From Paraprevotella xylaniphila YIT 11841 (lineage in GTDB: Bacteria; Bacteroidota; Bacteroidia; Bacteroidales; Bacteroidaceae): a stretch of DNA of 64,000 bases. Positions 1 to 64,000 of the stretch are shown in pieces; position 1 is the first letter of the stretch, and each line of letters starts with the position of its first letter. The position numbers and the translations under genes were made by a program. Under the pieces are notes generated by a model, which saw only the letters and a program-made list of their open reading frames with translations, was not told the DNA's origin and did not search any database. The stretch spans positions 1 to 64,000 of the forward strand of contig NZ_GL883812.1 in NCBI RefSeq assembly GCF_000205165.1, in the 5' to 3' direction.

Positions 1-21
1 CCGCATTTCACTTTTTTGTAG

Positions 22-29
22 TAACTTTG
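22..29 (+). promoter_or_regulatory. Bacteroidales -7 promoter box for guaA
   Basis: TAACTTTG followed by C fits the Bacteroidetes -7 consensus TAnnTTTG. It lies 27 bases before the guaA ATG, so transcription would start near 36. The -33 element would fall at or before the window edge and cannot be judged. Confidence 0.55.
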
Positions 30-56
30 CGCACAAAATCAGATAAAAATCTTTTT

Positions 57-1580
57 ATGCAACAGAAAATCATCATTCTTGATTTCGGGTCACAGACTAC
101 ACAGCTTATCGGACGTCGTGTCCGGGAGTTGGATACCTTCTGTGAGATATTGCCTTATAACAAGTTCCCGAAAGAAGATCCGTCGGTTATCGGTGTGATT
201 TTAAGCGGTTCGCCTTTCAGCGTATATGATAAGGAGGCGTTTAAAATTGACTTGGACGAAATTCGCGGGAAATATCCGATATTGGGTATTTGCTATGGCG
301 CGCAGTTCATGAGTTATACTTTGGGCGGCAATGTGGAACCGGCTGGGACGCGTGAGTACGGGCGTGCCAATTTGGTTTCGTTCGACAAGGAGAATCCTTT
401 GTTCAAGGGATTTGAGGAGCACTCCCAGGTGTGGATGAGCCATGGCGATACTATTACGAAATTGCCCGAGGGCTTTAAGGTGATAGCTTCTACCGACAAA
501 GTCGTGAACGCCGCTTATCAGGCAGAGGGAGAACCGCTATGGGGTGTGCAGTTCCATCCGGAAGTGTTTCATTCCGTACAGGGAACGCTGTTGCTGAAAA
601 ACTTTGTAGTGGACATTTGCGGCAGCAAGCAGGATTGGAGTGCGGCTTCGTTCGTAGACACTACGGTGGCCGAGTTGAAAGCGCAGTTGGGAGACGACCG
701 GGTGATTCTCGGATTGAGCGGTGGTGTGGATTCTTCCGTGGCCGCAGTGTTGCTGAACAAGGCTATCGGTAAGAATCTGACCTGTATCTTCGTAGACCAC
801 GGGATGTTGCGTAAGAACGAGTTCAAGAATGTGTTGCACGACTACGAGTGTCTGGGGCTGAACGTGATTGGCGTGGACGCCAGTGCGAAGTTCTTCAAGG
901 ATTTGGAAGGAGTGACCGATCCGGAGCAGAAGCGTAAGATTATCGGCCGCGACTTCGTGGAGGTGTTCGATGCAGAGGCTCGGAAAATAACCGATGCCAA
1001 GTGGCTAGCGCAGGGAACGATTTATCCCGACCGTATCGAGAGCCTGAATATTACGGGAAAAACAATCAAGAGCCACCACAATGTGGGCGGTTTGCCTGAG
1101 GAGATGAACCTGCAACTTTGTGAACCGTTGAAATGGTTGTTTAAAGACGAGGTGCGCCGCGTAGGGCGGCAGATGGGAATGCCGGAACATTTGATTACCC
1201 GTCATCCGTTCCCCGGACCGGGACTGGCCGTGCGTATCTTGGGTGACATTACGCCGGAGAAGGTACGTGTGTTGCAGGATGCCGACGATATTTTTATCCA
1301 AGGGTTGAGAGACTGGGGGTTGTACGATCAAGTCTGGCAGGCCGGTGTAATCCTGTTGCCCGTGAAAAGCGTAGGCGTGATGGGTGACGAGCGTACGTAT
1401 GAACGCGCTGTAGCCTTGCGTGCCGTGACCAGTACGGATGCAATGACGGCCGATTGGGCACATTTGCCTTACGATTTCATGGCGAAGGTGAGCAATGATA
1501 TAATAAATAAGGTGAAAGGAGTGAACCGTGTATGTTACGACATCTCTTCCAAACCGCCTTCGACGATAGAATGGGAATGA
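57..1580 (+). CDS. guaA: GMP synthase (glutamine-hydrolysing)
   Basis: Converts XMP to GMP with glutamine and ATP, the last step of guanine nucleotide synthesis, in the cytosol. The 507-residue protein has the usual two-part layout: a class I glutamine amidotransferase domain with catalytic Cys79 (GICYGAQ) and the downstream HPE motif, then an ATP-pyrophosphatase domain with the P-loop GLSGGVDSS and the C-terminal dimerisation region ending in KPPSTIEWE, typical of GuaA. An upstream in-frame TTG at 27 overlaps the promoter box, so ATG 57 is the start. A hairpin terminator follows the stop. Confidence 0.97.
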
Positions 1581-1599
1581 CAATCGTATACCCACTATG

Positions 1600-1638
1600 A
1601 GGTAGCCGTGCGTGATATGCGCAGCTACCTTTTCTTTT
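1600..1638 (+). terminator. Rho-independent terminator after guaA
   Basis: AGGTAGC at 1600 pairs with GCTACCT ending at 1630, followed by TTTCTTTT. It sits 20 bases after the guaA stop and just before the ribosome-binding site of the next gene. Confidence 0.65.
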
Positions 1639-1650
1639 ATAAGGAGATAT

Positions 1651-2610
1651 ATGGTGAATGGTAGCATTGGTAGCAGCATCGGATTACCGAAAGTTTCGGT
1701 AGTCATTCCGGTGTATAATGCAGAGGACACGGTTGTAGACTGGATTGACAGTGTACTTGGGCAGGATTTTCCGGATTTGGAAATAATAGTGGTGGATGAT
1801 GGAAGTAATGATGGTAGTGGAGTTTTATGTGACAACTGTGCTAGAAGAGATAGTCGTGTCAAGGTTATCCATCAAAAAAATAAGGGACGTTCTGCTGCGC
1901 GTGGCGTGGGGACGATAATGTCTCAGGCTAAATGGATTGGGTATGTCGATTCGGATGATACGCTTCCAAAGGATGCTATTTCCCGTTTGTATGCCAAGGC
2001 TATTGACGACGTGGATGTTGTTTTGGGGAATGGCTATAAATTTTCGAAGGGAAGGCGGTGCCCTAAGATTTCCATAGAAGAATTCCGTCATATGGTGGTA
2101 AGGGCGGAAGGGCCTATCGGTGTGCCATGGGGATGCTTGTTCCGTCGTTCTGTCTTGACATCTTGGGTGTGGGATATTCCTCGTGAGATCAACATGGGAG
2201 AAGACTACGTGTTTTGGTTAAGGGTCATTTTTCAAACACGTAAGCCCGTGAATGTAATATATGAGAAAGTGTATGACAAAGGGGCGGACACGACATGTGC
2301 GAATTTTAAATGGAACGCAGGTTATGCCTTAGCCATCCATGAATTACGTAAAGGCGCTATTCCCGAGCATTTGTGGGCTACATACATGTCGGATACGATA
2401 AGCGACAGGTTGGTCAACCTCTTGGATGTGGCTTGTTGTCAGCCGTGCCGCTTGTGGAGGCATAGTCGTTTCTACATGGAATTGAAGGAGGATATTGGCA
2501 AGTATGGTTATGACGTGCCATTGAAAACGAAATTATATTTGTTATTACCTTCCTTATGGATGAGGAGGATGTATTCCAAGCTTAGCGATTTAAAAAATAA
2601 GTGGATTTAG
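1651..2610 (+). CDS. Family 2 glycosyltransferase
   Basis: Predicted inverting GT-A glycosyltransferase (GT2), 319 residues. Visible motifs are VSVVIPVYN near residue 15, VVDDGSNDGSG near 48, the metal-binding DSDD near residue 98 and a GEDYVFWLR acceptor-side motif near 183. An in-frame GTG exists at 1612, but ATG 1651 is preceded at the right distance by AAGGAG, a rare strong Shine-Dalgarno here. The next gene is a Wzi-like surface protein, suggesting a role in surface polysaccharide, but donor and acceptor are unknown. No membrane segment is obvious. Confidence 0.85.
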   Translation: MVNGSIGSSIGLPKVSVVIPVYNAEDTVVDWIDSVLGQDFPDLEIIVVDDGSNDGSGVLCDNCARRDSRVKVIHQKNKGRSAARGVGTIMSQAKWIGYVDSDDTLPKDAISRLYAKAIDDVDVVLGNGYKFSKGRRCPKISIEEFRHMVVRAEGPIGVPWGCLFRRSVLTSWVWDIPREINMGEDYVFWLRVIFQTRKPVNVIYEKVYDKGADTTCANFKWNAGYALAIHELRKGAIPEHLWATYMSDTISDRLVNLLDVACCQPCRLWRHSRFYMELKEDIGKYGYDVPLKTKLYLLLPSLWMRRMYSKLSDLKNKWI

Positions 2611-2669
2611 GTTAGAGGAGATGCTGTCTCTTTTTAGGGGGAGGCGGATTATATAAAAGTAATATAAAA

Positions 2670-4178
2670 ATGGTGAAAAAAGTAGGGGCGGTTTTCGGAT
2701 TGGCTGTAGTGTTTTCTTCTATTGTTTGTGCACAAAATGACTCTACATTGGTGTACAATGTGGAAATGTCTGCGAATGCCAGTTCTGGAGATTATGCACC
2801 GTTGTGGTTTACAGCCAACCGGAACGGCCTGTCAAGCCAGGAATCGAACAGTGCTTATTTGCGTGCGGGACTTGCTTACCGTAAATATTTTAATCATGGT
2901 TGGCGGATTGGAGCCGGATTGGATTTGGCTGCGGCCGTGAACAGCCCTTCCGAATTTATCGTGCAACAGGCTTATGCGGACTTTTCGTGGAGAGTTCTTA
3001 ATTTGAGCATCGGGAACAAGGAACGCAATCCGTTGGGGAAGAACCCGCTGTTGAGCAGTGGCGGAATGGTGGAAGGAAATAATGCGCGGCCTGTTCCACA
3101 GGTTAGGGCAGAGATTGCGGATTATTATACGGTACCGGGAACAAAAGGGTGGTTTGCTTTTAAAGGCTATATCGCTTACGGGCGTTTTACGGATGACCGT
3201 TGGCAACGTGATTTTGCGGGGGCAAACCACCAAGCCTACGTGGAAGACATTCTTTATCACAGTAAGGAGTTGATGTTCAAGGTGGGAAACAAGGAAAGGT
3301 TTCCTTTGGAAGCAGAACTCGGCATGCTGATGTCGGCGCAGTTCGGAGGAACGCAGCATACCTTCTCTTTGAAAGACGGTGAGTGGAAAGAGACTGTGTA
3401 CGAGATGCCTCATGGATTGAAGAATTATGCCAAAGTTTTCTTGGCCCAAGCCGGGGGAGACGGCACTACCGGGGGAGATCAGGTGAATGTGGAAGGCAAT
3501 CATGTGGGCAGTTGGAACTTTGCGTTGAATTATTATTGGCGCGATTGGAAGTTCCGTGCATATTATGAACATTTCTTTGACGACCATTCACAAATGTTCC
3601 TCCAATACGGACGTTGGAAAGACGGGCACTTAGGATTTGAGATTACTTTGCCCCGGAACCGTTGGGTCAATACTTTGCTTTGGGAAGGATTGGCTACGAA
3701 AGACCAGTCGGGTCCTATTTTGTATGACGGAGACGAACGTTTTCCGGGAGCGGCTTTTCCGGGTATGCAAGTAAGTGCTTGTGACGATTACTATAATAAT
3801 TTCTTTTACCAGTCTTGGCAACATTATGGTATGGGAATCGGTAACCCATTGTTGCCCGGACCAATCTACAACCGTGATGGCAGCCTTAAGTTCCGGAGCA
3901 ACCGTGTGCGTGCCAACCATTGGGCTTTCAGCGGGACACCGTCAGACGAGTGGGCCTATCGCGTACTGATGTCATACGCGCTTCATTGGGGAACATACGT
4001 CAATCCTTTGGATAAGATATGCAAACAGTTCAGTTCGCTGTATGAAGTGACGTATTCGCCCAAGGCATTGGCCGGATGGCATTTTTCCGTTTCGGCGGCC
4101 GTGGATCACGGTAATTATCTTGGTAATAGCGGCGGTGGTATGATAACCATAAGAAAGGAGGGAATATGTATAAAATAA
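2670..4178 (+). CDS. Wzi-like capsule assembly outer-membrane protein
   Basis: 502-residue protein with a signal peptide (MVKKVGAVFGLAVVFSSIVCAQ) and many short aromatic/polar alternating strands typical of an outer-membrane beta barrel. The early motif ANRNGLSS followed by a string of barrel strands is what I associate with the Bacteroidetes 'capsule assembly Wzi family'. The family is thought to help retain polysaccharide at the cell surface. It follows a GT2 gene by 60 bases and overlaps the next lipoprotein gene by 13 bases, so the three are probably co-transcribed. Confidence 0.75.
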   Translation: MVKKVGAVFGLAVVFSSIVCAQNDSTLVYNVEMSANASSGDYAPLWFTANRNGLSSQESNSAYLRAGLAYRKYFNHGWRIGAGLDLAAAVNSPSEFIVQQAYADFSWRVLNLSIGNKERNPLGKNPLLSSGGMVEGNNARPVPQVRAEIADYYTVPGTKGWFAFKGYIAYGRFTDDRWQRDFAGANHQAYVEDILYHSKELMFKVGNKERFPLEAELGMLMSAQFGGTQHTFSLKDGEWKETVYEMPHGLKNYAKVFLAQAGGDGTTGGDQVNVEGNHVGSWNFALNYYWRDWKFRAYYEHFFDDHSQMFLQYGRWKDGHLGFEITLPRNRWVNTLLWEGLATKDQSGPILYDGDERFPGAAFPGMQVSACDDYYNNFFYQSWQHYGMGIGNPLLPGPIYNRDGSLKFRSNRVRANHWAFSGTPSDEWAYRVLMSYALHWGTYVNPLDKICKQFSSLYEVTYSPKALAGWHFSVSAAVDHGNYLGNSGGGMITIRKEGICIK

Positions 4179-4612
4179 ATAGTTTGATTTTTAAATGGAT
4201 TTGTGTATGCCTGACCGTCTCATTCTGTTTGTCTTGTACGGACAAGGCACCGGAATATCCTGATTTGGAAGGATATTGGAAACAGGAGAGTATAGAGGAT
4301 GAGGCTACGGACGGGCATTCGGAATGTAATCGTCTGTTTTGGGCATTTCAGCTCGGTGTGTCCGAGATTCGGGATTTGGGTGGTAACGGTTATGGGACGT
4401 ACGTGTGTAGGTATGATTATAATGAAGGTTCCGCAACTTTGCGTATGTATAATTTCAGGGTAAAAGGGAATCCGTCTCAAGAGGCGGATGTAGATAAGCT
4501 GAAGCTTTTTGGCATACCTTCCGGAGATGTGACTTTTGAGGTCGTGCGGCTCGATGGTGACCGTATGGTGCTTCGCTCATCAGGGACTTCCTTGTATTTC
4601 CGTTCCTTTTAA
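4166..4612 (+). CDS. Small lipocalin-like lipoprotein
   Basis: 148 residues with a lipoprotein signal: a hydrophobic stretch ending CLTVSFCLSC, the final Cys being the likely acylation site. The mature part starts with LEGYWKQESIEDE and contains short beta strands ending VLRSSGTSLYFRSF, the style of Bacteroidetes lipocalin-like/DUF5004-type lipoproteins. It overlaps the end of the Wzi-like gene and has a strong ribosome-binding site (AGGAGGG) inside that gene, suggesting coupling. Ligand and function unknown. Confidence 0.65.
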   Translation: MYKINSLIFKWICVCLTVSFCLSCTDKAPEYPDLEGYWKQESIEDEATDGHSECNRLFWAFQLGVSEIRDLGGNGYGTYVCRYDYNEGSATLRMYNFRVKGNPSQEADVDKLKLFGIPSGDVTFEVVRLDGDRMVLRSSGTSLYFRSF

Positions 4613-4652
4613 TTTTTTCCTTTTTTATATGCTCTATTTCAAAAGAAATTCA

Positions 4653-4660
4653 TAAATTTG
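4653..4660 (+). promoter_or_regulatory. -7 promoter box for gapA with about 100-base leader
   Basis: TAAATTTG followed by C fits the Bacteroidales -7 consensus. It predicts a 5' leader of about 100 bases before the gapA ATG at 4769; the leader has a small AGCC/GGCT hairpin near 4670. Confidence 0.55.
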
Positions 4661-4756
4661 CAGTGCGCAAGCCGAGAGAAGGCTGACTTCAAAATATTCG
4701 TGCTGCAAAATATTAGAAAAGAGTTAGATAACTTATATTAGAACCTTTAATTTTAA

Positions 4757-5779
<1,023 letters not shown>

Positions 5780-5803
5780 TTCCCTTTGCTACGATAAAAA
5801 TGA

Positions 5804-5836
5804 AGCCATCCTCCTTTTGAGAGGGTGGCTTTTTTC
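5804..5836 (+). terminator. Terminator after gapA, overlapping the miaA promoter
   Basis: AGCCATCCTC pairs with GAGGGTGGCT (one G-T pair) around a short loop, followed by TTTTTT. The loop TTTTG is placed to act as the -33 element of the next promoter, so terminator and promoter share sequence. Confidence 0.75.
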
Positions 5837-5845
5837 GTATCTTTG
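5815..5845 (+). promoter_or_regulatory. Promoter for miaA
   Basis: TTTTG at 5815-5819 and TATCTTTG at 5838-5845 are 18 bases apart, close to the -33/-7 arrangement of Bacteroidales promoters. The -33 part lies in the loop of the gapA terminator. Confidence 0.6.
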
Positions 5846-5879
5846 CTTTCATTATTATAATATGGTAAACGATGATACG

Positions 5880-6794
5880 ATGAACTATGACCTTATTACG
5901 ATATTAGGGCCTACGGCGTCGGGAAAGACTGCATTAGCTGTGGCTTTGGCCTGCGAACTGAAGACGGAGATAATCAGTGGTGACAGTCGGCAGGTGTACA
6001 GGCGTATGGATTTGGGAACCGGAAAAGACTTGAAAGACTATGTCATCAATGGTTGTTCTGTTCCTTATCATTTGATTGATATAGTAGAACCGGGTACGAA
6101 ATATAATTTGTTTGAGTATCAGCGGGACTTCTTGAAAGTTTATGAAGCGTTGAAAGCACGTCGTATGCTTCCTATATTATGTGGAGGTACAGGCTTATAT
6201 ATCGAGTCCGTGTTGAAAGGATATAACCTGATGCCCGTACCGGAAAATCCGGATTTGCGTGCAAACTTGGCTCGAAAGAGCCTCCCCGAACTGACAAAGA
6301 TACTGGGTTCATATAAGGTGCTTCATAATACGACGGATGTCGATACCGTGAAACGTGCGATACGCGCGATAGAAATAGAGGAGTATTATCGTTTGCATCC
6401 TACGGAGGCGAGGGCTTTTCCCGAAATCCGTTCCTTGGTCATAGGGGTGGACATAGAGCGGGATTTGAGACGTAAAAAAATAACAGAACGTCTAAGGCAA
6501 CGTTTGGATGAGGGGATGGTTGATGAGATAAAAAGGCTGTTAGACGAGGGGATACCGGCGGAAGACCTGATATATTATGGCTTGGAGTATAAGTATCTGA
6601 CACGATACGTACTCGGAGAGCTGACGTATGAGGAGATGTTCCGTGGTTTGGAAACCGCTATCCATCAGTTTGCCAAGCGACAGATGACTTGGTTCCGCGG
6701 AATGGAGCGCCGTGGCATTAAGATAAACTGGTTGGACGCAGGTTGGCCTATGGAAAAGAAAATCGGTCAGATTCAAGATTGGCTGTGTCCGTGA
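5880..6794 (+). CDS. miaA: tRNA dimethylallyltransferase
   Basis: Transfers dimethylallyl from DMAPP to A37 of tRNAs reading UNN codons. The 304-residue protein has the P-loop GPTASGKT near its N-terminus, then SGDSRQVYRRMDLGTGK, the family's DSxQ/YxxxxIGT region, and a C-terminal KRQMTWFR motif that contacts tRNA. ATG 5862 would add six residues; ATG 5880 places the P-loop at the usual distance. A TTG at 5817 lies in the terminator and is rejected. Bacteroidales often carry more than one miaA paralogue. Confidence 0.93.
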   Translation: MNYDLITILGPTASGKTALAVALACELKTEIISGDSRQVYRRMDLGTGKDLKDYVINGCSVPYHLIDIVEPGTKYNLFEYQRDFLKVYEALKARRMLPILCGGTGLYIESVLKGYNLMPVPENPDLRANLARKSLPELTKILGSYKVLHNTTDVDTVKRAIRAIEIEEYYRLHPTEARAFPEIRSLVIGVDIERDLRRKKITERLRQRLDEGMVDEIKRLLDEGIPAEDLIYYGLEYKYLTRYVLGELTYEEMFRGLETAIHQFAKRQMTWFRGMERRGIKINWLDAGWPMEKKIGQIQDWLCP

Positions 6795-6836
6795 AGATTT
6801 AGAAGAATATTCAAGTAGAGAATAAATAGTTTTGCG

Positions 6837-6844
6837 TATATTTG
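6837..6844 (+). promoter_or_regulatory. -7 promoter box for lipid kinase gene
   Basis: TATATTTG lies 22 bases before the ATG at 6867. An overlapping candidate, TAGTTTTG, is at 6827-6834. No convincing -33 element. Confidence 0.45.
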
Positions 6845-6866
6845 TGCGTTTTTAGTAAATAGGATT

Positions 6867-7793
6867 ATGGAACCATCAAGATGGGGGATTATATACTGTC
6901 CGAAAGACGGTGTCCGTCACATACATAAAGAGTGGGAGGCTATACGCTCATATTTGACGGAGAAAGGCGTACTTTATGATTTCGTGCAGAGCGAAGGGCC
7001 GAAATCCGTAGAACGCCTGGCGGGTATGCTTGCTTCAAATGGCTATACAACGATTGTCATTGTGGGAGGCGACGCTGCATTAAACCGTGCGTTAAACGGA
7101 GTACTATCGCAAGGAGAGGAGGTTCGTCGAAACGTTGCTTTCGGGGTTATTCCTAACGGTTGGGGAAATGATTTTGCACATTTCTGGGGATTTGAGGAAG
7201 ATAATTACAAGCAAACGATAGATTGGCTGATAAAGCGAAGGGTCCGTAAAGTGGACGTTGGGTATTGTGTGCCGGAGCGGATAGGGGATGCCCATCCCCG
7301 TTTCTTTTTAAATTGTGTGAATGTCGGTTTGGTGGCGAACATTATGAATATCAAGCACAAGACGCGCCGTTTTTGGGGTATGCTGACCCTTTCTCATTTA
7401 TCGTCTATGTTTTTGTTGCTGTTTCAGCGTATGGAACACAAGATGCATTTCAAAGTGAATTTGGATGACATCGAGAAAAGTGTAATGACGGTATGTATCA
7501 GTAGTGCCAGAGGGTATGGCCAGACTCCGAGCGGAGTTCCGTACAATGGATTATTGGATGTTTCAGTCGTGTCGCATCCGGAAATCAGCCAGATGGTGGA
7601 AGCTTTATGGATGCTTTTCCGAGGTCGCTTCTTGAATCATAAAGCCGTAAAGTCGTATAGGACTAAAGAAGTGGACTTTTTTGATAACGGAAAGGCTATG
7701 ATCAGCTTGGACGGAGCGGTATGGGAGAACGGTTCTACGCCCATGAAGATAGGTATACATCAAGAATGGGTGAATTTCATCATACCGGGTTGA
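6867..7793 (+). CDS. Diacylglycerol kinase-family lipid kinase
   Basis: 308-residue protein of the diacylglycerol/sphingosine kinase catalytic family (YegS/DgkB-like). Near residue 65 it has VIVGGDAALNRALNG, the counterpart of the GGDGTxxEVxxG nucleotide loop; Ala replaces the usual Gly-Thr. PNGWGNDFA near 98 matches the family's PxGTxNDFA. The C-terminal half is the beta-sandwich (NGLLDVSVVS). Likely phosphorylates a membrane lipid or sphingoid base at the cytoplasmic face; the substrate cannot be read. Own promoter; convergent with the Crp/Fnr gene 28 bases downstream. Confidence 0.85.
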   Translation: MEPSRWGIIYCPKDGVRHIHKEWEAIRSYLTEKGVLYDFVQSEGPKSVERLAGMLASNGYTTIVIVGGDAALNRALNGVLSQGEEVRRNVAFGVIPNGWGNDFAHFWGFEEDNYKQTIDWLIKRRVRKVDVGYCVPERIGDAHPRFFLNCVNVGLVANIMNIKHKTRRFWGMLTLSHLSSMFLLLFQRMEHKMHFKVNLDDIEKSVMTVCISSARGYGQTPSGVPYNGLLDVSVVSHPEISQMVEALWMLFRGRFLNHKAVKSYRTKEVDFFDNGKAMISLDGAVWENGSTPMKIGIHQEWVNFIIPG

Positions 7794-7820
7794 ACGGCTC
7801 GGAAACAATAATCATGAGAC

Positions 7821-8522
7821 CTATCCTATTTTAGATATCTTTTCCAATCTGTCTTCCGATATGATTTTGATTTTCCGGCCGTCTATCGCGATGATTTTCT
7901 CAGAGGCGAAATTAGTCAATGTACGAATCGCGTTGGAAGTTGTCATGTTGGAGAGGCTGGCCAAGTCTTCACGGGACAGATAGATGCTGAGTGTGCAGCC
8001 ATCTTCTTCCAACCCGTAACTCTCCTTCAAAAACAGAATTGATTCGGCCAACCGTCCCCGTATGTGTTTTTGAGTCAAGTTGACTGTACGTTCGTCGGCT
8101 ATACCCAAATCTACAGATAATTGTTTGATGAAAAACCATGCCAAGTCATTATTGCTACTTACCAACTTCGTGATGGTAGACATGGGAATCATGGCTATCG
8201 TTGAGGCTTCGAATGCGGCAGCGGCAGTCAGAAACTCCTGATGGGCAAAGTACGCACGATAGGCAAAGTATTCTACGGGCTTGATTACGCGGATGATTTG
8301 ATTACGCCCGCTGACACCGTTCTTGAATATTTTTACCTTCCCGGATAAAAGACACATGAGTTGAGTCGGGAATTCACCTTCACTGTAAATCGCTTCGTTC
8401 TTTCTAAATGTATAAACTGTGAGGTTTTCTGTTAAATATTCGCGTTGTCCTGGGGTGAGTGGTTTGCATAAGTCTGAGATTTTTTCTAAAACCTCTTCCT
8501 TGTCCATGTCCTGCTTGACCAT
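7821..8522 (-). CDS. Crp/Fnr-family transcriptional regulator
   Basis: 233 residues: an N-terminal cyclic-nucleotide-binding-like beta roll (about 15-140, with IYSEGEFPTQLMCLLSGKVKIF) and a C-terminal winged helix (about 150-225, LSREDLASLSNMTTSNAIRTL). No Fnr-type cysteine cluster is seen, so an iron-sulfur sensor is unlikely; the ligand is unknown. It is divergent from the glycogen debranching gene across 234 bases, so it may control itself or the glycogen genes, but nothing in the sequence proves this. Confidence 0.9.
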   Translation of the reverse strand: MVKQDMDKEEVLEKISDLCKPLTPGQREYLTENLTVYTFRKNEAIYSEGEFPTQLMCLLSGKVKIFKNGVSGRNQIIRVIKPVEYFAYRAYFAHQEFLTAAAAFEASTIAMIPMSTITKLVSSNNDLAWFFIKQLSVDLGIADERTVNLTQKHIRGRLAESILFLKESYGLEEDGCTLSIYLSREDLASLSNMTTSNAIRTLTNFASEKIIAIDGRKIKIISEDRLEKISKIG

Positions 8523-8556
8523 AAATCAAATCTGCTTCAAATTATGTTTTACAACA

Positions 8557-8564
8557 CAAAATTA
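8557..8564 (-). promoter_or_regulatory. -7 promoter box for the Crp/Fnr gene
   Basis: Reads TAATTTTG on the minus strand, followed by T, 34 bases before the ATG at 8522. Fits TAnnTTTG. Confidence 0.5.
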
Positions 8565-8680
8565 GTAATTCTTGATAGATTCATGAAATCTTAAGGTTAT
8601 AAAAATATGTTTTGCAGCATTTTTTTATGAATCCTTAAAAAAAACTTATTCCTTATGTTCGTGGATAGCCGGATTTTTAT

Positions 8681-8688
8681 TATTTTTG
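8681..8688 (+). promoter_or_regulatory. -7 promoter box for glycogen operon
   Basis: TATTTTTG about 70 bases before the ATG at 8757. Between this and the Crp/Fnr promoter lies an imperfect inverted repeat (GATTCAT at 8579, ATGAATC near 8626) that could be an operator or a hairpin. Confidence 0.45.
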
Positions 8689-8756
8689 GGTTGCATAAAT
8701 AAAAACAGAGACAAAATAAACAGTAAAGTGAAAACCTTATATATAATTTCTAGACT

Positions 8757-10703
8757 ATGAGTTACATTCATTTTGATAAGACTCTGATGACCAATTTGGA
8801 GGAAGCGTTACCCAAAGAGATTTTGAGGTCTAATCGCTCGGGTGCTTATTCTTGTTCTACGATTGTGGATTGTAATACAAGAAAATATCATGGTTTGTTG
8901 GTTGTCCCGATACCGGAATTGGGCGACGAGAATTATGTGTTGTTGTCTTCATTGGATGAGACGGTGGTACAACACGGGGCTGAGTTTAACTTGGGGCTTC
9001 ACAAGTATCAAGGGAACAATTTCAGCCCGAATGGCCATAAGTACATTCGGGAATTTAATTGCGACCAGGTGCCTACTACAATCTATCGTGTAGGAGGAGT
9101 GGTCCTGAAGAAAGAAAAGGTGTTCCAGCATTATGAAAACCGCATTATCATCCGTTATACGCTCTTGGACGCCCATTCCGAAACGACTTTGAAGCTCCGT
9201 CCTTTTCTGGCATTCCGTTGTGTGAGGGAGTACACGCATGAGAACACAAGGGTGAACCGGGACTATCAAGAAGTGCCGAATGGTATCAAGACTTGCATGT
9301 ATGAGGGTTATCCCGAGCTTTACATGCAGTTGAACAAGAAAAACGATTTTGTTTTTCAGCCGGATTGGTATCGAGGCGTGGAGTATCCGAAAGAATTGGA
9401 GAGAGGATATGCCTTTAATGAGGACCTCTATGTGCCCGGTTATTTTGAACTGAAGATAAAAAAAGGCGAGAGTGTGGTATTTTCCGCCGGAGTGTCTGAG
9501 ATAAAGACCACTCAGTTGAGACAGATAGCAGATTTTGAAGCGAAGATTCGTACTCCGAGGGATAATTTCTATCATTGTCTGGTAAATTCTGCACATCAAT
9601 TCTATTATCATGTAGACGGGGAGAATTATATTTTGGCAGGCTATCCCTGGTTTAAGTGCCGTGCGCGTGATATGCTGATTGCTTTGCCGGGATTGACTTT
9701 GGTCAATGAAGAAGTGGAGCAGTTTGAAATGTGCATGAAAACGGTGGAAAAAGGCGTTCGGGAATTTATGGCCGGCGAGCCGTTGAGCGTGAAAATACAT
9801 GAAATAGAACATCCGGATATTCTTTTGTGGGCGGTTTGGTGTATTCAACAATATGGCAAGATTGTTTCTTTGCAGAAATGTGTCGAGAAATACGGACTTC
9901 TGGCAAAGGACATCATGATGTATCTGAGTACAAGTTCCCATCCCAATTTGAAAGTCAGAGACAACGGATTGGTATACGCCCAGGGGAAGAGTAAAGCCGT
10001 GACTTGGATGAACTCGACGGCAAACGGCCGTCCGATAGTACCGCGAAGCGGGTATATCGTGGAGTTCAATGCCTTATGGTATAATGCATTGAAGTTTAGC
10101 GAGGAGATTTGCCGGATGGCTGGCCGAAAGGAAGAGGAACAATATTTTGCAGGGATGGCCGCCAAGGCGGAAAATTCGTTCAGAAAGGTTTTCTTGAACC
10201 AGTATGGATATTTGTTCGATTACGTGGACGAGAAAAACCAAGAACAAGACTGGAGTGTCCGTCCCAATATGATATTTGCCGTGGCACTTGACTATTCTCC
10301 CTTGCCCCTTCCGGAAAAGAAAGCGGTTTTTGATATTTGTACGAAGGAGTTATTGACCCCTAAGGGGCTTCGTTCCCTGAGTCCCAAGAGCGGGGGATAT
10401 AACCCGATGTACGTCGGCCCTCAAGTCCAACGTGACTACGCCTATCATCAAGGTACGGCATGGCCTTGGTTGGCTGGATTTTATATGGAAGCCTGCATGC
10501 GTTTGTATAAAAAGAGCCGTGTAAGTTTTGTGGAACGCGTGTTGGTGGGCTTTGAAGAAGAAATGTTTTCGCATTGTATAGGCACCATACCGGAACTGTT
10601 CGACGGAAACCCACCTTACCATGCCCGAGGGGCCATATCCTTTGCGATGAATGTGGCTGAGATTCTCCGTGTGGTGAAATTAATCGAAAAATATGATATA
10701 TAA
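8757..10703 (+). CDS. Glycogen debranching enzyme (amylo-alpha-1,6-glucosidase family, GH133-like)
   Basis: 648-residue cytosolic enzyme of the bacterial/archaeal glycogen debranching family. The N-terminal domain (about 1-260, YSCSTIVDCNTRKYHGLLV) precedes an (alpha/alpha)6 catalytic domain (about 270-640) with YPWFKCRARDMLIALPGL and a C-terminal GTIPELFDG. It should remove alpha-1,6 branches from glycogen. It is the first gene of a three-gene run with a GT4 glycosyltransferase (19-base gap) and a GH57 protein (16-base gap), an order I associate with Bacteroides glycogen clusters. Confidence 0.92.
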   Translation: MSYIHFDKTLMTNLEEALPKEILRSNRSGAYSCSTIVDCNTRKYHGLLVVPIPELGDENYVLLSSLDETVVQHGAEFNLGLHKYQGNNFSPNGHKYIREFNCDQVPTTIYRVGGVVLKKEKVFQHYENRIIIRYTLLDAHSETTLKLRPFLAFRCVREYTHENTRVNRDYQEVPNGIKTCMYEGYPELYMQLNKKNDFVFQPDWYRGVEYPKELERGYAFNEDLYVPGYFELKIKKGESVVFSAGVSEIKTTQLRQIADFEAKIRTPRDNFYHCLVNSAHQFYYHVDGENYILAGYPWFKCRARDMLIALPGLTLVNEEVEQFEMCMKTVEKGVREFMAGEPLSVKIHEIEHPDILLWAVWCIQQYGKIVSLQKCVEKYGLLAKDIMMYLSTSSHPNLKVRDNGLVYAQGKSKAVTWMNSTANGRPIVPRSGYIVEFNALWYNALKFSEEICRMAGRKEEEQYFAGMAAKAENSFRKVFLNQYGYLFDYVDEKNQEQDWSVRPNMIFAVALDYSPLPLPEKKAVFDICTKELLTPKGLRSLSPKSGGYNPMYVGPQVQRDYAYHQGTAWPWLAGFYMEACMRLYKKSRVSFVERVLVGFEEEMFSHCIGTIPELFDGNPPYHARGAISFAMNVAEILRVVKLIEKYDI

Positions 10704-10722
10704 AGATTAGGAGGAACTGAAT

Positions 10723-12003
10723 ATGAAAGTATTAATGTTTGGTTGGGAGTTTCCTCCTCATATTCTTGGAGGACTCGGTACGGCAAGTTACGGTCTGACG
10801 AAAGGTCTTTCCTTACAGCCAGATATGGATATCACTTTTTGTATCCCGAAACCTTGGGGAGATGAAGACCAAAGCTTTATGAAGATTATAGGTATGAACA
10901 GCGTGCCTATCGTTTGGCGTGACGTGGATTGGAATTATGTAAACGGCAGGGTGGGCAGTTACATGGACCCGCAACTTTATTATGATTTGCGCGATCATAT
11001 TTATGCCGACTTTTCATATATGCATGTGGATGACTTGGGCTGCATGGAGTTTTCCGGCCGCTATCCGGACAACTTGCACGAGGAAATCAACAACTATTCC
11101 ATCGTGGCAGGAGTGGTGGCCCGGCAGCAACGGTTCGACATCATTCATGCACACGATTGGTTGACCTATCCTGCGGGCATCCATGCCAAGCAAGTCAGCG
11201 GGAAACCGTTGGTGATTCATGTGCATGCCACGGACTTCGACCGGAGTCGCGGAAATGTGAATCCCACAGTCTACAGCATCGAAAAGAACGGCATGGACCA
11301 TGCGGACTGTATCATGTGCGTGAGCGAGCTGACGCGCCAGACGGTAATCAACCATTATCATCAAGATCCGGCAAAGTGTTTTGCCATGCATAATGCCGTG
11401 TATCCGTTAGCTTCCGAGCTTCAGGAGATTGTGGACCAAAGGAAACCCTATTCGGAACGCAAGGAGAAAGTAGTGACTTTCCTGGGGCGTATCACCATGC
11501 AGAAAGGGCCTGAGTATTTCATCGAAGCGGCCAAGCGGGTGTTGGACCGTACACACAACGTGCGTTTTTGCTTTGCCGGAAACGGTGACATGATGAACTC
11601 CATGATTGAGATGGCTGCAGCCTACGGGATAGCCGACCGTTGCCATTTTCCCGGGTTTATGAAAGGGAAACAGGTGTTCGAATGTTTCCGTGACAGCGAC
11701 GTGTATGTGATGCCTTCCGTGTCGGAGCCGTTTGGGATTTCCCCGCTCGAGGCGATGCAAAGCGGGGTGCCTTCCATTATCAGCAAACAATCCGGTTGCG
11801 CCGAGATTCTGTCTAAGTGCATCAAGGTGGACTATTGGGACATAGATGCCATGGCCGACGCCATGTATGCGCTTTGCGTGTACCCTTCCTTGCATGAATA
11901 TTTGCAGGTGGAAGGAAAGAAAGAGGTGGACGGCATCACGTGGGAGAAAGTGGGCCAACGCATCCGGAAACTTTATGACGAGACAATCCAAAAATATAAA
12001 TAA
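10723..12003 (+). CDS. Glycosyltransferase family 4 (glycogen synthase-like)
   Basis: 426-residue GT-B enzyme. The N-terminus KVLMFGWEFPPHILGGLG is the acceptor/donor-loop motif shared by starch synthase-like and GT4 enzymes; the C-terminal domain has VTFLGRITMQKGPEYFIEAA and VMPSVSEPFGISPLEAM with the retaining-GT Glu motif. Strong ribosome-binding site AGGAGG 8 bases before the ATG. Its position between debranching enzyme and GH57 implies a role in alpha-glucan elongation; whether UDP- or ADP-glucose is the donor cannot be read. Confidence 0.88.
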   Translation: MKVLMFGWEFPPHILGGLGTASYGLTKGLSLQPDMDITFCIPKPWGDEDQSFMKIIGMNSVPIVWRDVDWNYVNGRVGSYMDPQLYYDLRDHIYADFSYMHVDDLGCMEFSGRYPDNLHEEINNYSIVAGVVARQQRFDIIHAHDWLTYPAGIHAKQVSGKPLVIHVHATDFDRSRGNVNPTVYSIEKNGMDHADCIMCVSELTRQTVINHYHQDPAKCFAMHNAVYPLASELQEIVDQRKPYSERKEKVVTFLGRITMQKGPEYFIEAAKRVLDRTHNVRFCFAGNGDMMNSMIEMAAAYGIADRCHFPGFMKGKQVFECFRDSDVYVMPSVSEPFGISPLEAMQSGVPSIISKQSGCAEILSKCIKVDYWDIDAMADAMYALCVYPSLHEYLQVEGKKEVDGITWEKVGQRIRKLYDETIQKYK

Positions 12004-12019
12004 TCTAAAATCCTAAGAC

Positions 12020-13375
12020 ATGAAAACGATATGCCTTTACTTTGAAATTCATCAAAATATACATTTGAAACGTTACCGCTTCTTCGACATCGGTACGGAC
12101 CATTATTATTATGATGATTATGAGAACGAATGCAGCATAACCAATACGGTTGAGCATTCCTACCTGCCTGCGTTGCAGGCTTTGCTTCAGATGCTGAAAG
12201 AGAACCCTGGATTTTTCAAGGTCGCTTTCTCGATTTCCGGCACTGCCATTGAACTGTTGGAGAATTATGCGCCATCCGTCATAGATTTGTTACAAGATTT
12301 GAATGAGACAGGAGGTGTGGAGTTCTTGGTGGAGCCTTATTCCCACGGCTTGTCTTCCCTGGCCAATGAGGAGAGTTTCCGGGAGGAAACCTTGAGGATG
12401 TCACGAAAGATTAAGGAACTTTTTGGAAAGTCGCCAAAGGTGTTCCGCAATTCTTCTTTGATATATTCCGACGACATAGGGAATATGGTAGCTTCGATGG
12501 GGTTCAAGGGATTGCTGACGGAGGGTGCCAAACACATCTTAGGATGGAAGAGCCCTCATTTTGTGTACCATTGTTCACAGAATCCGAACCTGAAACTCCT
12601 TTTGCGGGATTATAAATTGTCGGACGATATATCCTTGCGTTTCAGTAATTCCACTTGGAGCGAGTTCCCCTTGTTTGCCGAAACCTATATGGATTGGATA
12701 GCGGCAGTGCCGGAAGAGGAGCAAGTGATTAATATCTTCATGGAGTTGTGCGCATTGGGTATGTTCCAACCGCTTTCGTCCAATATACTGGAGTTCCTCA
12801 AGGCCCTGCCGGCTTGCGCCAAGGCCCGTGGAATCTCTTTCTCCACCCCTTCGGAAGTGATAGACCATCACAAGTCGGTTGACGCGCTTGAAGTGCCTTA
12901 TCCCATGTCATGGGTGGACGAAGAGCGCGACATCAGTTGTTGGTTGGGAAATGGCATGCAGCGAGAGGCTTTCAACAAGCTGTATAGCGTGGCCGACCGT
13001 GTGCGTATTTGTAACGACCGCCGTATCAAACAGGATTGGGATTACCTGCAGGCTAGCAATAATTTCCGTTTTATGACCACGAAATCCAGTAGTTGGAACA
13101 TGTACCGCGGAATTTATGATTCTCCCTACGATGCCTTTACGAATTATATGAATATCCTTGGCGATTTCATTAACAGGGTGAATGGCATGTATCCTCGTGA
13201 TATAGACAATGAAGAGTTGAATTCACTGCTTACGCTGATTAAGAACCAGGGAGAAGAATTGGAGGTGAAGGACAAAGAGATTGCACGTTTGAATGCCCGT
13301 ATGAAGAAGTTGGCATCTGAAGGGGCGGAAACGGCCAAGAAGGTTTCCACGCGCAAGGTTGCAGCCAAGAAGTGA
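12020..13375 (+). CDS. Glycoside hydrolase family 57 protein (alpha-amylase/branching type)
   Basis: 451 residues; residues 1-300 look like a GH57 (beta/alpha)7 barrel: ICLYFEIHQNIHLKRYRFF at the start, VEFLVEPYSHGLSSL (the nucleophile region includes E/H residues), and VFRNSSLIYSDDIG. The C-terminus ends in a charged helical and Lys/Ala-rich tail (EVKDKEIARLNARMKKLASE then AKKVSTRKVAAKK), probably a coiled coil with a basic end. Third gene of the glycogen run. Hydrolase versus branching activity cannot be decided from the sequence. Confidence 0.85.
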   Translation: MKTICLYFEIHQNIHLKRYRFFDIGTDHYYYDDYENECSITNTVEHSYLPALQALLQMLKENPGFFKVAFSISGTAIELLENYAPSVIDLLQDLNETGGVEFLVEPYSHGLSSLANEESFREETLRMSRKIKELFGKSPKVFRNSSLIYSDDIGNMVASMGFKGLLTEGAKHILGWKSPHFVYHCSQNPNLKLLLRDYKLSDDISLRFSNSTWSEFPLFAETYMDWIAAVPEEEQVINIFMELCALGMFQPLSSNILEFLKALPACAKARGISFSTPSEVIDHHKSVDALEVPYPMSWVDEERDISCWLGNGMQREAFNKLYSVADRVRICNDRRIKQDWDYLQASNNFRFMTTKSSSWNMYRGIYDSPYDAFTNYMNILGDFINRVNGMYPRDIDNEELNSLLTLIKNQGEELEVKDKEIARLNARMKKLASEGAETAKKVSTRKVAAKK

Positions 13376-13438
13376 CGCATGCCGTTCCGTGTCCCACGGT
13401 GCAGGTTTGTGCGTGGGCATGGAACGTAAGATGACAGT

Positions 13439-13475
13439 GGCCGACTCGCCGTAAAGAAGTGGGTCGGCCTTTCTC
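13439..13475 (+). terminator. Terminator after the glycogen genes
   Basis: GGCCGAC at 13439-13445 pairs with GTCGGCC at 13463-13469, followed by TTTCT. Stem and loop (with CCGTAAAGA) closely resemble the panD terminator at 17531. Confidence 0.6.
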
Positions 13476-13590
13476 GTGTATAGCACCGGGGAGGGGAGGC
13501 ACATGCGTGACGGACGTTTCTTTGTTGAAAATCCGGAATCTTGTAATGTTTTGGTTTATAGGTCGGTAACATTCTCCTTAGATTCGTTTT

Positions 13591-13652
13591 TCATTCTCAG
13601 GAGATTGAAAAATCATTCGGCTTAGATTGATTTTCCGTTTGGCGCAGATTGG
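13591..13652. repeat. Degenerate intergenic repeat, copy B
   Basis: About two to three degenerate tandem units of period 22-23 built on GATTG-AAAAATC-ATTCGGCT. The same unit recurs near-perfectly at 26516-26572 and in inverse orientation at 49424-49470. All copies are intergenic and downstream of genes. Apart from this, the terminators and an imperfect GTTCC/GGAAC hairpin near 13384-13426, I see nothing in the 422-base gap 13376-13797. Confidence 0.6.
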
Positions 13653-13713
13653 TTTCCCACAGCCCTGTGTCCGTTTTTTTTTGAAAGTATGGTGAGAATT
13701 TGGCATAGGGAGG

Positions 13714-13770
13714 GGAATAAAAAGAACAGGTGGAGAAGCCTATGGTTTCTCCACCTGTTCTTTTTATTCC
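13714..13770. terminator. Perfect 24-base inverted repeat, bidirectional terminator
   Basis: Bases 13714-13737 are the exact reverse complement of 13747-13770 with a 9-base loop. Each strand ends the stem with a U-rich run (TTTTTATT), so it can end transcription in both directions between the glycogen run and the convergent DUF4270 gene. Confidence 0.85.
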
Positions 13771-13797
13771 TGCCGTGGTTACGGGTAAATGAGTGGG

Positions 13798-15207
13798 TTA
13801 ATTGAACGTACTATAAATCACTTGGATTTTAAGTTTGTCTGTTGCGCCACCCACTAACTTGGCACTTCCCAGTCCCATGTCATGCGTCACGCTGACGATA
13901 TTGTTGTTGTTGTCCTGGTTGGTTTCAACAGGAATGAGTACCACCTTGTTCCAGTCCTGATGCTGCTGTTCCCAAGCTTCCGGTGTGATGCCGGCTTTGG
14001 CAGATTCCTCATTCCTCTCTCTCTTACAGTAAGATACCAAGTTGCTGATGTTGGAAAAAGTATAAGTGTTATAGCTGCTGTTGAAAGAGGTGACGTAAGA
14101 TGTTTTTTCGTCCGGCACTTTTCCTTCTTCAAAGAACGTGTACATGTCTTGTTTGCGCACCAACAATAGGGTCTGGGGAACCTCGAAGGCCGATTCCTGG
14201 TTTGTGGCATTATAGCGATACAAGGAGAATTGAGCCTGGCTGATGCTGTCGTTGAGGTGTCCTTGGTAGATTTCGTTTACAGGAAGTGTGATTTCCGTAA
14301 ACACTCCGGCAGGAGTTTTCAAGTAAGTGCATTGGGTGTCGTTTTCTACCAACTCGGCCAGGTCATCATTTTCCACGTAAGTGTTCTGCAAGACTTCGGG
14401 AGTAGCTGCAAAACGGCTCATACCTACGTAAACCGTGTCTTTTTCGGCATCTTTATACCTGAAATAGAGATTCATGGCTCCTACTCTCATCTTAACCATC
14501 GTACCGTCCCCGTCCGTCAGTTTGAAATAGAAGCCGGGGCATACATGGCGTATGAAATTATATGAATTCTTGAAAAAGCCCTTGTTCTCGTAGTATTTCT
14601 TTATGATGAATGTGCCGTATTCTTTAGGCAGCATGATACGTATGTTCGGAGTGTATGAGCTGCTTTCCAGATAATCGTCCGACAAAGTGAAATCCTTTGT
14701 CGTGAAGACCTTTCGTGTAATGGGCCCCGTTGCATGGCGGTTGATATACCGGCTGAAATCGGCATTGCTGTAATACGTAGTGTCCTCGCGCACGACGTTT
14801 GCGGTGTCCAATTCGTATACGTCTACTTTCATCGGATTGTTCTCGTCTCCGTAATATTTTTCGTAATATAACCTGATTTCAATGGAATCCGCTTCGATTT
14901 CTCCTTGCTCGTTCTTGACCATCAGGTCGTAAGCGGGGAATTCATAGTTTTCCAACGTGCCGAACTGCGCCAGAAACTCGGCCTTGATTTGCATGTTCGT
15001 TTCCGGGTCGGTCATACGTCCTAAGTAAGAACTGTTGCTATTGCTTAAAACGGAATCTGCCAATAGTGAGTGTGTGCTTGCTTCATATACCGAAGCGGAA
15101 GCGTTGATGTTATCGGAATCCGTGAAAATTCCGATAGTATCGGTCGTGTCGTCACAAGCCACGCTGCATAATCCAATCAACGTGATGAATGAAGTTTTGA
15201 ATTTCAT
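13798..15207 (-). CDS. DUF4270-type lipoprotein
   Basis: 469-residue lipoprotein with signal MKFKTSFITLIGLCSVAC (Cys18 likely acylated) followed by DDTTDTIG, the usual start of Bacteroidetes DUF4270 proteins. The rest is beta-rich with repeated Tyr/Asn strands (ADSIEIRLYYEKYYGDEN). Function is not established; the family commonly sits next to the glycogen synthase-like gene, as here (24 bases downstream of it, same strand), so co-transcription is likely. It ends at a perfect bidirectional terminator. Confidence 0.85.
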   Translation of the reverse strand: MKFKTSFITLIGLCSVACDDTTDTIGIFTDSDNINASASVYEASTHSLLADSVLSNSNSSYLGRMTDPETNMQIKAEFLAQFGTLENYEFPAYDLMVKNEQGEIEADSIEIRLYYEKYYGDENNPMKVDVYELDTANVVREDTTYYSNADFSRYINRHATGPITRKVFTTKDFTLSDDYLESSSYTPNIRIMLPKEYGTFIIKKYYENKGFFKNSYNFIRHVCPGFYFKLTDGDGTMVKMRVGAMNLYFRYKDAEKDTVYVGMSRFAATPEVLQNTYVENDDLAELVENDTQCTYLKTPAGVFTEITLPVNEIYQGHLNDSISQAQFSLYRYNATNQESAFEVPQTLLLVRKQDMYTFFEEGKVPDEKTSYVTSFNSSYNTYTFSNISNLVSYCKRERNEESAKAGITPEAWEQQHQDWNKVVLIPVETNQDNNNNIVSVTHDMGLGSAKLVGGATDKLKIQVIYSTFN

Positions 15208-15231
15208 GTTTGCAGAGGATGATAAATGTTT

Positions 15232-16062
15232 TTAGTCTTCATTCTTACCTTGGCTCCATACTTTGTCGTAGAAGTCGGCAAAAGCATCGGCGTCGGCGGC
15301 ACTGACGTTTTCCAACACCGGAATCTCTTTGCTTTGGGCGTATTCGGCAAAGGCTTGGAACTTGTCCGTATCGGGCACGGTCAGCCCGTCGGAATAATTG
15401 ATGGCTAATTTGTTCAGTTCGTCGTATGTCACTTCCGGGCTGAAGTCTTCGAGGACAGATGCGTTCACATCCCTGAACGTTATGCAATTGCCGAAATTCG
15501 TGCCCATCGACTGTTTCAAATCTTCGGAAGACATGGAATACACGATTTTGCTGTCGCGGAACGAAGGCTCTTCCTTATAGGCGGTCTTGACATAGAGGGG
15601 AACCAAAGCTGACATCCATCCTTGGCAGTGGATGACATCCGGAACCCATCGAAGTTTCTTTACAGTCTCCAATACGCCCCGCGCATAGAATATGGCCCGT
15701 TCGCTGTTGTCCTCATATTCGTTGCCGTTCTCGTCGAGAGCCATCAGGCGTTTCAGGAAATAGTCATCGTTGTCTATGAAATATACTTGCATCCGGGCGG
15801 CCTGGATTGAAGCCACCTTGATGATGAGCGGATGGTCCGTATCATCTATGATTAAATTCATGCCGGAAAGACGAATCACTTCGTGGAGCTGGTTGCGACG
15901 TTCGTTGATATTTCCCCATTTGGGCATAAATGTTCTGATTTCTCGTCCTTTTTCCTGTATTTCCTGAGGAAGTTCTCTACCCATAGCAGCCAGTTCCGAA
16001 TCGGGAACATAAGGCGTCATTTCTTGAGTAATGAATAGTATTTTCTTTGCCTTCATTGTCAT
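15232..16062 (-). CDS. Stand-alone starch/glycogen synthase N-terminal (GT5) domain protein
   Basis: 276 residues beginning MTMKAKKILFITQEMTPYV, like the N-terminal domain of glycogen/starch synthases; DVIHCQGWMSALVPLYVKT is the conserved H-x-H/D-W acceptor region. The usual C-terminal GT-B nucleotide-sugar domain is absent: full-length GlgA is about 480 residues. This short form is common in Bacteroides, often annotated as glycogen synthase; it may work with the GT4 protein at 10723 or have another role. An upstream in-frame GTG exists at 16068; ATG 16062 follows AAGGA. The last residues are acidic (SQGKNED). Confidence 0.75.
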   Translation of the reverse strand: MTMKAKKILFITQEMTPYVPDSELAAMGRELPQEIQEKGREIRTFMPKWGNINERRNQLHEVIRLSGMNLIIDDTDHPLIIKVASIQAARMQVYFIDNDDYFLKRLMALDENGNEYEDNSERAIFYARGVLETVKKLRWVPDVIHCQGWMSALVPLYVKTAYKEEPSFRDSKIVYSMSSEDLKQSMGTNFGNCITFRDVNASVLEDFSPEVTYDELNKLAINYSDGLTVPDTDKFQAFAEYAQSKEIPVLENVSAADADAFADFYDKVWSQGKNED

Positions 16063-16081
16063 GTTCACTTTTTCCTTGGCA

Positions 16082-16089
16082 CAAAGGTA
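16082..16089 (-). promoter_or_regulatory. -7 promoter box for the GT5/DUF4270 operon
   Basis: Reads TACCTTTG then T on the minus strand, 19 bases before ATG 16062. Confidence 0.6.
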
Positions 16090-16244
16090 CGAAAAAAGTT
16101 TGGCATTATAGCCTTTTTCAAGGGAATAGAGCTTAATTCTTTCATTAATTTCACGTATTTATTTGGCTAATGTTTTTGCTATGTGGTATTTTATATGTTA
16201 TTTTGCAGAGTTTTTTAGGGAATGCAGTTTAAAATCAACCACAA

Positions 16245-17096
16245 ATGAAGTTAATTCATACAATTGAAGATTTGCGACGCAACTTGGCAGAGGCGCGTGC
16301 AAAAGGTGAAAAGATTGGATTGGTGCCTACGATGGGTGCATTGCATGAGGGACACGCTTCCTTGGTGAGACGTTGTGTAGCAGAAAATGATGTGACCGTA
16401 GTGAGCGTGTTTTTGAATCCTACGCAGTTTAATGATAAAAAAGATTTAGAGAAATATCCTCGGACGTTGGATGCGGATTGTGCTTTGTTGGAAGGTGTGG
16501 GGGCTGATTTCGTCTTTGCGCCGTCTGTGGAAGAAATGTATCCTCAGCCTGATAGCAGGAAATTCAGTTATCCGCCGGTGGATACGGTGATGGAAGGGGC
16601 TTTCCGTCCCGGACATTTCAATGGCGTATGCCAGATTGTGAGCAAATTGTTTGCCATCGTGGAGCCTGACCGTGCTTATTTCGGGGAGAAGGATTTCCAA
16701 CAGATTGCGGTGATTCGTGCCATGGTCGAAGATTTGCATTTGAAAGTAGAGATAGTGCCTTGTCCGGTTGTCCGTGAAAAGAGCGGGTTGGCCATGAGTA
16801 GCCGTAACACCTTGTTGACGGACGGGGAGAAGGCCGTAGCGGCTCATATCTTCGGCATTCTTTCCAAAAGCAAGAATTTTGCCACGAACCATACCTTGAA
16901 AGAGACCCGGCAATATGTGGTGGATTCCTTGAATGCCATAGTGGGACTGGAAGTGCAATATTTTGCCATAGTGGATGGAGGGTCTTTGCAGGAACTGGAC
17001 AGTTGGTCGGATTCGGATGACATCGTAGGGTGTATCACCGTTTTCTGTGGAAGCCAGCCTATCCGTTTGATAGATCATATTAGATATAAAGAATAA
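16245..17096 (+). CDS. panC: Pantothenate synthetase
   Basis: Condenses pantoate and beta-alanine with ATP to pantothenate, in the CoA pathway. 283 residues; [14 protein letters not shown] is the HIGH-type nucleotidyl-transferase motif, [12 protein letters not shown] and [13 protein letters not shown] are core motifs, and GLAMSSRN is the KMSKS-like element. It is 18 bases upstream of panD on the same strand, forming a panCD operon. Divergent from the GT5 gene over 182 AT-rich bases. Confidence 0.97.
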
Positions 17097-17114
17097 GATT
17101 AAAAGCAAAAGGGT

Positions 17115-17468
17115 ATGATGATCCAAGTGCTGAAGTCGAAGTTGCACTGTGTGCGTGTGACGGAGGCTAATTTGAATTATATGGGGAGCATCACTATTGA
17201 TGAGGACTTGATGGATGCGGCTAATTTGATTGCAGGAGAAAAGGTCCAGATTGTGAACAACAACAATGGTGAGCGTTTGGAAACCTATATTATAAAAGGT
17301 GAACGCGGTTCGGGGTGTATTTGCCTGAACGGCGCAGCTGCCCGTAAAGTGCAGGTAGGAGACGTTTGTATTATCATCTCATACGCCATGATGGATTTTG
17401 AAGAAGCCAAGACGTTTGCTCCTACTGTCGTTTTTCCGGATTCAGCGACTAACCGTTTGGTGCGTTAA
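17115..17468 (+). CDS. panD: Aspartate 1-decarboxylase precursor
   Basis: Makes beta-alanine from aspartate for pantothenate synthesis. The 117-residue proenzyme contains NYMGSITID; self-cleavage between Gly24 and Ser25 gives the pyruvoyl group on Ser25. Downstream [19 protein letters not shown] is typical. Starting at M1 keeps the Gly24-Ser25 numbering of E. coli PanD; M2 at 17118 is possible. Second gene of panCD; hairpin terminator downstream. Confidence 0.96.
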
Positions 17469-17530
17469 GGATTTGCGATAGGGGAGGGCATGCATTTGTG
17501 GAGTGCCGCCATCGTTCTTATATAATTGTT

Positions 17531-17577
17531 CCGGCCGACAGTGTCCGTAAAGAGACGGTCGGCCGGTTTCTTTTTTA
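17531..17577 (+). terminator. Terminator after panD
   Basis: CCGGCCGAC pairs with GTCGGCCGG around a loop containing CCGTAAAGA, followed by TTTCTTTTTT. Near-duplicate of the hairpin at 13439. Confidence 0.8.
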
Positions 17578-17801
17578 TTTCCTTTGCCCTTTTTGGCTAA
17601 ACAGAAATTGTTTGCCCTGATAATAATATGAACCCTTTTAAAGTCGTGGTGATATGTGGCGATTTTATTTTAGATTTTCAGCGGTTTGACTTAGCCTGTT
17701 GAGGAATAAACTTTTAGCGAACTGTTTGAGAAATAGAAGTAACGAAACTTTGTCTTTTACCGTACTTTTGAAGTCTTGTAAGCAGGACTTTCGGACAATA
17801 A

Positions 17802-17836
17802 AAAAAGCCACAAATCATTGATTTGTAGCTTTTTGT
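17802..17836 (-). terminator. Terminator after tRNA-Ser (works on both strands)
   Basis: ACAAATCA pairs with TGATTTGT, flanked by AAAAAGC and GCTTTTT. On the minus strand it ends in seven T and lies 35 bases past the tRNA 3' end. The rest of 17578-17801 is AT-rich with no gene seen. Confidence 0.75.
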
Positions 17837-17870
17837 CCGTTTGCTGACCATTTCTGTCCAACACGTTCAG

Positions 17871-17955
17871 CGGAGAGAGAGGGATTCGAACCCCCGGTGC
17901 CTCTCAGCACGACGGTTTTCAAGACCGTTGTAATCGACCACTCTACCATCTCTCC
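17871..17955 (-). tRNA. tRNA-Ser (anticodon UGA)
   Basis: 85 bases on the minus strand. Acceptor GGAGAGA pairs with TCTCTCC and is followed by discriminator G; the D-arm, the anticodon loop CTTGAAA with anticodon TGA (plus-strand 17919-17921), a long variable arm and the GGTTCGAATCC T-arm are all present. The long variable arm marks a class II (Ser) tRNA. CCA is not encoded. Confidence 0.97.
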
Positions 17956-17994
17956 AATACTTTGTCCGGGAAACTCTCTTCCTCAAAAGCGATG

Positions 17995-18026
17995 CAAAGG
18001 TACGTGATTATTTTCATTCGTCCAAA
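17995..18026 (-). promoter_or_regulatory. Promoter for tRNA-Ser
   Basis: On the minus strand TTTG (18026-18023) and TACCTTTG (18002-17995) are 20 bases apart, an exact Bacteroidales -33/-7 pair, 40 bases before the tRNA 5' end. Confidence 0.75.
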
Positions 18027-18229
18027 TTTTCAATGAAAAAAGTGCTTTGAATTTTTGATTTTATTCTTTCCCTGCTTTCATAGCCCTATGTAAGTTACTA
18101 TTATTAAACGATATATAGAATAAAGTTTTAGGGCACTCTTTCAATAATCCGGTTCTTTATTTTATATAAACTCTATTATATATAAGGAGATTGGTGTTGT
18201 GTGGAAAGGGAATAGGACAGTTCTTTCGG

Positions 18230-18430
18230 CTACAATCTAGCCGATAGCATTTTCTTGAAGATTTCCGTTTGTTCTTTTCGTTCTTCCTCTGTAAAATCAG
18301 GATGCAGTGTTGCCAAGTAACATTTGAAGGTTTCTATGGCTTGCATACGAGCCATGGCTTTTCCTGCTTGTAAACCGCTGTGGTAAGGGGTGTGAGGCAA
18401 TAGGCTGCGATTGAAATTTCCGTCACTCAT
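18230..18430 (-). CDS. Small conserved-looking protein
   Basis: 66 residues, no signal peptide or membrane segment. The N-terminus SLLPHTPYHSGLQAGKAMARMQAIETF is followed by an amphipathic helical, charged part (FTEEERKEQTEIFKKML). I recall similar short Bacteroidales proteins with a PxTPYHSGLQAG motif but know no function. It lies between tRNA-Ser and the recombinase, with AT-rich spacers on both sides. Function unknown. Confidence 0.6.
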   Translation of the reverse strand: MSDGNFNRSLLPHTPYHSGLQAGKAMARMQAIETFKCYLATLHPDFTEEERKEQTEIFKKMLSARL

Positions 18431-18538
18431 GATTTTTTCTTTTAAGATGGGATAAAGTTAAGTGATTTTTTTTATTTCAACGAAGGGTTGGGAGAAATTT
18501 AGGACTAATGGGGTATATTTATGAGACAATTTTAGATT

Positions 18539-18567
18539 CATCTCTCCCGGGGAAACCGGGAGAGATG
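18539..18567. repeat. Perfect 12-base palindromic hairpin near the recombinase 3' end
   Basis: CATCTCTCCCGG (18539-18550) and CCGGGAGAGATG (18556-18567) pair exactly around five bases. There is no T-run on either strand, so it is not a standard terminator; it could be a recombination site or an RNA structure. Confidence 0.6.
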
Positions 18568-18618
18568 GGTGAAGTGTATCATTGTCATATTTTGGTCTTA
18601 AAGTATAACCACTTCACC
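18568..18618. repeat. 9-base inverted repeat with 33-base spacer
   Basis: GGTGAAGTG (18568-18576) and CACTTCACC (18610-18618) directly abut the hairpin at 18539 and lie just past the end of the recombinase gene. Candidate recombinase core sites, but too close together for a typical Bacteroides invertible promoter. Confidence 0.5.
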
Positions 18619-18638
18619 TTCTATATGAGGTAGAATGG

Positions 18639-19844
18639 TTACAAGTCGTTTAATATTAAATAATTGGCTTTGTCTATGACAGTCGTGTCCAAAGAAGCCA
18701 GATAAATCTGTGTGGTGGTTTCGGAATCATGTCCCATTCCTTCGCTGATGATGGATAAAGGTATGTTTTTACTTTTAGCGATGCTCGCCCACGAATGCCT
18801 TGCAACGTACATGGACAAGGGGTGGGGGCTGTGTACGAATACGGACAGAATCTTGAGTTTCCTGTTTACCAGTGTGAGAGAGTTACGGTATTGTAGGCGT
18901 TCGTTTTCATTGGTTGATGTAATGATAGGGAGTAGGTATTCTGTCGGGTTAGGAGGGTATTTTTCTATAATCTCCTGCATGCATTGTTCCCATTTGATGG
19001 AAAGTTGCTGTCCGGTCTTTTTTCTGCGATAGGTCAGTATGCCGTTGTGCAAATCCTTTTTTTTCAGATATGCCATGTCTACAAAAGACATGCCTCGCGT
19101 GTAGAAACTGAAAAGGAACATGTCGCGGGCGTAGTCTACCGAACTTCCGGTCAGGAGTTCCTTTTCTTTTATCTGCCGGATGATAGGTTGGGGAATAGCT
19201 CGTTTTATGGTTTTCTCTATTCCGGTGTATACGTGGCGAAAGGGAAAGCGTTGTGTGGTCAGTTCTTTCTCCACTGCCCGGTTGTAAACAGCTCTTAAGA
19301 TACGCATATAAAAAGATATGGTATTCAGGCTTAATCGTCCTTTTTTTAAGTATGCCTCATAGGCTTCTATTGTTTCCTGGTTCATCTCGTCCAGTATGAT
19401 TTCTTCTCCGTTTTTGAAACGCATGAAGCTGTTCAGTGTGCATTGATAAGTTTCTCCCGTGCGTATTCTTCCTTGTTCTTTCAGATGACGGATGAGCGAG
19501 GTCATGAAACCGGTCAAAGTGTCGTTTTCACATCGCTTACGATAGAATCGGAGAAGCTCGTCAGTACTGTATGGCTGCCCTTTGCGCGTCAGGTTGGCAA
19601 TGCACTCATTCAGACGGAACAAATCCTGTTTGATTTCATGTCGGTAGCGGGATAATATGGAATGCCTGTCCGGTCTGGAAGGAGATGGTGTGATGCGTGC
19701 GGTACGTGCGTTCCATTCGTCGGGATAGACTTTATACTTAGTCTTTTGTGAGCGTACGATACGACGGTGGATAACTTGCAAATAAAGAGTTCCTGTTTTT
19801 CCTTCGATAATCGAGGGTCTGAATTTTACTTTAACTGATGCCAT
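18639..19844 (-). CDS. Tyrosine-type site-specific recombinase (integrase/invertase family)
   Basis: 401 residues with the Bacteroidales integrase layout: arm DNA-binding domain (1-90, VKVKFRPSIIEGKTGTLYLQ), SAM-like core-binding domain (about 105-200) and a C-terminal catalytic domain with FYTRGMSFVDMAYL (first Arg), YVARHSWAS (second Arg and His; Tyr replaces the usual first His of HxxR), GHDSETTTQIYLAS with nucleophile Tyr. The same architecture occurs in Bacteroides DNA invertases and in integrases of mobile elements. No transfer, excision or phage gene is nearby, so a stand-alone invertase or a remnant fits better than an intact element. Confidence 0.9.
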   Translation of the reverse strand: MASVKVKFRPSIIEGKTGTLYLQVIHRRIVRSQKTKYKVYPDEWNARTARITPSPSRPDRHSILSRYRHEIKQDLFRLNECIANLTRKGQPYSTDELLRFYRKRCENDTLTGFMTSLIRHLKEQGRIRTGETYQCTLNSFMRFKNGEEIILDEMNQETIEAYEAYLKKGRLSLNTISFYMRILRAVYNRAVEKELTTQRFPFRHVYTGIEKTIKRAIPQPIIRQIKEKELLTGSSVDYARDMFLFSFYTRGMSFVDMAYLKKKDLHNGILTYRRKKTGQQLSIKWEQCMQEIIEKYPPNPTEYLLPIITSTNENERLQYRNSLTLVNRKLKILSVFVHSPHPLSMYVARHSWASIAKSKNIPLSIISEGMGHDSETTTQIYLASLDTTVIDKANYLILNDL

Positions 19845-19945
19845 TTGTATGTTTTTTAGTTATGGATTTATGGGCAAGTCTTAAAAAAGGGCTTGCCGTG
19901 AAATAAGTTCAAATGTCCAAACCAATTTAAAACATGCTGTAGACG

Positions 19946-19976
19946 TTGGGCATATCCGGTGTTTTTTATAATTTTG
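19946..19976 (+). promoter_or_regulatory. Promoter for MATE transporter gene
   Basis: TTG at 19946-19948 and TAATTTTG at 19969-19976, 20 bases apart, 28 bases before the ATG. A GGCAAG/CTTGCC hairpin at 19871-19898 sits between this gene and the divergent recombinase. Confidence 0.65.
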
Positions 19977-20003
19977 CCCGTCTAAATCGAACACTTATAA
20001 GAA

Positions 20004-21356
20004 ATGGGAACCAAGAACGCTTTAACAGAAAAAGTCTATTCCGGGAAAGATATCATGCGTATTGCTTATCCTATTCTGATCAGCCTGTTGATGGAACAGA
20101 TGATAGGAATGACGGATACAGCTTTTCTCGGCCGGGTGGGAGAAGTGGAACTGGGAGCAGCTGCCATTGCCGGCATCTACTATCTGGCTGTTTTCATGAT
20201 GGGTTTTGGTTTCGGCGTCGGGGCCCAGATTCTGATTGCCCGTCGTAATGGGGAGAAGCATTACGACGAAATCGGCGAAATCTTTTATCAGGGTATTTAT
20301 TTCATGTTGGGGTTGGCTTTGTTCGCTTTCCTGCTCACCAAAATCATTTCTCCGTTTTTGTTGCCGGTTATTGTGTCGTCGCCTCATATCTGTGAGGCTG
20401 CTCTCAGTTATATAGACTGGCGTATTTTCGGTTTTTTCTTTTCCTTCATAGCTGTAATGTTCCGGGCGTTTTTTGTTGGTACGACTCAGACTAAGACGCT
20501 GACACTGAACTCTGTGATAATGGTCTTGTCCAATGTGGTGTTCAATTATATATTGGTGTTCGGAAAGTTCGGCTTTCCGGCATTGGGGATTGCCGGGGCC
20601 GCCATCGGTTCGTCGTTGGCGGAGTTGGTTTCAGTCGTATTTTTCATTCTTTATACCTATCGTCGTGTGGATTTGGTCAAATACGGTTTGGTTCATCCTG
20701 TGCGTTACAGTTGGTGTAAACTTCGCAGGATGCTTGACGTGTCTTTTTGGACGATGATACAGAATTTTATCTCTCTTTCCACCTGGTTCTTGTTCTTTCT
20801 TTTCGTGGAACACCTCGGAGAGCGTGCTTTGGCCGTAACCAATGTCGTACGCAATATCTCCGGAATACCCTTTATGGTTGTGGCTGCTTTTGCTTCCACG
20901 TGCAGTGCCCTGGTCAGCAATCTGATAGGCTCGGGAAGAGAAGACATGGTGATGTCCACCATTCGTCAGCACGTCCGTCTGACTTTTATGATAGTGTTGC
21001 CGATGGTAGGATGTTTTGCTCTTTTTCCGAAAGTGATATTGGGTGTTTACACCAATATACCGGATTTGATTGCTGCCGCTATTCCTTCGCTATGGGTCTA
21101 TTGTACGACTCCTTTGCTGATTGCTCCGGGAAATATTTATTTCCAGGCCGTTTCCGGTACGGGTAATACCCGCAAGGCTTTTATCCTGGAGATGGTGACA
21201 TTGTCGTTTTATACCTTATATATATACGTTACCATCCAGCATTTGCGTTTCGATGTGGCTTGGTGTTGGACATCCGAGCACGTATACGGTTTTTGCATCC
21301 TGTTGCTTTGTTATGCCTACTTGCGTGGGGGCCGTTGGAAGTTGAAGAAGATATAA
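20004..21356 (+). CDS. MATE-family efflux transporter
   Basis: 450-residue inner-membrane protein with about 12 hydrophobic segments. The first, YPILISLLMEQMIGMTDTAF, with FLGRVGEVELGAAAIA, is the standard MATE N-terminus, repeated in the second half (ISGIPFMVVAAFASTCSALVSNLIG). It should export small cationic compounds or drugs by Na+ or H+ antiport; substrate unknown. Single gene with its own promoter. Confidence 0.92.
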   Translation: MGTKNALTEKVYSGKDIMRIAYPILISLLMEQMIGMTDTAFLGRVGEVELGAAAIAGIYYLAVFMMGFGFGVGAQILIARRNGEKHYDEIGEIFYQGIYFMLGLALFAFLLTKIISPFLLPVIVSSPHICEAALSYIDWRIFGFFFSFIAVMFRAFFVGTTQTKTLTLNSVIMVLSNVVFNYILVFGKFGFPALGIAGAAIGSSLAELVSVVFFILYTYRRVDLVKYGLVHPVRYSWCKLRRMLDVSFWTMIQNFISLSTWFLFFLFVEHLGERALAVTNVVRNISGIPFMVVAAFASTCSALVSNLIGSGREDMVMSTIRQHVRLTFMIVLPMVGCFALFPKVILGVYTNIPDLIAAAIPSLWVYCTTPLLIAPGNIYFQAVSGTGNTRKAFILEMVTLSFYTLYIYVTIQHLRFDVAWCWTSEHVYGFCILLLCYAYLRGGRWKLKKI

Positions 21357-21385
21357 TGTGTTCCGGTTCTTGTTCTGGTAAACAT

Positions 21386-21835
21386 TTATCGGTTCAGGCT
21401 ATCCGTACGGACATAAGTCGTGATTTGCCCGTTCTTTTCTAAGCTCAGCATTTTTTCGTCCACGTCTATAATCTTAAACGCCGTTCTCTCTGGTCGTTTT
21501 TGGGCCATGCGTTCGAACAATTCTTTTACTAAGGTCTTGTTTTCCTCCGTTATGCTGTCGCCGAATTCGTAAGTCGTGTTTTGAATGTCGTTGGCGATAA
21601 TCAGGCTGTCGCCGTCTACTTTCCAAGTTCCGGGATGTTTTATGATACAGTCCATGGTGCCGGCTCCAGTCGTATTCATAAATGTGTGGTCGGCATGAAA
21701 TTCAAAGGTTTGTCCGGGCAGGGCCGGATGTTCGTATATTCCTGCTATTCTGCTTTCGGTATCATTCTGGCAACCGATGGTTATGAAAGCGGTTGCAGCC
21801 ATTAGGGCTGCCATGAGACAGGCTCTTTTCATCAT
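21386..21835 (-). CDS. Lipocalin-like lipoprotein
   Basis: 149 residues with lipoprotein signal MMKRACLMAALMAATAFITIGC, Cys22 the acylation site. The mature part (RIAGIYEHPALPGQTFEFHADHTFMN...GTWKVDGDSLII) has the beta-hairpin pattern of lipocalin-like/DUF4738-type small lipoproteins, similar in style to the one at 4166. Function unknown; convergent with the MATE gene. Confidence 0.7.
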   Translation of the reverse strand: MMKRACLMAALMAATAFITIGCQNDTESRIAGIYEHPALPGQTFEFHADHTFMNTTGAGTMDCIIKHPGTWKVDGDSLIIANDIQNTTYEFGDSITEENKTLVKELFERMAQKRPERTAFKIIDVDEKMLSLEKNGQITTYVRTDSLNR

Positions 21836-21893
21836 TCATTATTAATTAATCGTTAAACTTATCGGGCAGCTCTGAGCCGCATCCTATCTTATC

Positions 21894-21901
21894 CAAAGAT
21901 A
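21894..21901 (-). promoter_or_regulatory. -7 promoter box for lipoprotein gene
   Basis: Reads TATCTTTG then G on the minus strand, 58 bases before the ATG at 21835. Confidence 0.45.
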
Positions 21902-22007
21902 GCGATTAATCACAGGAGAATTACTGTAAAATCCCCAAAATATTGCAAATTATTCTTATTTGATTTGCCGGACAAGGTGTTGGCTTGTCGGGTTATATAA
22001 AAGCAGA

Positions 22008-22064
22008 AACGGTCTCTCCTTCACGGAGAGGCCGTTCTTTTAGTCAGTGAAAACACTGACTTTT
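22008..22064 (-). terminator. Double hairpin terminator between two minus-strand genes
   Basis: Stem AACGGTCTCTCC/GGAGAGGCCGTT (22008-22036) is followed by stem GTCAGTG/CACTGAC (22043-22060); A- and T-rich flanks allow termination on either strand. Placed to end the transcript of the gene at 22149. The rest of the 313-base gap 21836-22148 is promoter and AT-rich spacer. Confidence 0.7.
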
Positions 22065-22148
22065 CATAGTTGAGGTTTCCTTATTTAGATTCAATTCATA
22101 GTTTTTTCCTTGATTTATGTTTCTTTGTCCAGAATGAAACACAGGTTG

Positions 22149-23132
22149 CTATCTCTTAGGGTCGCGTTTGCTGTGTGGGGCTGCCGGACTTCTTTTGACC
22201 GAGGGTGTCGGTTTAGAGAAAGACGAACGTGTAGGACTCCTTTGTATCCGTTGTGTACTTTGCACTCGCGGAGACATTGGCGATTTTGCCGTTGGGATTT
22301 CCGGGTGCACCGATGGACGGTTTACTGTTGTCCGGGTGGAACTCCGTCTATTGTAGTGGCTCTTCGTCCTCAGGTTCGTCACCGGTTCTTCCCGTTTTCT
22401 GTTGTCCGAATGTGGCCGTACGACGGGCGGTCGTTTATTGTCGTTGTCCTTTCCTACGACTTGATTTCCAGGTTTTTGTACGGAGGTAAAACGGAAACCA
22501 TTACCATGGTGCCCGTTCGGGCGTTGTCCTGGTCGTGGCGGTCTGCCGGGCGATTCGAAATGAAAACCAGAACCACCGTTGCCTTTGTGTGGCCCGGGAC
22601 GGTGAGGTGGCAGGGCAGGACGCCCCGGTAACGGGCCTCTGTGTTCCCCTCTCAATCCTCCGTTCCATACCGGGCGCCGGTGAGCGTAGAAGCTCTGCCG
22701 ATGCTCGTGCCGGTAACGGTAGTGTCCGCCCCTGTACACCCGGTATACCCTTGGTGGACTGTAATAGAAGCGGCTCGGGCTGTAAATGGTATACACCGGT
22801 AAGAACCACCCCGTAGCTCTCCATATCACAGGACGAAAAAAGTAAGTGGTAGCCTGAAACAAAGCATACTGCCAATCGTAGAGGATAAAGCGCAAATCGG
22901 CGTTTCTGTATTCCAGATACACGCTCGAAGCGTCGCTTGCCGTCCTGATGTTCATCAGGTAATCCAGATTGATTTCGTAGGCGTCGTTGTATTGTTGGTC
23001 GTTAAGGTTCAGTTCATACGCCATCTTGTCCGTCAGGAACCTGGCCCGGTCGCGGGCTTCTTCGTAAGACATGGCATTAAGGCTGGCCAGTCCGAAGCAT
23101 AGAGCAGTAATCAGTCCTAATAACTTTTTCAT
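22149..23132 (-). CDS. Secreted His/Pro/Arg-rich basic protein
   Basis: 327 residues with signal peptide MKKLLGLITALCFGLASLNA. Residues about 25-110 form a helical domain (SYEEARDRARFLTDKMAYELNLNDQQYNDAYEINLDYL reads as two helices); about 110-150 is aromatic-rich (RFYYSPPRVYRVYRGGHY). The last 180 residues are low complexity, rich in Pro, Arg, His, Gly and Ser and probably disordered and strongly basic. Starts further upstream (to 23195) lack a signal peptide. I know similar Bacteroides hypotheticals but no function; cell-surface or periplasmic. Confidence 0.7.
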   Translation of the reverse strand: MKKLLGLITALCFGLASLNAMSYEEARDRARFLTDKMAYELNLNDQQYNDAYEINLDYLMNIRTASDASSVYLEYRNADLRFILYDWQYALFQATTYFFRPVIWRATGWFLPVYTIYSPSRFYYSPPRVYRVYRGGHYRYRHEHRQSFYAHRRPVWNGGLRGEHRGPLPGRPALPPHRPGPHKGNGGSGFHFESPGRPPRPGQRPNGHHGNGFRFTSVQKPGNQVVGKDNDNKRPPVVRPHSDNRKREEPVTNLRTKSHYNRRSSTRTTVNRPSVHPEIPTAKSPMSPRVQSTQRIQRSPTRSSFSKPTPSVKRSPAAPHSKRDPKR

Positions 23133-23350
23133 GTCTTTTTTGTTTAACGGTTCGTACTTCATCTTTTCTACATTGCAAATATCCGGCTTTTTCATGGAAC
23201 GTGAAAAGGATTTTTCCTATTTTGCGGTAGGCGTTTCCCTATCATACAAGAGGAGAATGTTTTTGGGAAAAGATTGGTTAATAGACTTTAAAAATGGGGG
23301 GGTAAAAAGAGAAAGTTAAAAGAATTATCTTCGTTCATCATTTAAATCGT

Positions 23351-23358
23351 TACTTTTG
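23351..23358 (+). promoter_or_regulatory. -7 promoter box for outer-membrane barrel gene
   Basis: TACTTTTG, 42 bases before the ATG at 23401. Confidence 0.5.
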
Positions 23359-23400
23359 AGAAGGCAAGATGGGAGGCTTGCGAAAGCCTTATTTTGATAA

Positions 23401-26376
23401 ATGGAAAAACAAGGAAGCCGAATGGAAGGACTTTTAAAAGCGATATGGGTGTGGGGGCTGTTGTTGGGTTTATCGTCCGGGGCTGTGGCTCAGGCTCGGC
23501 AGGAGGTAGCGAAGGAGGACACGGTTAAATCACGCACCATTGCCCTTTGGGGGCATGTGAAGGACGGTTTCACCTATGCCGCCCTTCACGGCACGTTCGT
23601 CACATTGATGCGCGAAGACAGCACTGTGGTGGATACCATGCACGTGCAGTGTTTAGATTCCGGCACACCGCAGGAAGACACCTATTACAGGTTCAATGTA
23701 CCTCCCCGGAGGGCGCGTTACATCATCAAAGCCGAGCATCCCGATTACTATCCGGAATACGTGGACTGCACGGTGCGTTACGTGGCACGCAATTCCTACG
23801 TTGATGCCCGGCATCATGAGATGCGCCGTCGTCCGCGTTCGTCGTTTGCAGACCGCAGTTTGGGAGAAGTGGTGGTAAAGGCTACCAAAATCCGGGTGGC
23901 TTACCGGGGCGATACGGTGGTCTACAATGCAGATGCCTTCAACTTGTCCGAAGGGGCGATGCTCAATGAACTGGTCCGCCAGTTGCCCGGAGCGGAATTG
24001 AAGCCGAACGGCGAGATTTACGTCAATGGCCGCAAGGTGGATTACCTGACGCTGAACGGTACGGACTTTTTCAAGGGCGACAACCGTAAGATGCTCGACA
24101 ACCTGCCTGCCTTCACGGTGCAGCAAGTGAAAGTGTATGACAAGACGACCGACCGCAGCGAGTTTCTCGGTTACGACACGGAGAAAAAAGCCTACGTGAT
24201 GGATGTGAGCCTCAAACGCGAATACAACACCGGCTATATGGCCAATGTCGCGGCGGGAGGTGGTACGGACAGCCGCTATGCCGGACGGGCTTTCGGCCTG
24301 CGTTATTCCGATCGCTCGCGTGTCACCCTTTTTGGCGGGATGAACAACACCAACGTTTATAATGATCGGCCGGGCGAAAACGGCGAATGGCCGGAGGAAA
24401 GCCTGACCAACGGTGAGTTTGTCACCCGGCAGGTCGGTGGGGAGTTTTTTTGGCAGAACAAGGCGAGGGGCATTGAGGACAAACTCACGGCCAATGCCGA
24501 ATGGAGCGACCAGTTCGTCAACCAAAAGTCGGCGACAGAGGCTTATCTGCCGCAAGGCAACCGTTACACCCGTTCTTCTTCCCTTCAAGACGTGGATTAT
24601 ACGGGGGTGAATGCCAATAACTGGTTGACGTGGAAAACAAAGGACCATTTGCTCACCGTGCATTCCTACGTAGGTTACGATTGTACGGACATGCGCGGTC
24701 ATGCCCGTGATGCGGCTTTCGACGCCGACCCTTCGGCCGTGGGGGGCATCGACGAGGTGCTCGATTCCGTTTTTCTCCTTCCTTCGTCCGGAAGCGCACG
24801 GATGCGTTGGCTGAACCGCTCTTCCACCCGGTCGCTTTTCGAGGAATGGAAGTACAATGTGGGGCATGACATGATGTGGGACGCCAAGTTGCCGTGGGGT
24901 GACAATCTCCAGTTGCGATTCACCGGCTCTCTCAGCCGGACGGAGAACGACCGTTTCGAGCATTACCTGCTGGATTATGCTTCGTCCGAGTCCGAAGCCG
25001 ACCGCCGCAACCGTTACGACCGCAGACGTCGGCGTAATTATTATTACCAACCCTCGGCGGAATACACTTTCAACTTTCCGAACGACTGGCATTTCCTTAC
25101 CTATTATATATATAAGCAGGATTATCGTTCCGATTCCTCGCCACGCTATCGTCTGGACAGTCTGGCCGGTTGGGAGGTGGGAGCGGTTCGGCATTTGGGC
25201 GAATTGCCTTCCGCACGCGAATTGTCCGCAGCATTGGACGTGCCGAACAGTTACTACCGGCATGACCTTTCTCGGGTGCATACTTTAGGGCTGCGCACGT
25301 TCTATTCCCGGCGGACGGAGGACAAATACATCTGGTTCAATTTCCATTTGCCTTTCACACAGTCGAAGGAAGACATGCGCTACCGCCGGGAGGAGATAGA
25401 TGCCGGCCTGCAACGTCGCGTGTTCCGTGTCCAGCCCGATTTCACTTATTTGGTCTATTGGTTTGGAGGTACAAGATATTTCAGGACGTTCATGGTCAAT
25501 GCCGACATGGCTTTGGGCACGCCCGACCTTGTGAACCGTTTGTCTGTCCGAGATGCTTCCGATCCCTTGCATGTACGTGTGGGGAATCCGCACCTGCAAA
25601 ACAGTTGGCGGTATAACTTCCGCACGGGATTCTTGCACCGCAGCTCGGAGAAAAAGTGGTTTACACAAGTGAACGTGAATGCCTGGCTTGGGGTGAACGA
25701 CGTGGCACAGGGGTTCAGCTACAATTCCGAAACCGGAGTGTACACCTACCGTCCGCAGAACGTGGACGGTAATCGGGGCATCAATGGAAGTCTGGCATTT
25801 CAGAAAGAAGGTATGGCCGAATATTGGAATGTGGGAGCGAATTTGAACTATGACTTTCACCGTAGCGTGGACCTCTCGTCCGTGGAGGGGATGACGGAGA
25901 GCGTGTTGAGCAAGGTGCACAACCACGAGACGAAGGCCTACCTTTCCACCGGTTACCAGCGCGGAAGTCTGACCCTGAATGTGGGATGCGATGCCACTTA
26001 CCGCCATGCCGACGGCAGCCGGGCGGACTTCAACACCGTGGATGCTTTCGATTTCCGTTACGGCCTTTTGGGAGAATACACGATGCCGTGGAAAATCCAC
26101 TTGTCCACCCGTTTGAACATGTACAGCCGCAGGGGCTATGACGAAGCCGCCATGAATACGGACTATCTGATATGGAACGCCTCCCTTTCGCGTTCTTTCC
26201 TGAAAGACCGCCTGATGGTGAAGGTGGAAGGCGTGGATTTGTTGCGCCAGATGCGTTCCGTTTATATGGACGTGAACGTGCAGGGGAAGACAGAGACTTA
26301 TTATAATATCGTGAAAGGCTACTATATGCTTACTTTGGGGTGGAAGTTGACACGAAATCCTAAAAAGCGGGAGTAA
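23401..26376 (+). CDS. Large outer-membrane beta-barrel protein with regulatory-like and plug-like domains
   Basis: 991 residues. A signal peptide ends near SGAVAQA; a carboxypeptidase-regulatory-like beta domain follows (about 45-145), then a plug-like domain (GDTVVYNADAFNLSEGAM, LPGAELKPNGEIYVNGRKVD) and a long barrel of aromatic strands to the C-terminus. The architecture is that of SusC/TonB-receptor relatives lacking a clear TonB box. It is paralogous to the barrel in the peptide cluster (41108): both have GDTxVYNADAF, a YVMDVxLKRxY motif and an xAGGGT turn. GTG/ATG choice: M8 (23422) has a better Shine-Dalgarno (AAGGAA) but M1 gives a more basic signal n-region. GC-rich, single gene. 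Confidence 0.75.
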   Translation: MEKQGSRMEGLLKAIWVWGLLLGLSSGAVAQARQEVAKEDTVKSRTIALWGHVKDGFTYAALHGTFVTLMREDSTVVDTMHVQCLDSGTPQEDTYYRFNVPPRRARYIIKAEHPDYYPEYVDCTVRYVARNSYVDARHHEMRRRPRSSFADRSLGEVVVKATKIRVAYRGDTVVYNADAFNLSEGAMLNELVRQLPGAELKPNGEIYVNGRKVDYLTLNGTDFFKGDNRKMLDNLPAFTVQQVKVYDKTTDRSEFLGYDTEKKAYVMDVSLKREYNTGYMANVAAGGGTDSRYAGRAFGLRYSDRSRVTLFGGMNNTNVYNDRPGENGEWPEESLTNGEFVTRQVGGEFFWQNKARGIEDKLTANAEWSDQFVNQKSATEAYLPQGNRYTRSSSLQDVDYTGVNANNWLTWKTKDHLLTVHSYVGYDCTDMRGHARDAAFDADPSAVGGIDEVLDSVFLLPSSGSARMRWLNRSSTRSLFEEWKYNVGHDMMWDAKLPWGDNLQLRFTGSLSRTENDRFEHYLLDYASSESEADRRNRYDRRRRRNYYYQPSAEYTFNFPNDWHFLTYYIYKQDYRSDSSPRYRLDSLAGWEVGAVRHLGELPSARELSAALDVPNSYYRHDLSRVHTLGLRTFYSRRTEDKYIWFNFHLPFTQSKEDMRYRREEIDAGLQRRVFRVQPDFTYLVYWFGGTRYFRTFMVNADMALGTPDLVNRLSVRDASDPLHVRVGNPHLQNSWRYNFRTGFLHRSSEKKWFTQVNVNAWLGVNDVAQGFSYNSETGVYTYRPQNVDGNRGINGSLAFQKEGMAEYWNVGANLNYDFHRSVDLSSVEGMTESVLSKVHNHETKAYLSTGYQRGSLTLNVGCDATYRHADGSRADFNTVDAFDFRYGLLGEYTMPWKIHLSTRLNMYSRRGYDEAAMNTDYLIWNASLSRSFLKDRLMVKVEGVDLLRQMRSVYMDVNVQGKTETYYNIVKGYYMLTLGWKLTRNPKKRE

Positions 26377-26458
26377 GGCGTGCAAAATGTCATTTCCGAC
26401 CCGGTTTTCGGCCTGTCTGAAAAAGGAATCCAGAAAGAGAATGTGAAAAACAATTTAT

Positions 26459-26485
26459 CCGGAATGCTTGTATGAAGCATTCCGG
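26459..26485. terminator. Perfect 11-base hairpin after the barrel gene
   Basis: CCGGAATGCTT and AAGCATTCCGG pair exactly around five bases; followed by GTGTTTCTT. Position suggests a terminator, though the T-run is weak. Confidence 0.5.
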
Positions 26486-26515
26486 AAGGGTGTTTCTTAA
26501 AAAAAAGGGATTTTT

Positions 26516-26572
26516 CTCAGCCGAATGAAAAATCGTTCGGCTGAGATTGGAAAATCGTTCGGCTGAGAAAAG
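26516..26572. repeat. Intergenic repeat, copy A (two tandem 23-base units plus inverse arm)
   Basis: Units at 26527-26549 and 26550-26572 are both GAAAA(A)TCGTTCGGCTGAG-type. The first is also half of a palindrome with CTCAGCCGAA at 26516-26525. A partial TCAGCCGA follows at 26583. Related copies are at 13591 and 49424. Confidence 0.7.
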
Positions 26573-26940
26573 TTTGAGGATGTCAGCCGACAAGGGAAAA
26601 AGCGGGCTTCAATCGTGAAAAGACGAGGCTTTCACGGGCAGATTTGCCTCCTTTTTTCGTCTTTTATGAATTATTAGACCCTTTTTTCGTACAAGAGTCC
26701 GGGTGCAAAATGTCAGTGAATTGCTGTAAAGGCAAAACGGATAAATCCGTTATGGCGGAAGTCAGCGGACAGTCTCTGTCTTTATTTCCCGTTTTGCCCC
26801 GTTCGGATGCCAGAATGATAAAATCCCGATGTGGGAGAATCATTTATTTGCAGTCAAATCCCACTCTGGGTGTGTATGGACGAAGGAGGAGGGGGCAGAA
26901 TGTCAAATTGCCAGGATATGGCATTTTGCCAGAAAAACGC

Positions 26941-26948
26941 TATCTTTG
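26941..26948 (+). promoter_or_regulatory. -7 promoter box for mnmA
   Basis: TATCTTTG then C, 27 bases before the mnmA ATG. Confidence 0.55.
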
Positions 26949-26975
26949 CCGTAATAAAGACCAAAGGTTGCGGAT

Positions 26976-28034
26976 ATGAGGATAGCAGTATTGATTTCAG
27001 GCGGAGTGGACAGCGCAGTGGCCGTCCATCGGATTTGCGAAATGGGATATAAGCCGGATTTGTTTTATATTAAGATAGGAATGGAGGGCGAAGGGCTGAG
27101 CTGTACGGCCGAGGAGGACATAGAGCTTTCTACGGCTACGGCACGCCGTTACGGCCTGCACCTTGAGGTGGTGGACCTGCAAAAGCAATATTGGGAACTT
27201 GTGGTGGGCTACGCCATGGAGCGTGCCCGGCGGGGACTGACCCCGAATCCGGACGTGATGTGCAACAAGCTTATCAAATTCGGATGCTTTGAACAGGAGG
27301 TGGGACACCGGTACGACAAAATCGCCACGGGACATTATGCCACGGTACGCGAGCGGGACGGTAAGATATGGCTGGGTACGGCACGCGACCCCGTGAAAGA
27401 CCAGACGGACTTTCTGGCGCAGATTGACAGCTTGCAGGTGGCAAAGCTGATGTTTCCTGTGGGCGACCTGATGAAAGAAGAGGTGAGGCGCATTGCGGAA
27501 ACGCAGCGTCTGCCATCGGCCAAACGCAGGGACAGTCAGGGCATCTGTTTCTTGGGACAGATAGATTATAATGATTTCGTACGCCGTTTCTTGGGCGAAC
27601 GGGAAGGGGCGGTAGTGGAAATCGAAACCGGACGTCGCATTGGTACTCACAAAGGGTATTGGTTCCATACCATTGGCCAACGCAAGGGCTTGGGGTTAGG
27701 GGGCGGACCTTGGTTTGTGGTGAAGAAGGATGTGGAGCAAAACATTCTTTACGTGTCTCATGGTTATGACACGCTTTTGCAGTATGGACATAGTTTTAAT
27801 CTGAAGGACTTCCATTTCATTACGGGAAACCCGTGGGGCGACGCGCCGGAAGTGGATGTCACCTTCAAGACGCGCCACCAGCCCCATTTCATGAAAGGCC
27901 GCCTGTATCGCGCAGGGCACGGCTACCGGTTGGAAAGTCCCGAAAGGATACAGGGGATAGCTCCCGGACAGTTCGGTGTAGTGTATGATGCGGCGGCAGA
28001 GATTTGCATCGGGAGCGGCGAAATAGGGGTTTAG
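26976..28034 (+). CDS. mnmA: tRNA-specific 2-thiouridylase
   Basis: Thiolates U34 of Lys, Glu and Gln tRNAs. 352 residues with the PP-loop SGGVDSAV at 8-15, catalytic Cys96 in NPDVMCNK, and second active-site Cys191 in [15 protein letters not shown] and [14 protein letters not shown] are also family motifs. The C-terminal beta-barrel domain is complete. Bacteroidales often have two MnmA paralogues. Own promoter; converges with bioD. Confidence 0.95.
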
Positions 28035-28070
28035 CCCCTTTGTTGTCCGGTATTCTTTCGGGGCTTCCGG

Positions 28071-28712
28071 CTATATGAGCGGGAGGGTCACGAACCGGGT
28101 TTCCGGATATTCCTTCTCCAGTAAATGGCGGATGTAGCTTTCCGTGTCGCGCCGGATGATGTCGTCTTTCTCTTCGGGGTATAGGTTGTACACGACCGTG
28201 TGCAGCCGGATATTCCGGCGTGCGATGGCTTCCAGACTCAATAAGGTATGGTTGATGCTTCCCAATTTGCCGGAGGTGACGAAAATAAGCGGGTAATGGT
28301 GACGGGCGATGTAGTCGATGGTCAGCAAATCACGGGTGAGGGGCACCATCAGGCCGCCCGCTCCTTCCAACAAGACCGCATCGTAGGTCTCACTGAGCCG
28401 TTGCGTGGCACGTTCTATCTTGTCGAAATCCACCGGACGTTTGTCTATCTCGGCCGCCAGATGCGGAGAGCAGGGATAGCTGAAAATTTCGGGCATGGTC
28501 AGTCCTTCGGCATCCTCGGGCAGCAGTCCCGTACCCATGATGCAGCGGTGCAGTTCGATGTCTTCCGAAAGTCCGGTATTACCCGTTTGGATAAGTTTTT
28601 GCGTAATCGTACGGATGCCTTGTCCGTTCCATGATTTGGCCAGATAGCCGGTGGCATAACTCTTGCCAATGTTGGTATCGATGCCACTTACGAAAAATAC
28701 GTTTTCTTTCAT
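28071..28712 (-). CDS. bioD: Dethiobiotin synthetase
   Basis: Forms the ureido ring from DAPA and CO2 with ATP. 213 residues starting MKENVFFVSGIDTNIGKSYATG, the P-loop variant of BioD; VLLEGAGGLMVPLTRD is the conserved DAPA/Mg region. It is the last gene of the biotin operon; its ATG overlaps the bioC stop as ATGA. In-frame upstream codons run back into bioC and are rejected. Confidence 0.95.
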   Translation of the reverse strand: MKENVFFVSGIDTNIGKSYATGYLAKSWNGQGIRTITQKLIQTGNTGLSEDIELHRCIMGTGLLPEDAEGLTMPEIFSYPCSPHLAAEIDKRPVDFDKIERATQRLSETYDAVLLEGAGGLMVPLTRDLLTIDYIARHHYPLIFVTSGKLGSINHTLLSLEAIARRNIRLHTVVYNLYPEEKDDIIRRDTESYIRHLLEKEYPETRFVTLPLI

Positions 28713-29470
28713 TGTTCTTGTTTTTTGCAAATCATATAAATAGGGTGGTAAGTCAGGGAGACCGTTCCGTCCGGTGCGGCATATTGCCGGTGGTAGCGTC
28801 GGCAGAAGTCTTCCAGTTGTCCTTTGGTCCATTTCCGGTTCCGTATGCCCGTCACGCCGGTGGCCTGCAAGTGTTTCAGCACATCCAAGGGTGAGGGGAA
28901 TGTGAAATGCAGGATTTCTTCCCGGCTGTACACGATTTGGTATACGCCCGAAAGCATCCGGCGCAGTTCCTCTAATGAGCGGTAGGGCAACGCTTCGGAA
29001 GTGAGCGAGGCCACTTCCCTTACGTTCTGTGGGCCGAAAGTGCTGAAGGCCAGATAGCCTTCCGTCTTCAGCAAGTCCTTGCATTGGCAGAGGAACCGTT
29101 CGGGATGCTCGAACCATTGTATGGCCGAGCATGAAACGATTAAGTCCTGTCCCTTGGGGAAAGGCAGAGGCTCTGCGTCGCAGGCCCGGAATTGGAATCG
29201 GGGAGTGTCCGGCAGTCCGGACAGGTAAGGCTCCACTTCCGGGCAGATGTCGTTCAGGAGCAAGCTTCCGGGACGGGCATCACGGAGATATTCACGGGTG
29301 AACAGCCCTGTCCCGCATCCGATTTCAAGCACGTTCCAACCGTTGCTGTCGGGGATGTGGTTTTTGATGGCCCCGGCCATGTGCCGGGCCACGTGTCTTT
29401 GCATTTCGGCTTGTCGGTCGTAGCTGCCGGCAGCTTTCGCAAAACGTTGCCGTATCAATGCCTTGTCCAT
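28709..29470 (-). CDS. bioC: Malonyl-ACP O-methyltransferase
   Basis: Methylates malonyl-ACP to start pimelate synthesis. 253 residues; SAM-binding motif LEIGCGTGLFT near residue 52, then LIVSCSAIQWFEHPE. N-terminus MDKALIRQRFAKAAGSYDRQAEMQRHVA matches the BioC start (RxxFxRAAxxYDxxAxxQ). Overlaps bioG by 16 bases and bioD by 4. Confidence 0.95.
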   Translation of the reverse strand: MDKALIRQRFAKAAGSYDRQAEMQRHVARHMAGAIKNHIPDSNGWNVLEIGCGTGLFTREYLRDARPGSLLLNDICPEVEPYLSGLPDTPRFQFRACDAEPLPFPKGQDLIVSCSAIQWFEHPERFLCQCKDLLKTEGYLAFSTFGPQNVREVASLTSEALPYRSLEELRRMLSGVYQIVYSREEILHFTFPSPLDVLKHLQATGVTGIRNRKWTKGQLEDFCRRYHRQYAAPDGTVSLTYHPIYMICKKQEQ

Positions 29471-30123
29471 TCTTCCCCCTTTCCTTCAAGCAGACGGCTG
29501 AACAGCGGTGTATCGTAGTGTTCGGCTTCTGTTTCCATGATTTCTGTTCCTTGCCATGCCTTGTGTTGGTTGCGTGGCGGAAATATTTTGTCCCGGTTTC
29601 CTATGATGGCTTTGTCCCAGGTGAAGGAAGGGGCTGCACATGTGGTTATTACCTGTGCCAGTGCGGCCAGTTCTTCGCGGAGCTCTTCCGCCGTACGGGT
29701 GGGGGCATGGGACAGGAATTCTTCCGTTTGTCCGGAAGAGCCGCACATCCTGCGGCGGAAACGTGCTAACGTGTCTTCCGAGAAATGCTCCAATGTGCCT
29801 TTGAAAATCATTTCGGGGATTCCCTGCCGGTCGTCTATCGGGAAAGGCGTCCCGTTGACAGCCAGTTTCATTTGCCACGGAAAGGAACGCTCTGCGAAGA
29901 CCCGGCTTGCCGCCCACACGCCCATCGACCATGCCAACAGTCTGATTTCTGTGTAGCCCTTGATTGAGGCATAGTCGAAATCCAGTGTGCGGTAGTCGAA
30001 GCAAAGCAGGTAGTCATAACCTTCTTCCACGGGGCGTCGGAACAGGTTTTCTTCGCTTCCCCATCCGGCAAAAAACAACATGAGCCGGGGATTTCCTTCT
30101 TTCTTTATGAATGTTTGTTTCAT
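29455..30123 (-). CDS. bioG: Pimeloyl-ACP methyl ester esterase (BioG, DUF452)
   Basis: Removes the methyl group from pimeloyl-ACP methyl ester, the step done by BioH elsewhere. 222 residues; LMLFFAGWGSEENLF near the start is a DUF452 hallmark, and LLAWSMGVWAA holds the nucleophile Ser. An alpha/beta-hydrolase-like core. Position between bioF and bioC supports this over a generic hydrolase. Overlaps bioC by 16 bases. Confidence 0.9.
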   Translation of the reverse strand: MKQTFIKKEGNPRLMLFFAGWGSEENLFRRPVEEGYDYLLCFDYRTLDFDYASIKGYTEIRLLAWSMGVWAASRVFAERSFPWQMKLAVNGTPFPIDDRQGIPEMIFKGTLEHFSEDTLARFRRRMCGSSGQTEEFLSHAPTRTAEELREELAALAQVITTCAAPSFTWDKAIIGNRDKIFPPRNQHKAWQGTEIMETEAEHYDTPLFSRLLEGKGEEWTRH

Positions 30124-30136
30124 TTTTGTTCTATCT

Positions 30137-31300
30137 TTAAAGTGTAGCCAATGTCGTGCAGAGACGGTCTGTCTCCTCGTCGGTCAATGCCGCGGTGAGT
30201 GAAAGGCGCAGGCGCGAAGTCCCTTCCGGCACGGTAGGTGGACGGACTGGCAGGACATAAAATCCTTTGCGTTGCATGTCTTCCGCTTTCAGGATGGTGT
30301 CGCGGCTTTCTCCTATTACCACGGGAATGATGTGACTCGAAGACGGGCAGGATTTGCCACTCTCTTGTATCGCTTGCCGCACGTGGAGCGAATGTTTGGC
30401 GAGCCGGTCGCGGCGCTCGCCCCACGTGTCCAGGCGGGACAGCACGAACTTTGTCCACGCGGTATTGAAGGGAGGCAAGGCTGTGGTAAAGATCAATGTA
30501 CGCATGCGGTTGACCAGATACTCCCTTATCGTTTGGCTGCACACCACGTATGCCCCTACTGAGGCCAGTGCTTTGCCGAACGTGCCGCACAGAAAGTCTA
30601 TGTCCTTCAGGCAGCCTTGTTCTTCGGCTATTCCCAGTCCCTTTTGTCCGCGTACTCCGACGGCATGTGCTTCGTCTACGTAAAGCATGACGTTGGGATA
30701 TGTTTTTTTCAGCTCGGCCAAACGGGAGAGGGGGGCCACATCGCCGTCCATGCTGAAAATGCTTTCCGTCACGATGATGATTCTGGAAAAGTCATGACGG
30801 TGCTTTTCCAACAGGGCTTGCAGCTGCGTATAATCCTGATGACGGTAGCGGATGCATTTTGCAGCCGACAGGCGGATGCCGTCTATCAGACTGGCGTGTA
30901 CCAATTTGTCGGCCAGTATCAGTGTGCTTGCGTCCGTCACGGCAGGCAATATGCCTGTATTCAGATGATAACCGCTGGAGAAGACCAGTGCCCCGTCCCG
31001 TCCGAACAATCCGGAAAGCATCTCTTCCAGTTCGTCGTGGACGGGAAAATTGCCTGTCAGCAAACGTGAGGAGGAAGCCGAGAGCAAGAAATCGCGTTCG
31101 GAAAGGCCTTTCATGAATTCATCGCGTAGTGACAAGTCGGAGGCCAGGCTCAGATAATCGTTGGATGACAAGTTCAACATGTCGGTATCGTTTCGTATCA
31201 TCCATTTGTCCCGGTGCCCGGCTTGTGGCAGGTTTCGCAAGTTGCCTGAACGTTGCAAGGCTTCGAGCGTGTCGGTATATATTTTCTCCGGTGTTTCCAT
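30137..31300 (-). CDS. bioF: 8-amino-7-oxononanoate synthase
   Basis: PLP enzyme joining pimeloyl-ACP and alanine. 387 residues; LNLSSNDYLSLASD near residue 43, YVDEAHAVGVRGQKGLG, and the PLP lysine in CGTFGKALASVGAY. Lies 24 bases after bioA and 13 before bioG in the operon. Confidence 0.95.
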   Translation of the reverse strand: METPEKIYTDTLEALQRSGNLRNLPQAGHRDKWMIRNDTDMLNLSSNDYLSLASDLSLRDEFMKGLSERDFLLSASSSRLLTGNFPVHDELEEMLSGLFGRDGALVFSSGYHLNTGILPAVTDASTLILADKLVHASLIDGIRLSAAKCIRYRHQDYTQLQALLEKHRHDFSRIIIVTESIFSMDGDVAPLSRLAELKKTYPNVMLYVDEAHAVGVRGQKGLGIAEEQGCLKDIDFLCGTFGKALASVGAYVVCSQTIREYLVNRMRTLIFTTALPPFNTAWTKFVLSRLDTWGERRDRLAKHSLHVRQAIQESGKSCPSSSHIIPVVIGESRDTILKAEDMQRKGFYVLPVRPPTVPEGTSRLRLSLTAALTDEETDRLCTTLATL

Positions 31301-31324
31301 TTTCGGTGTGTGGTTTGTTACGGT

Positions 31325-32632
31325 TTATAATGGCTGCCTTTGTCTAGCGGGTATTTCTCTTACGATTTTCAAGAGTCCGCTTGTCAGTTTTGTCAGTTCC
31401 TCCGTCCGGATGACAAACGGAGGCATCACGTATACCAGCCGTCCGAACGGGCGTACCCATATTCCCTCTTCCACGAACCGGCGTTGCATCCATGCCATGT
31501 CCACGGGATGTTCCATTTCTATCACTCCGATGGCACCTAACACCCGTACGTCGGCCACTTGGGGCAGGTCGCGGGCCGGAGCCAGTTCCCTGCGGAGCTG
31601 ACTTTCTATGCGTAGTACTTTTTCTTTCCATCCGTAAGACAGGAGTAGCCTGACGGAAGCGCAAGACACGGTGCAGGCCAACGGGTTGCCCATAAACGTA
31701 GGGCCGTGCATGAAGGTGTGCGGGGCGTGGGCTGAAATGCAGGTGGCTACCCGGTCAGTCGTCAGTACGGCGGAAAAAGTCAGGTAGCCGCCCGTCAGGG
31801 CTTTGCCGATGCACATGATGTCGGGTTCCACTCCGGCGTGTTCCCATGCAAACAGTTTTCCCGTCCGTCCGAAGCCGGTGGCTATTTCGTCGAAGATGAG
31901 CAGCAGGCCGTATGCCTTGCACAACTTTGCCGCCTCGCATAAATAGCGGGGATGGTAGAAACGCATCCCTCCTGCACCTTGTACGACGGGTTCCAGTATC
32001 AGTCCGGCCAGTTCGCTATGGTGCCGCTCTATGGTCTCGCGCAGCGGAAGTATGTCTTTTTCGTCCCATTCCCCGTCGAACCGGCATTGGGGAGCCGGGA
32101 CGAAATGCCGTATGGGGAGGGCGGAGCCGAACAGGCTGTGCATGCCCGTAACGGGGTCGCATACCGACATGGCGTTCCATGTGTCGCCATGGTAACCGGA
32201 ACGGATGGTCACGAAGTTGTTCTTTTCCGGCTTCCCGGCAGCATATTGGTATTGTGCGGCCATTTTCAATGCGACTTCCACGGCCACCGAACCGCTGTCG
32301 GCATAGAATATCTTTTGCATGGAAGGAGGGGCTATGTCCAATAGCAGTTTGCCCAGTTCGATGGCCGGTTCGTGTGTCAGTCCGCCAAACATGACATGGG
32401 ACATGTTCCGCAACTGGTTTTCCACGGCACGGTTCAATACCGGGTGGTTGTATCCATGCACGGCGCACCACCACGACGACATGCCATCCACGAGTTCCGT
32501 GCCGTCTTCCAGCGTAATGACACAACCTTCCGCCCGTCTCACTTTGTAGGTTGGGAGCGGGTCAATCGTGGAGGTATAGGGGTGCCACAGGTGTTCCCGG
32601 TCGAAGTTGTCGGTAATCAGTTCATAATTCAT
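31325..32632 (-). CDS. bioA: Adenosylmethionine-8-amino-7-oxononanoate aminotransferase
   Basis: Transfers the amino group of SAM to KAPA, giving DAPA. 435 residues of a class III PLP aminotransferase: LWHPYTS at the start (BioA-specific), [25 protein letters not shown], the [11 protein letters not shown] motif and the PLP lysine in GKALTGGYL. Start codon overlaps the bioB end by 11 bases. Confidence 0.96.
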
Positions 32633-33578
32633 AGCCCGTTTCTTTGATTCGTTTTACATCTTCTTCTACATTTGATCCTATCGTCGTAAGCAAGTCGCCT
32701 GCGATGGCCGAGTTTATTCCCGTGTACATGGCCCGGCGTACCGTTTCGTCGCCCAGTTGGGAGCGTCCTCCGGCAAACCTGAGATATGCGGAAGGGTTCG
32801 CAAAACGGAACAAGGCAATGGTGCGCAGGATTTCTTCTTCGCTCAACGGCGGTATGGCTTCGAGCGGTGTCCCTTTGATGGGGTGTAGCAGGTTCAATGG
32901 GATGGAAGGGATTTCCAATGCTTTGAGCGTGAAGGCCAGTTCCGCACGTTGCCGCATGTTTTCTCCCATTCCGATGATGCCTCCGCTGCATACTTCCATG
33001 CCCACCCGGCGGGCGGCACGTAAAGTTTCTATTTTCTCAGCTTGCGTATGGGTGGTACATAGTCGGGCAAAATAGGAAGGAGCTGTTTCTAAGTTGCAAT
33101 GGTAGCGGCTTGCTCCTGCCTGGCGCAGTTTGCGTAACTGTTCTTCGGAGGCAAGCCCCAGTGAGACGCAAAGGCTGAGTCCGGTGGTTTCGCGCAGATA
33201 CGAGAGATGTCCGCACCATGTGTCCACTTCCTGGTCTGTGGGGCGTTTTCCGCTGGCCACCAACGAGAACCGGCGTATGCCCGATTGCTCGTTGATACGC
33301 GCATGGCGCAGGCATTCCTCTTTCGGGACGATTCCGTAAGTTTCTATTCCGGTGGGGTGGTGTGCCGATTGCGCGCACCATTTGCAGTTTTCGGAACAAC
33401 GTCCCGATTTGGCATTGATGATGGAACATAAATCGAATTTGCGCGAAGCATATTTCAACGTGATGCGGTGGGCGGCATCGCATAGGGCATCAAGGGGCGC
33501 CTTTTCTACCGTCCGGAGCACTTCTTCCGGTGCGAGGGCCTGGCCTTCATGCACTTTCTTTTCCAGTTCTTCAATCAT
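32622..33578 (-). CDS. bioB: Biotin synthase
   Basis: Radical SAM enzyme inserting sulfur into dethiobiotin. 318 residues; the [4Fe-4S] motif [13 protein letters not shown] near residue 55 has the CxxxCxxC spacing. [13 protein letters not shown] and FAGGRSQL are further BioB motifs. The start is ATG 33578, whose ATGA overlaps the stop of the upstream ORF; a TTG at 33587 is possible but no ribosome-binding site precedes either, which favours translational coupling. First enzyme gene of the operon bioB-A-F-G-C-D. Confidence 0.96.
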
Positions 33579-34018
33579 AATAAACAAGTATAAAAAGAGC
33601 GGAGTGACGAAGAAAACCCATGAGCATCCCTATGGATGTGGTGAGGTTCTTTCGTCACTCCGGTTGTATGGATGACAAATAAATGAGAATACGTGGCAGT
33701 GGCTTCCGGGATATTCGTAAGCTTTATGGCCGCAGATAATCCGGACGCCGGAAAAAGAAAAAGGATGGACAATAGTTCCGGACTGCCTTCCGGTGGCTGT
33801 GCTTCTTCTTCCTTTTGTGTTCGGGTATCACTGCCTCTGCTTCCGTTTCCAAGGTTCATTGTGTTCTTGTCCTTGCTTAATGCGGAGTCAGCGATGCTTT
33901 TGCATACGCGTCCTATCGTGACGTGGCTATGCAGGCTTCTGAATATGGCATATCCTTTCCGGCTCCAGCAACGGAAACGGATGGTTTTCTCAGCGTTGTA
34001 GATGACAGTCTTGTGCAT
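33575..34018 (-). CDS. Leader ORF coupled to bioB
   Basis: 147 codons directly downstream of a good promoter (TACTTTTG) with AAAGGAC near its ATG, ending as ATGA over the bioB start. The N-terminal 50 residues are basic and ordered-looking (RFRCWSRKGYAIFRSLHSH, VTIGRVCKSIADSALSK); the middle is polar (TQKEEEAQPPEGS) and the end crosses a long hairpin. I recall similar 'WSRKxYAxFxSL' segments in other Bacteroidales ORFs but cannot verify this. It may be a small protein, a translated leader that controls bioB, or both. No known biotin enzyme. Confidence 0.5.
   Translation of the reverse strand: MHKTVIYNAEKTIRFRCWSRKGYAIFRSLHSHVTIGRVCKSIADSALSKDKNTMNLGNGSRGSDTRTQKEEEAQPPEGSPELLSILFLFPASGLSAAIKLTNIPEATATYSHLFVIHTTGVTKEPHHIHRDAHGFSSSLRSFYTCLL
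33588..33661 (-). promoter_or_regulatory. Terminator-like hairpin (possible attenuator) before bioB
   Basis: On the minus strand GGAGTGACGAAAGAACC (from 33661) pairs with GGTTTTCTTCGTCACTCC (to 33601), with an inner CATCC/GGATG stem, then GCTCTTTTT. It lies inside the upstream ORF and 23 bases before the bioB ATG, the place and shape expected of an intrinsic attenuator. Confidence 0.55.
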
Positions 34019-34039
34019 TCAAAAGTCCTTTAGCCATTG

Positions 34040-34073
34040 CAAAAGTATGAAAAAAAAGATGAACCCGGAACAA
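34040..34073 (-). promoter_or_regulatory. Promoter of the biotin operon
   Basis: On the minus strand TTG (34073-34071) and TACTTTTG (34047-34040) are 23 bases apart; transcription would start near 34034, about 16 bases before the leader ORF. Confidence 0.55.
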
Positions 34074-34134
34074 GCTAACGTAGAAATAGGTTAAAAAAGA
34101 CATTAGTACGTACAGGCACGCATTCGGATTTGTT

Positions 34135-34872
34135 TTAAATCTGCTTGCGGTTCATGATGTCCACCCAGGCACTCACGACGGTGTCCGTTTCGAGGCGTTT
34201 GAACAGGTTCCGTTTGGTGGTTTTGATGGTGTTTACCGACTTGCATATCTGTTCGGCGATTTCTTTTTCAGTGTATCCTCTGGCAGACAAAAGCAGGATT
34301 TCACGTTCCGTCTCGCTCAATCCTTTTATTTTCTTTTTGTACCAATCGTGGCATAGCAGGTCGTATTTGTAATACGTATCGGTCTCCGTGTGCAGCATGA
34401 GGACGTGTCCGGGGGCTTTATGTGCCGAAGGTAATATGGTGCATATCGCAATCCAGACCTGGCCGTCCGGGGCAAGCGCAAACGGAGTGAGTTTGTGGTT
34501 TAAGAGTGTTTTTTTCCTGTTTCGGATAAGGTCTATGTCATAGGACAGGGTAAAGCTTTTCCTTTCACCGGCAGGGAATGTGTGGAATAGGCCAAGGCCT
34601 TTTTCGTGAATCTCCGAAAGCATGTCCCGTTCTTCTTCCGGGACATGTTTCAAGTACGTTTCATAACTGAAACCTTTGCTTCCGTCCGTTTTCTCCCCGC
34701 AAAGTCTGGCGATTTTGTCGGATACGTACAGGAAATCCCTTTTAAAGTAATCGATAATATAGATATATGTGGTACTTCCGAAAAATATCTTGAAAGCTTC
34801 TATAAGCGGCTTCGTTTTTTCGTATTCCTCCGGTGATATGTAAGGAATAAGATATGTGGATTTGGCCTTCAT
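34135..34872 (-). CDS. LuxR-type transcriptional regulator with PAS-like N-terminus
   Basis: 245 residues. The C-terminal 65 residues are a LuxR/GerE helix-turn-helix (LSETEREILLLSARGYTEKEIAEQICKS then VNTIKTTKRNLFKRL). The N-terminal 170 residues look like a PAS-type sensor fold (IYIIDYFKRDFLYVSDKIARLCG); no receiver domain. It is divergent from the peptide cluster (183 bases) and convergent in transcription order with nothing; the location makes it a candidate regulator of the cluster, but the signal is unknown. A palindrome in the shared promoter region may be its site. Confidence 0.85.
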   Translation of the reverse strand: MKAKSTYLIPYISPEEYEKTKPLIEAFKIFFGSTTYIYIIDYFKRDFLYVSDKIARLCGEKTDGSKGFSYETYLKHVPEEERDMLSEIHEKGLGLFHTFPAGERKSFTLSYDIDLIRNRKKTLLNHKLTPFALAPDGQVWIAICTILPSAHKAPGHVLMLHTETDTYYKYDLLCHDWYKKKIKGLSETEREILLLSARGYTEKEIAEQICKSVNTIKTTKRNLFKRLETDTVVSAWVDIMNRKQI

Positions 34873-34913
34873 GGTTGTTTTGTTGAAATTAAGTTAATTA
34901 CCACAAAGGTATA

Positions 34914-34921
34914 AAAATCCT
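34914..34921 (-). promoter_or_regulatory. -7 promoter box for luxR-type gene
   Basis: Reads TACCTTTG then T on the minus strand, 41 bases before the ATG. Confidence 0.5.
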
Positions 34922-34949
34922 TTTAATAGAATAATAAAAAAGCCGATAA

Positions 34950-34971
34950 TTTTCACACTTTAGGGTGAAAA
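34950..34971. promoter_or_regulatory. Palindrome in the divergent luxR/peptide-cluster promoter region
   Basis: TTTTCAC and GTGAAAA separated by eight bases, flanked by GCC and GGC. Candidate operator for the adjacent LuxR-type regulator or a short hairpin. Confidence 0.4.
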
Positions 34972-35005
34972 TGGCCTTTGGAACTATAAAAATATCATTC
35001 ACAAA

Positions 35006-35036
35006 TTGGCGGAACGGAGTCAAATCACATACTTTG
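35006..35036 (+). promoter_or_regulatory. Possible promoter of the peptide cluster
   Basis: TTG at 35006-35008 and TACTTTG at 35030-35036, 21 bases apart; the -7 box lacks one spacer base compared with TAnnTTTG. Twenty bases before the first ATG. Confidence 0.35.
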
Positions 35037-35055
35037 TGTAAAAAAATGCAAGGCT

Positions 35056-36033
35056 ATGCAAAAACAAGAATGGAAAACAAATCTTAGGGCGTTGGTTGCA
35101 GGTGGTGCGGGTTTCGTAGGAAGCCATCTTTGCCGGAGGCTTCTTCAATCAGGTTATGGGGAAGTCATCTGTGTGGATAACTTGCAGACCGGCCGGATAG
35201 CCAATGTGGCAGATTTGTTATGCTCTCCGCATTTCAGGTTCTTTGAGCATGATATCGTAAATGGGTTGCCCGTATCCGGGGCATTGCATGAGATTTACCA
35301 TTTGGCCTGTCCGGCTTCTCCTGTGCAATATCAAAAATCCCCGATACACACATTCAAGACTTCCGTCCTTGGCAGCATCCATCTTCTGGAACTGGCCAAA
35401 GAGAAAGGGGCAAGAATCCTGTTTACTTCCACCAGTGAAGTGTATGGCGATGCGCAAGTCTCTCCCCAAAACGAATCATATTGGGGCAATGTGAATCCTT
35501 TCGGTATCCGCAGTTGCTACGACGAAGGGAAACGAGGTGCCGAGACCTTGTTTCACGACTATCATGAAGAATACGGTGTAGATACACGTATCATTCGCAT
35601 ATTCAATACATACGGGCCACAGATGAGTGCGGAGGACGGTCGTGTAGTGTCCAATTTCATTGTGCAGGCACTTCGCGGCGAGCCTTTGACTATCCATGGC
35701 GACGGCACTCAGACACGTTCGTTCCAGTACGTGACAGATTTGATAGAGGCGATAGTCCGCACCATGCGGGACGGAGTGCCGCATGGCCCCATCAATGTCG
35801 GAAACCCTTACGAGATTTCGGTAAACGATTTGGCGGAACGGGTGTTACGCATGACCGGTTCCCGATCGCCTGTTGTGTATAAACCTCTTCCACAGGACGA
35901 CCCCTGTCGACGGCGGCCAGACATTACATTGGCCGCATCCGTGTTGGACGGGTGGAAGCCGGTGGTGGGGTTGGATGAAGGTTTGTCGCAGACTATAGCC
36001 TATTTCCGTCAGAATATGAACCAGGTTGTATGA
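35056..36033 (+). CDS. UDP-glucuronate decarboxylase-like epimerase (UDP-xylose synthase)
   Basis: 325-residue short-chain dehydrogenase of the extended type. NAD motif VAGGAGFVGSH at 14-24, catalytic FTSTSEVYGD and CYDEGKRGAE (the YxxxK pair), then IIRIFNTYGPQM and NVGNPYEISV. The spacing and HLACPASPVQYQ loop are those of UXS-type UDP-glucuronic acid decarboxylases, giving UDP-xylose, rather than GalE. First gene of the cluster; its TGA overlaps the next ATG. The product would be a pentose donor for the cluster's glycosyltransferases. Confidence 0.85.
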   Translation: MQKQEWKTNLRALVAGGAGFVGSHLCRRLLQSGYGEVICVDNLQTGRIANVADLLCSPHFRFFEHDIVNGLPVSGALHEIYHLACPASPVQYQKSPIHTFKTSVLGSIHLLELAKEKGARILFTSTSEVYGDAQVSPQNESYWGNVNPFGIRSCYDEGKRGAETLFHDYHEEYGVDTRIIRIFNTYGPQMSAEDGRVVSNFIVQALRGEPLTIHGDGTQTRSFQYVTDLIEAIVRTMRDGVPHGPINVGNPYEISVNDLAERVLRMTGSRSPVVYKPLPQDDPCRRRPDITLAASVLDGWKPVVGLDEGLSQTIAYFRQNMNQVV

Positions 36034-36671
36034 AGCAAGAATACGGTTGTTTGTTACTTAGTAAGTGTATGAAAGAAGAAATGGATAAAATCGCGGATTA
36101 TTTGCTGTTACGGAGTGGTTATCTGCAAGAGCTTGGGCTGTTTCATGGCAAGATGGGCGTGGTGGTCGCGTTGTATCTGTATGCTGATGCTTATGGGGAC
36201 GAGGTGATGCGCGAGTACGCATGGGAGTTGTTCCAACAAGTGTATGACGGGGTGCATACCGATATGCCGGTAGGTTTGGAACGCGGTTTGGCCGGTATCG
36301 GTTACGGCACGACGTTCCTCTGTAAACGCGGTTTGGTGGAATGTAGCTTGAATGACATCTTGGAAGACATAGACCGCAAGATTATGGAACGTGATCCGCG
36401 TAGGCTGACAGACATGTCTGTACGTTCAGGTTTGAGGGGATTGATGCTTTACCTTGGTCTGCGCCAAAGCGTGGAGGCTGTGACGACGTTCGACAGCCGG
36501 TATATGATGGAATTACAGGACACGGTGGAAAGGAACAACCTGTCTTGCCGGACGTTGGACTTCATGGATGTTTTGAACGAACCCACATTCCCAGAGGCGG
36601 AATATATCGAGAAGCCGTTAGGCATAGACGGGGGATGTGCTTATTATATATTAAAATCCATAGGGGTATGA
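36030..36671 (+). CDS. Short LanC-like (alpha-toroid) protein
   Basis: 213 residues, predicted all-helical, with four repeats of the GxxG-L helix start seen in LanC and related toroids: LGLFHGKMGVVVALYLY (about 36-52), GLERGLAGIGYGTTFL (about 77), SVRSGLRGLMLYLGL (about 130) and LGIDGGCAYYILKS (about 197). Full LanC proteins are about 400 residues with a Cys/Cys-His zinc site; this is half-size and I see no such triad, so lanthionine cyclase activity is doubtful. ATGA overlaps on both ends. May be a scaffold for the precursor or the glycosyltransferases. Confidence 0.6.
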   Translation: MKQEYGCLLLSKCMKEEMDKIADYLLLRSGYLQELGLFHGKMGVVVALYLYADAYGDEVMREYAWELFQQVYDGVHTDMPVGLERGLAGIGYGTTFLCKRGLVECSLNDILEDIDRKIMERDPRRLTDMSVRSGLRGLMLYLGLRQSVEAVTTFDSRYMMELQDTVERNNLSCRTLDFMDVLNEPTFPEAEYIEKPLGIDGGCAYYILKSIGV

Positions 36672-38287
36672 TGCACATATTCATTTTCAATAACGCGAGC
36701 CGTGCGGCCAATTATGGCATAGGCACTTACGTACGTTTGTTGGCAGACGGGCTTTTTGGACGTTCCGGCGTGAAAGTGTCTTTTGTGGACATGTTTTCGG
36801 ATGTGAAAGAGTATTCGATAGCGGAAGACGAACGCGGATGCCGTCATTACAAGGTTCCGGCTTTGTTTTCGGGCATGGAGAATGAGCCTTATTGCCGCAA
36901 TGTGTTTTATTTTTTAGCCAGGCATATCAAGGCGGAGGATGATGAACGGTTGGTGTTCCATTTCAACTATTTCCAGCATAAGCCGCTTGCCGCTTTGCTG
37001 AAAGGGCAATACTTTGATTGCCGGATTATTTTTACGGTACACTATTTAGGGTGGTGTTTCGAGTTGAAAGGTAACAAGACCCGTTTCCGTGAACTGATAG
37101 CCGAAGGGTATCAACCGAAAGATGACAAGGAAAGAGGCTTGTTGGCGGGCGTAGAAAACGAAAAAGAGTTTTTGCATTTGGCAGACGAGGTCATTGTCTT
37201 GTCAAAAGATACACAACAGATTCTGGCTGAAGGCTATGGCGTTTCTTCGGATAAGATGCACTTGGTTTATAATGGTTTGGGGGATGGTTTATGTTTCGAC
37301 AAAGATAAAAATGTAGGAAATGGCCGCATAATTCTGTTTGTCGGTCGTTTGGACGAGATTAAAGGGTTGAACTATTTGATTCATGCGTTCAGGCATATTG
37401 CAGACAAATATGCGGATATCCGTTTGGTGGTTGCCGGGGACGGGGATTTTCAACTTTATTTGTCGCAGTGCAGGGATTTGCAAGGTCGTGTCTCCTTTTT
37501 AGGGAAAGTGTCAAGCAGTGAGGTGGAAGACGTTTATCGGTCTGCATATATCGGCGTAATGCCTTCTTTTCATGAACAATGCAGCTATACGGCTATTGAG
37601 ATGATGCGTCATAAAATACCTTTGGTTGGCACGGATACAACGGGGTTGGCGGAGATGTTGGATGCCACACCGGAGTTGCGCGTATCCATCGATGAAGATA
37701 ATATGATGGAGGAGGAGTTTACGGGGCGGCTTGTGTCTTGTCTGGATTTGTTGTTGTCGGACGTGGAGGCATACCAACGGGCGGCAGATGCCGTGGGCAA
37801 ATTGTATGAAGACCGTTATAAGGTGCCGAATATGGTGCATGCCACGTGCTGTGTGATGGAAAGTTCATGGGACAGGCCGGATTATACCGTGTCGCCCGAC
37901 TATCTGAAACATATAGATTCCCGTATGATACAGTTGATAAACCAATGTCCCGACATAGATACGGATTTTTACGGGATGGGAGGAATCGGCGTATATTTAT
38001 GGAAAAGGGTGTTGGATTTATGTGACAGGAAAGAAGAGGATTTCCAAGCTTCCCTGATACTGGAACATTTGATATACTATATGGATTGGGTACAGGATGT
38101 GGCCGGTTCGGGTCCTTTGCCTGTGGAACTGTGGGCCATGATACGAAGTATGGGACAACACGGTTTTTATAAGACGTGCGTGTACGCTTTGCTCATGCGG
38201 CAACCCGGTCCGGATGCGCTTTTTCAGATGCCGTCAGATAGAGTTATAATACAAAATGCCTTAAAGATATGCAACTGCAAGATTTAA
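36668..38287 (+). CDS. GT4 glycosyltransferase with LanC-like C-terminal segment
   Basis: 539 residues. Residues 1-420 are a GT-B enzyme: HIFIFNNASRAANYGIGTYV at the start, ILFVGRLDEIKGLNYLIHAF and GVMPSFHEQCSYTAIEMM (retaining-GT motif). It resembles the family NCBI names TIGR04157, found with GG-leader Bacteroidales peptides (from memory). Residues about 428-539 carry DFYGMGGIGVYLWKRVLDL and helices like the LanC-like proteins nearby. ATG 36668 forms ATGA with the previous stop; a longer reading from 36545 runs inside the upstream gene and is rejected. Confidence 0.8.
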   Translation: MMHIFIFNNASRAANYGIGTYVRLLADGLFGRSGVKVSFVDMFSDVKEYSIAEDERGCRHYKVPALFSGMENEPYCRNVFYFLARHIKAEDDERLVFHFNYFQHKPLAALLKGQYFDCRIIFTVHYLGWCFELKGNKTRFRELIAEGYQPKDDKERGLLAGVENEKEFLHLADEVIVLSKDTQQILAEGYGVSSDKMHLVYNGLGDGLCFDKDKNVGNGRIILFVGRLDEIKGLNYLIHAFRHIADKYADIRLVVAGDGDFQLYLSQCRDLQGRVSFLGKVSSSEVEDVYRSAYIGVMPSFHEQCSYTAIEMMRHKIPLVGTDTTGLAEMLDATPELRVSIDEDNMMEEEFTGRLVSCLDLLLSDVEAYQRAADAVGKLYEDRYKVPNMVHATCCVMESSWDRPDYTVSPDYLKHIDSRMIQLINQCPDIDTDFYGMGGIGVYLWKRVLDLCDRKEEDFQASLILEHLIYYMDWVQDVAGSGPLPVELWAMIRSMGQHGFYKTCVYALLMRQPGPDALFQMPSDRVIIQNALKICNCKI

Positions 38288-39027
38288 AATCACTGCTTAC
38301 TTTTGTCTTTCCGGTACGTATCGACTGTGAAGAAAGATTAACTAATCTCCGTACTGTATTACGTCATTTCGAAGGCTTGGGGTGCCGTATGATTGTGTTG
38401 GAGGCCGATGCTGTGTCTGCCCTTGGAGATGAAGTTTGGCCTGATGTGGTGGAATACATTTTTGTAGAGGATGCTTCAAAGATTTTTCATCGCACACGGT
38501 ATATCAATGAATTGCTGCGTATGGCCGAGACGAAAGTTGCAGCGGTTTTGGATACGGATGTGTTGGTCGATTATGCCCAGATTGATGAAGCGGTGCGACT
38601 TATTCTTGAAGGATGCACCCTCGCTTATCCCTATAATGGACAGTTTGCAATCCTTTCTGAACAAATGTCGGTACAAATGAGAAAGAAGCTAGATTTGGAG
38701 TATTTGTGCCATATGAAATTATGTTACTATTTTGGACGTAGATTTTTTGGAGGTGCTTATTTGGTAAATTGTCAGCAATATTTGCGGTGTGGAGGCGAGA
38801 ATGAACGATTTGTAGGTTGGGGACCCGAAGATGCGGAGCGAATGCACCGTATAAAAATTCTTGGGTACAAGGTAGCATGGACTCAGAGTGGGCAACTGTA
38901 TCATCTGTATCATCCCCGTGGCAATTCTGTCTATCGGTCAAAAGAAGATGCCAAATTCATGAGAGATGAGTTTATAAAGATTTGCTGTATGTCGTTGGAT
39001 GAATTAAAATCATATATATCAAAATGA
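38269..39027 (+). CDS. GT-A glycosyltransferase, galactosyltransferase C-terminal (GT7C) type
   Basis: 252 residues. AVLDTDVLVDY supplies the metal-binding DxD (Asp95/Asp97) and GGENERFVGWGPEDAERM near 181 matches the C-terminal domain of GT7/GT27 galactosyl and GalNAc transferases, where the Trp-Gly-x-Glu-Asp motif binds donor and acceptor. Overlaps the previous gene by 19 bases and the next by 4 (ATGA). Base composition falls to about 38 percent GC here, the start of the AT-rich part of the cluster. Donor unknown; a hexosamine or pentose is possible. Confidence 0.8.
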   Translation: MQLQDLKSLLTFVFPVRIDCEERLTNLRTVLRHFEGLGCRMIVLEADAVSALGDEVWPDVVEYIFVEDASKIFHRTRYINELLRMAETKVAAVLDTDVLVDYAQIDEAVRLILEGCTLAYPYNGQFAILSEQMSVQMRKKLDLEYLCHMKLCYYFGRRFFGGAYLVNCQQYLRCGGENERFVGWGPEDAERMHRIKILGYKVAWTQSGQLYHLYHPRGNSVYRSKEDAKFMRDEFIKICCMSLDELKSYISK

Positions 39028-40634
39028 AGACTATTCTTGAATATTTCTTAGATGCTTTAGAGATTAACTATACGAAACATTTTACTAAAGTGCTATACCA
39101 AGAGCATCCGCATAAGTACAATATGTACGGTTTGAAGCAGATGTTAGATGTGTATTGTGTAAAAGCGTTAGGAGTATGCAGTGATACTAAGGATTTATAC
39201 AGTTTGAACTATCCGTGCATTTTACATATTTATGGTGATTTTGTTATAGGATTGGACTGTGCTTCAGATACAATAACTTATTTGCAGCATGGTAAGAAGA
39301 CAACAGTAAACCATGATATGTTCAAACGCATTTGGACAGGTAATGCTCTTGTAGTAGAAGAAACTACGGACGCAGTAGAGCCAAACTATGGGATGCATCA
39401 GCGAGACGAATTGATTTCAATGGTGAAAACATATAGTATTTCTATGATGTTGATATTAATTATCCTTATGGGTATAGTAAGTAATTGGGGTATTATAGTT
39501 CCTTTTGATATTTTACGCATAGTGTTAAGCTTGGTAGGTATCCTTGTCTGTGCTATGCTTATGGAGAAACAGTTGTTCGGAGTGAGTCATTATGGTGACA
39601 AAGTATGTAGTCTATTTCATCGTGCAGGTTGTAATAGTGTGCTTGATGGACCTATGGCGAAAGTATTTGGTATCAGTTGGAGTGAGGTCGGTTTGGGATA
39701 TTTCATGGCCAACATATTGCTCCTGTCACTCATACCTGAAGCATCTGCATTCATAGCTGTCATTAATTGGGTAGCTATGCTCTATGGGGTATGGAGTATT
39801 TATTACCAATGGCGTGTGGCTAAAAGTTGGTGTGTGTTGTGCCTAATAGCTCAGGCTGTTATTTGGGCTATGGGAATAACAGCAATCATTTCATATTTGA
39901 CAGTACCTTTTACTTTCGGCATCCTCTGTGGATTGTTGTCTTGTATGGTCTTTTCCATCAATATTTTGATTGTACACCAATATGCTTCGGCTTATGTAAC
40001 AGAAAAGGAACGTGTACGTGCTGTGCAAAAGTATCGGGCTCTTAAAGCCAATAGTGATGTAGCTAAAGTACTCTTTGAAAAAAGTGATTTTTATGAGACT
40101 ACACTCAATGATTCATCAATAATTTTCGGAAATCCAAAAGCAAAGGTGCGTGTGACGATACTGAGTAATCCTCATTGTAATCCTTGTGCATATATGCATA
40201 CACAAGTAGAAAAATTGTTGGATATGAGTGAAAATAAAATCTGTGTACAATATATCTTTTCGTCATTTAACGAATCGTTGGAGGATAGCAGTAGGTATCT
40301 TATATCTTGTTACATGAATAATCGTAAAGATGAGGTGTTACGTAAATTTGCTCTTTGGTACAATAAAGAAAAGTTTGATTACGAGAGAGTTATTAAAAGG
40401 GATGAGGTGCATATACATACAGAAAAGGTTGAAATGGAAATGGAAAAGCATAGGATGTGGCGTAAGAAAACATCTTTAATTGAAACCCCGACAATCTTAG
40501 TAAATGGCTATAAACTTCCCAATGAATATGAATTGGTGGATTTGGCTATGATTGACAATTTGGTTATAACTGAAAAAATATCTTGTGAGATATCAATGGC
40601 CGAAGCACTACGCCATTGGGAGCAGAATAGCTAA
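39024..40634 (+). CDS. Degenerate C39-like / VKOR / thioredoxin fusion (disulfide-forming oxidase)
   Basis: 536 residues in three parts. Residues 1-125 resemble a C39 peptidase fold but lack the CGP catalytic Cys motif (LYQEHPHKYNMYGLKQML stands there), like inactive C39-like domains that bind leaders. About 130-325 has five or six membrane segments with loop cysteines KVCSLFHRAGCNSV and the VKOR redox motif SWCVLCLIAQ. About 365-520 is a thioredoxin/DsbA-like domain with SNPHCNPCAYMH (CxxC). It would oxidise cysteines of the exported peptide at the periplasmic side. Located directly before the precursor gene. Confidence 0.85.
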   Translation: MKTILEYFLDALEINYTKHFTKVLYQEHPHKYNMYGLKQMLDVYCVKALGVCSDTKDLYSLNYPCILHIYGDFVIGLDCASDTITYLQHGKKTTVNHDMFKRIWTGNALVVEETTDAVEPNYGMHQRDELISMVKTYSISMMLILIILMGIVSNWGIIVPFDILRIVLSLVGILVCAMLMEKQLFGVSHYGDKVCSLFHRAGCNSVLDGPMAKVFGISWSEVGLGYFMANILLLSLIPEASAFIAVINWVAMLYGVWSIYYQWRVAKSWCVLCLIAQAVIWAMGITAIISYLTVPFTFGILCGLLSCMVFSINILIVHQYASAYVTEKERVRAVQKYRALKANSDVAKVLFEKSDFYETTLNDSSIIFGNPKAKVRVTILSNPHCNPCAYMHTQVEKLLDMSENKICVQYIFSSFNESLEDSSRYLISCYMNNRKDEVLRKFALWYNKEKFDYERVIKRDEVHIHTEKVEMEMEKHRMWRKKTSLIETPTILVNGYKLPNEYELVDLAMIDNLVITEKISCEISMAEALRHWEQNS

Positions 40635-40680
40635 CTGCAGAATAGTCAGTGTGATTGTTTAACAAATAAATAACACAGTA

Positions 40681-40911
40681 ATGAAAAAGCTTAAAAGATT
40701 TGTGTTAAATCCTTCATGTCATTCTCTGGATATAGGTGCAATGACTGGTATAGTGGGGGGATTTTCTGCAAGGTCTACTTCTTGTGGTACTTCTTGTGGT
40801 TCTTATCCTTCCATATATATCACCAATTGTAACGGAGACTGTTTTACTAAGGAAGGGCAATACGCAGTATGTGTTGGTCCGACTAGAGAAGAGTGGAAAT
40901 ATTGCGAATAA
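40681..40911 (+). CDS. GG-leader peptide precursor with six-cysteine core
   Basis: 76 residues. Leader MKKLKRFVLNPSCHSLDIG then AMTGIVGG ends in a double glycine at 26-27, the cut site of C39 exporters. The core (28-76, starting FSARSTSC) has six Cys (35, 39, 50, 54, 64, 75), many Ser, Thr, Gly and Tyr, and ends KYCE. Spacing C-x3-C, C-x3-C, C-x10-C suggests three disulfides or S-glycosylation plus two; the CGTSCGS stretch offers sugar-acceptor sites. Leader style fits GG-Bacteroidales precursors (TIGR04149-like, from memory). A hairpin terminator follows 6 bases after the stop. Confidence 0.85.
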   Translation: MKKLKRFVLNPSCHSLDIGAMTGIVGGFSARSTSCGTSCGSYPSIYITNCNGDCFTKEGQYAVCVGPTREEWKYCE

Positions 40912-40917
40912 ACGAAT

Positions 40918-40948
40918 GGATTGGTGGCCATGGTCGCCAATCCTTTTC
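40918..40948 (+). terminator. Terminator directly after the precursor
   Basis: GGATTGGTGGC pairs with GTCGCCAATCC (G-T pairs) followed by TTTT. It would raise precursor message over the downstream export genes. Confidence 0.65.
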
Positions 40949-41107
40949 AAATTCATATTTGCATAATTTAGTCAAAGTACATATTGAAAATGCCTTTTTA
41001 TATTCTGCTTCAAAATACATGTCATTTAATTGAATAAAATGAAAACTATACGAAAAACATAGTTTACTAATTAATTATATAAATAATATTATGTGGGGGG
41101 ACAACTA

Positions 41108-43984
41108 ATGACATTTTTTAAGAAAATAGTAATATTCGTGATTTTTAGCCAACTATTCAGCCTGAAAGGAGTAACACAGGGTATCATTGTTCAAGGAATA
41201 GTGCGAGATGCTTTTGACAACCGTGGACTTGAAAACGCACATGTGAAGATATTGAACAGCGATAGTAATGTTGTAGCTCTCGTTACAACTGAAATTCCGT
41301 ATACAGTAATACATTCTGAAGGGGCGGTCAAAAAGAACAAAAATCCTAATAGCGGTGCCTTCTTTGAGTGTATAGTGCCAAAAAACGGGAGCTATACGGC
41401 TGTGGTCAGTATGATGGGATATAAGACAAAACGAGTGCTGTTTCATGTGCCCCAAGATTATGGAAAAAAGTTGGAAATAGGGGATATTTACCTTTTTCAA
41501 GAGCAGAAGGCTCTGGAAGAAGTGACAGTGGCAGCTACTAAATTAAAGATATATCATAGCGGGGATACGCTTGTCTATAATGCGGATGCCTTTGTATTGG
41601 ACAAGCAAAATGTTCTGGAGGATCTCGTAAAAATGCTTCCTGGGGTGGAACTGCGTGATGGAAGGGTTTTTGCTAATGGACGATTTGTAGAAAGCATCAT
41701 AATCAGTGGAAAAGATGTTATGCCAAGCGATCCCATGCAACTTATGAAAATGTTGCCAGCTTATATCGTAGACAAGTTAAAATTTTACGACCAACAAGGA
41801 GAAAAAAGCAAAACGATGGGTAAGGATATGCACGATGCCAGTTATGTGATGGATGTATATCTCAAGCGTGATTATCATGCAGCATGGCTTGGCAATGCAC
41901 AAGCAGGAGGAGGAACACAAAAGCGTTGGGAGGGATTAGGCTTTATTATGCGTTTTGATGACAGGCAGTTCTTCACTATTAGTGCTGATGCCAACAACAT
42001 AGGTCGAGAACGAGAAAATACAGATATTTGTACCATAGAAAGTGCATACGATGATAGAGACTTGACAAACCATCAATTGAACCTAAACTATTCTTATCAT
42101 CCTACGGACAAATTACGTTTTGATGTAAACGGAGTTGCAAGAAGACAGGATACGGAATTTGGGGTTAAAGAAAAGCAGAAGTTGGATCTTTCTAATAGCA
42201 CGGATATATATAAATTGTATAGTAAAACAAGTAATAAAATAAATGATTATTATAGAGGTGGAATGTCAATGACTCTACGTCCGCGTAAGGGGCTATATGG
42301 AAAACTCATGTATTCTTTCAAATATGGAAAAGATACAGAAGAAAGTAAAGGATACTCCATAACATCGTTGCGGGACATCAATATAAGTGATTCCGTATGG
42401 CTGCAAATTGGGCAAATGCAGGCAACAGTTCCTACAGGAATAACAAACATATATAAAGACAGCGTACTTTCTTTGCGTCATGCGTATGAGCATAAGGCTG
42501 AAACAGAATGGCACTTGGCATTGGGGGGCAATTTATTAAAATTTAAAATTGACTATGATATGCACGGGGATAATGGTAATATCAATCAACGATATATAAA
42601 CAGAGTGTTTGAAGACGAAGAAACAGAAGCCAAACGCAAGAGCCTTCATGACACACAAATTAAAGATGTAGCCACGACTATGCAGTTGGAATACAATATC
42701 AACTACATCGAGGATAGTAGCAAGCGAGGAATACTGACACCATATTACACTTTTATACATAAGAAAGCACATGATTATCGTGAATTGGTTTTATTTGAGC
42801 CACAAAATGACGGATCGGAGGTAAGTCATATAGATGTGGATAATAGTAGAAGGATTAAAGAAAAATCAGAAACTCATACGTTAGGACTGTATTGGATTCA
42901 TGAGATGCAACTGCATCGGAAGGGATGGGTTTGCTTCAATGGTCAAATGCCTATTCATATAAAGGATGTGAGTGTGCAGCTTATCCATGAGACGGCATCC
43001 AATCGACAACACAAGCAATATATACTTCTTTCGCCCACTTTAGAAATGAAATGGTATCCAAAAGCAGATGACAGAAAAGGAAGTATAACATCGTTGAATT
43101 TGAAAGGTTGGTGCAATCAGACGACTCCTAAAGAGATTTACCTGTTAAACCAGACTGATACCTCTGATCCATTAAATACTTATATGGGTAATCCAGAGTT
43201 GCGGAAACAAACAGATTTAGGGCTTTCATTGGGATTCCGCCATTACTTCGAACGTAACAAGCATAACACCTATGCCACATTCGGTAGCACAAATACGTGG
43301 AATGCCATAGCTATTCAGTCTATCTATGATAAACAAAATGGAACGAGGACTCTTATGCCCGTTAATGTAGATGGAAAGTATAATATTTCTTTAGAATGTG
43401 GCTATGGTATGCCGCTCGCTTCCAACCAAACCTGTTGGCTAAACTTGTCGGCTGGAGCCAACTACACACGCTGTGCCAATATGATGTTTGATAATAGTAA
43501 CAACCAAGGATTTGACTATATGAAACTATATGGTTATCGTGTTAAAGCCAATCTTAGATGGAACAATACATCCCGAAACGTAGAAGTGGCTTACACTGTT
43601 GCATCCAATGGTAATGGCATTATTTCCAATGCGGATTCTAACGAAAAATTACAAGAACTCACTAATAGTTTATCTATAACTAGTCATTTGCCGGCAGGTA
43701 TTAATGCCTCTGTAAATTGTAATTTTATCTCACGGTTTGGATTTGAAATGAAGACACTGAACAGGACATTTATATTCACCGATGCACATATTTCCAAATC
43801 AATTTATAAAGAAAAAGTAGAATTAAGCCTTAGTGCCATAGATATTTTCCATCAACGTAAACATGTACAATTTGTTATGAATGGAGAAGGGCACATTGAA
43901 ACTATGGCCACTCAATATATACCGGCCTATGTCTTGGCAAGTATACGATTCAATTGGTCTCTTTCCTCTAAAAAGAAAAGGTAA
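41108..43984 (+). CDS. Outer-membrane beta-barrel protein of the peptide cluster
   Basis: 958 residues. Signal peptide MTFFKKIVIFVIFSQLFSLKG, a regulatory-like beta domain (about 25-135, GIVQGIVRDAFDNRGLENAH-like), a plug-like domain (SGDTLVYNADAFVLDKQNV, LPGVELRDGRVFANGRFV) and a long barrel ending VLASIRFNWSLSSKKKR. ATG 41108 follows GGGGGG; an in-frame GTG at 41093 is less likely. Paralogous to the barrel at 23401. In the cluster it could be the outer-membrane exit for the peptide or an immunity/receptor protein; neither is proven. Only 1 base separates it from the exporter gene. Confidence 0.75.
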   Translation: MTFFKKIVIFVIFSQLFSLKGVTQGIIVQGIVRDAFDNRGLENAHVKILNSDSNVVALVTTEIPYTVIHSEGAVKKNKNPNSGAFFECIVPKNGSYTAVVSMMGYKTKRVLFHVPQDYGKKLEIGDIYLFQEQKALEEVTVAATKLKIYHSGDTLVYNADAFVLDKQNVLEDLVKMLPGVELRDGRVFANGRFVESIIISGKDVMPSDPMQLMKMLPAYIVDKLKFYDQQGEKSKTMGKDMHDASYVMDVYLKRDYHAAWLGNAQAGGGTQKRWEGLGFIMRFDDRQFFTISADANNIGRERENTDICTIESAYDDRDLTNHQLNLNYSYHPTDKLRFDVNGVARRQDTEFGVKEKQKLDLSNSTDIYKLYSKTSNKINDYYRGGMSMTLRPRKGLYGKLMYSFKYGKDTEESKGYSITSLRDINISDSVWLQIGQMQATVPTGITNIYKDSVLSLRHAYEHKAETEWHLALGGNLLKFKIDYDMHGDNGNINQRYINRVFEDEETEAKRKSLHDTQIKDVATTMQLEYNINYIEDSSKRGILTPYYTFIHKKAHDYRELVLFEPQNDGSEVSHIDVDNSRRIKEKSETHTLGLYWIHEMQLHRKGWVCFNGQMPIHIKDVSVQLIHETASNRQHKQYILLSPTLEMKWYPKADDRKGSITSLNLKGWCNQTTPKEIYLLNQTDTSDPLNTYMGNPELRKQTDLGLSLGFRHYFERNKHNTYATFGSTNTWNAIAIQSIYDKQNGTRTLMPVNVDGKYNISLECGYGMPLASNQTCWLNLSAGANYTRCANMMFDNSNNQGFDYMKLYGYRVKANLRWNNTSRNVEVAYTVASNGNGIISNADSNEKLQELTNSLSITSHLPAGINASVNCNFISRFGFEMKTLNRTFIFTDAHISKSIYKEKVELSLSAIDIFHQRKHVQFVMNGEGHIETMATQYIPAYVLASIRFNWSLSSKKKR

Positions 43985-43985
43985 T

Positions 43986-46202
43986 ATGAAATTATTAAAT
44001 CGTTTTCCACACTTTAAGCAGCTTGATGCCTCGGATTGTGGCCCGACATCTTTGCGTATGATAGCCAGTTTTTATGGCCTAAACTATTCTGCGGAGATGT
44101 TACGAAAGCATTGCTATATTTCTCGCCGTGGTGTCAACATGCAGGGCATAAGTGAAGGAGCGCAATATATTGGTTTTGATACAATTGGGATGAAAATGAC
44201 ATTTAGCCAATTAGCGGAGGAGGGTGTATTTCCCTGTATCCTGTATTGGAACCAAAACCATTTTGTGGTTTGTTACGGTATAGAAAGAGATAAGGCGGGA
44301 GGTTATAAAATCCATATTTCAGACCCGGCTTCACAACGCCTTACCTATACCCAAGAAGAATTTAAGAAGTGTTGGATTGGAAGACGTGCCGAAGATAAAG
44401 GGTGCGGTGTGGTTTTGATGTTGGAACCGGGGGATAATTGGGGGAAAGTGGAAGATGAATATCGGAAGAACAGCCGGAGCATTCTTTCGTTTACCCGTTA
44501 TTTTATGCCTTACCGTTGCATGATAGGCCAGTTGCTGTTGGCCATGCTTGTCGGGAGTTTGATACAGATGGTGTTGCCTTTCCTTTCGCAAGCGATGGTG
44601 GATCAAGGCATCAATGGGCGCAATTTGGATGTCATCACCCTGATACTTTTGGCGCAGTTGGGGTTTTTCGTGGCCACGCTGAGCATCGACTACATCCGTT
44701 CGTGGATTATGCTGCACATGAATTCGCGTATCGACATTTCGTTGATAGCCGATTTCCTGATCAAACTTACGGCCATGCCCTTGCAGTTTTTCGATTCCCG
44801 CATGACGGGCGACATCTTGCAACGCATAGGTGACCATGGGCGGATAAAGAACTTTCTGCTGGGCAACAGCATGCGTATCGTGTTTTCGATAGTGAATTTC
44901 ATTGTATATTTGGGTATTCTGGCCTATTATAACATGGTGGTGCTGACCATTTTCCTTGTGGGCAATGCTTTGTATGTGGCATGGATTTCGTTCTTTATGC
45001 GCTATCGGAGGGAGCTTGACATCAAGCGGTTCAACCAGTCCGCTTTGGAACAGAGCAAGATGATACAGTTGGTACAGGGCATGCAGGACATCAAGCTCAA
45101 TAACAGCGAACGCCAGAAGCGTTGGGAATGGGAGCGGATACAGGTCAAGCTCTTTCAGATAGGCCTGAAAGGGCTTCGCATCGGGCAGGTGCAGCAGTCC
45201 GGTTCGGTATTTTTCACGCAAACCACGCATATCCTTATTTATTATATCGCGGCGAAAGCCGTGGTGGACGGTTCGATGACCCTGGGTATGATGATGTCCC
45301 TGACCTACATTATCGGGCAGGTATCTGCCCCGATAGGGGAGTTCATCGGTTTTGCACAATCGTTCCAAGATGCGAAAATCAGTTTGGAACGGTTGAATGA
45401 GATACATTCGCAGGATGACGAGGAGACGGATATTGATAAAAAACTGGCCACGCTTCCTCAAAAACGGGACATTTGCATTGACCACCTTTCGTTCAGTTAC
45501 ACCGGTTCGGAGCGGGATTGGGCATTGAAGGACGTTTCGCTCCATATTCCGGAGCGTCAGGTGACGGCCATCGTGGGTGAAAGCGGATGCGGAAAAACCA
45601 CGCTGATCAAACTGCTTCAGGGATTTTATGAACCGACCCGTGGCAGTATCAAGGTAGGAGGAGTCAATCTCTCGGACATCAATCCTCATACCTGGCGTGC
45701 GGCCACCGGTTCGGTGATGCAGGACAGTTTTATCTTTTCCGATACCATAGAGGGAAACATTGCTTTCAATACAGACGAAGCGGATGAAGAACGAATGAAA
45801 AGTGCCGCCCGCATGGCGCGGATTGATGATTTCGTGGAGTCTCTGCCTTTGGGCTATGACACCGTCATCGGTATGGAAGGCAAGGGGGTGAGCCAAGGAC
45901 AGCGGCAACGCATCCTGATAGCCCGTGCCATCTACAAGAATCCGGAATATATTTTCCTCGACGAGGCGACCAATTCGCTCGATGCCACCAATGAAGCCCA
46001 TATCATGGACAACCTGCACCGGTTTTACGAAGGGCGTACGGTGGTGGTCAGTGCGCATCGCCTGAGTACCGTAAAGGATGCCGACCAGATTATCGTGATG
46101 GACAAGGGAAAGATAGTGGAACGGGGCAACCATCAAAGCTTGTTGGAAAAACGAGGCAGGTATTATGAATTAGTGAAAAATCAAATGAGTGTCATGGCAT
46201 GA
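43986..46202 (+). CDS. Peptidase-containing ABC transporter (C39 leader peptidase/exporter)
   Basis: 738 residues: C39 peptidase (1-140) with Cys18 in DASDCGPTSLRM, His in NQNHFVVCYG and Asp in ISDPASQR; a six-segment membrane domain (about 165-450); an ABC domain with Walker A GESGCGKTT (about 531), signature VSQGQRQRI, Walker B YIFLDEAT and switch His in VSAHRLST. It cuts GG leaders and pumps the core across the inner membrane. Codons before 44,400-44,500 are AT-rich, after it GC-rich, placing a composition break at the peptidase/membrane-domain border. ATGA with the next gene. Confidence 0.95.
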   Translation: MKLLNRFPHFKQLDASDCGPTSLRMIASFYGLNYSAEMLRKHCYISRRGVNMQGISEGAQYIGFDTIGMKMTFSQLAEEGVFPCILYWNQNHFVVCYGIERDKAGGYKIHISDPASQRLTYTQEEFKKCWIGRRAEDKGCGVVLMLEPGDNWGKVEDEYRKNSRSILSFTRYFMPYRCMIGQLLLAMLVGSLIQMVLPFLSQAMVDQGINGRNLDVITLILLAQLGFFVATLSIDYIRSWIMLHMNSRIDISLIADFLIKLTAMPLQFFDSRMTGDILQRIGDHGRIKNFLLGNSMRIVFSIVNFIVYLGILAYYNMVVLTIFLVGNALYVAWISFFMRYRRELDIKRFNQSALEQSKMIQLVQGMQDIKLNNSERQKRWEWERIQVKLFQIGLKGLRIGQVQQSGSVFFTQTTHILIYYIAAKAVVDGSMTLGMMMSLTYIIGQVSAPIGEFIGFAQSFQDAKISLERLNEIHSQDDEETDIDKKLATLPQKRDICIDHLSFSYTGSERDWALKDVSLHIPERQVTAIVGESGCGKTTLIKLLQGFYEPTRGSIKVGGVNLSDINPHTWRAATGSVMQDSFIFSDTIEGNIAFNTDEADEERMKSAARMARIDDFVESLPLGYDTVIGMEGKGVSQGQRQRILIARAIYKNPEYIFLDEATNSLDATNEAHIMDNLHRFYEGRTVVVSAHRLSTVKDADQIIVMDKGKIVERGNHQSLLEKRGRYYELVKNQMSVMA

Positions 46203-46402
46203 AACAGCAGAAACAACATTGCCCGGAAGTAGAGCGGCTCATGGGGGGACGCCTTCCGTTTGTTACACGGTACGGCATAACCATCGTGGTCATTGTAATG
46301 GCATTGGTGTGTGCCGGATTGCTGTGGTCGGGAGGACCGTCGCAGCAACTGATGAGGGATATTATGGAACATACAGTCCAACAAATAAAAAACAAAATAT
46401 AA
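46199..46402 (+). CDS. Short single-span protein resembling only the HlyD-type N-terminal anchor
   Basis: 67 residues; a cytosolic start (CPEVERLMGGRLPFVTRYG), one membrane segment (ITIVVIVMALVCAGLLW, about 28-44) and a 20-residue tail. The pattern is that of the first 50 residues of HlyD-like adaptors that normally follow C39 exporters in Bacteroidales, but the long coiled-coil and beta domain are missing and no full HlyD gene is present in the window. ATGA overlap with the exporter and TAATG overlap with the next gene support translation. Could be a reduced adaptor or a small exporter subunit. Confidence 0.6.
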   Translation: MKQQKQHCPEVERLMGGRLPFVTRYGITIVVIVMALVCAGLLWSGGPSQQLMRDIMEHTVQQIKNKI

Positions 46403-47832
46403 TGAACCATTCCAATTGTGTGATTTCGGCAGTAGGGCGGAACAGCCTGCACCGTATGTGGCTGAAAGGAGGGTGCAATTTTAACTTGCACTTGGTGGTC
46501 TACGATGATTCCATCGAAGAGTTTCGCGGAGACACGGAGTATATTTGCCACATCAAAGGATATAAGTTGAAAGTCATTTACCGGTATCTTGAGATGCATC
46601 CGGAGTTGAAGGAACAGTATGATTATTTCTTCTTTCCGGATGATGACATCCAAATGGATGCTGCGGCCATCAATGCCCTGTTCGAGTCCATGCGGCGTTA
46701 CCGCTTGCAGATTGCACAGCCGGCATTGCGTATGTCTTATTACACGTGGAGGCATACGTTGCAAGACAGGTATTGCAAGTTGCGGTATATCAATTTCGTG
46801 GAAATGATGGTGCCGTGTTTCTCACGTGAGGCATTAAACAAAGTGTTGTTCACTTTTAATGAGAACGAGACGGGATGGGGGACGGAAACCCATTGGCCGG
46901 TGCTGATTGATGCTTCGCAAAGGGACATGGCCGTCATTGACGAAGTAAGCGTGGTGCATACACGTCCCATCCAATCGGGACAGGCCATCCATAACAGGGA
47001 ACTGGCTGCTTACTTGCGAAAATATAACCTGTCTACCAAGGTGCTTCACTATGATTGTCTGCCTTCTGAAAGACGGTATTGCTGCGACAGGAATACCTTC
47101 AGGGAACTCTGTAACACGTTGGGGCATTGGATAGGGGCGGAACGAATATCGGCTTTCTCGGCGGGTGAGGACGGATACTTCGGATATGTACACTTCCTGT
47201 TCCTGTTTGCCCGTATGACACAGATGCGAAACTATGCGGACGCGGGTTATGATTTGTTGTGCAAGGCACAAGACTGTTTGGGGACGGTGATGCACGATAT
47301 GACTTTCCGGAGCGGCATAAGCGGATGTTGTTGGCTGATAGAATATCTGTCAAAAGAAGGGCTTATAGAGGAGAATCCCGAAGATTTGCTTGAAACGGTG
47401 GATGCGTATATCAGGCAAAATATCGGGGAAACGATGTCGGTGGAGGATTTGGCCGGAATAGGACGTTATTACTTGGCCAAGATGCAGAACCGTCCTACGA
47501 AGGAACATCGTGATGACTGCGAGAGGATTGCCGTTTTGTTGCAAGGCCGAATGGGGGAGGAGGCTCCTTCGGTTACGGTGGATGCCCTCACGTTGATGCA
47601 GGCTTGCGGAATGGAAACGAAGGAACAACTTCGAGTATTGGAACGCAAAATAGAAAGTATGGAGTGTACTCAAGTGGAGCGTGTATATATGCTGTTCCGT
47701 CTTTATCTGTTGACGCACGATGGTTATTTTTTGGCAAGGGTGCAAGAGGGGATGAAAAACCTTCGGCCGCAGTTGATGACATTGGAAGATGCGGTAATGT
47801 TAGTTGAAATCATGTATCACACTGTAAAATAA
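46402..47832 (+). CDS. DUF707-like glycosyltransferase fused to LanC-like domain
   Basis: 476 residues. About 1-240 is GT-A-like: NSLHRMWLKGGCNFNLHLVVYDD, a metal-binding FFPDDDI (Asp80-82), NENETGWGTETHWPVL and VVHTRPIQSG, features I associate with DUF707-type enzymes. About 252-476 is helical with LanC-like helix starts (GEDGYFGYVHFLFLF, FRSGISGCCWLIEYL, VEDLAGIGRYYLAK). No zinc-site Cys-His pair is evident in the helical part. The reading frame from 46189 is rejected in favour of ATG 46402. Confidence 0.65.
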   Translation: MNHSNCVISAVGRNSLHRMWLKGGCNFNLHLVVYDDSIEEFRGDTEYICHIKGYKLKVIYRYLEMHPELKEQYDYFFFPDDDIQMDAAAINALFESMRRYRLQIAQPALRMSYYTWRHTLQDRYCKLRYINFVEMMVPCFSREALNKVLFTFNENETGWGTETHWPVLIDASQRDMAVIDEVSVVHTRPIQSGQAIHNRELAAYLRKYNLSTKVLHYDCLPSERRYCCDRNTFRELCNTLGHWIGAERISAFSAGEDGYFGYVHFLFLFARMTQMRNYADAGYDLLCKAQDCLGTVMHDMTFRSGISGCCWLIEYLSKEGLIEENPEDLLETVDAYIRQNIGETMSVEDLAGIGRYYLAKMQNRPTKEHRDDCERIAVLLQGRMGEEAPSVTVDALTLMQACGMETKEQLRVLERKIESMECTQVERVYMLFRLYLLTHDGYFLARVQEGMKNLRPQLMTLEDAVMLVEIMYHTVK

Positions 47833-47842
47833 GGAGAAGGCT

Positions 47843-48604
47843 ATGAAGACGGCAATATTGTTTGTGACGCATATTTATAATGAGGATATAGAACTGCAAA
47901 TCATCAAGTTACATGAAGAGACCAAGGACTTTGCCACATTGTATGTCGGCTTTCAGGCAGACAAGGTGCGCATCACGCTACCGGATGGCATCCGTTCTTT
48001 CCCCTTCACCGTCAAGGAACTCAACAGGTTGGGATATCGTTCGTGGGGATGTACTTTGATGGACGGGAATTTCCACTTCGTGATGTTGGACTTTTATCTC
48101 AAACATACCGGTTATGACTTTTATTGGCTTATAGAATACGATGTCCGTTTTAATGGGGATTGGAAAAACTATTTCGAGTTCTTTGCGGATAAGGATGACG
48201 ATTTTATTTCTGCCCATATTGGAGACTTTTCCGGGAATACCCGATGGACAAGATGGAAAGAGATAGAATTGGTCAATATCAAACTGAATCATAAGATGTT
48301 GTTACGTTCTTTCAATCCGATATGCCGTTTCTCTGACAGGGCGCTTTCTTTACTGAACGAGCGATGCCTATTGGGCGACAGGGGACACAATGAGGTGTTG
48401 ATGCCTACATTGTTCAAATGCTTCAATTTGAAAATGTCCGATTTCGGGGGGAATGGCAGATTTATATACACCGGTTGTTCGGGATTGTTTTATACGGATG
48501 ACCCGAATGATGTTTGCGGGGACAAATGTACCCATCGTTTCCGTCCTGCTCATACGGAGGGTGAAATGGCATTGTCTGGTATGATTTATCATCCGGTGAA
48601 GTAA
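47843..48604 (+). CDS. Putative glycosyltransferase (DUF3405-like), copy 1
   Basis: 253 residues, no signal peptide. A GT-A-like core is suggested by AILFVTHIYNEDIELQ, WLIEYDVRFNGDW (the acidic, metal-binding-like motif, here ExD) and the C-terminal GMIYHPVK. Four Cys in the last quarter (TGCSGLFYTDDPNDVCGDKC). Related to the next gene: both share E(Y/N)D(V/I)xxxGD(W/F) and end near YHPVK. Donor and target unknown; probably acts on the cluster's peptide. Confidence 0.55.
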   Translation: MKTAILFVTHIYNEDIELQIIKLHEETKDFATLYVGFQADKVRITLPDGIRSFPFTVKELNRLGYRSWGCTLMDGNFHFVMLDFYLKHTGYDFYWLIEYDVRFNGDWKNYFEFFADKDDDFISAHIGDFSGNTRWTRWKEIELVNIKLNHKMLLRSFNPICRFSDRALSLLNERCLLGDRGHNEVLMPTLFKCFNLKMSDFGGNGRFIYTGCSGLFYTDDPNDVCGDKCTHRFRPAHTEGEMALSGMIYHPVK

Positions 48605-48632
48605 TAAACTAAAACAAGCAAGATAGAAGATA

Positions 48633-49379
48633 ATGGAAAATTACAATCATAATTGTTTGGTCTTTGCCACACATAAATTGGACGAAGGCATATTGGATTA
48701 CCTATCCAACCTCAAAAAGGAAGTGGAAGGAGTGATGGACCTTTTGATCTTGTACGATCGGTCGAACAGCCCTATAAAGAGAGAAGACCATCCGGAATAT
48801 AATTTCTATTTTTTCGATTCTACCGGATTGAAAGGTTTTTTCCATCAGAATGAGAGGTTGCTACCCAACACTTTTGTAGCTTTGGCGGAATGTGCGAAAC
48901 AATATCGTTACGACCATTACCTGCTGATGGAAAATGATATTGTGCTACATGGGGATTTTCGCCGTTTCGTCCAACGGGTCAATGCAGAAGACGCGGTGGA
49001 TTATATTCATATCGCTACCGACACGGAAGGCAGCCCGCAAAAGCATTGGCCAATCCGGTATATTCGGGAAAATCCTTTCAGGCATCTTTATTTCTCTTGG
49101 TGCCATATCTTGTATGTCAGTCATGGCTTCCTGACGGATGTGGCAGAGTTCATGGCACGCAATGATTCCGTTTACTACGAGTTCCTGCTGCCCACCATGG
49201 CATATAACGGCAATTATCTGGTTCGGCAATTTGAGAATTTCGGCTACCGTTTTCAAGTCTCCTGGGGACCGGCAGAACTTTACGAAAGCAAGTATATGGA
49301 AGAACGGATACCCGATACGTTCTATCATCCGGTGAAAGATTTGGGTATCGTGGATTGGGGAGCAGGAGATATGCCCTAA
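48633..49379 (+). CDS. Putative glycosyltransferase (DUF3405-like), copy 2
   Basis: 248 residues. CLVFATHKLDEGILDYL at the start, LLMENDIVLHGDFRRF as acidic motif and TFYHPVKDLGIVDWG near the end mirror copy 1. It lies 28 bases after copy 1 and is the last gene of the cluster. Also resembles short Bacteroidetes GT-like proteins with ENDxxxxGD; the exact family is uncertain. Confidence 0.55.
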   Translation: MENYNHNCLVFATHKLDEGILDYLSNLKKEVEGVMDLLILYDRSNSPIKREDHPEYNFYFFDSTGLKGFFHQNERLLPNTFVALAECAKQYRYDHYLLMENDIVLHGDFRRFVQRVNAEDAVDYIHIATDTEGSPQKHWPIRYIRENPFRHLYFSWCHILYVSHGFLTDVAEFMARNDSVYYEFLLPTMAYNGNYLVRQFENFGYRFQVSWGPAELYESKYMEERIPDTFYHPVKDLGIVDWGAGDMP

Positions 49380-49423
49380 GGGACGTAAAACGGCCGCGAC
49401 AATGACCGCCAAACAATTTTCCG

Positions 49424-49470
49424 TTTTCAGCCGAATGAATTTTCAATCTCAGCCAAACGATTCTTGAATC
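49424..49470. repeat. Intergenic repeat, copy C (inverse orientation)
   Basis: On the minus strand it reads AATCGTTTGGCTGAGATTG then AAAATTCATTCGGCTGA, two units matching copies A and B. The 352-base gap 49380-49731 also has repeated TTATGGTGAAGG (near 49586 and 49695) and CCTTCACC motifs; no gene seen. Confidence 0.6.
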
Positions 49471-49731
49471 GGATGACATCGTTTGAGGCATGTATGGAAG
49501 GCTTTTTCCCGTCTTCCACCCCTTTCTATACGAGAATGCGGAAAAAGGGTTCGCATCCTTCATACTTCCTCAATGACAGCGACTTATGGTGAAGGCTCTG
49601 TGCTTTTGGCTTTCACCGTGCCTTCACGGGGATGCGTTTTCGCGGTGTGAAAACATCCTTCACCCTTTTTGCTTTGGTACTGTCATTCAATGGTTTATGG
49701 TGAAGGATGTGGTGGGAAAAGGGGCATTCAC

Positions 49732-50613
49732 CTAAAGCAAGGCCTGGAAATAAAAGCTTTCCCGGAACAGCCTGCGCATGTCCGTTTCTTCCGGTGCCGT
49801 CCGGAAGAGGCCGAAGACGCTCGAGCCCGATCCGCTCATGGAGGCGTATGCCGCTCCCCGGTCGTACAGCCGTGTCTTGATGTCTGCGATTTCGGGATGG
49901 AGGGCAAAGACTCCTTCTTCGAAATCGTTCGTCAGGAGTCCTTTCCATTCTTCTACGGGGCGGCGGATGATGTCTGTTACAGGTATTCCGGGCTTTCGGG
50001 GGATGATTCGGGCGTAGGCTTCTTTCGTGGACACGAAGATGTCGGGCTTCACCAGAACGAGGTGCCAACCGGAGAGGGAAAGGGCTATAGGAGTGAAGAT
50101 ATTGCCGATGCCCGTGGCAAATACCGGACGGTTGCGTACGAAGAAAGGGCAGTCGGCTCCCAAGCCGGTTACACGTTCTTCCAGTTCGTTGTCGGACAGG
50201 CCGAGGTGGAACATTTGGTTGAGGCTTTTCATCGTATGGGCCGCGTCCGACGAGCCGCCCCCTAAGCCTGCGCCCGACGGGATTTGCTTATGCAACGATA
50301 TGGAAAGGTGGGGAAGGGAATGGCGTTCCTGTATCAGGCGCAAAGCCTTGACGAGCAGGTTCTGTTCCGGCGGGCAGTCGATGCCGATGCCGCCCCACCG
50401 GAATGTATAATCTTCCGTGGCGTGTTCTTGCATGGGGATGCCGTCGGGAAAGATACCTTCCGGGCGGCTGTCCGTGTTGCCGGCAGCTTCGAGTTGCAAA
50501 GTGTCGCACAGTGGGATGGGGTAGAACACGGTTTCCAGGTTATGGTAACCGTCGGGACGGCGTTCCGTGACGTTCAGTCCTAAATTGATCTTAGCGTTGG
50601 GATGGCAAATCAT
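49732..50613 (-). CDS. ispE: 4-diphosphocytidyl-2-C-methyl-D-erythritol kinase
   Basis: Phosphorylates CDP-ME in the non-mevalonate isoprenoid pathway. 293 residues of a GHMP kinase: NAKINLGLNVTERRPDGYHNL at the start, ATP loop PSGAGLGGGSSDAAH near 95, and the C-terminal YASMSGSGSSVFGLF. Single gene with own promoter; the gene order ispE-dnaB is common in Bacteroidales and is here interrupted by a restriction-modification pair. Confidence 0.96.
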   Translation of the reverse strand: MICHPNAKINLGLNVTERRPDGYHNLETVFYPIPLCDTLQLEAAGNTDSRPEGIFPDGIPMQEHATEDYTFRWGGIGIDCPPEQNLLVKALRLIQERHSLPHLSISLHKQIPSGAGLGGGSSDAAHTMKSLNQMFHLGLSDNELEERVTGLGADCPFFVRNRPVFATGIGNIFTPIALSLSGWHLVLVKPDIFVSTKEAYARIIPRKPGIPVTDIIRRPVEEWKGLLTNDFEEGVFALHPEIADIKTRLYDRGAAYASMSGSGSSVFGLFRTAPEETDMRRLFRESFYFQALL

Positions 50614-50633
50614 GATATGATGTTTTATGTATG

Positions 50634-50641
50634 CAAAGGTA
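50634..50641 (-). promoter_or_regulatory. -7 promoter box for ispE
   Basis: Reads TACCTTTG then C on the minus strand, 20 bases before the ATG. Confidence 0.55.
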
Positions 50642-50814
50642 GTACAAAAAAGTGAAATACCGGGAGAGTTATGGAAATATAATTGAAAATAAATAGATTA
50701 CGATGATTATAGGAAATCTTTCATTGTTTTGCAAACGCCCTCTCCACAGTCGAAATATTTATGGGAAAAACAAAATAAACAAGAATGAATCATCTTCTTT
50801 GATAAAAAAACAAG

Positions 50815-50822
50815 TATTTTTG
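50815..50822 (+). promoter_or_regulatory. -7 promoter box for the restriction-modification genes
   Basis: TATTTTTG then C, 17 bases before the methyltransferase ATG. Confidence 0.5.
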
Positions 50823-50839
50823 CACTAAAATAAGAGGTT

Positions 50840-51895
50840 ATGCTGTTTGAGGATACAAAATATTTAGATTACAAATTCCCTGAACCTCAATATTTGGGGG
50901 CAAAGTATGTTCACAGGGGATGGATTGCACAATTTATACCAGAGTGTGTTTGCACCGTTTTAGACGCCTTTTCAGGTTCTCAGTCTATTGCCTACATGTT
51001 TAAACAGTTGGGAAAGAAGGTTATTACAAATGATTTTCTTAGTTTTAACAATTCAATAGGAAAGGCTCTTATCGAAAACCCCAATAATAAACTTGATTCT
51101 TCGGATGTAGATATTTTATTCTCAAATAATGATAATCCTATCCAATTTAATTTGATAGAGGATTTGTATTCAAATTTGTTCTTTTTAGCTGAGGAAGCAG
51201 CTTTCGCCGATAGTTTTCGTAGTAATGTGCATAAATTGAGCAATCAGTATAAACAGGCTTTAGCTCTAACTGTAATGTGTAGAAGCATGACAAGGAAAGT
51301 GACAATGGGACATTTTGCTCACACTCAAGCCTTGGCTTATGCTTCAGACCCAATACGTGTCAAGAGGAATCGTAGTTTGATACGTCCTTTAAAAGATATT
51401 TTTTTAGATTTGTTGCCGGAATACAATGCCGCAGTATTTGATAATGCCAAAGAGAATGTTAGTTATAACAAGAATATTCTTGATTTATTGCCGAAACTAA
51501 AAAATGTGGATTTGGTATACTTTGACCCTCCATATTGTAATAGTCATGCAGATTATCAGTCTTTTTATCATTTGTTAGAAACATATGTGGAATATTGGAA
51601 GGACAAGCGGTTTGTGAATGGGACGAAACGGTATGAACCTAAAAGATATAGTGGTTTTGACAAGAATGGTGAGGCCGTATCAAATCTGCAATTGATGTTT
51701 GAAAGGGCTACCCATATTCCTGTTTGGCTAGTAAGTTATAACGACCGCAGTTATCCAGATATTGAAACTATGGTTAGTTTAATAAAACCGTATCGTAATG
51801 TTAAAGTTGAAAGAAAAACTTATAGTACAGGACGAGGCGGAAAAGGTAGTGTTGCAGGAAGCAGCGAAATACTTCTGGTATGTACAATGAAATAA
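50840..51895 (+). CDS. DNA adenine methyltransferase (D12 class)
   Basis: 351 residues. SAM-binding motif VLDAFSGSQSIAYMF (Asp42) and catalytic DPPYCN (Asp229) in the order of D12/Dam-like N6-adenine methyltransferases; PQYLGAKYVHRGWI at the start also fits. It should protect host DNA from the endonuclease encoded 9 bases downstream. Sampled GC is near 30-36 percent against about 55 percent in dnaB, so the pair was probably acquired. Recognition sequence cannot be read. Confidence 0.9.
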   Translation: MLFEDTKYLDYKFPEPQYLGAKYVHRGWIAQFIPECVCTVLDAFSGSQSIAYMFKQLGKKVITNDFLSFNNSIGKALIENPNNKLDSSDVDILFSNNDNPIQFNLIEDLYSNLFFLAEEAAFADSFRSNVHKLSNQYKQALALTVMCRSMTRKVTMGHFAHTQALAYASDPIRVKRNRSLIRPLKDIFLDLLPEYNAAVFDNAKENVSYNKNILDLLPKLKNVDLVYFDPPYCNSHADYQSFYHLLETYVEYWKDKRFVNGTKRYEPKRYSGFDKNGEAVSNLQLMFERATHIPVWLVSYNDRSYPDIETMVSLIKPYRNVKVERKTYSTGRGGKGSVAGSSEILLVCTMK

Positions 51896-51904
51896 TGCTA
51901 AGTT

Positions 51905-52990
51905 ATGAAAAACTTTGAAAAATGGGATAAGGAATTTAGAAGTCAGAATCTTTTTGCTTTTAACTTCAATGAAAAAGCCTTGATATGGTTAAAAGTGCGA
52001 GCTGTTTGTAGAGGAAGCCAAATTCAGCAATTCCTTAAAAACACTGGTATTACATTGTATTCATCAAAAATGGCAGAGCAGAATGCGGAATTGTTTGAAA
52101 TTCTGGAAACTATGCCTAATGCAATGCAGCTGCTTGATTCGTTTTTGAATGAAAGAAACCATGAATGGTATAACGCAATGGGCGTAGATGAGGAATGTCT
52201 AAAAAATGATTTGTATAAAGTTCACCATTATGCTTGGGGAGGCGACCAAAATAATTCATTGGATAAGTATCTTGTAAGTAGGTATGTTAAAGTGATAAGC
52301 AATTACGATGATTTACTTAACAAACAAAATGAGATAGCCGATAATGCTTGGAATTATGTACAAACAAGTTGGTACAATAATTGGACTTCTTATCTAATTG
52401 AATCACTGTTCAAACGGCATAAAAACGTCATTTCAGCTGTGGGTGAAATTAAAAGTGTCGATTTCTTCTTGAATAATTATCCGATTGATTTGAAAGTTAC
52501 TTTTTTCCCAAATCAATACATGGAAGAAAAACTGAAAGTAAAACTTGGAAAAAGAGAACTTACTTGGTTGAAGCAGAGAGCAAAGGATGCAGGCATTTCT
52601 GTGGATAGAACACAAACTGATTCTCAACAACTTTATACCTTGTCTGAGAAGTTGTCAGAAATTGGCCGGAATGACATTCTTGAAGAATTAAGAAACAAGA
52701 GAAAAGAGGTTGTTTCCGATGCGCAATCCAATGTGTTGGAACTTATGACATGGCTGTATGCTAATCAAGGGGAGATGCGTTTTGGTGCTGAAAATAGATT
52801 GTTTCTAATTCTTGTTGATTCTACAGATATGAAGGACTCTTGGAAAATGAAACGGGCATTTGCGTTAATTGAACCTAAGGTAAAGGAATATCTTGATAAT
52901 TTTAACGAAGAGTCTTTGAAAGAAATAAATTTCAAGTTTAAAGGGAATCAGTACAAAAGTTTGTCGGATGTAATTTTTGTAGTAAAATAG
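51905..52990 (+). CDS. Probable type II restriction endonuclease
   Basis: 361 residues, no signal or membrane segment. Its best functional clue is VDFFLNNYPIDLKVTFFP: Asp186 and Asp195-x-Lys197 form a PD-(D/E)xK-like nuclease site. The rest is helical and charged, with no helicase or methylase motif. Placed 9 bases after a D12 methyltransferase and equally AT-rich, so an R-M partner is the natural reading; the exact family is not one I recognise. Confidence 0.7.
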   Translation: MKNFEKWDKEFRSQNLFAFNFNEKALIWLKVRAVCRGSQIQQFLKNTGITLYSSKMAEQNAELFEILETMPNAMQLLDSFLNERNHEWYNAMGVDEECLKNDLYKVHHYAWGGDQNNSLDKYLVSRYVKVISNYDDLLNKQNEIADNAWNYVQTSWYNNWTSYLIESLFKRHKNVISAVGEIKSVDFFLNNYPIDLKVTFFPNQYMEEKLKVKLGKRELTWLKQRAKDAGISVDRTQTDSQQLYTLSEKLSEIGRNDILEELRNKRKEVVSDAQSNVLELMTWLYANQGEMRFGAENRLFLILVDSTDMKDSWKMKRAFALIEPKVKEYLDNFNEESLKEINFKFKGNQYKSLSDVIFVVK

Positions 52991-53103
52991 GATTTTTTTT
53001 AGGTTAGCTTTGTGTGGTTGTGATTATTTCCATGAACTAATTGTTAACTTGCAATGTTCATAAAAGAATGCAGCCCACAGGCTTTTTTTAGGAGGGAAAG
53101 GAT

Positions 53104-53111
53104 TATCTTTG
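53104..53111 (+). promoter_or_regulatory. -7 promoter box for dnaB
   Basis: TATCTTTG then C, 20 bases before ATG 53132. It overlaps the longer reading frame from 53054, which argues against that start. Confidence 0.55.
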
Positions 53112-53131
53112 CACGCAAAACCAGACTTGAT

Positions 53132-54691
53132 ATGGCAGAAACGAGAAAGACAGGGCGGCGCACATCCGTGCGCGCCAAAGTGAACGTGCCGGAGGAGGAT
53201 GCCTACGGGCACGTGCAGCCGCAGGCTCTTGAATTCGAAGAGGCTGTGTTGGGTGCTTTGATGATAGAGCAGGATGCCTATTCGCAGGTGAGCGAGATAT
53301 TGCGTCCCGAGAGCTTTTACGACCACCGCCACCAGCTTATCTATGAGGCCATCCGCACGCTGAATCTCCAACAGAAGCCGGTGGACATCCTGACGGTGAC
53401 GGAACACCTGAACTCCATGGGCAAATTGGAGGAAGTGGGTGGTCCGTTCTATATCACGCAGTTGAGTGGAAAAGTGGCTTCTTCCGCCCATATCGAATAT
53501 CACGCCCGTATCATCGCGCAGAAATTCCTGGCGCGCGAACTGATTACCTTCACCAGTCTAGTGCAGACGAAGGCTTTCGACGCGACGGTGGACGTGGACG
53601 ACCTGATGCAGGAGGCCGAGGGAAAGCTTTTCGAAATCTCGCAGCAGAACATGAAGAAAGACTATACGCAAATCAATCCCGTGATTCGCGAGGCTTACGA
53701 CATGTTGCAGAAGGCGGCGGCGCGCAGCGACGGGTTGAGCGGGTTGAGCAGCGGTTTCGAGAAGTTGGACAAGATGACTTCCGGTTGGCAAAACTCCGAC
53801 TTAGTCATCATCGCGGCCCGTCCGGCCATGGGAAAGACGGCTTTCGTGCTTTCCATGGCCAAAAAGATGGCGGTGGACATGAAGATTCCCGTGGCTATGT
53901 TCTCGTTGGAAATGAGCAACGTGCAGTTGGTCAACCGTATGATTGTCAACGTGTGCGAGATTCCGGGAGAGAAATTGAAAAGCGGGCAGTTGGCGCCTTA
54001 CGAATGGTCGCAGTTGGATAATAAAATCACCCAACTGTATGATGCCCCGTTTTATGTGGACGACACGCCTTCGCTGTCCGTTTTCGAATTGCGTACGAAA
54101 GCCCGTCGCTTGGTGCGCGAGCATGGGGTCAAGATTATCCTGATAGACTACCTCCAACTGATGAATGCCAGCGGCATGTCGTTTGGCAGCCGTCAGGAAG
54201 AGGTCAGCACCATTTCGCGTTCGCTCAAGGGGCTGGCCAAGGAATTGAACATTCCGATCATTGCGCTGAGCCAGCTGAACCGTGGGGTGGAGAACCGTGA
54301 GGGAATCGACGGCAAGCGTCCGCAGTTGAGCGACTTGCGTGAGTCTGGTGCCATAGAGCAGGATGCGGATATGGTTTGTTTCATCCACCGCCCCGAATAT
54401 TATAAGATATATCAGGACGAGAAAGGGCACGACCTGCACGGTATGGCGGAAATCATCATCGCCAAGCACCGTAACGGTGCCGTGGGCGACGTGCTGCTGA
54501 AATTCCGTGGAGAATACGCCCGTTTCCAGGACCCGGAAGAAGATGCCTACGTGCCCATGCCGGGCGAGGCAGTGGCTTTTGGTACCGGGCGGGGGCCGGA
54601 TGTGCCTTTGCCTGCGGCCGACATGATGCCTCCGTCGGATGCGGCTTCTCCTTTCGGTGCGCCTTTGCCCGAGGGGCCTCTTCCTTTTTGA
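53132..54691 (+). CDS. dnaB: Replicative DNA helicase
   Basis: Hexameric helicase of the replication fork. 519 residues: N-terminal domain (about 28-130, PQALEFEEAVLGALMIEQDAY), linker, RecA-like core with Walker A ARPAMGKTAF and Walker B-like IILIDYLQLM, LSQLNRGVENR and LRESGAIEQDADMV motifs. The last 45 residues are a Pro/Gly/acidic tail, likely disordered. No intein is present. Confidence 0.97.
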   Translation: MAETRKTGRRTSVRAKVNVPEEDAYGHVQPQALEFEEAVLGALMIEQDAYSQVSEILRPESFYDHRHQLIYEAIRTLNLQQKPVDILTVTEHLNSMGKLEEVGGPFYITQLSGKVASSAHIEYHARIIAQKFLARELITFTSLVQTKAFDATVDVDDLMQEAEGKLFEISQQNMKKDYTQINPVIREAYDMLQKAAARSDGLSGLSSGFEKLDKMTSGWQNSDLVIIAARPAMGKTAFVLSMAKKMAVDMKIPVAMFSLEMSNVQLVNRMIVNVCEIPGEKLKSGQLAPYEWSQLDNKITQLYDAPFYVDDTPSLSVFELRTKARRLVREHGVKIILIDYLQLMNASGMSFGSRQEEVSTISRSLKGLAKELNIPIIALSQLNRGVENREGIDGKRPQLSDLRESGAIEQDADMVCFIHRPEYYKIYQDEKGHDLHGMAEIIIAKHRNGAVGDVLLKFRGEYARFQDPEEDAYVPMPGEAVAFGTGRGPDVPLPAADMMPPSDAASPFGAPLPEGPLPF

Positions 54692-54754
54692 GAGCGGTGG
54701 TTTCGGTGGTGGAATGAAACTCGTTGGCTTCTTGAGGCTTTGTCTGCATTCTTC

Positions 54755-54785
54755 TTGGCGGATTGCCTGAAAAAGTGTAATTTTG
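54755..54785 (+). promoter_or_regulatory. Promoter for pheT
   Basis: TTG at 54755-54757 and TAATTTTG at 54778-54785, 20 bases apart; 34 bases before the ATG. Confidence 0.6.
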
Positions 54786-54819
54786 CGCGTTATTTCGAAA
54801 TAAATTAAAATCTTAAGAT

Positions 54820-57327
54820 ATGAATATCTCTTATAATTGGCTGAAAGAGTATGTCGATTTTGATTTGACAGCTCAGGAAGTGGCCGATGCGTTGACGTCG
54901 GAAGGCCTGGAAGTGGGTTGCGTGGAAGAAGTGCAACCGGTGAAGGGCGGTTTGCAGGGACTGGTCGTCGGTGAGGTGCTGACTTGCGTGCCCCATCCCA
55001 ATTCAGACCACATGCACGTATGTACGGTGAACCTCGGCGAGGGGGAACCAGTACAGATTGTGTGCGGTGCGCCGAACGTGGCAGCCGGACAGAAGGTGGT
55101 GGTGGCTACGTTGGGTTGCAAATTGTATGACGGCGACGAATGTTTTACCATCAAGAAATCCAAGTTGCGCGGGGTGGAGAGCAATGGCATGATATGTGCG
55201 GAAGATGAGATTGGTATCGGTACGGACCACAACGGCATCATCGTGCTGCCCGGGACGGCTGTGCCCGGAATCCCGGCTGCGGAATACTATAACCTGAAGA
55301 GCGACTATCTTATCGAAGTGGACATCACTCCCAACCGTGCGGATGCCTGTTCGCATTACGGTGTGGCCCGCGACCTGTATGCCTGGTTGGTGCAGAACGG
55401 CCATAAGACGGCTTTGCATCGTCCGTCGTGCGACAGTTTCAAGGTGGACAGCCACGAGTTGGACATCGACATCGAAGTGCAAAACGCGGAGGCTTGCCCC
55501 CGTTATGCTGCCGTGACGCTCCGGAATTGCGAGGTGAAGGAAAGTCCGGAATGGTTACAGGACAAATTGCGCATCATCGGCTTGCGTCCGATTAACAATA
55601 TCGTGGATGTGACGAACTACATCATGTTTGCCTACGGGCAGCCTTTGCACTGTTTCGATGCCGACATGATCAAAGGGGGTAAAGTGGTGGTGAAGACCAT
55701 GCCCGATGGTACGCCTTTCGTGACGCTCGACGGCGAGGAACATAAGCTGAGCGACCGTGACCTGGCCATTTGCAACATGGAAGAGCCGATGTGCATTGCC
55801 GGTGTGTTCGGCGGAAAAGGGAGCGGAACGTATGAAACGACCCGTGACGTATTGTTGGAAAGTGCTTATTTCAATCCGACGTGGATTCGCAAGAGCGCAC
55901 GCCGTCATGGTTTGAGCACCGATGCTTCTTTCCGTTTCGAGCGTGGCATCGACCCGAATGGTGTGATTTATGCACTGAAACAGGCTGCCATGTTGTGCAA
56001 GGAACTGGCAGGCGGGGAAATCGCCATGGAGATTAAGGACGTATATCCCAACCCGTTGCCTGATTTCATCGTGGACTTGAATTATGAATACGCTTACGGC
56101 CTGATGGGAAAGAATATCGGGGCGGACACGGTGAAAAGCATCGTGACGAGCCTGGAGATGAAGATTCTGGAGGAAACGGCCGAGGGATTGAAGCTTCAGG
56201 TGCCGGCCTACCGTGTGGACGTGCAGCGCCCGTGCGACGTGGTGGAAGACATCTTGCGCGTGTACGGATATAATAATGTGGAGATTCCTTCATCTGTGAA
56301 ATCCACGCTGAATGTCAAAGGCGATGAAGACAAAAGCCATAAGTTGCAGAACCTCGTGGCAGAACAGTTGGTAGGTTGCGGTTTCAATGAAATCCTGAAC
56401 AATTCTTTGCAGCGTGCGGCCTATTATGACGGGTTGGAGAGTTATCCGGCTTCGCATTTGGTGAAGTTGATGAACCCGTTGAGTTCCGACCTGAACGCGA
56501 TGCGCCAGACGCTGCTGTTCGGCGGGTTGGAATGTGTGGCGCACAACGCCAACCGCAAGAATGCCGACCTGAAGTTCTTCGAGTTCGGGAATTGCTACTA
56601 TTTCCGCGAAGAGGACAAATGTCCCGACATCATTCCCGGCGTGAGCAGCAGCCGCGACCCGGAGGTCATCAAGCATGTGCTCGACGCTTATTCGGAAGAC
56701 TATCACCTCGGACTGTGGGTGACGGGCAAGCGGGTGAGCGGTTCGTGGGCGCATCCCGACGAAGACAGTTCCTTTTATGAACTGAAAGCTTACGTGCTGA
56801 ACATCCTGACCCGTTTGGGTGTGAATTTCGGTGCATTGGTTTTTGCGCCGAGCCGTAACGATATCTATTCAAAAGGTATCGAAATTCAAAACCGTGGCGG
56901 TAAGGTCTTGGCCATGTTGGGTATCGTGAGCCGGAAGATACGGAAGATGATGGATGTGGACGCGGAAGTCTATTATGCCGACCTCAACTGGAAACTTCTG
57001 ATGAAGGCCATCCGCAACAACAAGATCAGTTACACGGAAATCAGCAAGTTCCCCGCTGTGAGCCGCGATTTGGCTCTCTTGTTGGACAAGGGTGTGGAAT
57101 TTGCCGAAGTAGAAAAGGTGGCCTATTCCACAGAGAAGAAGCTGCTGAAGGAAGTGACGCTTTTTGATGTGTACGAAGGAAAGAACCTGGAAGCCGGGAA
57201 GAAGAGTTATGCCGTGAACTTCGTGCTGCAAGATGAGACGAAGACTTTGAACGACAAGCAAATCGACGCAATCATGAATAAGTTGATTGCAAACTTGCAG
57301 GCCAAGTTGGGTGCTAAATTGAGATAA
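54820..57327 (+). CDS. pheT: Phenylalanyl-tRNA synthetase beta subunit
   Basis: 835 residues, slightly longer than the usual 790-820. N-terminal MNISYNWLKEYVDFD, tRNA-binding OB domain (about 40-150), B3/B4 editing domain with LRPINNIVDVTNYIMF, B5 domain, catalytic-like core, and the C-terminal ferredoxin-fold anticodon-binding domain (YTEISKFPAVSRDLALLLD). Forms the alpha2-beta2 enzyme with PheS, not encoded in this window. Followed closely by a tiny membrane-protein gene and yebC. Confidence 0.97.
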   Translation: MNISYNWLKEYVDFDLTAQEVADALTSEGLEVGCVEEVQPVKGGLQGLVVGEVLTCVPHPNSDHMHVCTVNLGEGEPVQIVCGAPNVAAGQKVVVATLGCKLYDGDECFTIKKSKLRGVESNGMICAEDEIGIGTDHNGIIVLPGTAVPGIPAAEYYNLKSDYLIEVDITPNRADACSHYGVARDLYAWLVQNGHKTALHRPSCDSFKVDSHELDIDIEVQNAEACPRYAAVTLRNCEVKESPEWLQDKLRIIGLRPINNIVDVTNYIMFAYGQPLHCFDADMIKGGKVVVKTMPDGTPFVTLDGEEHKLSDRDLAICNMEEPMCIAGVFGGKGSGTYETTRDVLLESAYFNPTWIRKSARRHGLSTDASFRFERGIDPNGVIYALKQAAMLCKELAGGEIAMEIKDVYPNPLPDFIVDLNYEYAYGLMGKNIGADTVKSIVTSLEMKILEETAEGLKLQVPAYRVDVQRPCDVVEDILRVYGYNNVEIPSSVKSTLNVKGDEDKSHKLQNLVAEQLVGCGFNEILNNSLQRAAYYDGLESYPASHLVKLMNPLSSDLNAMRQTLLFGGLECVAHNANRKNADLKFFEFGNCYYFREEDKCPDIIPGVSSSRDPEVIKHVLDAYSEDYHLGLWVTGKRVSGSWAHPDEDSSFYELKAYVLNILTRLGVNFGALVFAPSRNDIYSKGIEIQNRGGKVLAMLGIVSRKIRKMMDVDAEVYYADLNWKLLMKAIRNNKISYTEISKFPAVSRDLALLLDKGVEFAEVEKVAYSTEKKLLKEVTLFDVYEGKNLEAGKKSYAVNFVLQDETKTLNDKQIDAIMNKLIANLQAKLGAKLR

Positions 57328-57335
57328 CCCGCGAT

Positions 57336-57494
57336 ATGAAAGGATTAGTCGTAGCCAAGGCCGTATATTATGTACTGGTGTTTTGTTGGTTGTTGCAGAT
57401 CACCCTTCAGGGGTACACGCGTGCGTTGATTGTCCCTACGGTGGTGCTTATCGTATATGGCCTGGTGCTCAACTATAAAATGAGAAAAAGATAA
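57336..57494 (+). CDS. Small membrane protein between pheT and yebC
   Basis: 52 residues starting MKGLVVAKAVYYVLVFCWLL and ending NYKMRKR. Two hydrophobic segments (about 5-22 and 30-46) joined by TLQGYTRA with a basic tail, so probably a two-span inner-membrane hairpin. It starts 8 bases after the pheT stop and ends 32 before yebC, fitting an operon. Function unknown. Confidence 0.6.
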   Translation: MKGLVVAKAVYYVLVFCWLLQITLQGYTRALIVPTVVLIVYGLVLNYKMRKR

Positions 57495-57526
57495 ATAGAA
57501 ATCATCATATTTAAAATTTTATTCCA

Positions 57527-58258
57527 ATGGGAAGAGCGTTTGAATATAGAAAGGCTGCAAAGCTGAAGAGATGGGGCCACATGGCCAAGACATTTACAAA
57601 ATTGGGTAAACAAATCGCCATAGCCGTAAAGGCCGGTGGGCCGGAACCCGAAAACAATCCTACGTTGCGTTCGATTATTGCGACTTGCAAGCGTGAGAAC
57701 ATGCCGAAGGATAACATCGAGCGTGCCATCAAGAACGCAATGGGAAAAGACCAGAGCGAATATAAGAACATGACTTACGAAGGATACGGTCCTCACGGTA
57801 TTGCTGTATTCGTGGATACTCTGACCGATAACCCGACACGTACGGTGGCGGATGTCCGTTCGGTGTTTAACAAGTTCTCAGGAACATTGGGTACGATGGG
57901 TTCCTTGGCTTACTTGTTCGACCATAAGTGTGTATTCACCTTCAAGAAACCGGCTACGGTGGACATGGATGAGTTGATACTCGACTTGATAGATTTCGGG
58001 GTGGAAGAGGATTACGACATGGACGAAGAGGAAGGTACGATTACGATTTACGGCGACCCGAAGAGTTACGGTGCTATCCAGAAGCACTTGGAAGAGCAGG
58101 GCTTCGAGGATGTCGGTGGTGAATTCACTTATATTCCGAATGATTTGAAGGAAGTGTCGGCCGAAGAGCGTGAAACGTTGAACAAGATGGTGGAAAAACT
58201 GGAAGAGTTCGACGACGTGCAGACGGTTTATACGAATATGAAGCCTGAAGAAGAATAA
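57527..58258 (+). CDS. YebC/PmpR-family regulatory protein
   Basis: 243 residues of the TACO1/YebC family: FEYRKAAKLKRWGHMAKTFTKLGKQI at the start (GRSKWANIKH in other bacteria is replaced by the Bacteroidetes variant), NMPKDNIERAI and VAVFVDTLTDNPTRT-like GIAVFVDTLTDN. YebC proteins act as transcription regulators in some bacteria and help ribosomes through proline stretches. Next gene starts 1 base after its stop. Confidence 0.92.
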   Translation: MGRAFEYRKAAKLKRWGHMAKTFTKLGKQIAIAVKAGGPEPENNPTLRSIIATCKRENMPKDNIERAIKNAMGKDQSEYKNMTYEGYGPHGIAVFVDTLTDNPTRTVADVRSVFNKFSGTLGTMGSLAYLFDHKCVFTFKKPATVDMDELILDLIDFGVEEDYDMDEEEGTITIYGDPKSYGAIQKHLEEQGFEDVGGEFTYIPNDLKEVSAEERETLNKMVEKLEEFDDVQTVYTNMKPEEE

Positions 58259-58259
58259 G

Positions 58260-58511
58260 ATGAAAACGGTTTATCAGACGGAGGGAACCTGTTGCAAGCA
58301 GATAGAACTGGAGGTTGACGGGGACGTGGTGAAGTCCGTACGTTTTTTGGGCGGTTGCCATGGTAACCTTCAGGGGATTGCCCGTTTGGTGGAAGGCATG
58401 CCGGTCGCAGATGTGGTAAGCCGTTTGAGCGGCATTCGTTGCGGCATGAAGCCAACTTCGTGTCCGGACCAACTAACGTTGGCTCTGCAGCAGGCTGTTT
58501 CCCGGTCTTGA
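58260..58511 (+). CDS. TSCPD-domain protein
   Basis: 83 residues. GTCCKQIELEVDGDVV, FLGGCHGNLQGIARLVEG and GMKPTSCPDQL are the conserved Cys motifs of the TSCPD domain (TIGR03905-like), also found at the end of some class II ribonucleotide reductases. Function uncertain; the four Cys suggest metal binding or redox. Starts one base after yebC. Confidence 0.85.
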   Translation: MKTVYQTEGTCCKQIELEVDGDVVKSVRFLGGCHGNLQGIARLVEGMPVADVVSRLSGIRCGMKPTSCPDQLTLALQQAVSRS

Positions 58512-58527
58512 TGGCATGATTATAAAG

Positions 58528-58581
58528 GACTCCTCCCCGTCCTTACCTCTATATAATATAAGGTAGGGACGGGGAGGAGTC
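58528..58581. terminator. Long GC-rich hairpin after the pheT-yebC run
   Basis: GACTCCTCCCCGTCC pairs with GGACGGGGAGGAGTC, extended by TTACC/GGTA, around an AT loop. No strong T-run, but it separates convergent genes. Confidence 0.6.
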
Positions 58582-58632
58582 GTCTGGTGACGGAAGTCGG
58601 GTGTTCAACCTGTCTTCCATCGTTTTTGGAGG

Positions 58633-59058
58633 TTAGCGGTCCGGGCTATAGTGGCTGTCATAATCTTCGGGGGTGAAACGTACCTGAAAGCGCACTTTTC
58701 CCGATGCTTTGGAATAATAGCAATAGGAAAAACTGATACCCTTCTCTTTGTAGGACTTCAAATCCACGGAGTTGACCACGTTTTTGCGCAAAAGATCCTT
58801 AAGCGATTCGCAGGCTTGAGTGTTCATCACCGTGTCGTTATCCAAAACTCCTTCCAAAGTATAATAATAATTTAGTGTACGCGAATGCTCGTCATACGTG
58901 AGGCTGTCCATAAGGGTGTACTGGTCCATTCTGCGGGGGCATTGCTTTTCCGTGTATTCCCGTGCTTCGCGGGCGCAACGTTCATCGAAACTTTCAAAGT
59001 GGCAGGCACAGACCCCCAACAGCGTACCCAGTAAAAGTGTGGTATTAATCTTTTTCAT
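58633..59058 (-). CDS. Small lipoprotein
   Basis: 141 residues starting MKKINTTLLLGTLLGVCAC; the last Cys (19) is the likely lipidation site. The mature part is charged and has five further Cys. No domain recognised; ends DYDSHYSPDR. Upstream in-frame codons to 59166 lack a signal peptide and overlap the divergent gene. Function unknown. Confidence 0.7.
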   Translation of the reverse strand: MKKINTTLLLGTLLGVCACHFESFDERCAREAREYTEKQCPRRMDQYTLMDSLTYDEHSRTLNYYYTLEGVLDNDTVMNTQACESLKDLLRKNVVNSVDLKSYKEKGISFSYCYYSKASGKVRFQVRFTPEDYDSHYSPDR

Positions 59059-59096
59059 ATCTGATGGTTTTACGTGCGAAATTAATTTATTCTTTG

Positions 59097-59104
59097 TAAT
59101 TTTG
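59097..59104 (+). promoter_or_regulatory. -7 promoter box for C_GCAxxG_C_C gene
   Basis: TAATTTTG then C, 22 bases before the ATG. Confidence 0.55.
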
Positions 59105-59126
59105 CAAATCAATCCATTGAAATGAT

Positions 59127-59594
59127 ATGAAAGACAAAGAAGAAAGGATAGCCCGTGCTGTGGCATATTTCAAAGAGGGGTATAATTGTTCGCAGTCCGT
59201 AGTGGCGGCTTTTGCGGACCTGTACGGCTTTACGCATGAACAGGCCTTGCATATATCTGCTTCGTTTGGCGGAGGGATAGGCCGCATGCGGCTCACCTGC
59301 GGGGCGGCTTGTGGCATGTTCCAGTTGGTGGGACTGGAAGTGGCAGCCATGGAAGGCAAAGACCGTGAGACGAAATCGCGGAATTATGCCATCGTGCAAG
59401 AGCTTGCCGCCAGGTTCAAAGCAGAAAACGGTTCCATAACCTGCGGGGAATTGTTGGGATTGAAACGGGATGCACCGGTAAGCAACCAGGCAGAAGCCCG
59501 TACGGCGGCTTATTATGCCAAGCGTCCTTGTCCGAAGATGGTAGAGTCGGCTGCCCGCATTTTTGCTGATTATTTGGACTCTATCGGTCGTTGA
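59127..59594 (+). CDS. C_GCAxxG_C_C family protein
   Basis: 155 residues. YNCSQSVVAAF, GGGIGRMRLTCGAACGMFQ, ITCGELLG and KRPCPKMV give the Cys pattern that names the family (C-GCAxxG-C-C). Family members are thought to bind metal or redox cofactors and often sit near electron-transfer genes; here it is alone. No signal peptide. Confidence 0.9.
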   Translation: MKDKEERIARAVAYFKEGYNCSQSVVAAFADLYGFTHEQALHISASFGGGIGRMRLTCGAACGMFQLVGLEVAAMEGKDRETKSRNYAIVQELAARFKAENGSITCGELLGLKRDAPVSNQAEARTAAYYAKRPCPKMVESAARIFADYLDSIGR

Positions 59595-59702
59595 TGTCAA
59601 TGTTTTGCCACATAATACACCTAAAAAGTCTTTTTTGCGTTAAAATAGCATATAAACCCACAACTATTTTAAGTTTTTTTATATGGCATACAAATAAAAT
59701 AC

Positions 59703-59710
59703 TACCTTTG
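59703..59710 (+). promoter_or_regulatory. -7 promoter box for winged-helix gene
   Basis: TACCTTTG then T, followed by about 60 bases of leader. Confidence 0.55.
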
Positions 59711-59774
59711 TACGTATTTATGAAAGAATATCCTTTGAGAGGATGAGATTATTAACTAAAAGTATTTGAGTATT

Positions 59775-59975
59775 ATGTTTGAAAATGCTGGTGAGGTGGC
59801 AGGCCTTGTATGGAATGCCTTGAATGAGAGTGCACCGTTGAGTGCAAAAGATCTGAAGAAAGCAGCAAAAGTGAAAACAGACAAAGAATTGTATCTTGCA
59901 CTGGGTTGGTTGCTTCGTGAAGATAAATTGGTTGTTGCAGGCACGGAAAAAGAACCCGTATTCTCTTTGAAGTAA
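59775..59975 (+). CDS. Small winged-helix protein (DUF2582-like)
   Basis: 66 residues, starting MFENAGEVAGLVWNALNE; the middle (LSAKDLKKAAKVKTDKELYLALGWLLRE) is a helix-turn-helix and DKLVV...EPVFSLK the wing. It matches the short winged-helix domain proteins common in Bacteroidetes. Start chosen at ATG; a TTG at 59766 is possible. Single gene with promoter and terminator, which suggests strong expression. DNA target unknown. Confidence 0.85.
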   Translation: MFENAGEVAGLVWNALNESAPLSAKDLKKAAKVKTDKELYLALGWLLREDKLVVAGTEKEPVFSLK

Positions 59976-60004
59976 TAAAGGGACTTTGATTGACAGACAA
60001 GAAA

Positions 60005-60072
60005 GCATGTCGTAAGCGCGGAATCTTTCGTTTTAGGCGGAGGAAATACCGCTTAAGACATGTTTCTTTTTT
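60005..60072 (+). terminator. Terminator after winged-helix gene
   Basis: CATGTCGTAAGCGCGG pairs with CCGCTTAAGACATG with small mismatches, followed by TTTCTTTTTTT. Confidence 0.75.
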
Positions 60073-60155
60073 TGTGGTTCTTTTGTTTTTTGACATTTTG
60101 GTATCTATATAGGATATTTAATCTTCTATTTCTTGCTTTTGTTGGCTTGTTTTTG

Positions 60156-60163
60156 TAGATTTG
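60156..60163 (+). promoter_or_regulatory. -7 promoter box for gdhA
   Basis: TAGATTTG then C, with TTG at 60133-60135 twenty bases upstream; 48 bases before the ATG. Confidence 0.6.
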
Positions 60164-60211
60164 CCCCAGTGTTAGTCAACATAATGTTAGATGTCCTTAA
60201 AATTGTAGGCT

Positions 60212-61549
60212 ATGGATATTCAGAGAATAATGGCTCAGCTTGAGGCCAAGCATCCTGGTGAAAAGGAGTATTTGCAAGCAGTTCGTGAAGTGCTTATCTC
60301 CATAGAAGACGTGTATAATCGCCATCCTGAATTTGAACGTGCCAAATTAATCGAACGGTTGGTGGAGCCGGAACGCATCATCATGTTCAGGGTCCCTTGG
60401 GTGGACGACAAGGGAGAGGTTCAGGTCAACTTGGGTTATCGGGTACAGTTCAACAGTGCCATCGGCCCGTATAAGGGTGGATTGCGTTTCCATGCGTCCG
60501 TGAACCTTTCCATATTGAAGTTCCTTGGTTTTGAGCAGACATTCAAAAATGCACTGACCACACTGCCCATGGGGGGAGGTAAGGGAGGTTCCGATTTTTC
60601 GCCACGCGGCAAGAGCGATGCCGAAATCATGCGTTTCTGTCAGGCTTTCATGAACGAGCTTTACCGTTATATCGGTCCGGAAATCGACATCCCGGCTGGT
60701 GATATCGGTGTGGGGGCAAGAGAAGTGGGCTACCTCTTCGGGCAGTATAAGAAGCTTACGCGGGATTGGAGCGGTGTGCTCACCGGAAAAGGGCTTGAAT
60801 TCGGTGGCTCGTTGGTGCGCCCCGAGGCCACCGGATATGGAGGGCTCTATTTTGTGCGTGAAATGTTGTCCGACAAAGGTATCGACATCCGGGGCAAGCG
60901 CGTGGCCATCAGCGGATTCGGCAATGTAGCCTGGGGCGCTGCCCAAAAGGCCACACAGATGGGCGCCAAGGTGGTGACTATTTCCGGTCCCGACGGATAC
61001 ATTTATGACGAAGACGGGCTCGACGAAGAAAAGATTGCGTACATGTTGGAACTTCGTGCGAGCGGGAACGATATTTGCAGCCCCTATGCGGAACGCTTTG
61101 CGGGGGCTAAGTTCGTGGCAGGCCGTCGTCCGTGGGAAGTGAAGTGCGATATCGCCTTGCCGTGCGCCACGCAAAACGAGCTGAACGGAGAAGATGCCCG
61201 GCACCTTATCGAAAACGGAGTGATATGCGTGGGCGAAATCTCCAATATGGGATGTACGCCCGAAGCCATTGATGCGTTCATTGCCCATAAGATGCTTTAC
61301 GCTCCGGGCAAGGCTGTCAACGCCGGAGGCGTGGCCACATCCGGATTGGAGATGAGCCAGAATGCCATGCACCTCAGTTGGGCGGCCGAAGAGGTGGACC
61401 AGAAACTTCATGCCATTATGCACGGTATCCATGAGCAGTGTGTGAAATACGGCACTGAGCCGGACGGTTATGTCAATTATGTGAAAGGAGCCAATGTGGC
61501 CGGATTCATGAAAGTGGCCAAGGCCATGATGGCGCAAGGAGTAGTATAG
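60212..61549 (+). CDS. gdhA: Glutamate dehydrogenase (NADP-type)
   Basis: Reversible amination of 2-oxoglutarate to glutamate, the main ammonium entry in Bacteroides. 445 residues of the hexameric class: GPYKGGLRFHASVNLSILKFLGFEQ, catalytic Lys in PMGGGKGGSDF, dinucleotide fold VAISGFGNVAWGAA and NAGGVATSGLEMSQN. Length and motifs fit the NADP-linked bacterial form. Own promoter and terminator. Confidence 0.96.
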   Translation: MDIQRIMAQLEAKHPGEKEYLQAVREVLISIEDVYNRHPEFERAKLIERLVEPERIIMFRVPWVDDKGEVQVNLGYRVQFNSAIGPYKGGLRFHASVNLSILKFLGFEQTFKNALTTLPMGGGKGGSDFSPRGKSDAEIMRFCQAFMNELYRYIGPEIDIPAGDIGVGAREVGYLFGQYKKLTRDWSGVLTGKGLEFGGSLVRPEATGYGGLYFVREMLSDKGIDIRGKRVAISGFGNVAWGAAQKATQMGAKVVTISGPDGYIYDEDGLDEEKIAYMLELRASGNDICSPYAERFAGAKFVAGRRPWEVKCDIALPCATQNELNGEDARHLIENGVICVGEISNMGCTPEAIDAFIAHKMLYAPGKAVNAGGVATSGLEMSQNAMHLSWAAEEVDQKLHAIMHGIHEQCVKYGTEPDGYVNYVKGANVAGFMKVAKAMMAQGVV

Positions 61550-61576
61550 GTGGTTTTGTCATGAGGTAGAAAAGGG

Positions 61577-61617
61577 AGCGGTGCCGGAAATAATCATTTT
61601 CGGGTACCGCTTTTTTG
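61577..61617 (+). terminator. Terminator after gdhA
   Basis: AGCGGTGCCGGAAA pairs with TTTCGGGTACCGCT with small bulges, followed by TTTTT. Confidence 0.75.
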
Positions 61618-61690
61618 TGCCGCATTTTTTGCATGCTTGCGGATTTTTGTGTTTATTTGTTTCCGCAATCAGAGATAAGGACAGGCTATT

Positions 61691-64000
61691 ATGACAGACG
61701 ATAAAAACAAAGAATGCCCGCTCTTGCGGGACACCGCTTTTGTGGACCTGATGAAGCGGCGCATTTTCAATGTGTTGCTCATCGCCAACCCGTATGACGC
61801 TTTCATGTTGGAGGATGACGGACGGGTGGAAGAAAAGATTTTCGATGAATACGTGAAATTGGGTTTGCGCTATCCGCCCCGTTTTTTCCAAGTCGCTTCG
61901 CAGGAAGAGGCGGAAGAAGAGTTGGGCAAGACCACTTTCGATTTGATTATCTGCATGCCCGGCACGGACAATAATGACGTGTTCGACATCGCACGGGGCA
62001 TCAAGACGGACAATCCCACGATACCTATCGTCGTGCTGACTCCGTTCAGCCATGGTATCCGGAAGAGTATGGAGAACATGGACTTTTCTATTTTCGATTA
62101 CGTGTTTTGTTGGTTGGGTAATACGGACTTGTTGCTCTCTATCATCAAGTTGATAGAAGACAAAATGAACTTGGAGAACGACGTGGCGGCCGGAGTACAG
62201 ATGATATTGTTGGTAGAAGACTCCATCCGTTTTTATTCCTCCATCTTGCCCAACCTCTACCGGTTCGTGCTCCAACAAAGCCTGGAATTTGCCACAGAGG
62301 CACTGAACGCCCAACTCGAGACGTTGCGCATGCGTGGGCGGCCTAAGATCGTGTTGGCACGTACGTATGAAGAAGCTTGGGGCTTGTACACTCGTCATAA
62401 AGAGAATACATTAGGGGTCATCAGCGACTGCCGCTTTCCCCGTAACGGGAAGACGGACGAGATGGCCGGTTACGAGTTATTGTCGGCCATCCGTGCCGAA
62501 GACGAGTTCGTGCCGCTGATTATGGAGTCTACGGAAGCTGATAAGAGTGCTTGGGCCGAGAAGTGCGGGGCGCATTTCATCGACAAGAATTCCAAGAAGA
62601 TAGGGGTCGACTTGCGACGTTTGGTACGTCGGCATTTCGGTTTCGGAGATTTTGTCTTCCTCGACCCGAACACGATGGAAGAGGTGGCGCGCATCAAGAA
62701 CCTGAAAGACCTTCAGAACAATATCTTCACTTTGCCCAAGGAATCGCTCCTTTATCATATTACGCGCAACAACGTGTCGCGTTGGTTGTGCTCGCGGGCA
62801 TTGTTCCCCATATCCGAGTTCCTGAAACATATCACATGGCGTTCGCTCCAAGACGTGGATGCCCATCGTCAAATCATATATGACGCGATTGTGAGCTACC
62901 GCCGGATGAAGAACCAGGGCGTGGTAGCCGTGTTCCACCGCGACCGTTTCGACCGTTTCAGCAATTTCGCACGTATCGGTGAAGGGTCGTTGGGCGGAAA
63001 AGGGCGTGGCTTGGCCTTTCTGGACCACATCATCAAGCAGCATCCGGAATTGAACGCGTTCGACAACGCGGATGTCATGATACCTAAAACGGTGGTGCTC
63101 TGTACGGACATCTTCGACGAGTTCATGGATACGAACGAACTTTACCAGATTGCGCTTTCGGACATTCCGGACGAAGAGATTCTCCGTGCATTCTTGCAAG
63201 CCCGGCTGCCCGAACGCCTGATTGGTGACTTGGAGGCCTATCTCGATGTCGTGCGCCAACCCATAGCCATCCGTTCCTCTTCCTTGCTCGAAGATGCCCA
63301 TTACCAACCTTTTGCCGGGATATACTCCACCTATATGATACCTTACGTGGAGAGTCGTGACGTGCGGCTGAAGATGTTGCGCGATGCCATCAAGGGGGTA
63401 TACGCTTCGGTGTTCTACCGCGACAGCAAGGCGTATATGACGGCCACGAGTAACGTCATCGACCAGGAAAAAATGGCGGTGATTCTTCAGGAAGTGGCCG
63501 GAAACCGTTACGGTGACCGTTTCTACCCGAACATCTCCGGTGTGGCCCGTTCGGTGAACTACTACCCCATCGGGGACGAAAAGGCCGAAGACGGCACGGT
63601 AAACCTTGCGCTCGGGTTGGGGAAATACATCGTGGACGGCGGCATGAACCTGCGCGTCTGTCCGGCCCATCCCGACAAGGTGTTGCAGACGAGCGAGATG
63701 GAAATAGCCTTGCGCGAGACGCAGACGCGGTTTTATGCCCTCGAAATGAAAGCCGTGGAGGAGGATTTCAGGGTGGACGACGGTTTCAACCTGTTGAAAC
63801 TTCCGGTGAAGGAGGCCGAACAGGACGGTTCGCTGCAATTCATTGCTTCCACGTACGACCCCTACGACATGGTGATTCGCGACGGTATTTACGACGGAGG
63901 ACGTAAACTTGTCACCTTCTGCGGCGTGTTGCAGCAGGGCGTGTTCCCCCTTCCGGAGCTTTTGCGGCTGATTCTGAAACTTGGGCGTGAGAGCATGCGC
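61691..64000 (+). CDS. PEP synthase/PPDK-like protein with receiver-like domains (partial)
   Basis: The frame is open from ATG 61691 to the window end: 770 codons, 3' end missing. Residues about 20-145 look like a degenerate receiver; about 170-310 a second receiver with VEDS (Glu176-Asp177), phospho-acceptor-like ISDCRFP (Asp246) and DKNS (Lys299). From about 430 it is the PEP/pyruvate kinase ATP-binding domain (GEGSLGGKGRGLAFL, PIAIRSSSLLEDA). Bacteroides have such proteins annotated as phosphoenolpyruvate synthase; the catalytic His and PEP domain, if present, lie beyond the window. May be a signal-controlled kinase rather than a gluconeogenic enzyme. Confidence 0.85.
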   Translation, partial: MTDDKNKECPLLRDTAFVDLMKRRIFNVLLIANPYDAFMLEDDGRVEEKIFDEYVKLGLRYPPRFFQVASQEEAEEELGKTTFDLIICMPGTDNNDVFDIARGIKTDNPTIPIVVLTPFSHGIRKSMENMDFSIFDYVFCWLGNTDLLLSIIKLIEDKMNLENDVAAGVQMILLVEDSIRFYSSILPNLYRFVLQQSLEFATEALNAQLETLRMRGRPKIVLARTYEEAWGLYTRHKENTLGVISDCRFPRNGKTDEMAGYELLSAIRAEDEFVPLIMESTEADKSAWAEKCGAHFIDKNSKKIGVDLRRLVRRHFGFGDFVFLDPNTMEEVARIKNLKDLQNNIFTLPKESLLYHITRNNVSRWLCSRALFPISEFLKHITWRSLQDVDAHRQIIYDAIVSYRRMKNQGVVAVFHRDRFDRFSNFARIGEGSLGGKGRGLAFLDHIIKQHPELNAFDNADVMIPKTVVLCTDIFDEFMDTNELYQIALSDIPDEEILRAFLQARLPERLIGDLEAYLDVVRQPIAIRSSSLLEDAHYQPFAGIYSTYMIPYVESRDVRLKMLRDAIKGVYASVFYRDSKAYMTATSNVIDQEKMAVILQEVAGNRYGDRFYPNISGVARSVNYYPIGDEKAEDGTVNLALGLGKYIVDGGMNLRVCPAHPDKVLQTSEMEIALRETQTRFYALEMKAVEEDFRVDDGFNLLKLPVKEAEQDGSLQFIASTYDPYDMVIRDGIYDGGRKLVTFCGVLQQGVFPLPELLRLILKLGRESMR

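Follow-up and report, generated by a model that had tools for sequence, protein, structure and literature searches.

The window, the whole 64,000-nucleotide stretch that was analysed (contig 8 of the 3.79 Mb genome of Paraprevotella xylaniphila YIT 11841), carries between the biotin operon and ispE a run of 12 genes (35056-49379, + strand), mostly overlapping or a few bases apart, in which a small Cys-rich peptide and its exporter stand beside a predicted UDP-xylose synthase (UXS) and five glycosyltransferases (GTs). What does such a run make, and are the sugars meant for the peptide? The first-pass annotation had described a tightly overlapping gene run with UXS, five GTs, a C39 exporter, a VKOR-thioredoxin oxidase, a barrel and a 6-Cys peptide with a Gly-Gly (GG) leader, and we found every one of these parts in its place and on the + strand. 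It had overlooked two LanC-like parts, a 67-aa membrane-fusion remnant, a LuxR-type regulator and what seems to be left of a lost glf gene (Table 1).

Table 1 Features of the gene run and of its divergent regulator in the window.
Feature	Position	Strand	Basis
LuxR-type regulator, divergent, upstream of the run	34135-34872	-	Pfam GerE
A: predicted UDP-glucuronate decarboxylase (UDP-xylose synthase, UXS)	35056-36033	+	343 bits to human UXS1
B: LanC-like protein; first ~11 codons, apparent scar of lost glf	36030-36671	+	Pfam LANC_like 31.1 bits
C: GT4 glycosyltransferase, TIGR04157-like; C-terminal ~150 aa without family	36671-38287	+	TIGR04157 362.2 bits
D: GT-A glycosyltransferase (Glyco_transf_7C)	38269-39027	+	Pfam 39.5 bits, cut-off 23
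E: disulfide oxidase with degenerate C39-like, VKOR and thioredoxin parts	39024-40634	+	Pfam; CxxC motifs
F: precursor, GG leader of 27 aa and 6-Cys core of 49 aa	40681-40911	+	sequence, orthologues
G: outer-membrane beta-barrel (OMP_b-brl_3), proposed outer-membrane route	41108-43984	+	Pfam 53.4 bits
H: C39 peptidase ABC exporter	43986-46202	+	family matches; DCG, NHFVVCYG, DP motifs
Membrane-fusion protein cut down to 67-aa N-terminal anchor	46199-46402	+	homologues at same place in relatives
I: DUF707 GT-A domain fused to LanC-like helical domain	46402-47832	+	Pfam DUF707 + LANC_like; AlphaFold
J: GT-A-type glycosyltransferase, K homologue	47843-48604	+	alignment with K; sub-cutoff Pfam hint
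K: GT-A-type glycosyltransferase, no Pfam family	48633-49379	+	AlphaFold pLDDT 76; GT-A matches

For the barrel, the exporter, the GT4 and protein I, starts tighter than those of the open reading frame list were chosen (41108, 43986, 36671 and 46402, respectively). The widest intergenic gaps, of 46 and 196 bases, lie on either side of the precursor gene. Homologues of the LuxR gene adjoin the same run in P. clara and in genomes G069 and G098, as well as two other UXS loci (L078 and L127). NCBIfam and Pfam searches matched no LanB, LanM or YcaO family in the run, nor any flippase, polymerase or lipid-linked initiating transferase, and the sole radical SAM match was the flanking biotin synthase; no dedicated immunity gene was recognised in the run by the same searches.

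Sugar supply, glycosyltransferases and LanC-like proteins

Protein A found its best PDB match in human UXS1, the next enzyme type scoring 146 bits, and alignment with the human enzyme revealed the TSE, YxxxK and QTR motifs of UXS-type SDR proteins, which we take to be the catalytic motifs. A is, by these matches, a predicted UDP-xylose synthase, and an NDP-sugar dehydrogenase on contig 76 of the same genome can, with its substrate presumed from sequence, be the source of UDP-glucuronate. A search of 18 Paraprevotella genomes found UXS (E up to 1e-70) in 4 and protein I (E up to 1e-40) in the same 4 (Fisher p 0.0003, kinship ignored). All 6 UXS genes of the genus sit in loci with a C39 exporter or a GG peptide (contigs 8 and 61 of the window genome, G000; contigs 8 and 28 of P. 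clara, G188; contig 32 of G069; and contig 1 of G048, where the match splits into two pieces). All three UXS genes of Prevotella sp. P3-122, one of them with a stop, likewise lie in peptide loci. Family-wide, UXS occurred together with protein I in 5 of 7 genomes (p 0.009) and with a C-type GT in 10 of 16 (p 0.0008), against 94 of the 399 genomes overall; this overall rate, and the absence of any query gene within 1.5 kb on each side of 24 out of 26 other UXS genes in the family, led us to reject UXS as a general marker of such loci.

The counterpart run of P. clara also encodes a UDP-galactopyranose mutase, Glf (TIGR00031, 370 bits; cut-off 304). In a DNA alignment the window jumps from 36062 to 36068 while P. 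clara spans 8095-9180: the window lacks this glf gene, the first codons of which seem to remain fused to B. A second glf homologue of the window genome lies on contig 61, and Glf was found in or beside such loci in P. clara, G069, G048, P3-122 (twice), L047 and G113. From this distribution, B, C and D look like the core of the system, and UXS, Glf, I, J and K like accessories.

Contig 61 (22,400-42,300; L078 and L082) holds a second locus of glycopeptide type, with LuxR, UXS, a protein joining two GT2 domains to a LanC-like one, a radical SAM protein (best match TIGR04463, below cut-off), barrels, a GT14-like gene, a C39 exporter, a GT2 and Glf. Large proteins with an NPxTxxEYxxMLxxGTWxGG-like motif, recognised by eye, were seen elsewhere near UXS and a GT14 gene (L036 12060-13439, L037 2767-3606, L050 4283-5239 and L121 7934-8908); some have a GG-leader-like start, and the GT14 gene of L050 is fused to a methyltransferase domain.

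The TIGR04157 match of C lies under the cut-off of that model (400). The P. clara counterpart of C is 95% identical, and those of nine other genomes, aligned along 478 or more of the 538 residues, are 39-66% identical; five more genomes encode C-type GTs of 29-40% identity. D belongs to the Glyco_transf_7C family, presumably of GT-A fold. J and K align as one family, and in both L050 and L051 a J-type domain is joined to an I-type one. The AlphaFold model of I (pLDDT 85) gave structure matches that include GT-A enzymes; that of K matched GT-A enzymes such as B3GalT5 among many others, its top match being a nucleotidyltransferase. D, I, J and K had no NCBIfam match whatever, SunS-type (TIGR04195) included, and for C this family was absent among the best 25 of 38 NCBIfam matches, the remainder scoring below 17.6 bits against a cut-off of 350. 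That the product would be heavily glycosylated, as the first-pass annotation proposed, is suggested by the number of GT genes. Homologues of the DUF707-type GT were also seen in Alphaproteobacteria (L052 and L053), with no other window protein matched in the 20 kb around them; since the match covers the DUF707 part alone, both loci were left out of all counts.

Pfam LANC_like (cut-off 23.2) matched B and the C-terminus of I (27.2 bits) just above its cut-off. The first-pass annotation had ruled out LanB, LanM, YcaO and radical SAM modification, and none of these families was matched in the run, but it contains these two LanC-like parts, which do not carry the zinc motif. In LanC enzymes, the zinc ligand positions are, as we understand them, C...CHG; the CHG motif reads FHG or NG in 5 of 6 aligned LanC-like proteins (FHGKMG in B), and the sixth sequence begins after the motif. 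LanM, LanKC and LanL models gave B 14.5-19.6 bits, from its LanC-like part, against cut-offs of 304-650, and NCBIfam and Pfam found no dehydratase (LanB, LanM, LanKC or LanL) in the run. Weak members of the LanC-like group, without Pfam match, were L051 (one of the five aligned) and a gene of L126. A search for solved structures similar to B returned none at E 1, and no LanC was among the 50 Foldseek matches listed for the LanC-half of I. B directly precedes C in all 12 loci read (the window, P. clara, G069, P3-122 and eight further genomes; the count leaves out the 5 further genomes with C-type GTs), with UXS adjacent in five (the window, P. clara, G069, P3-122 and G387), and LanC-like domains are fused to GT2 domains in L044 (26.4 bits) and L078 (23.4 bits). 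Because of this constant order and these fusions, we infer that the LanC-like parts are GT partners, acting as scaffolds or in precursor docking, and not cyclases.

Precursor, export and possible exchange at a fixed site

The precursor F (76 aa, GG at residues 26-27) matched no NCBIfam model at E 0.1, TIGR04149 included, in a search in which short proteins are easily missed. Orthologues in two other species were 69-70% identical, with a dN/dS of about 0.1 at high dS (1.6-1.9), and this conservation under purifying selection indicated a real gene. In the oxidase E, CxxC motifs stand at positions 270 (CVLC, VKOR) and 385 (CNPC, thioredoxin) and are kept as CALC or CVLC and CNPC in two relatives; motif inspection revealed no catalytic Cys in its C39-like part.

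In P. clara YIT 11840 (G188) the locus occupies the same site but is split over two contigs: LuxR, UXS, Glf, B to E, a precursor unlike F and the first part of a barrel come first, then the barrel end, exporter, remnant, I, J, K and ispE; its contig NZ_JH376578.1 (L043) gave a 96% match. The sugar and export proteins of the two species were 86-97% identical, except for D (75%, dS 0.89), whereas peptide, barrel and oxidase were 25-51% identical: 27% over 67 aligned residues for F, 25% over 715 residues for the barrel and 51% for E, with saturated dS. Against a background dS of 0.28 (bioA) and 0.27 (ispE), dS was 0.14 for C, 0.10-0.18 from the remnant through I to J, and 0.33-0.47 for A, B, H and K. 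The LuxR protein had diverged too (72%, dS 0.75), which, together with D, shows that divergence extends beyond the peptide and the barrel. These identities and the dS pattern describe a mosaic locus that differs most in its peptide-oxidase-barrel middle. Between K and ispE, P. clara has an inserted gene, presumably PIN-domain-like, and a K fragment (L031 13531-14280).

Absence of co-occurring genes in related genomes would, by the first-pass annotation's own test, have refuted its proposal. This was not the case: P. clara, a further Paraprevotella and Prevotella sp. P3-122 all have the run, and the core (LanC-like B, GT4 C and GT7C D) was also found in eight further genomes; it recurs in other genera of the family. 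A decayed copy was seen in another Paraprevotella (L034 5837-15318, the same region as L046), with a truncated VKOR gene, interrupted I and K and a different precursor. Since relatives retain the machinery, several with a different peptide, the loci look like a family for secreted sugar-peptides.

The 67-aa membrane-fusion remnant had no Pfam or NCBIfam match, yet it is 97% identical in P. clara; in seven relatives a homologue of 67-73 aa occupies this position, and in others a longer protein does. We then classified exporter loci by homology to three TolC queries, all matching Pfam OEP, and seven barrel queries, of which those from L044 and L116 had no Pfam barrel match; most queries came from these same loci. 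Eighteen loci had a barrel without a TolC homologue, three had TolC without a barrel (L035, L036/L037 and L072) and one, L040, with its exporter in two frames, had neither and fell in neither class, some of these absences being uncertain where loci end at contig edges. Loci covering the same region were counted once (L032/L044, L043/L031, L045/L033, L046/L034 and L049/L035), and the tally omits L125 and the second L048 unit, whose exporters are broken, as well as L147 and L148, where the contig ends before the exporter. Of the 18 barrel loci, 14 had a recognisable membrane-fusion homologue, 67-252 aa long (67-73 aa in eight), versus 432-443 aa in the three TolC loci. Because barrel loci have no TolC homologue and their membrane-fusion proteins are short, we infer that the barrel replaces TolC. 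One of the TolC loci lies on contig 23 of the window genome (L072), where a GG Cys-rich peptide accompanies a C39 exporter, a full-length membrane-fusion protein and TolC, with the VKOR gene in pieces and no homologue of the window GTs in 10.9 kb.

Barrel G is highly diverse among relatives, and G082 has five precursor-like genes among three barrels, one of these in two pieces. In G069 (a short fragment) and in P. clara, barrel similarity goes with precursor similarity; in P3-122 it does not, the peptide being 70% identical to that of the window and the barrel 23%, so that strict barrel-peptide co-variation was not supported. In P3-122 (L048 14352-19161, and L125), pieces of broken exporters come after extra precursor-barrel units, a pattern that duplication and exchange of cassettes might leave.

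A proposed glycosylated peptide and its alternatives

Taken as a whole, the run is best explained as an operon of RiPP type whose product would be a secreted glycopeptide with disulfide bridges, a reading to which we give a probability of about two in three; most likely, judging from gene content, the peptide carries xylose and disulfides, and a LanC-like protein without zinc assists its GTs. UXS would turn UDP-glucuronate into UDP-xylose, and GTs in the cytosol would assemble a short glycan on Ser/Thr (or Cys) residues of the 49-residue core, C and D probably acting first with their LanC-like partner B and I, J and K then extending the glycan by adding xylose and maybe further sugars. Having lost the zinc motif, the LanC-like parts would provide the scaffold or dock the precursor. 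The C39 exporter would cleave after Gly-Gly and deliver the peptide to the periplasm, where the VKOR-thioredoxin protein would form the disulfides, and barrel G, standing in for TolC, may carry it across the outer membrane. The role is likely to be antibacterial competition. The earlier proposal of a glycosylated, disulfide-rich, C39-exported peptide with UDP-xylose supply is thus still the best reading of the gene content, and the co-occurrence holds, its likeness to glycocins being one of analogy only.

The GTs and UXS might instead serve to build a glycan of the cell surface or to add sugars to the barrel, with the peptide an unmodified disulfide bacteriocin that happens to share the operon. 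Such peptides have precedent, bacteroidetocins being called unmodified antimicrobial peptides in the portion of PMC10352776 available to us, and the contig 23 locus pairs a GG Cys-rich peptide with PCAT, membrane-fusion protein and TolC but no such GTs. We nevertheless consider this unlikely, as the GTs are tied to exporter and precursor across several genera, LanC-like parts are fused to GTs and UXS tracks peptide loci within the genus; moreover, since no flippase, polymerase or initiating transferase was matched in the run, a cytosolic peptide is the simplest acceptor. Two LanC-like parts and a core rich in Ser, Thr and Cys could also recall a true lanthipeptide or thioether pathway with the LanC-like protein as cyclase. 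This reading was rejected as highly improbable: the run has no dehydratase, the zinc ligands are missing (each of the five aligned proteins spanning the CHG position has FHG or NG there), a disulfide oxidase is present, and other Bacteroidales LanC-like proteins have likewise been described as devoid of zinc ligands in the part of PMC10352776 at hand.

Even if the peptide is glycosylated as proposed, it might serve in signalling or in interaction with host surfaces rather than in killing, as the large diversified barrel and the lack of a recognised immunity gene in the run would allow; replacement of peptide and barrel within a locus that stays in place would be typical of competition systems, and we regard a non-killing role as quite improbable. 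Tentative, and in our view possible rather than probable, is the wider proposal of a Prevotellaceae glycopeptide family that would use xylose and galactofuranose, in which a dead LanC fold would dock peptide GTs and a peptide-matched barrel, replacing TolC, would be exchanged with the peptide as a cassette.

Relation to described systems

The term glycocin-like, used in the first-pass annotation, holds as an analogy, with a C39 PCAT and a thiol oxidase both in the cluster; membership among glycocins was rejected, as no GT of the SunS family was found. According to the part of PMC12457901 that we had, glycocins (sublancin, glycocin F and thermoglycocin) likewise combine a C39 PCAT, thiol oxidases, a GT and a disulfide core, mostly with a GG leader, but each system has one named peptide GT (SunS, GccA, EnfC or ThgS), whereas the present run has five GTs of other families. 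UXS, the LanC-like parts and Gram-negative export further set it apart, and the strings "xylose" and "Bacteroid" are absent from the text of PMC12457901.

The first-pass annotation knew of no described product of this layout, and this stands in part: no such locus was found in the literature searched, whereas a GT family of the sort, TIGR04157, is already among those that NCBI curates. We take this family to be linked to radical SAM TIGR04148 and precursor TIGR04149 under the name GG-Bacteroidales. The window shares with those systems the TIGR04157-like GT4 and the GG-leader peptide; unlike them, it has no radical SAM protein in the run, four more GTs, UXS and VKOR, and a precursor matching no NCBIfam model.

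Bacteroidales loci with radical SAM, LanC-like and GT genes are among the closest published systems, as far as the excerpt of PMC10352776 goes: their LanC-like proteins, without zinc ligands and near sugar enzymes, are deemed nearer to endoglucanases and outside lanthipeptide clusters, and the loci share GG peptides with the window, some with PCAT and an outer-membrane protein and no membrane-fusion protein found. UXS, UDP-galactopyranose mutase, LanC-GT fusion and precursor exchange are features seen here and not named in that excerpt, and "epimerase" and "VKOR" do not occur in the text of PMC10352776. Bacteroidetocins are also small peptides of Bacteroidetes (PMC6671954, in part); "glycosyl", "VKOR" and "C39" are absent from that text. 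No such locus is described in the available portions of PMC10352776, PMC12457901, PMC6671954 and PMC13289728, and neither such a locus nor a multi-sugar RiPP with xylose was found among the matches listed in open-access literature, represented by titles and abstract starts. The kind of system appears to be known in outline, and the variant to be undescribed in the literature searched.

If the proposed reading is true, gut Prevotellaceae would make a multi-sugar RiPP family that does not belong to the glycocins and uses xylose and, possibly, galactofuranose, and Bacteroidales LanC-like genes without LanB would gain a testable function as GT partners. It would also suggest how peptides may exit cells without a full membrane-fusion protein and TolC.
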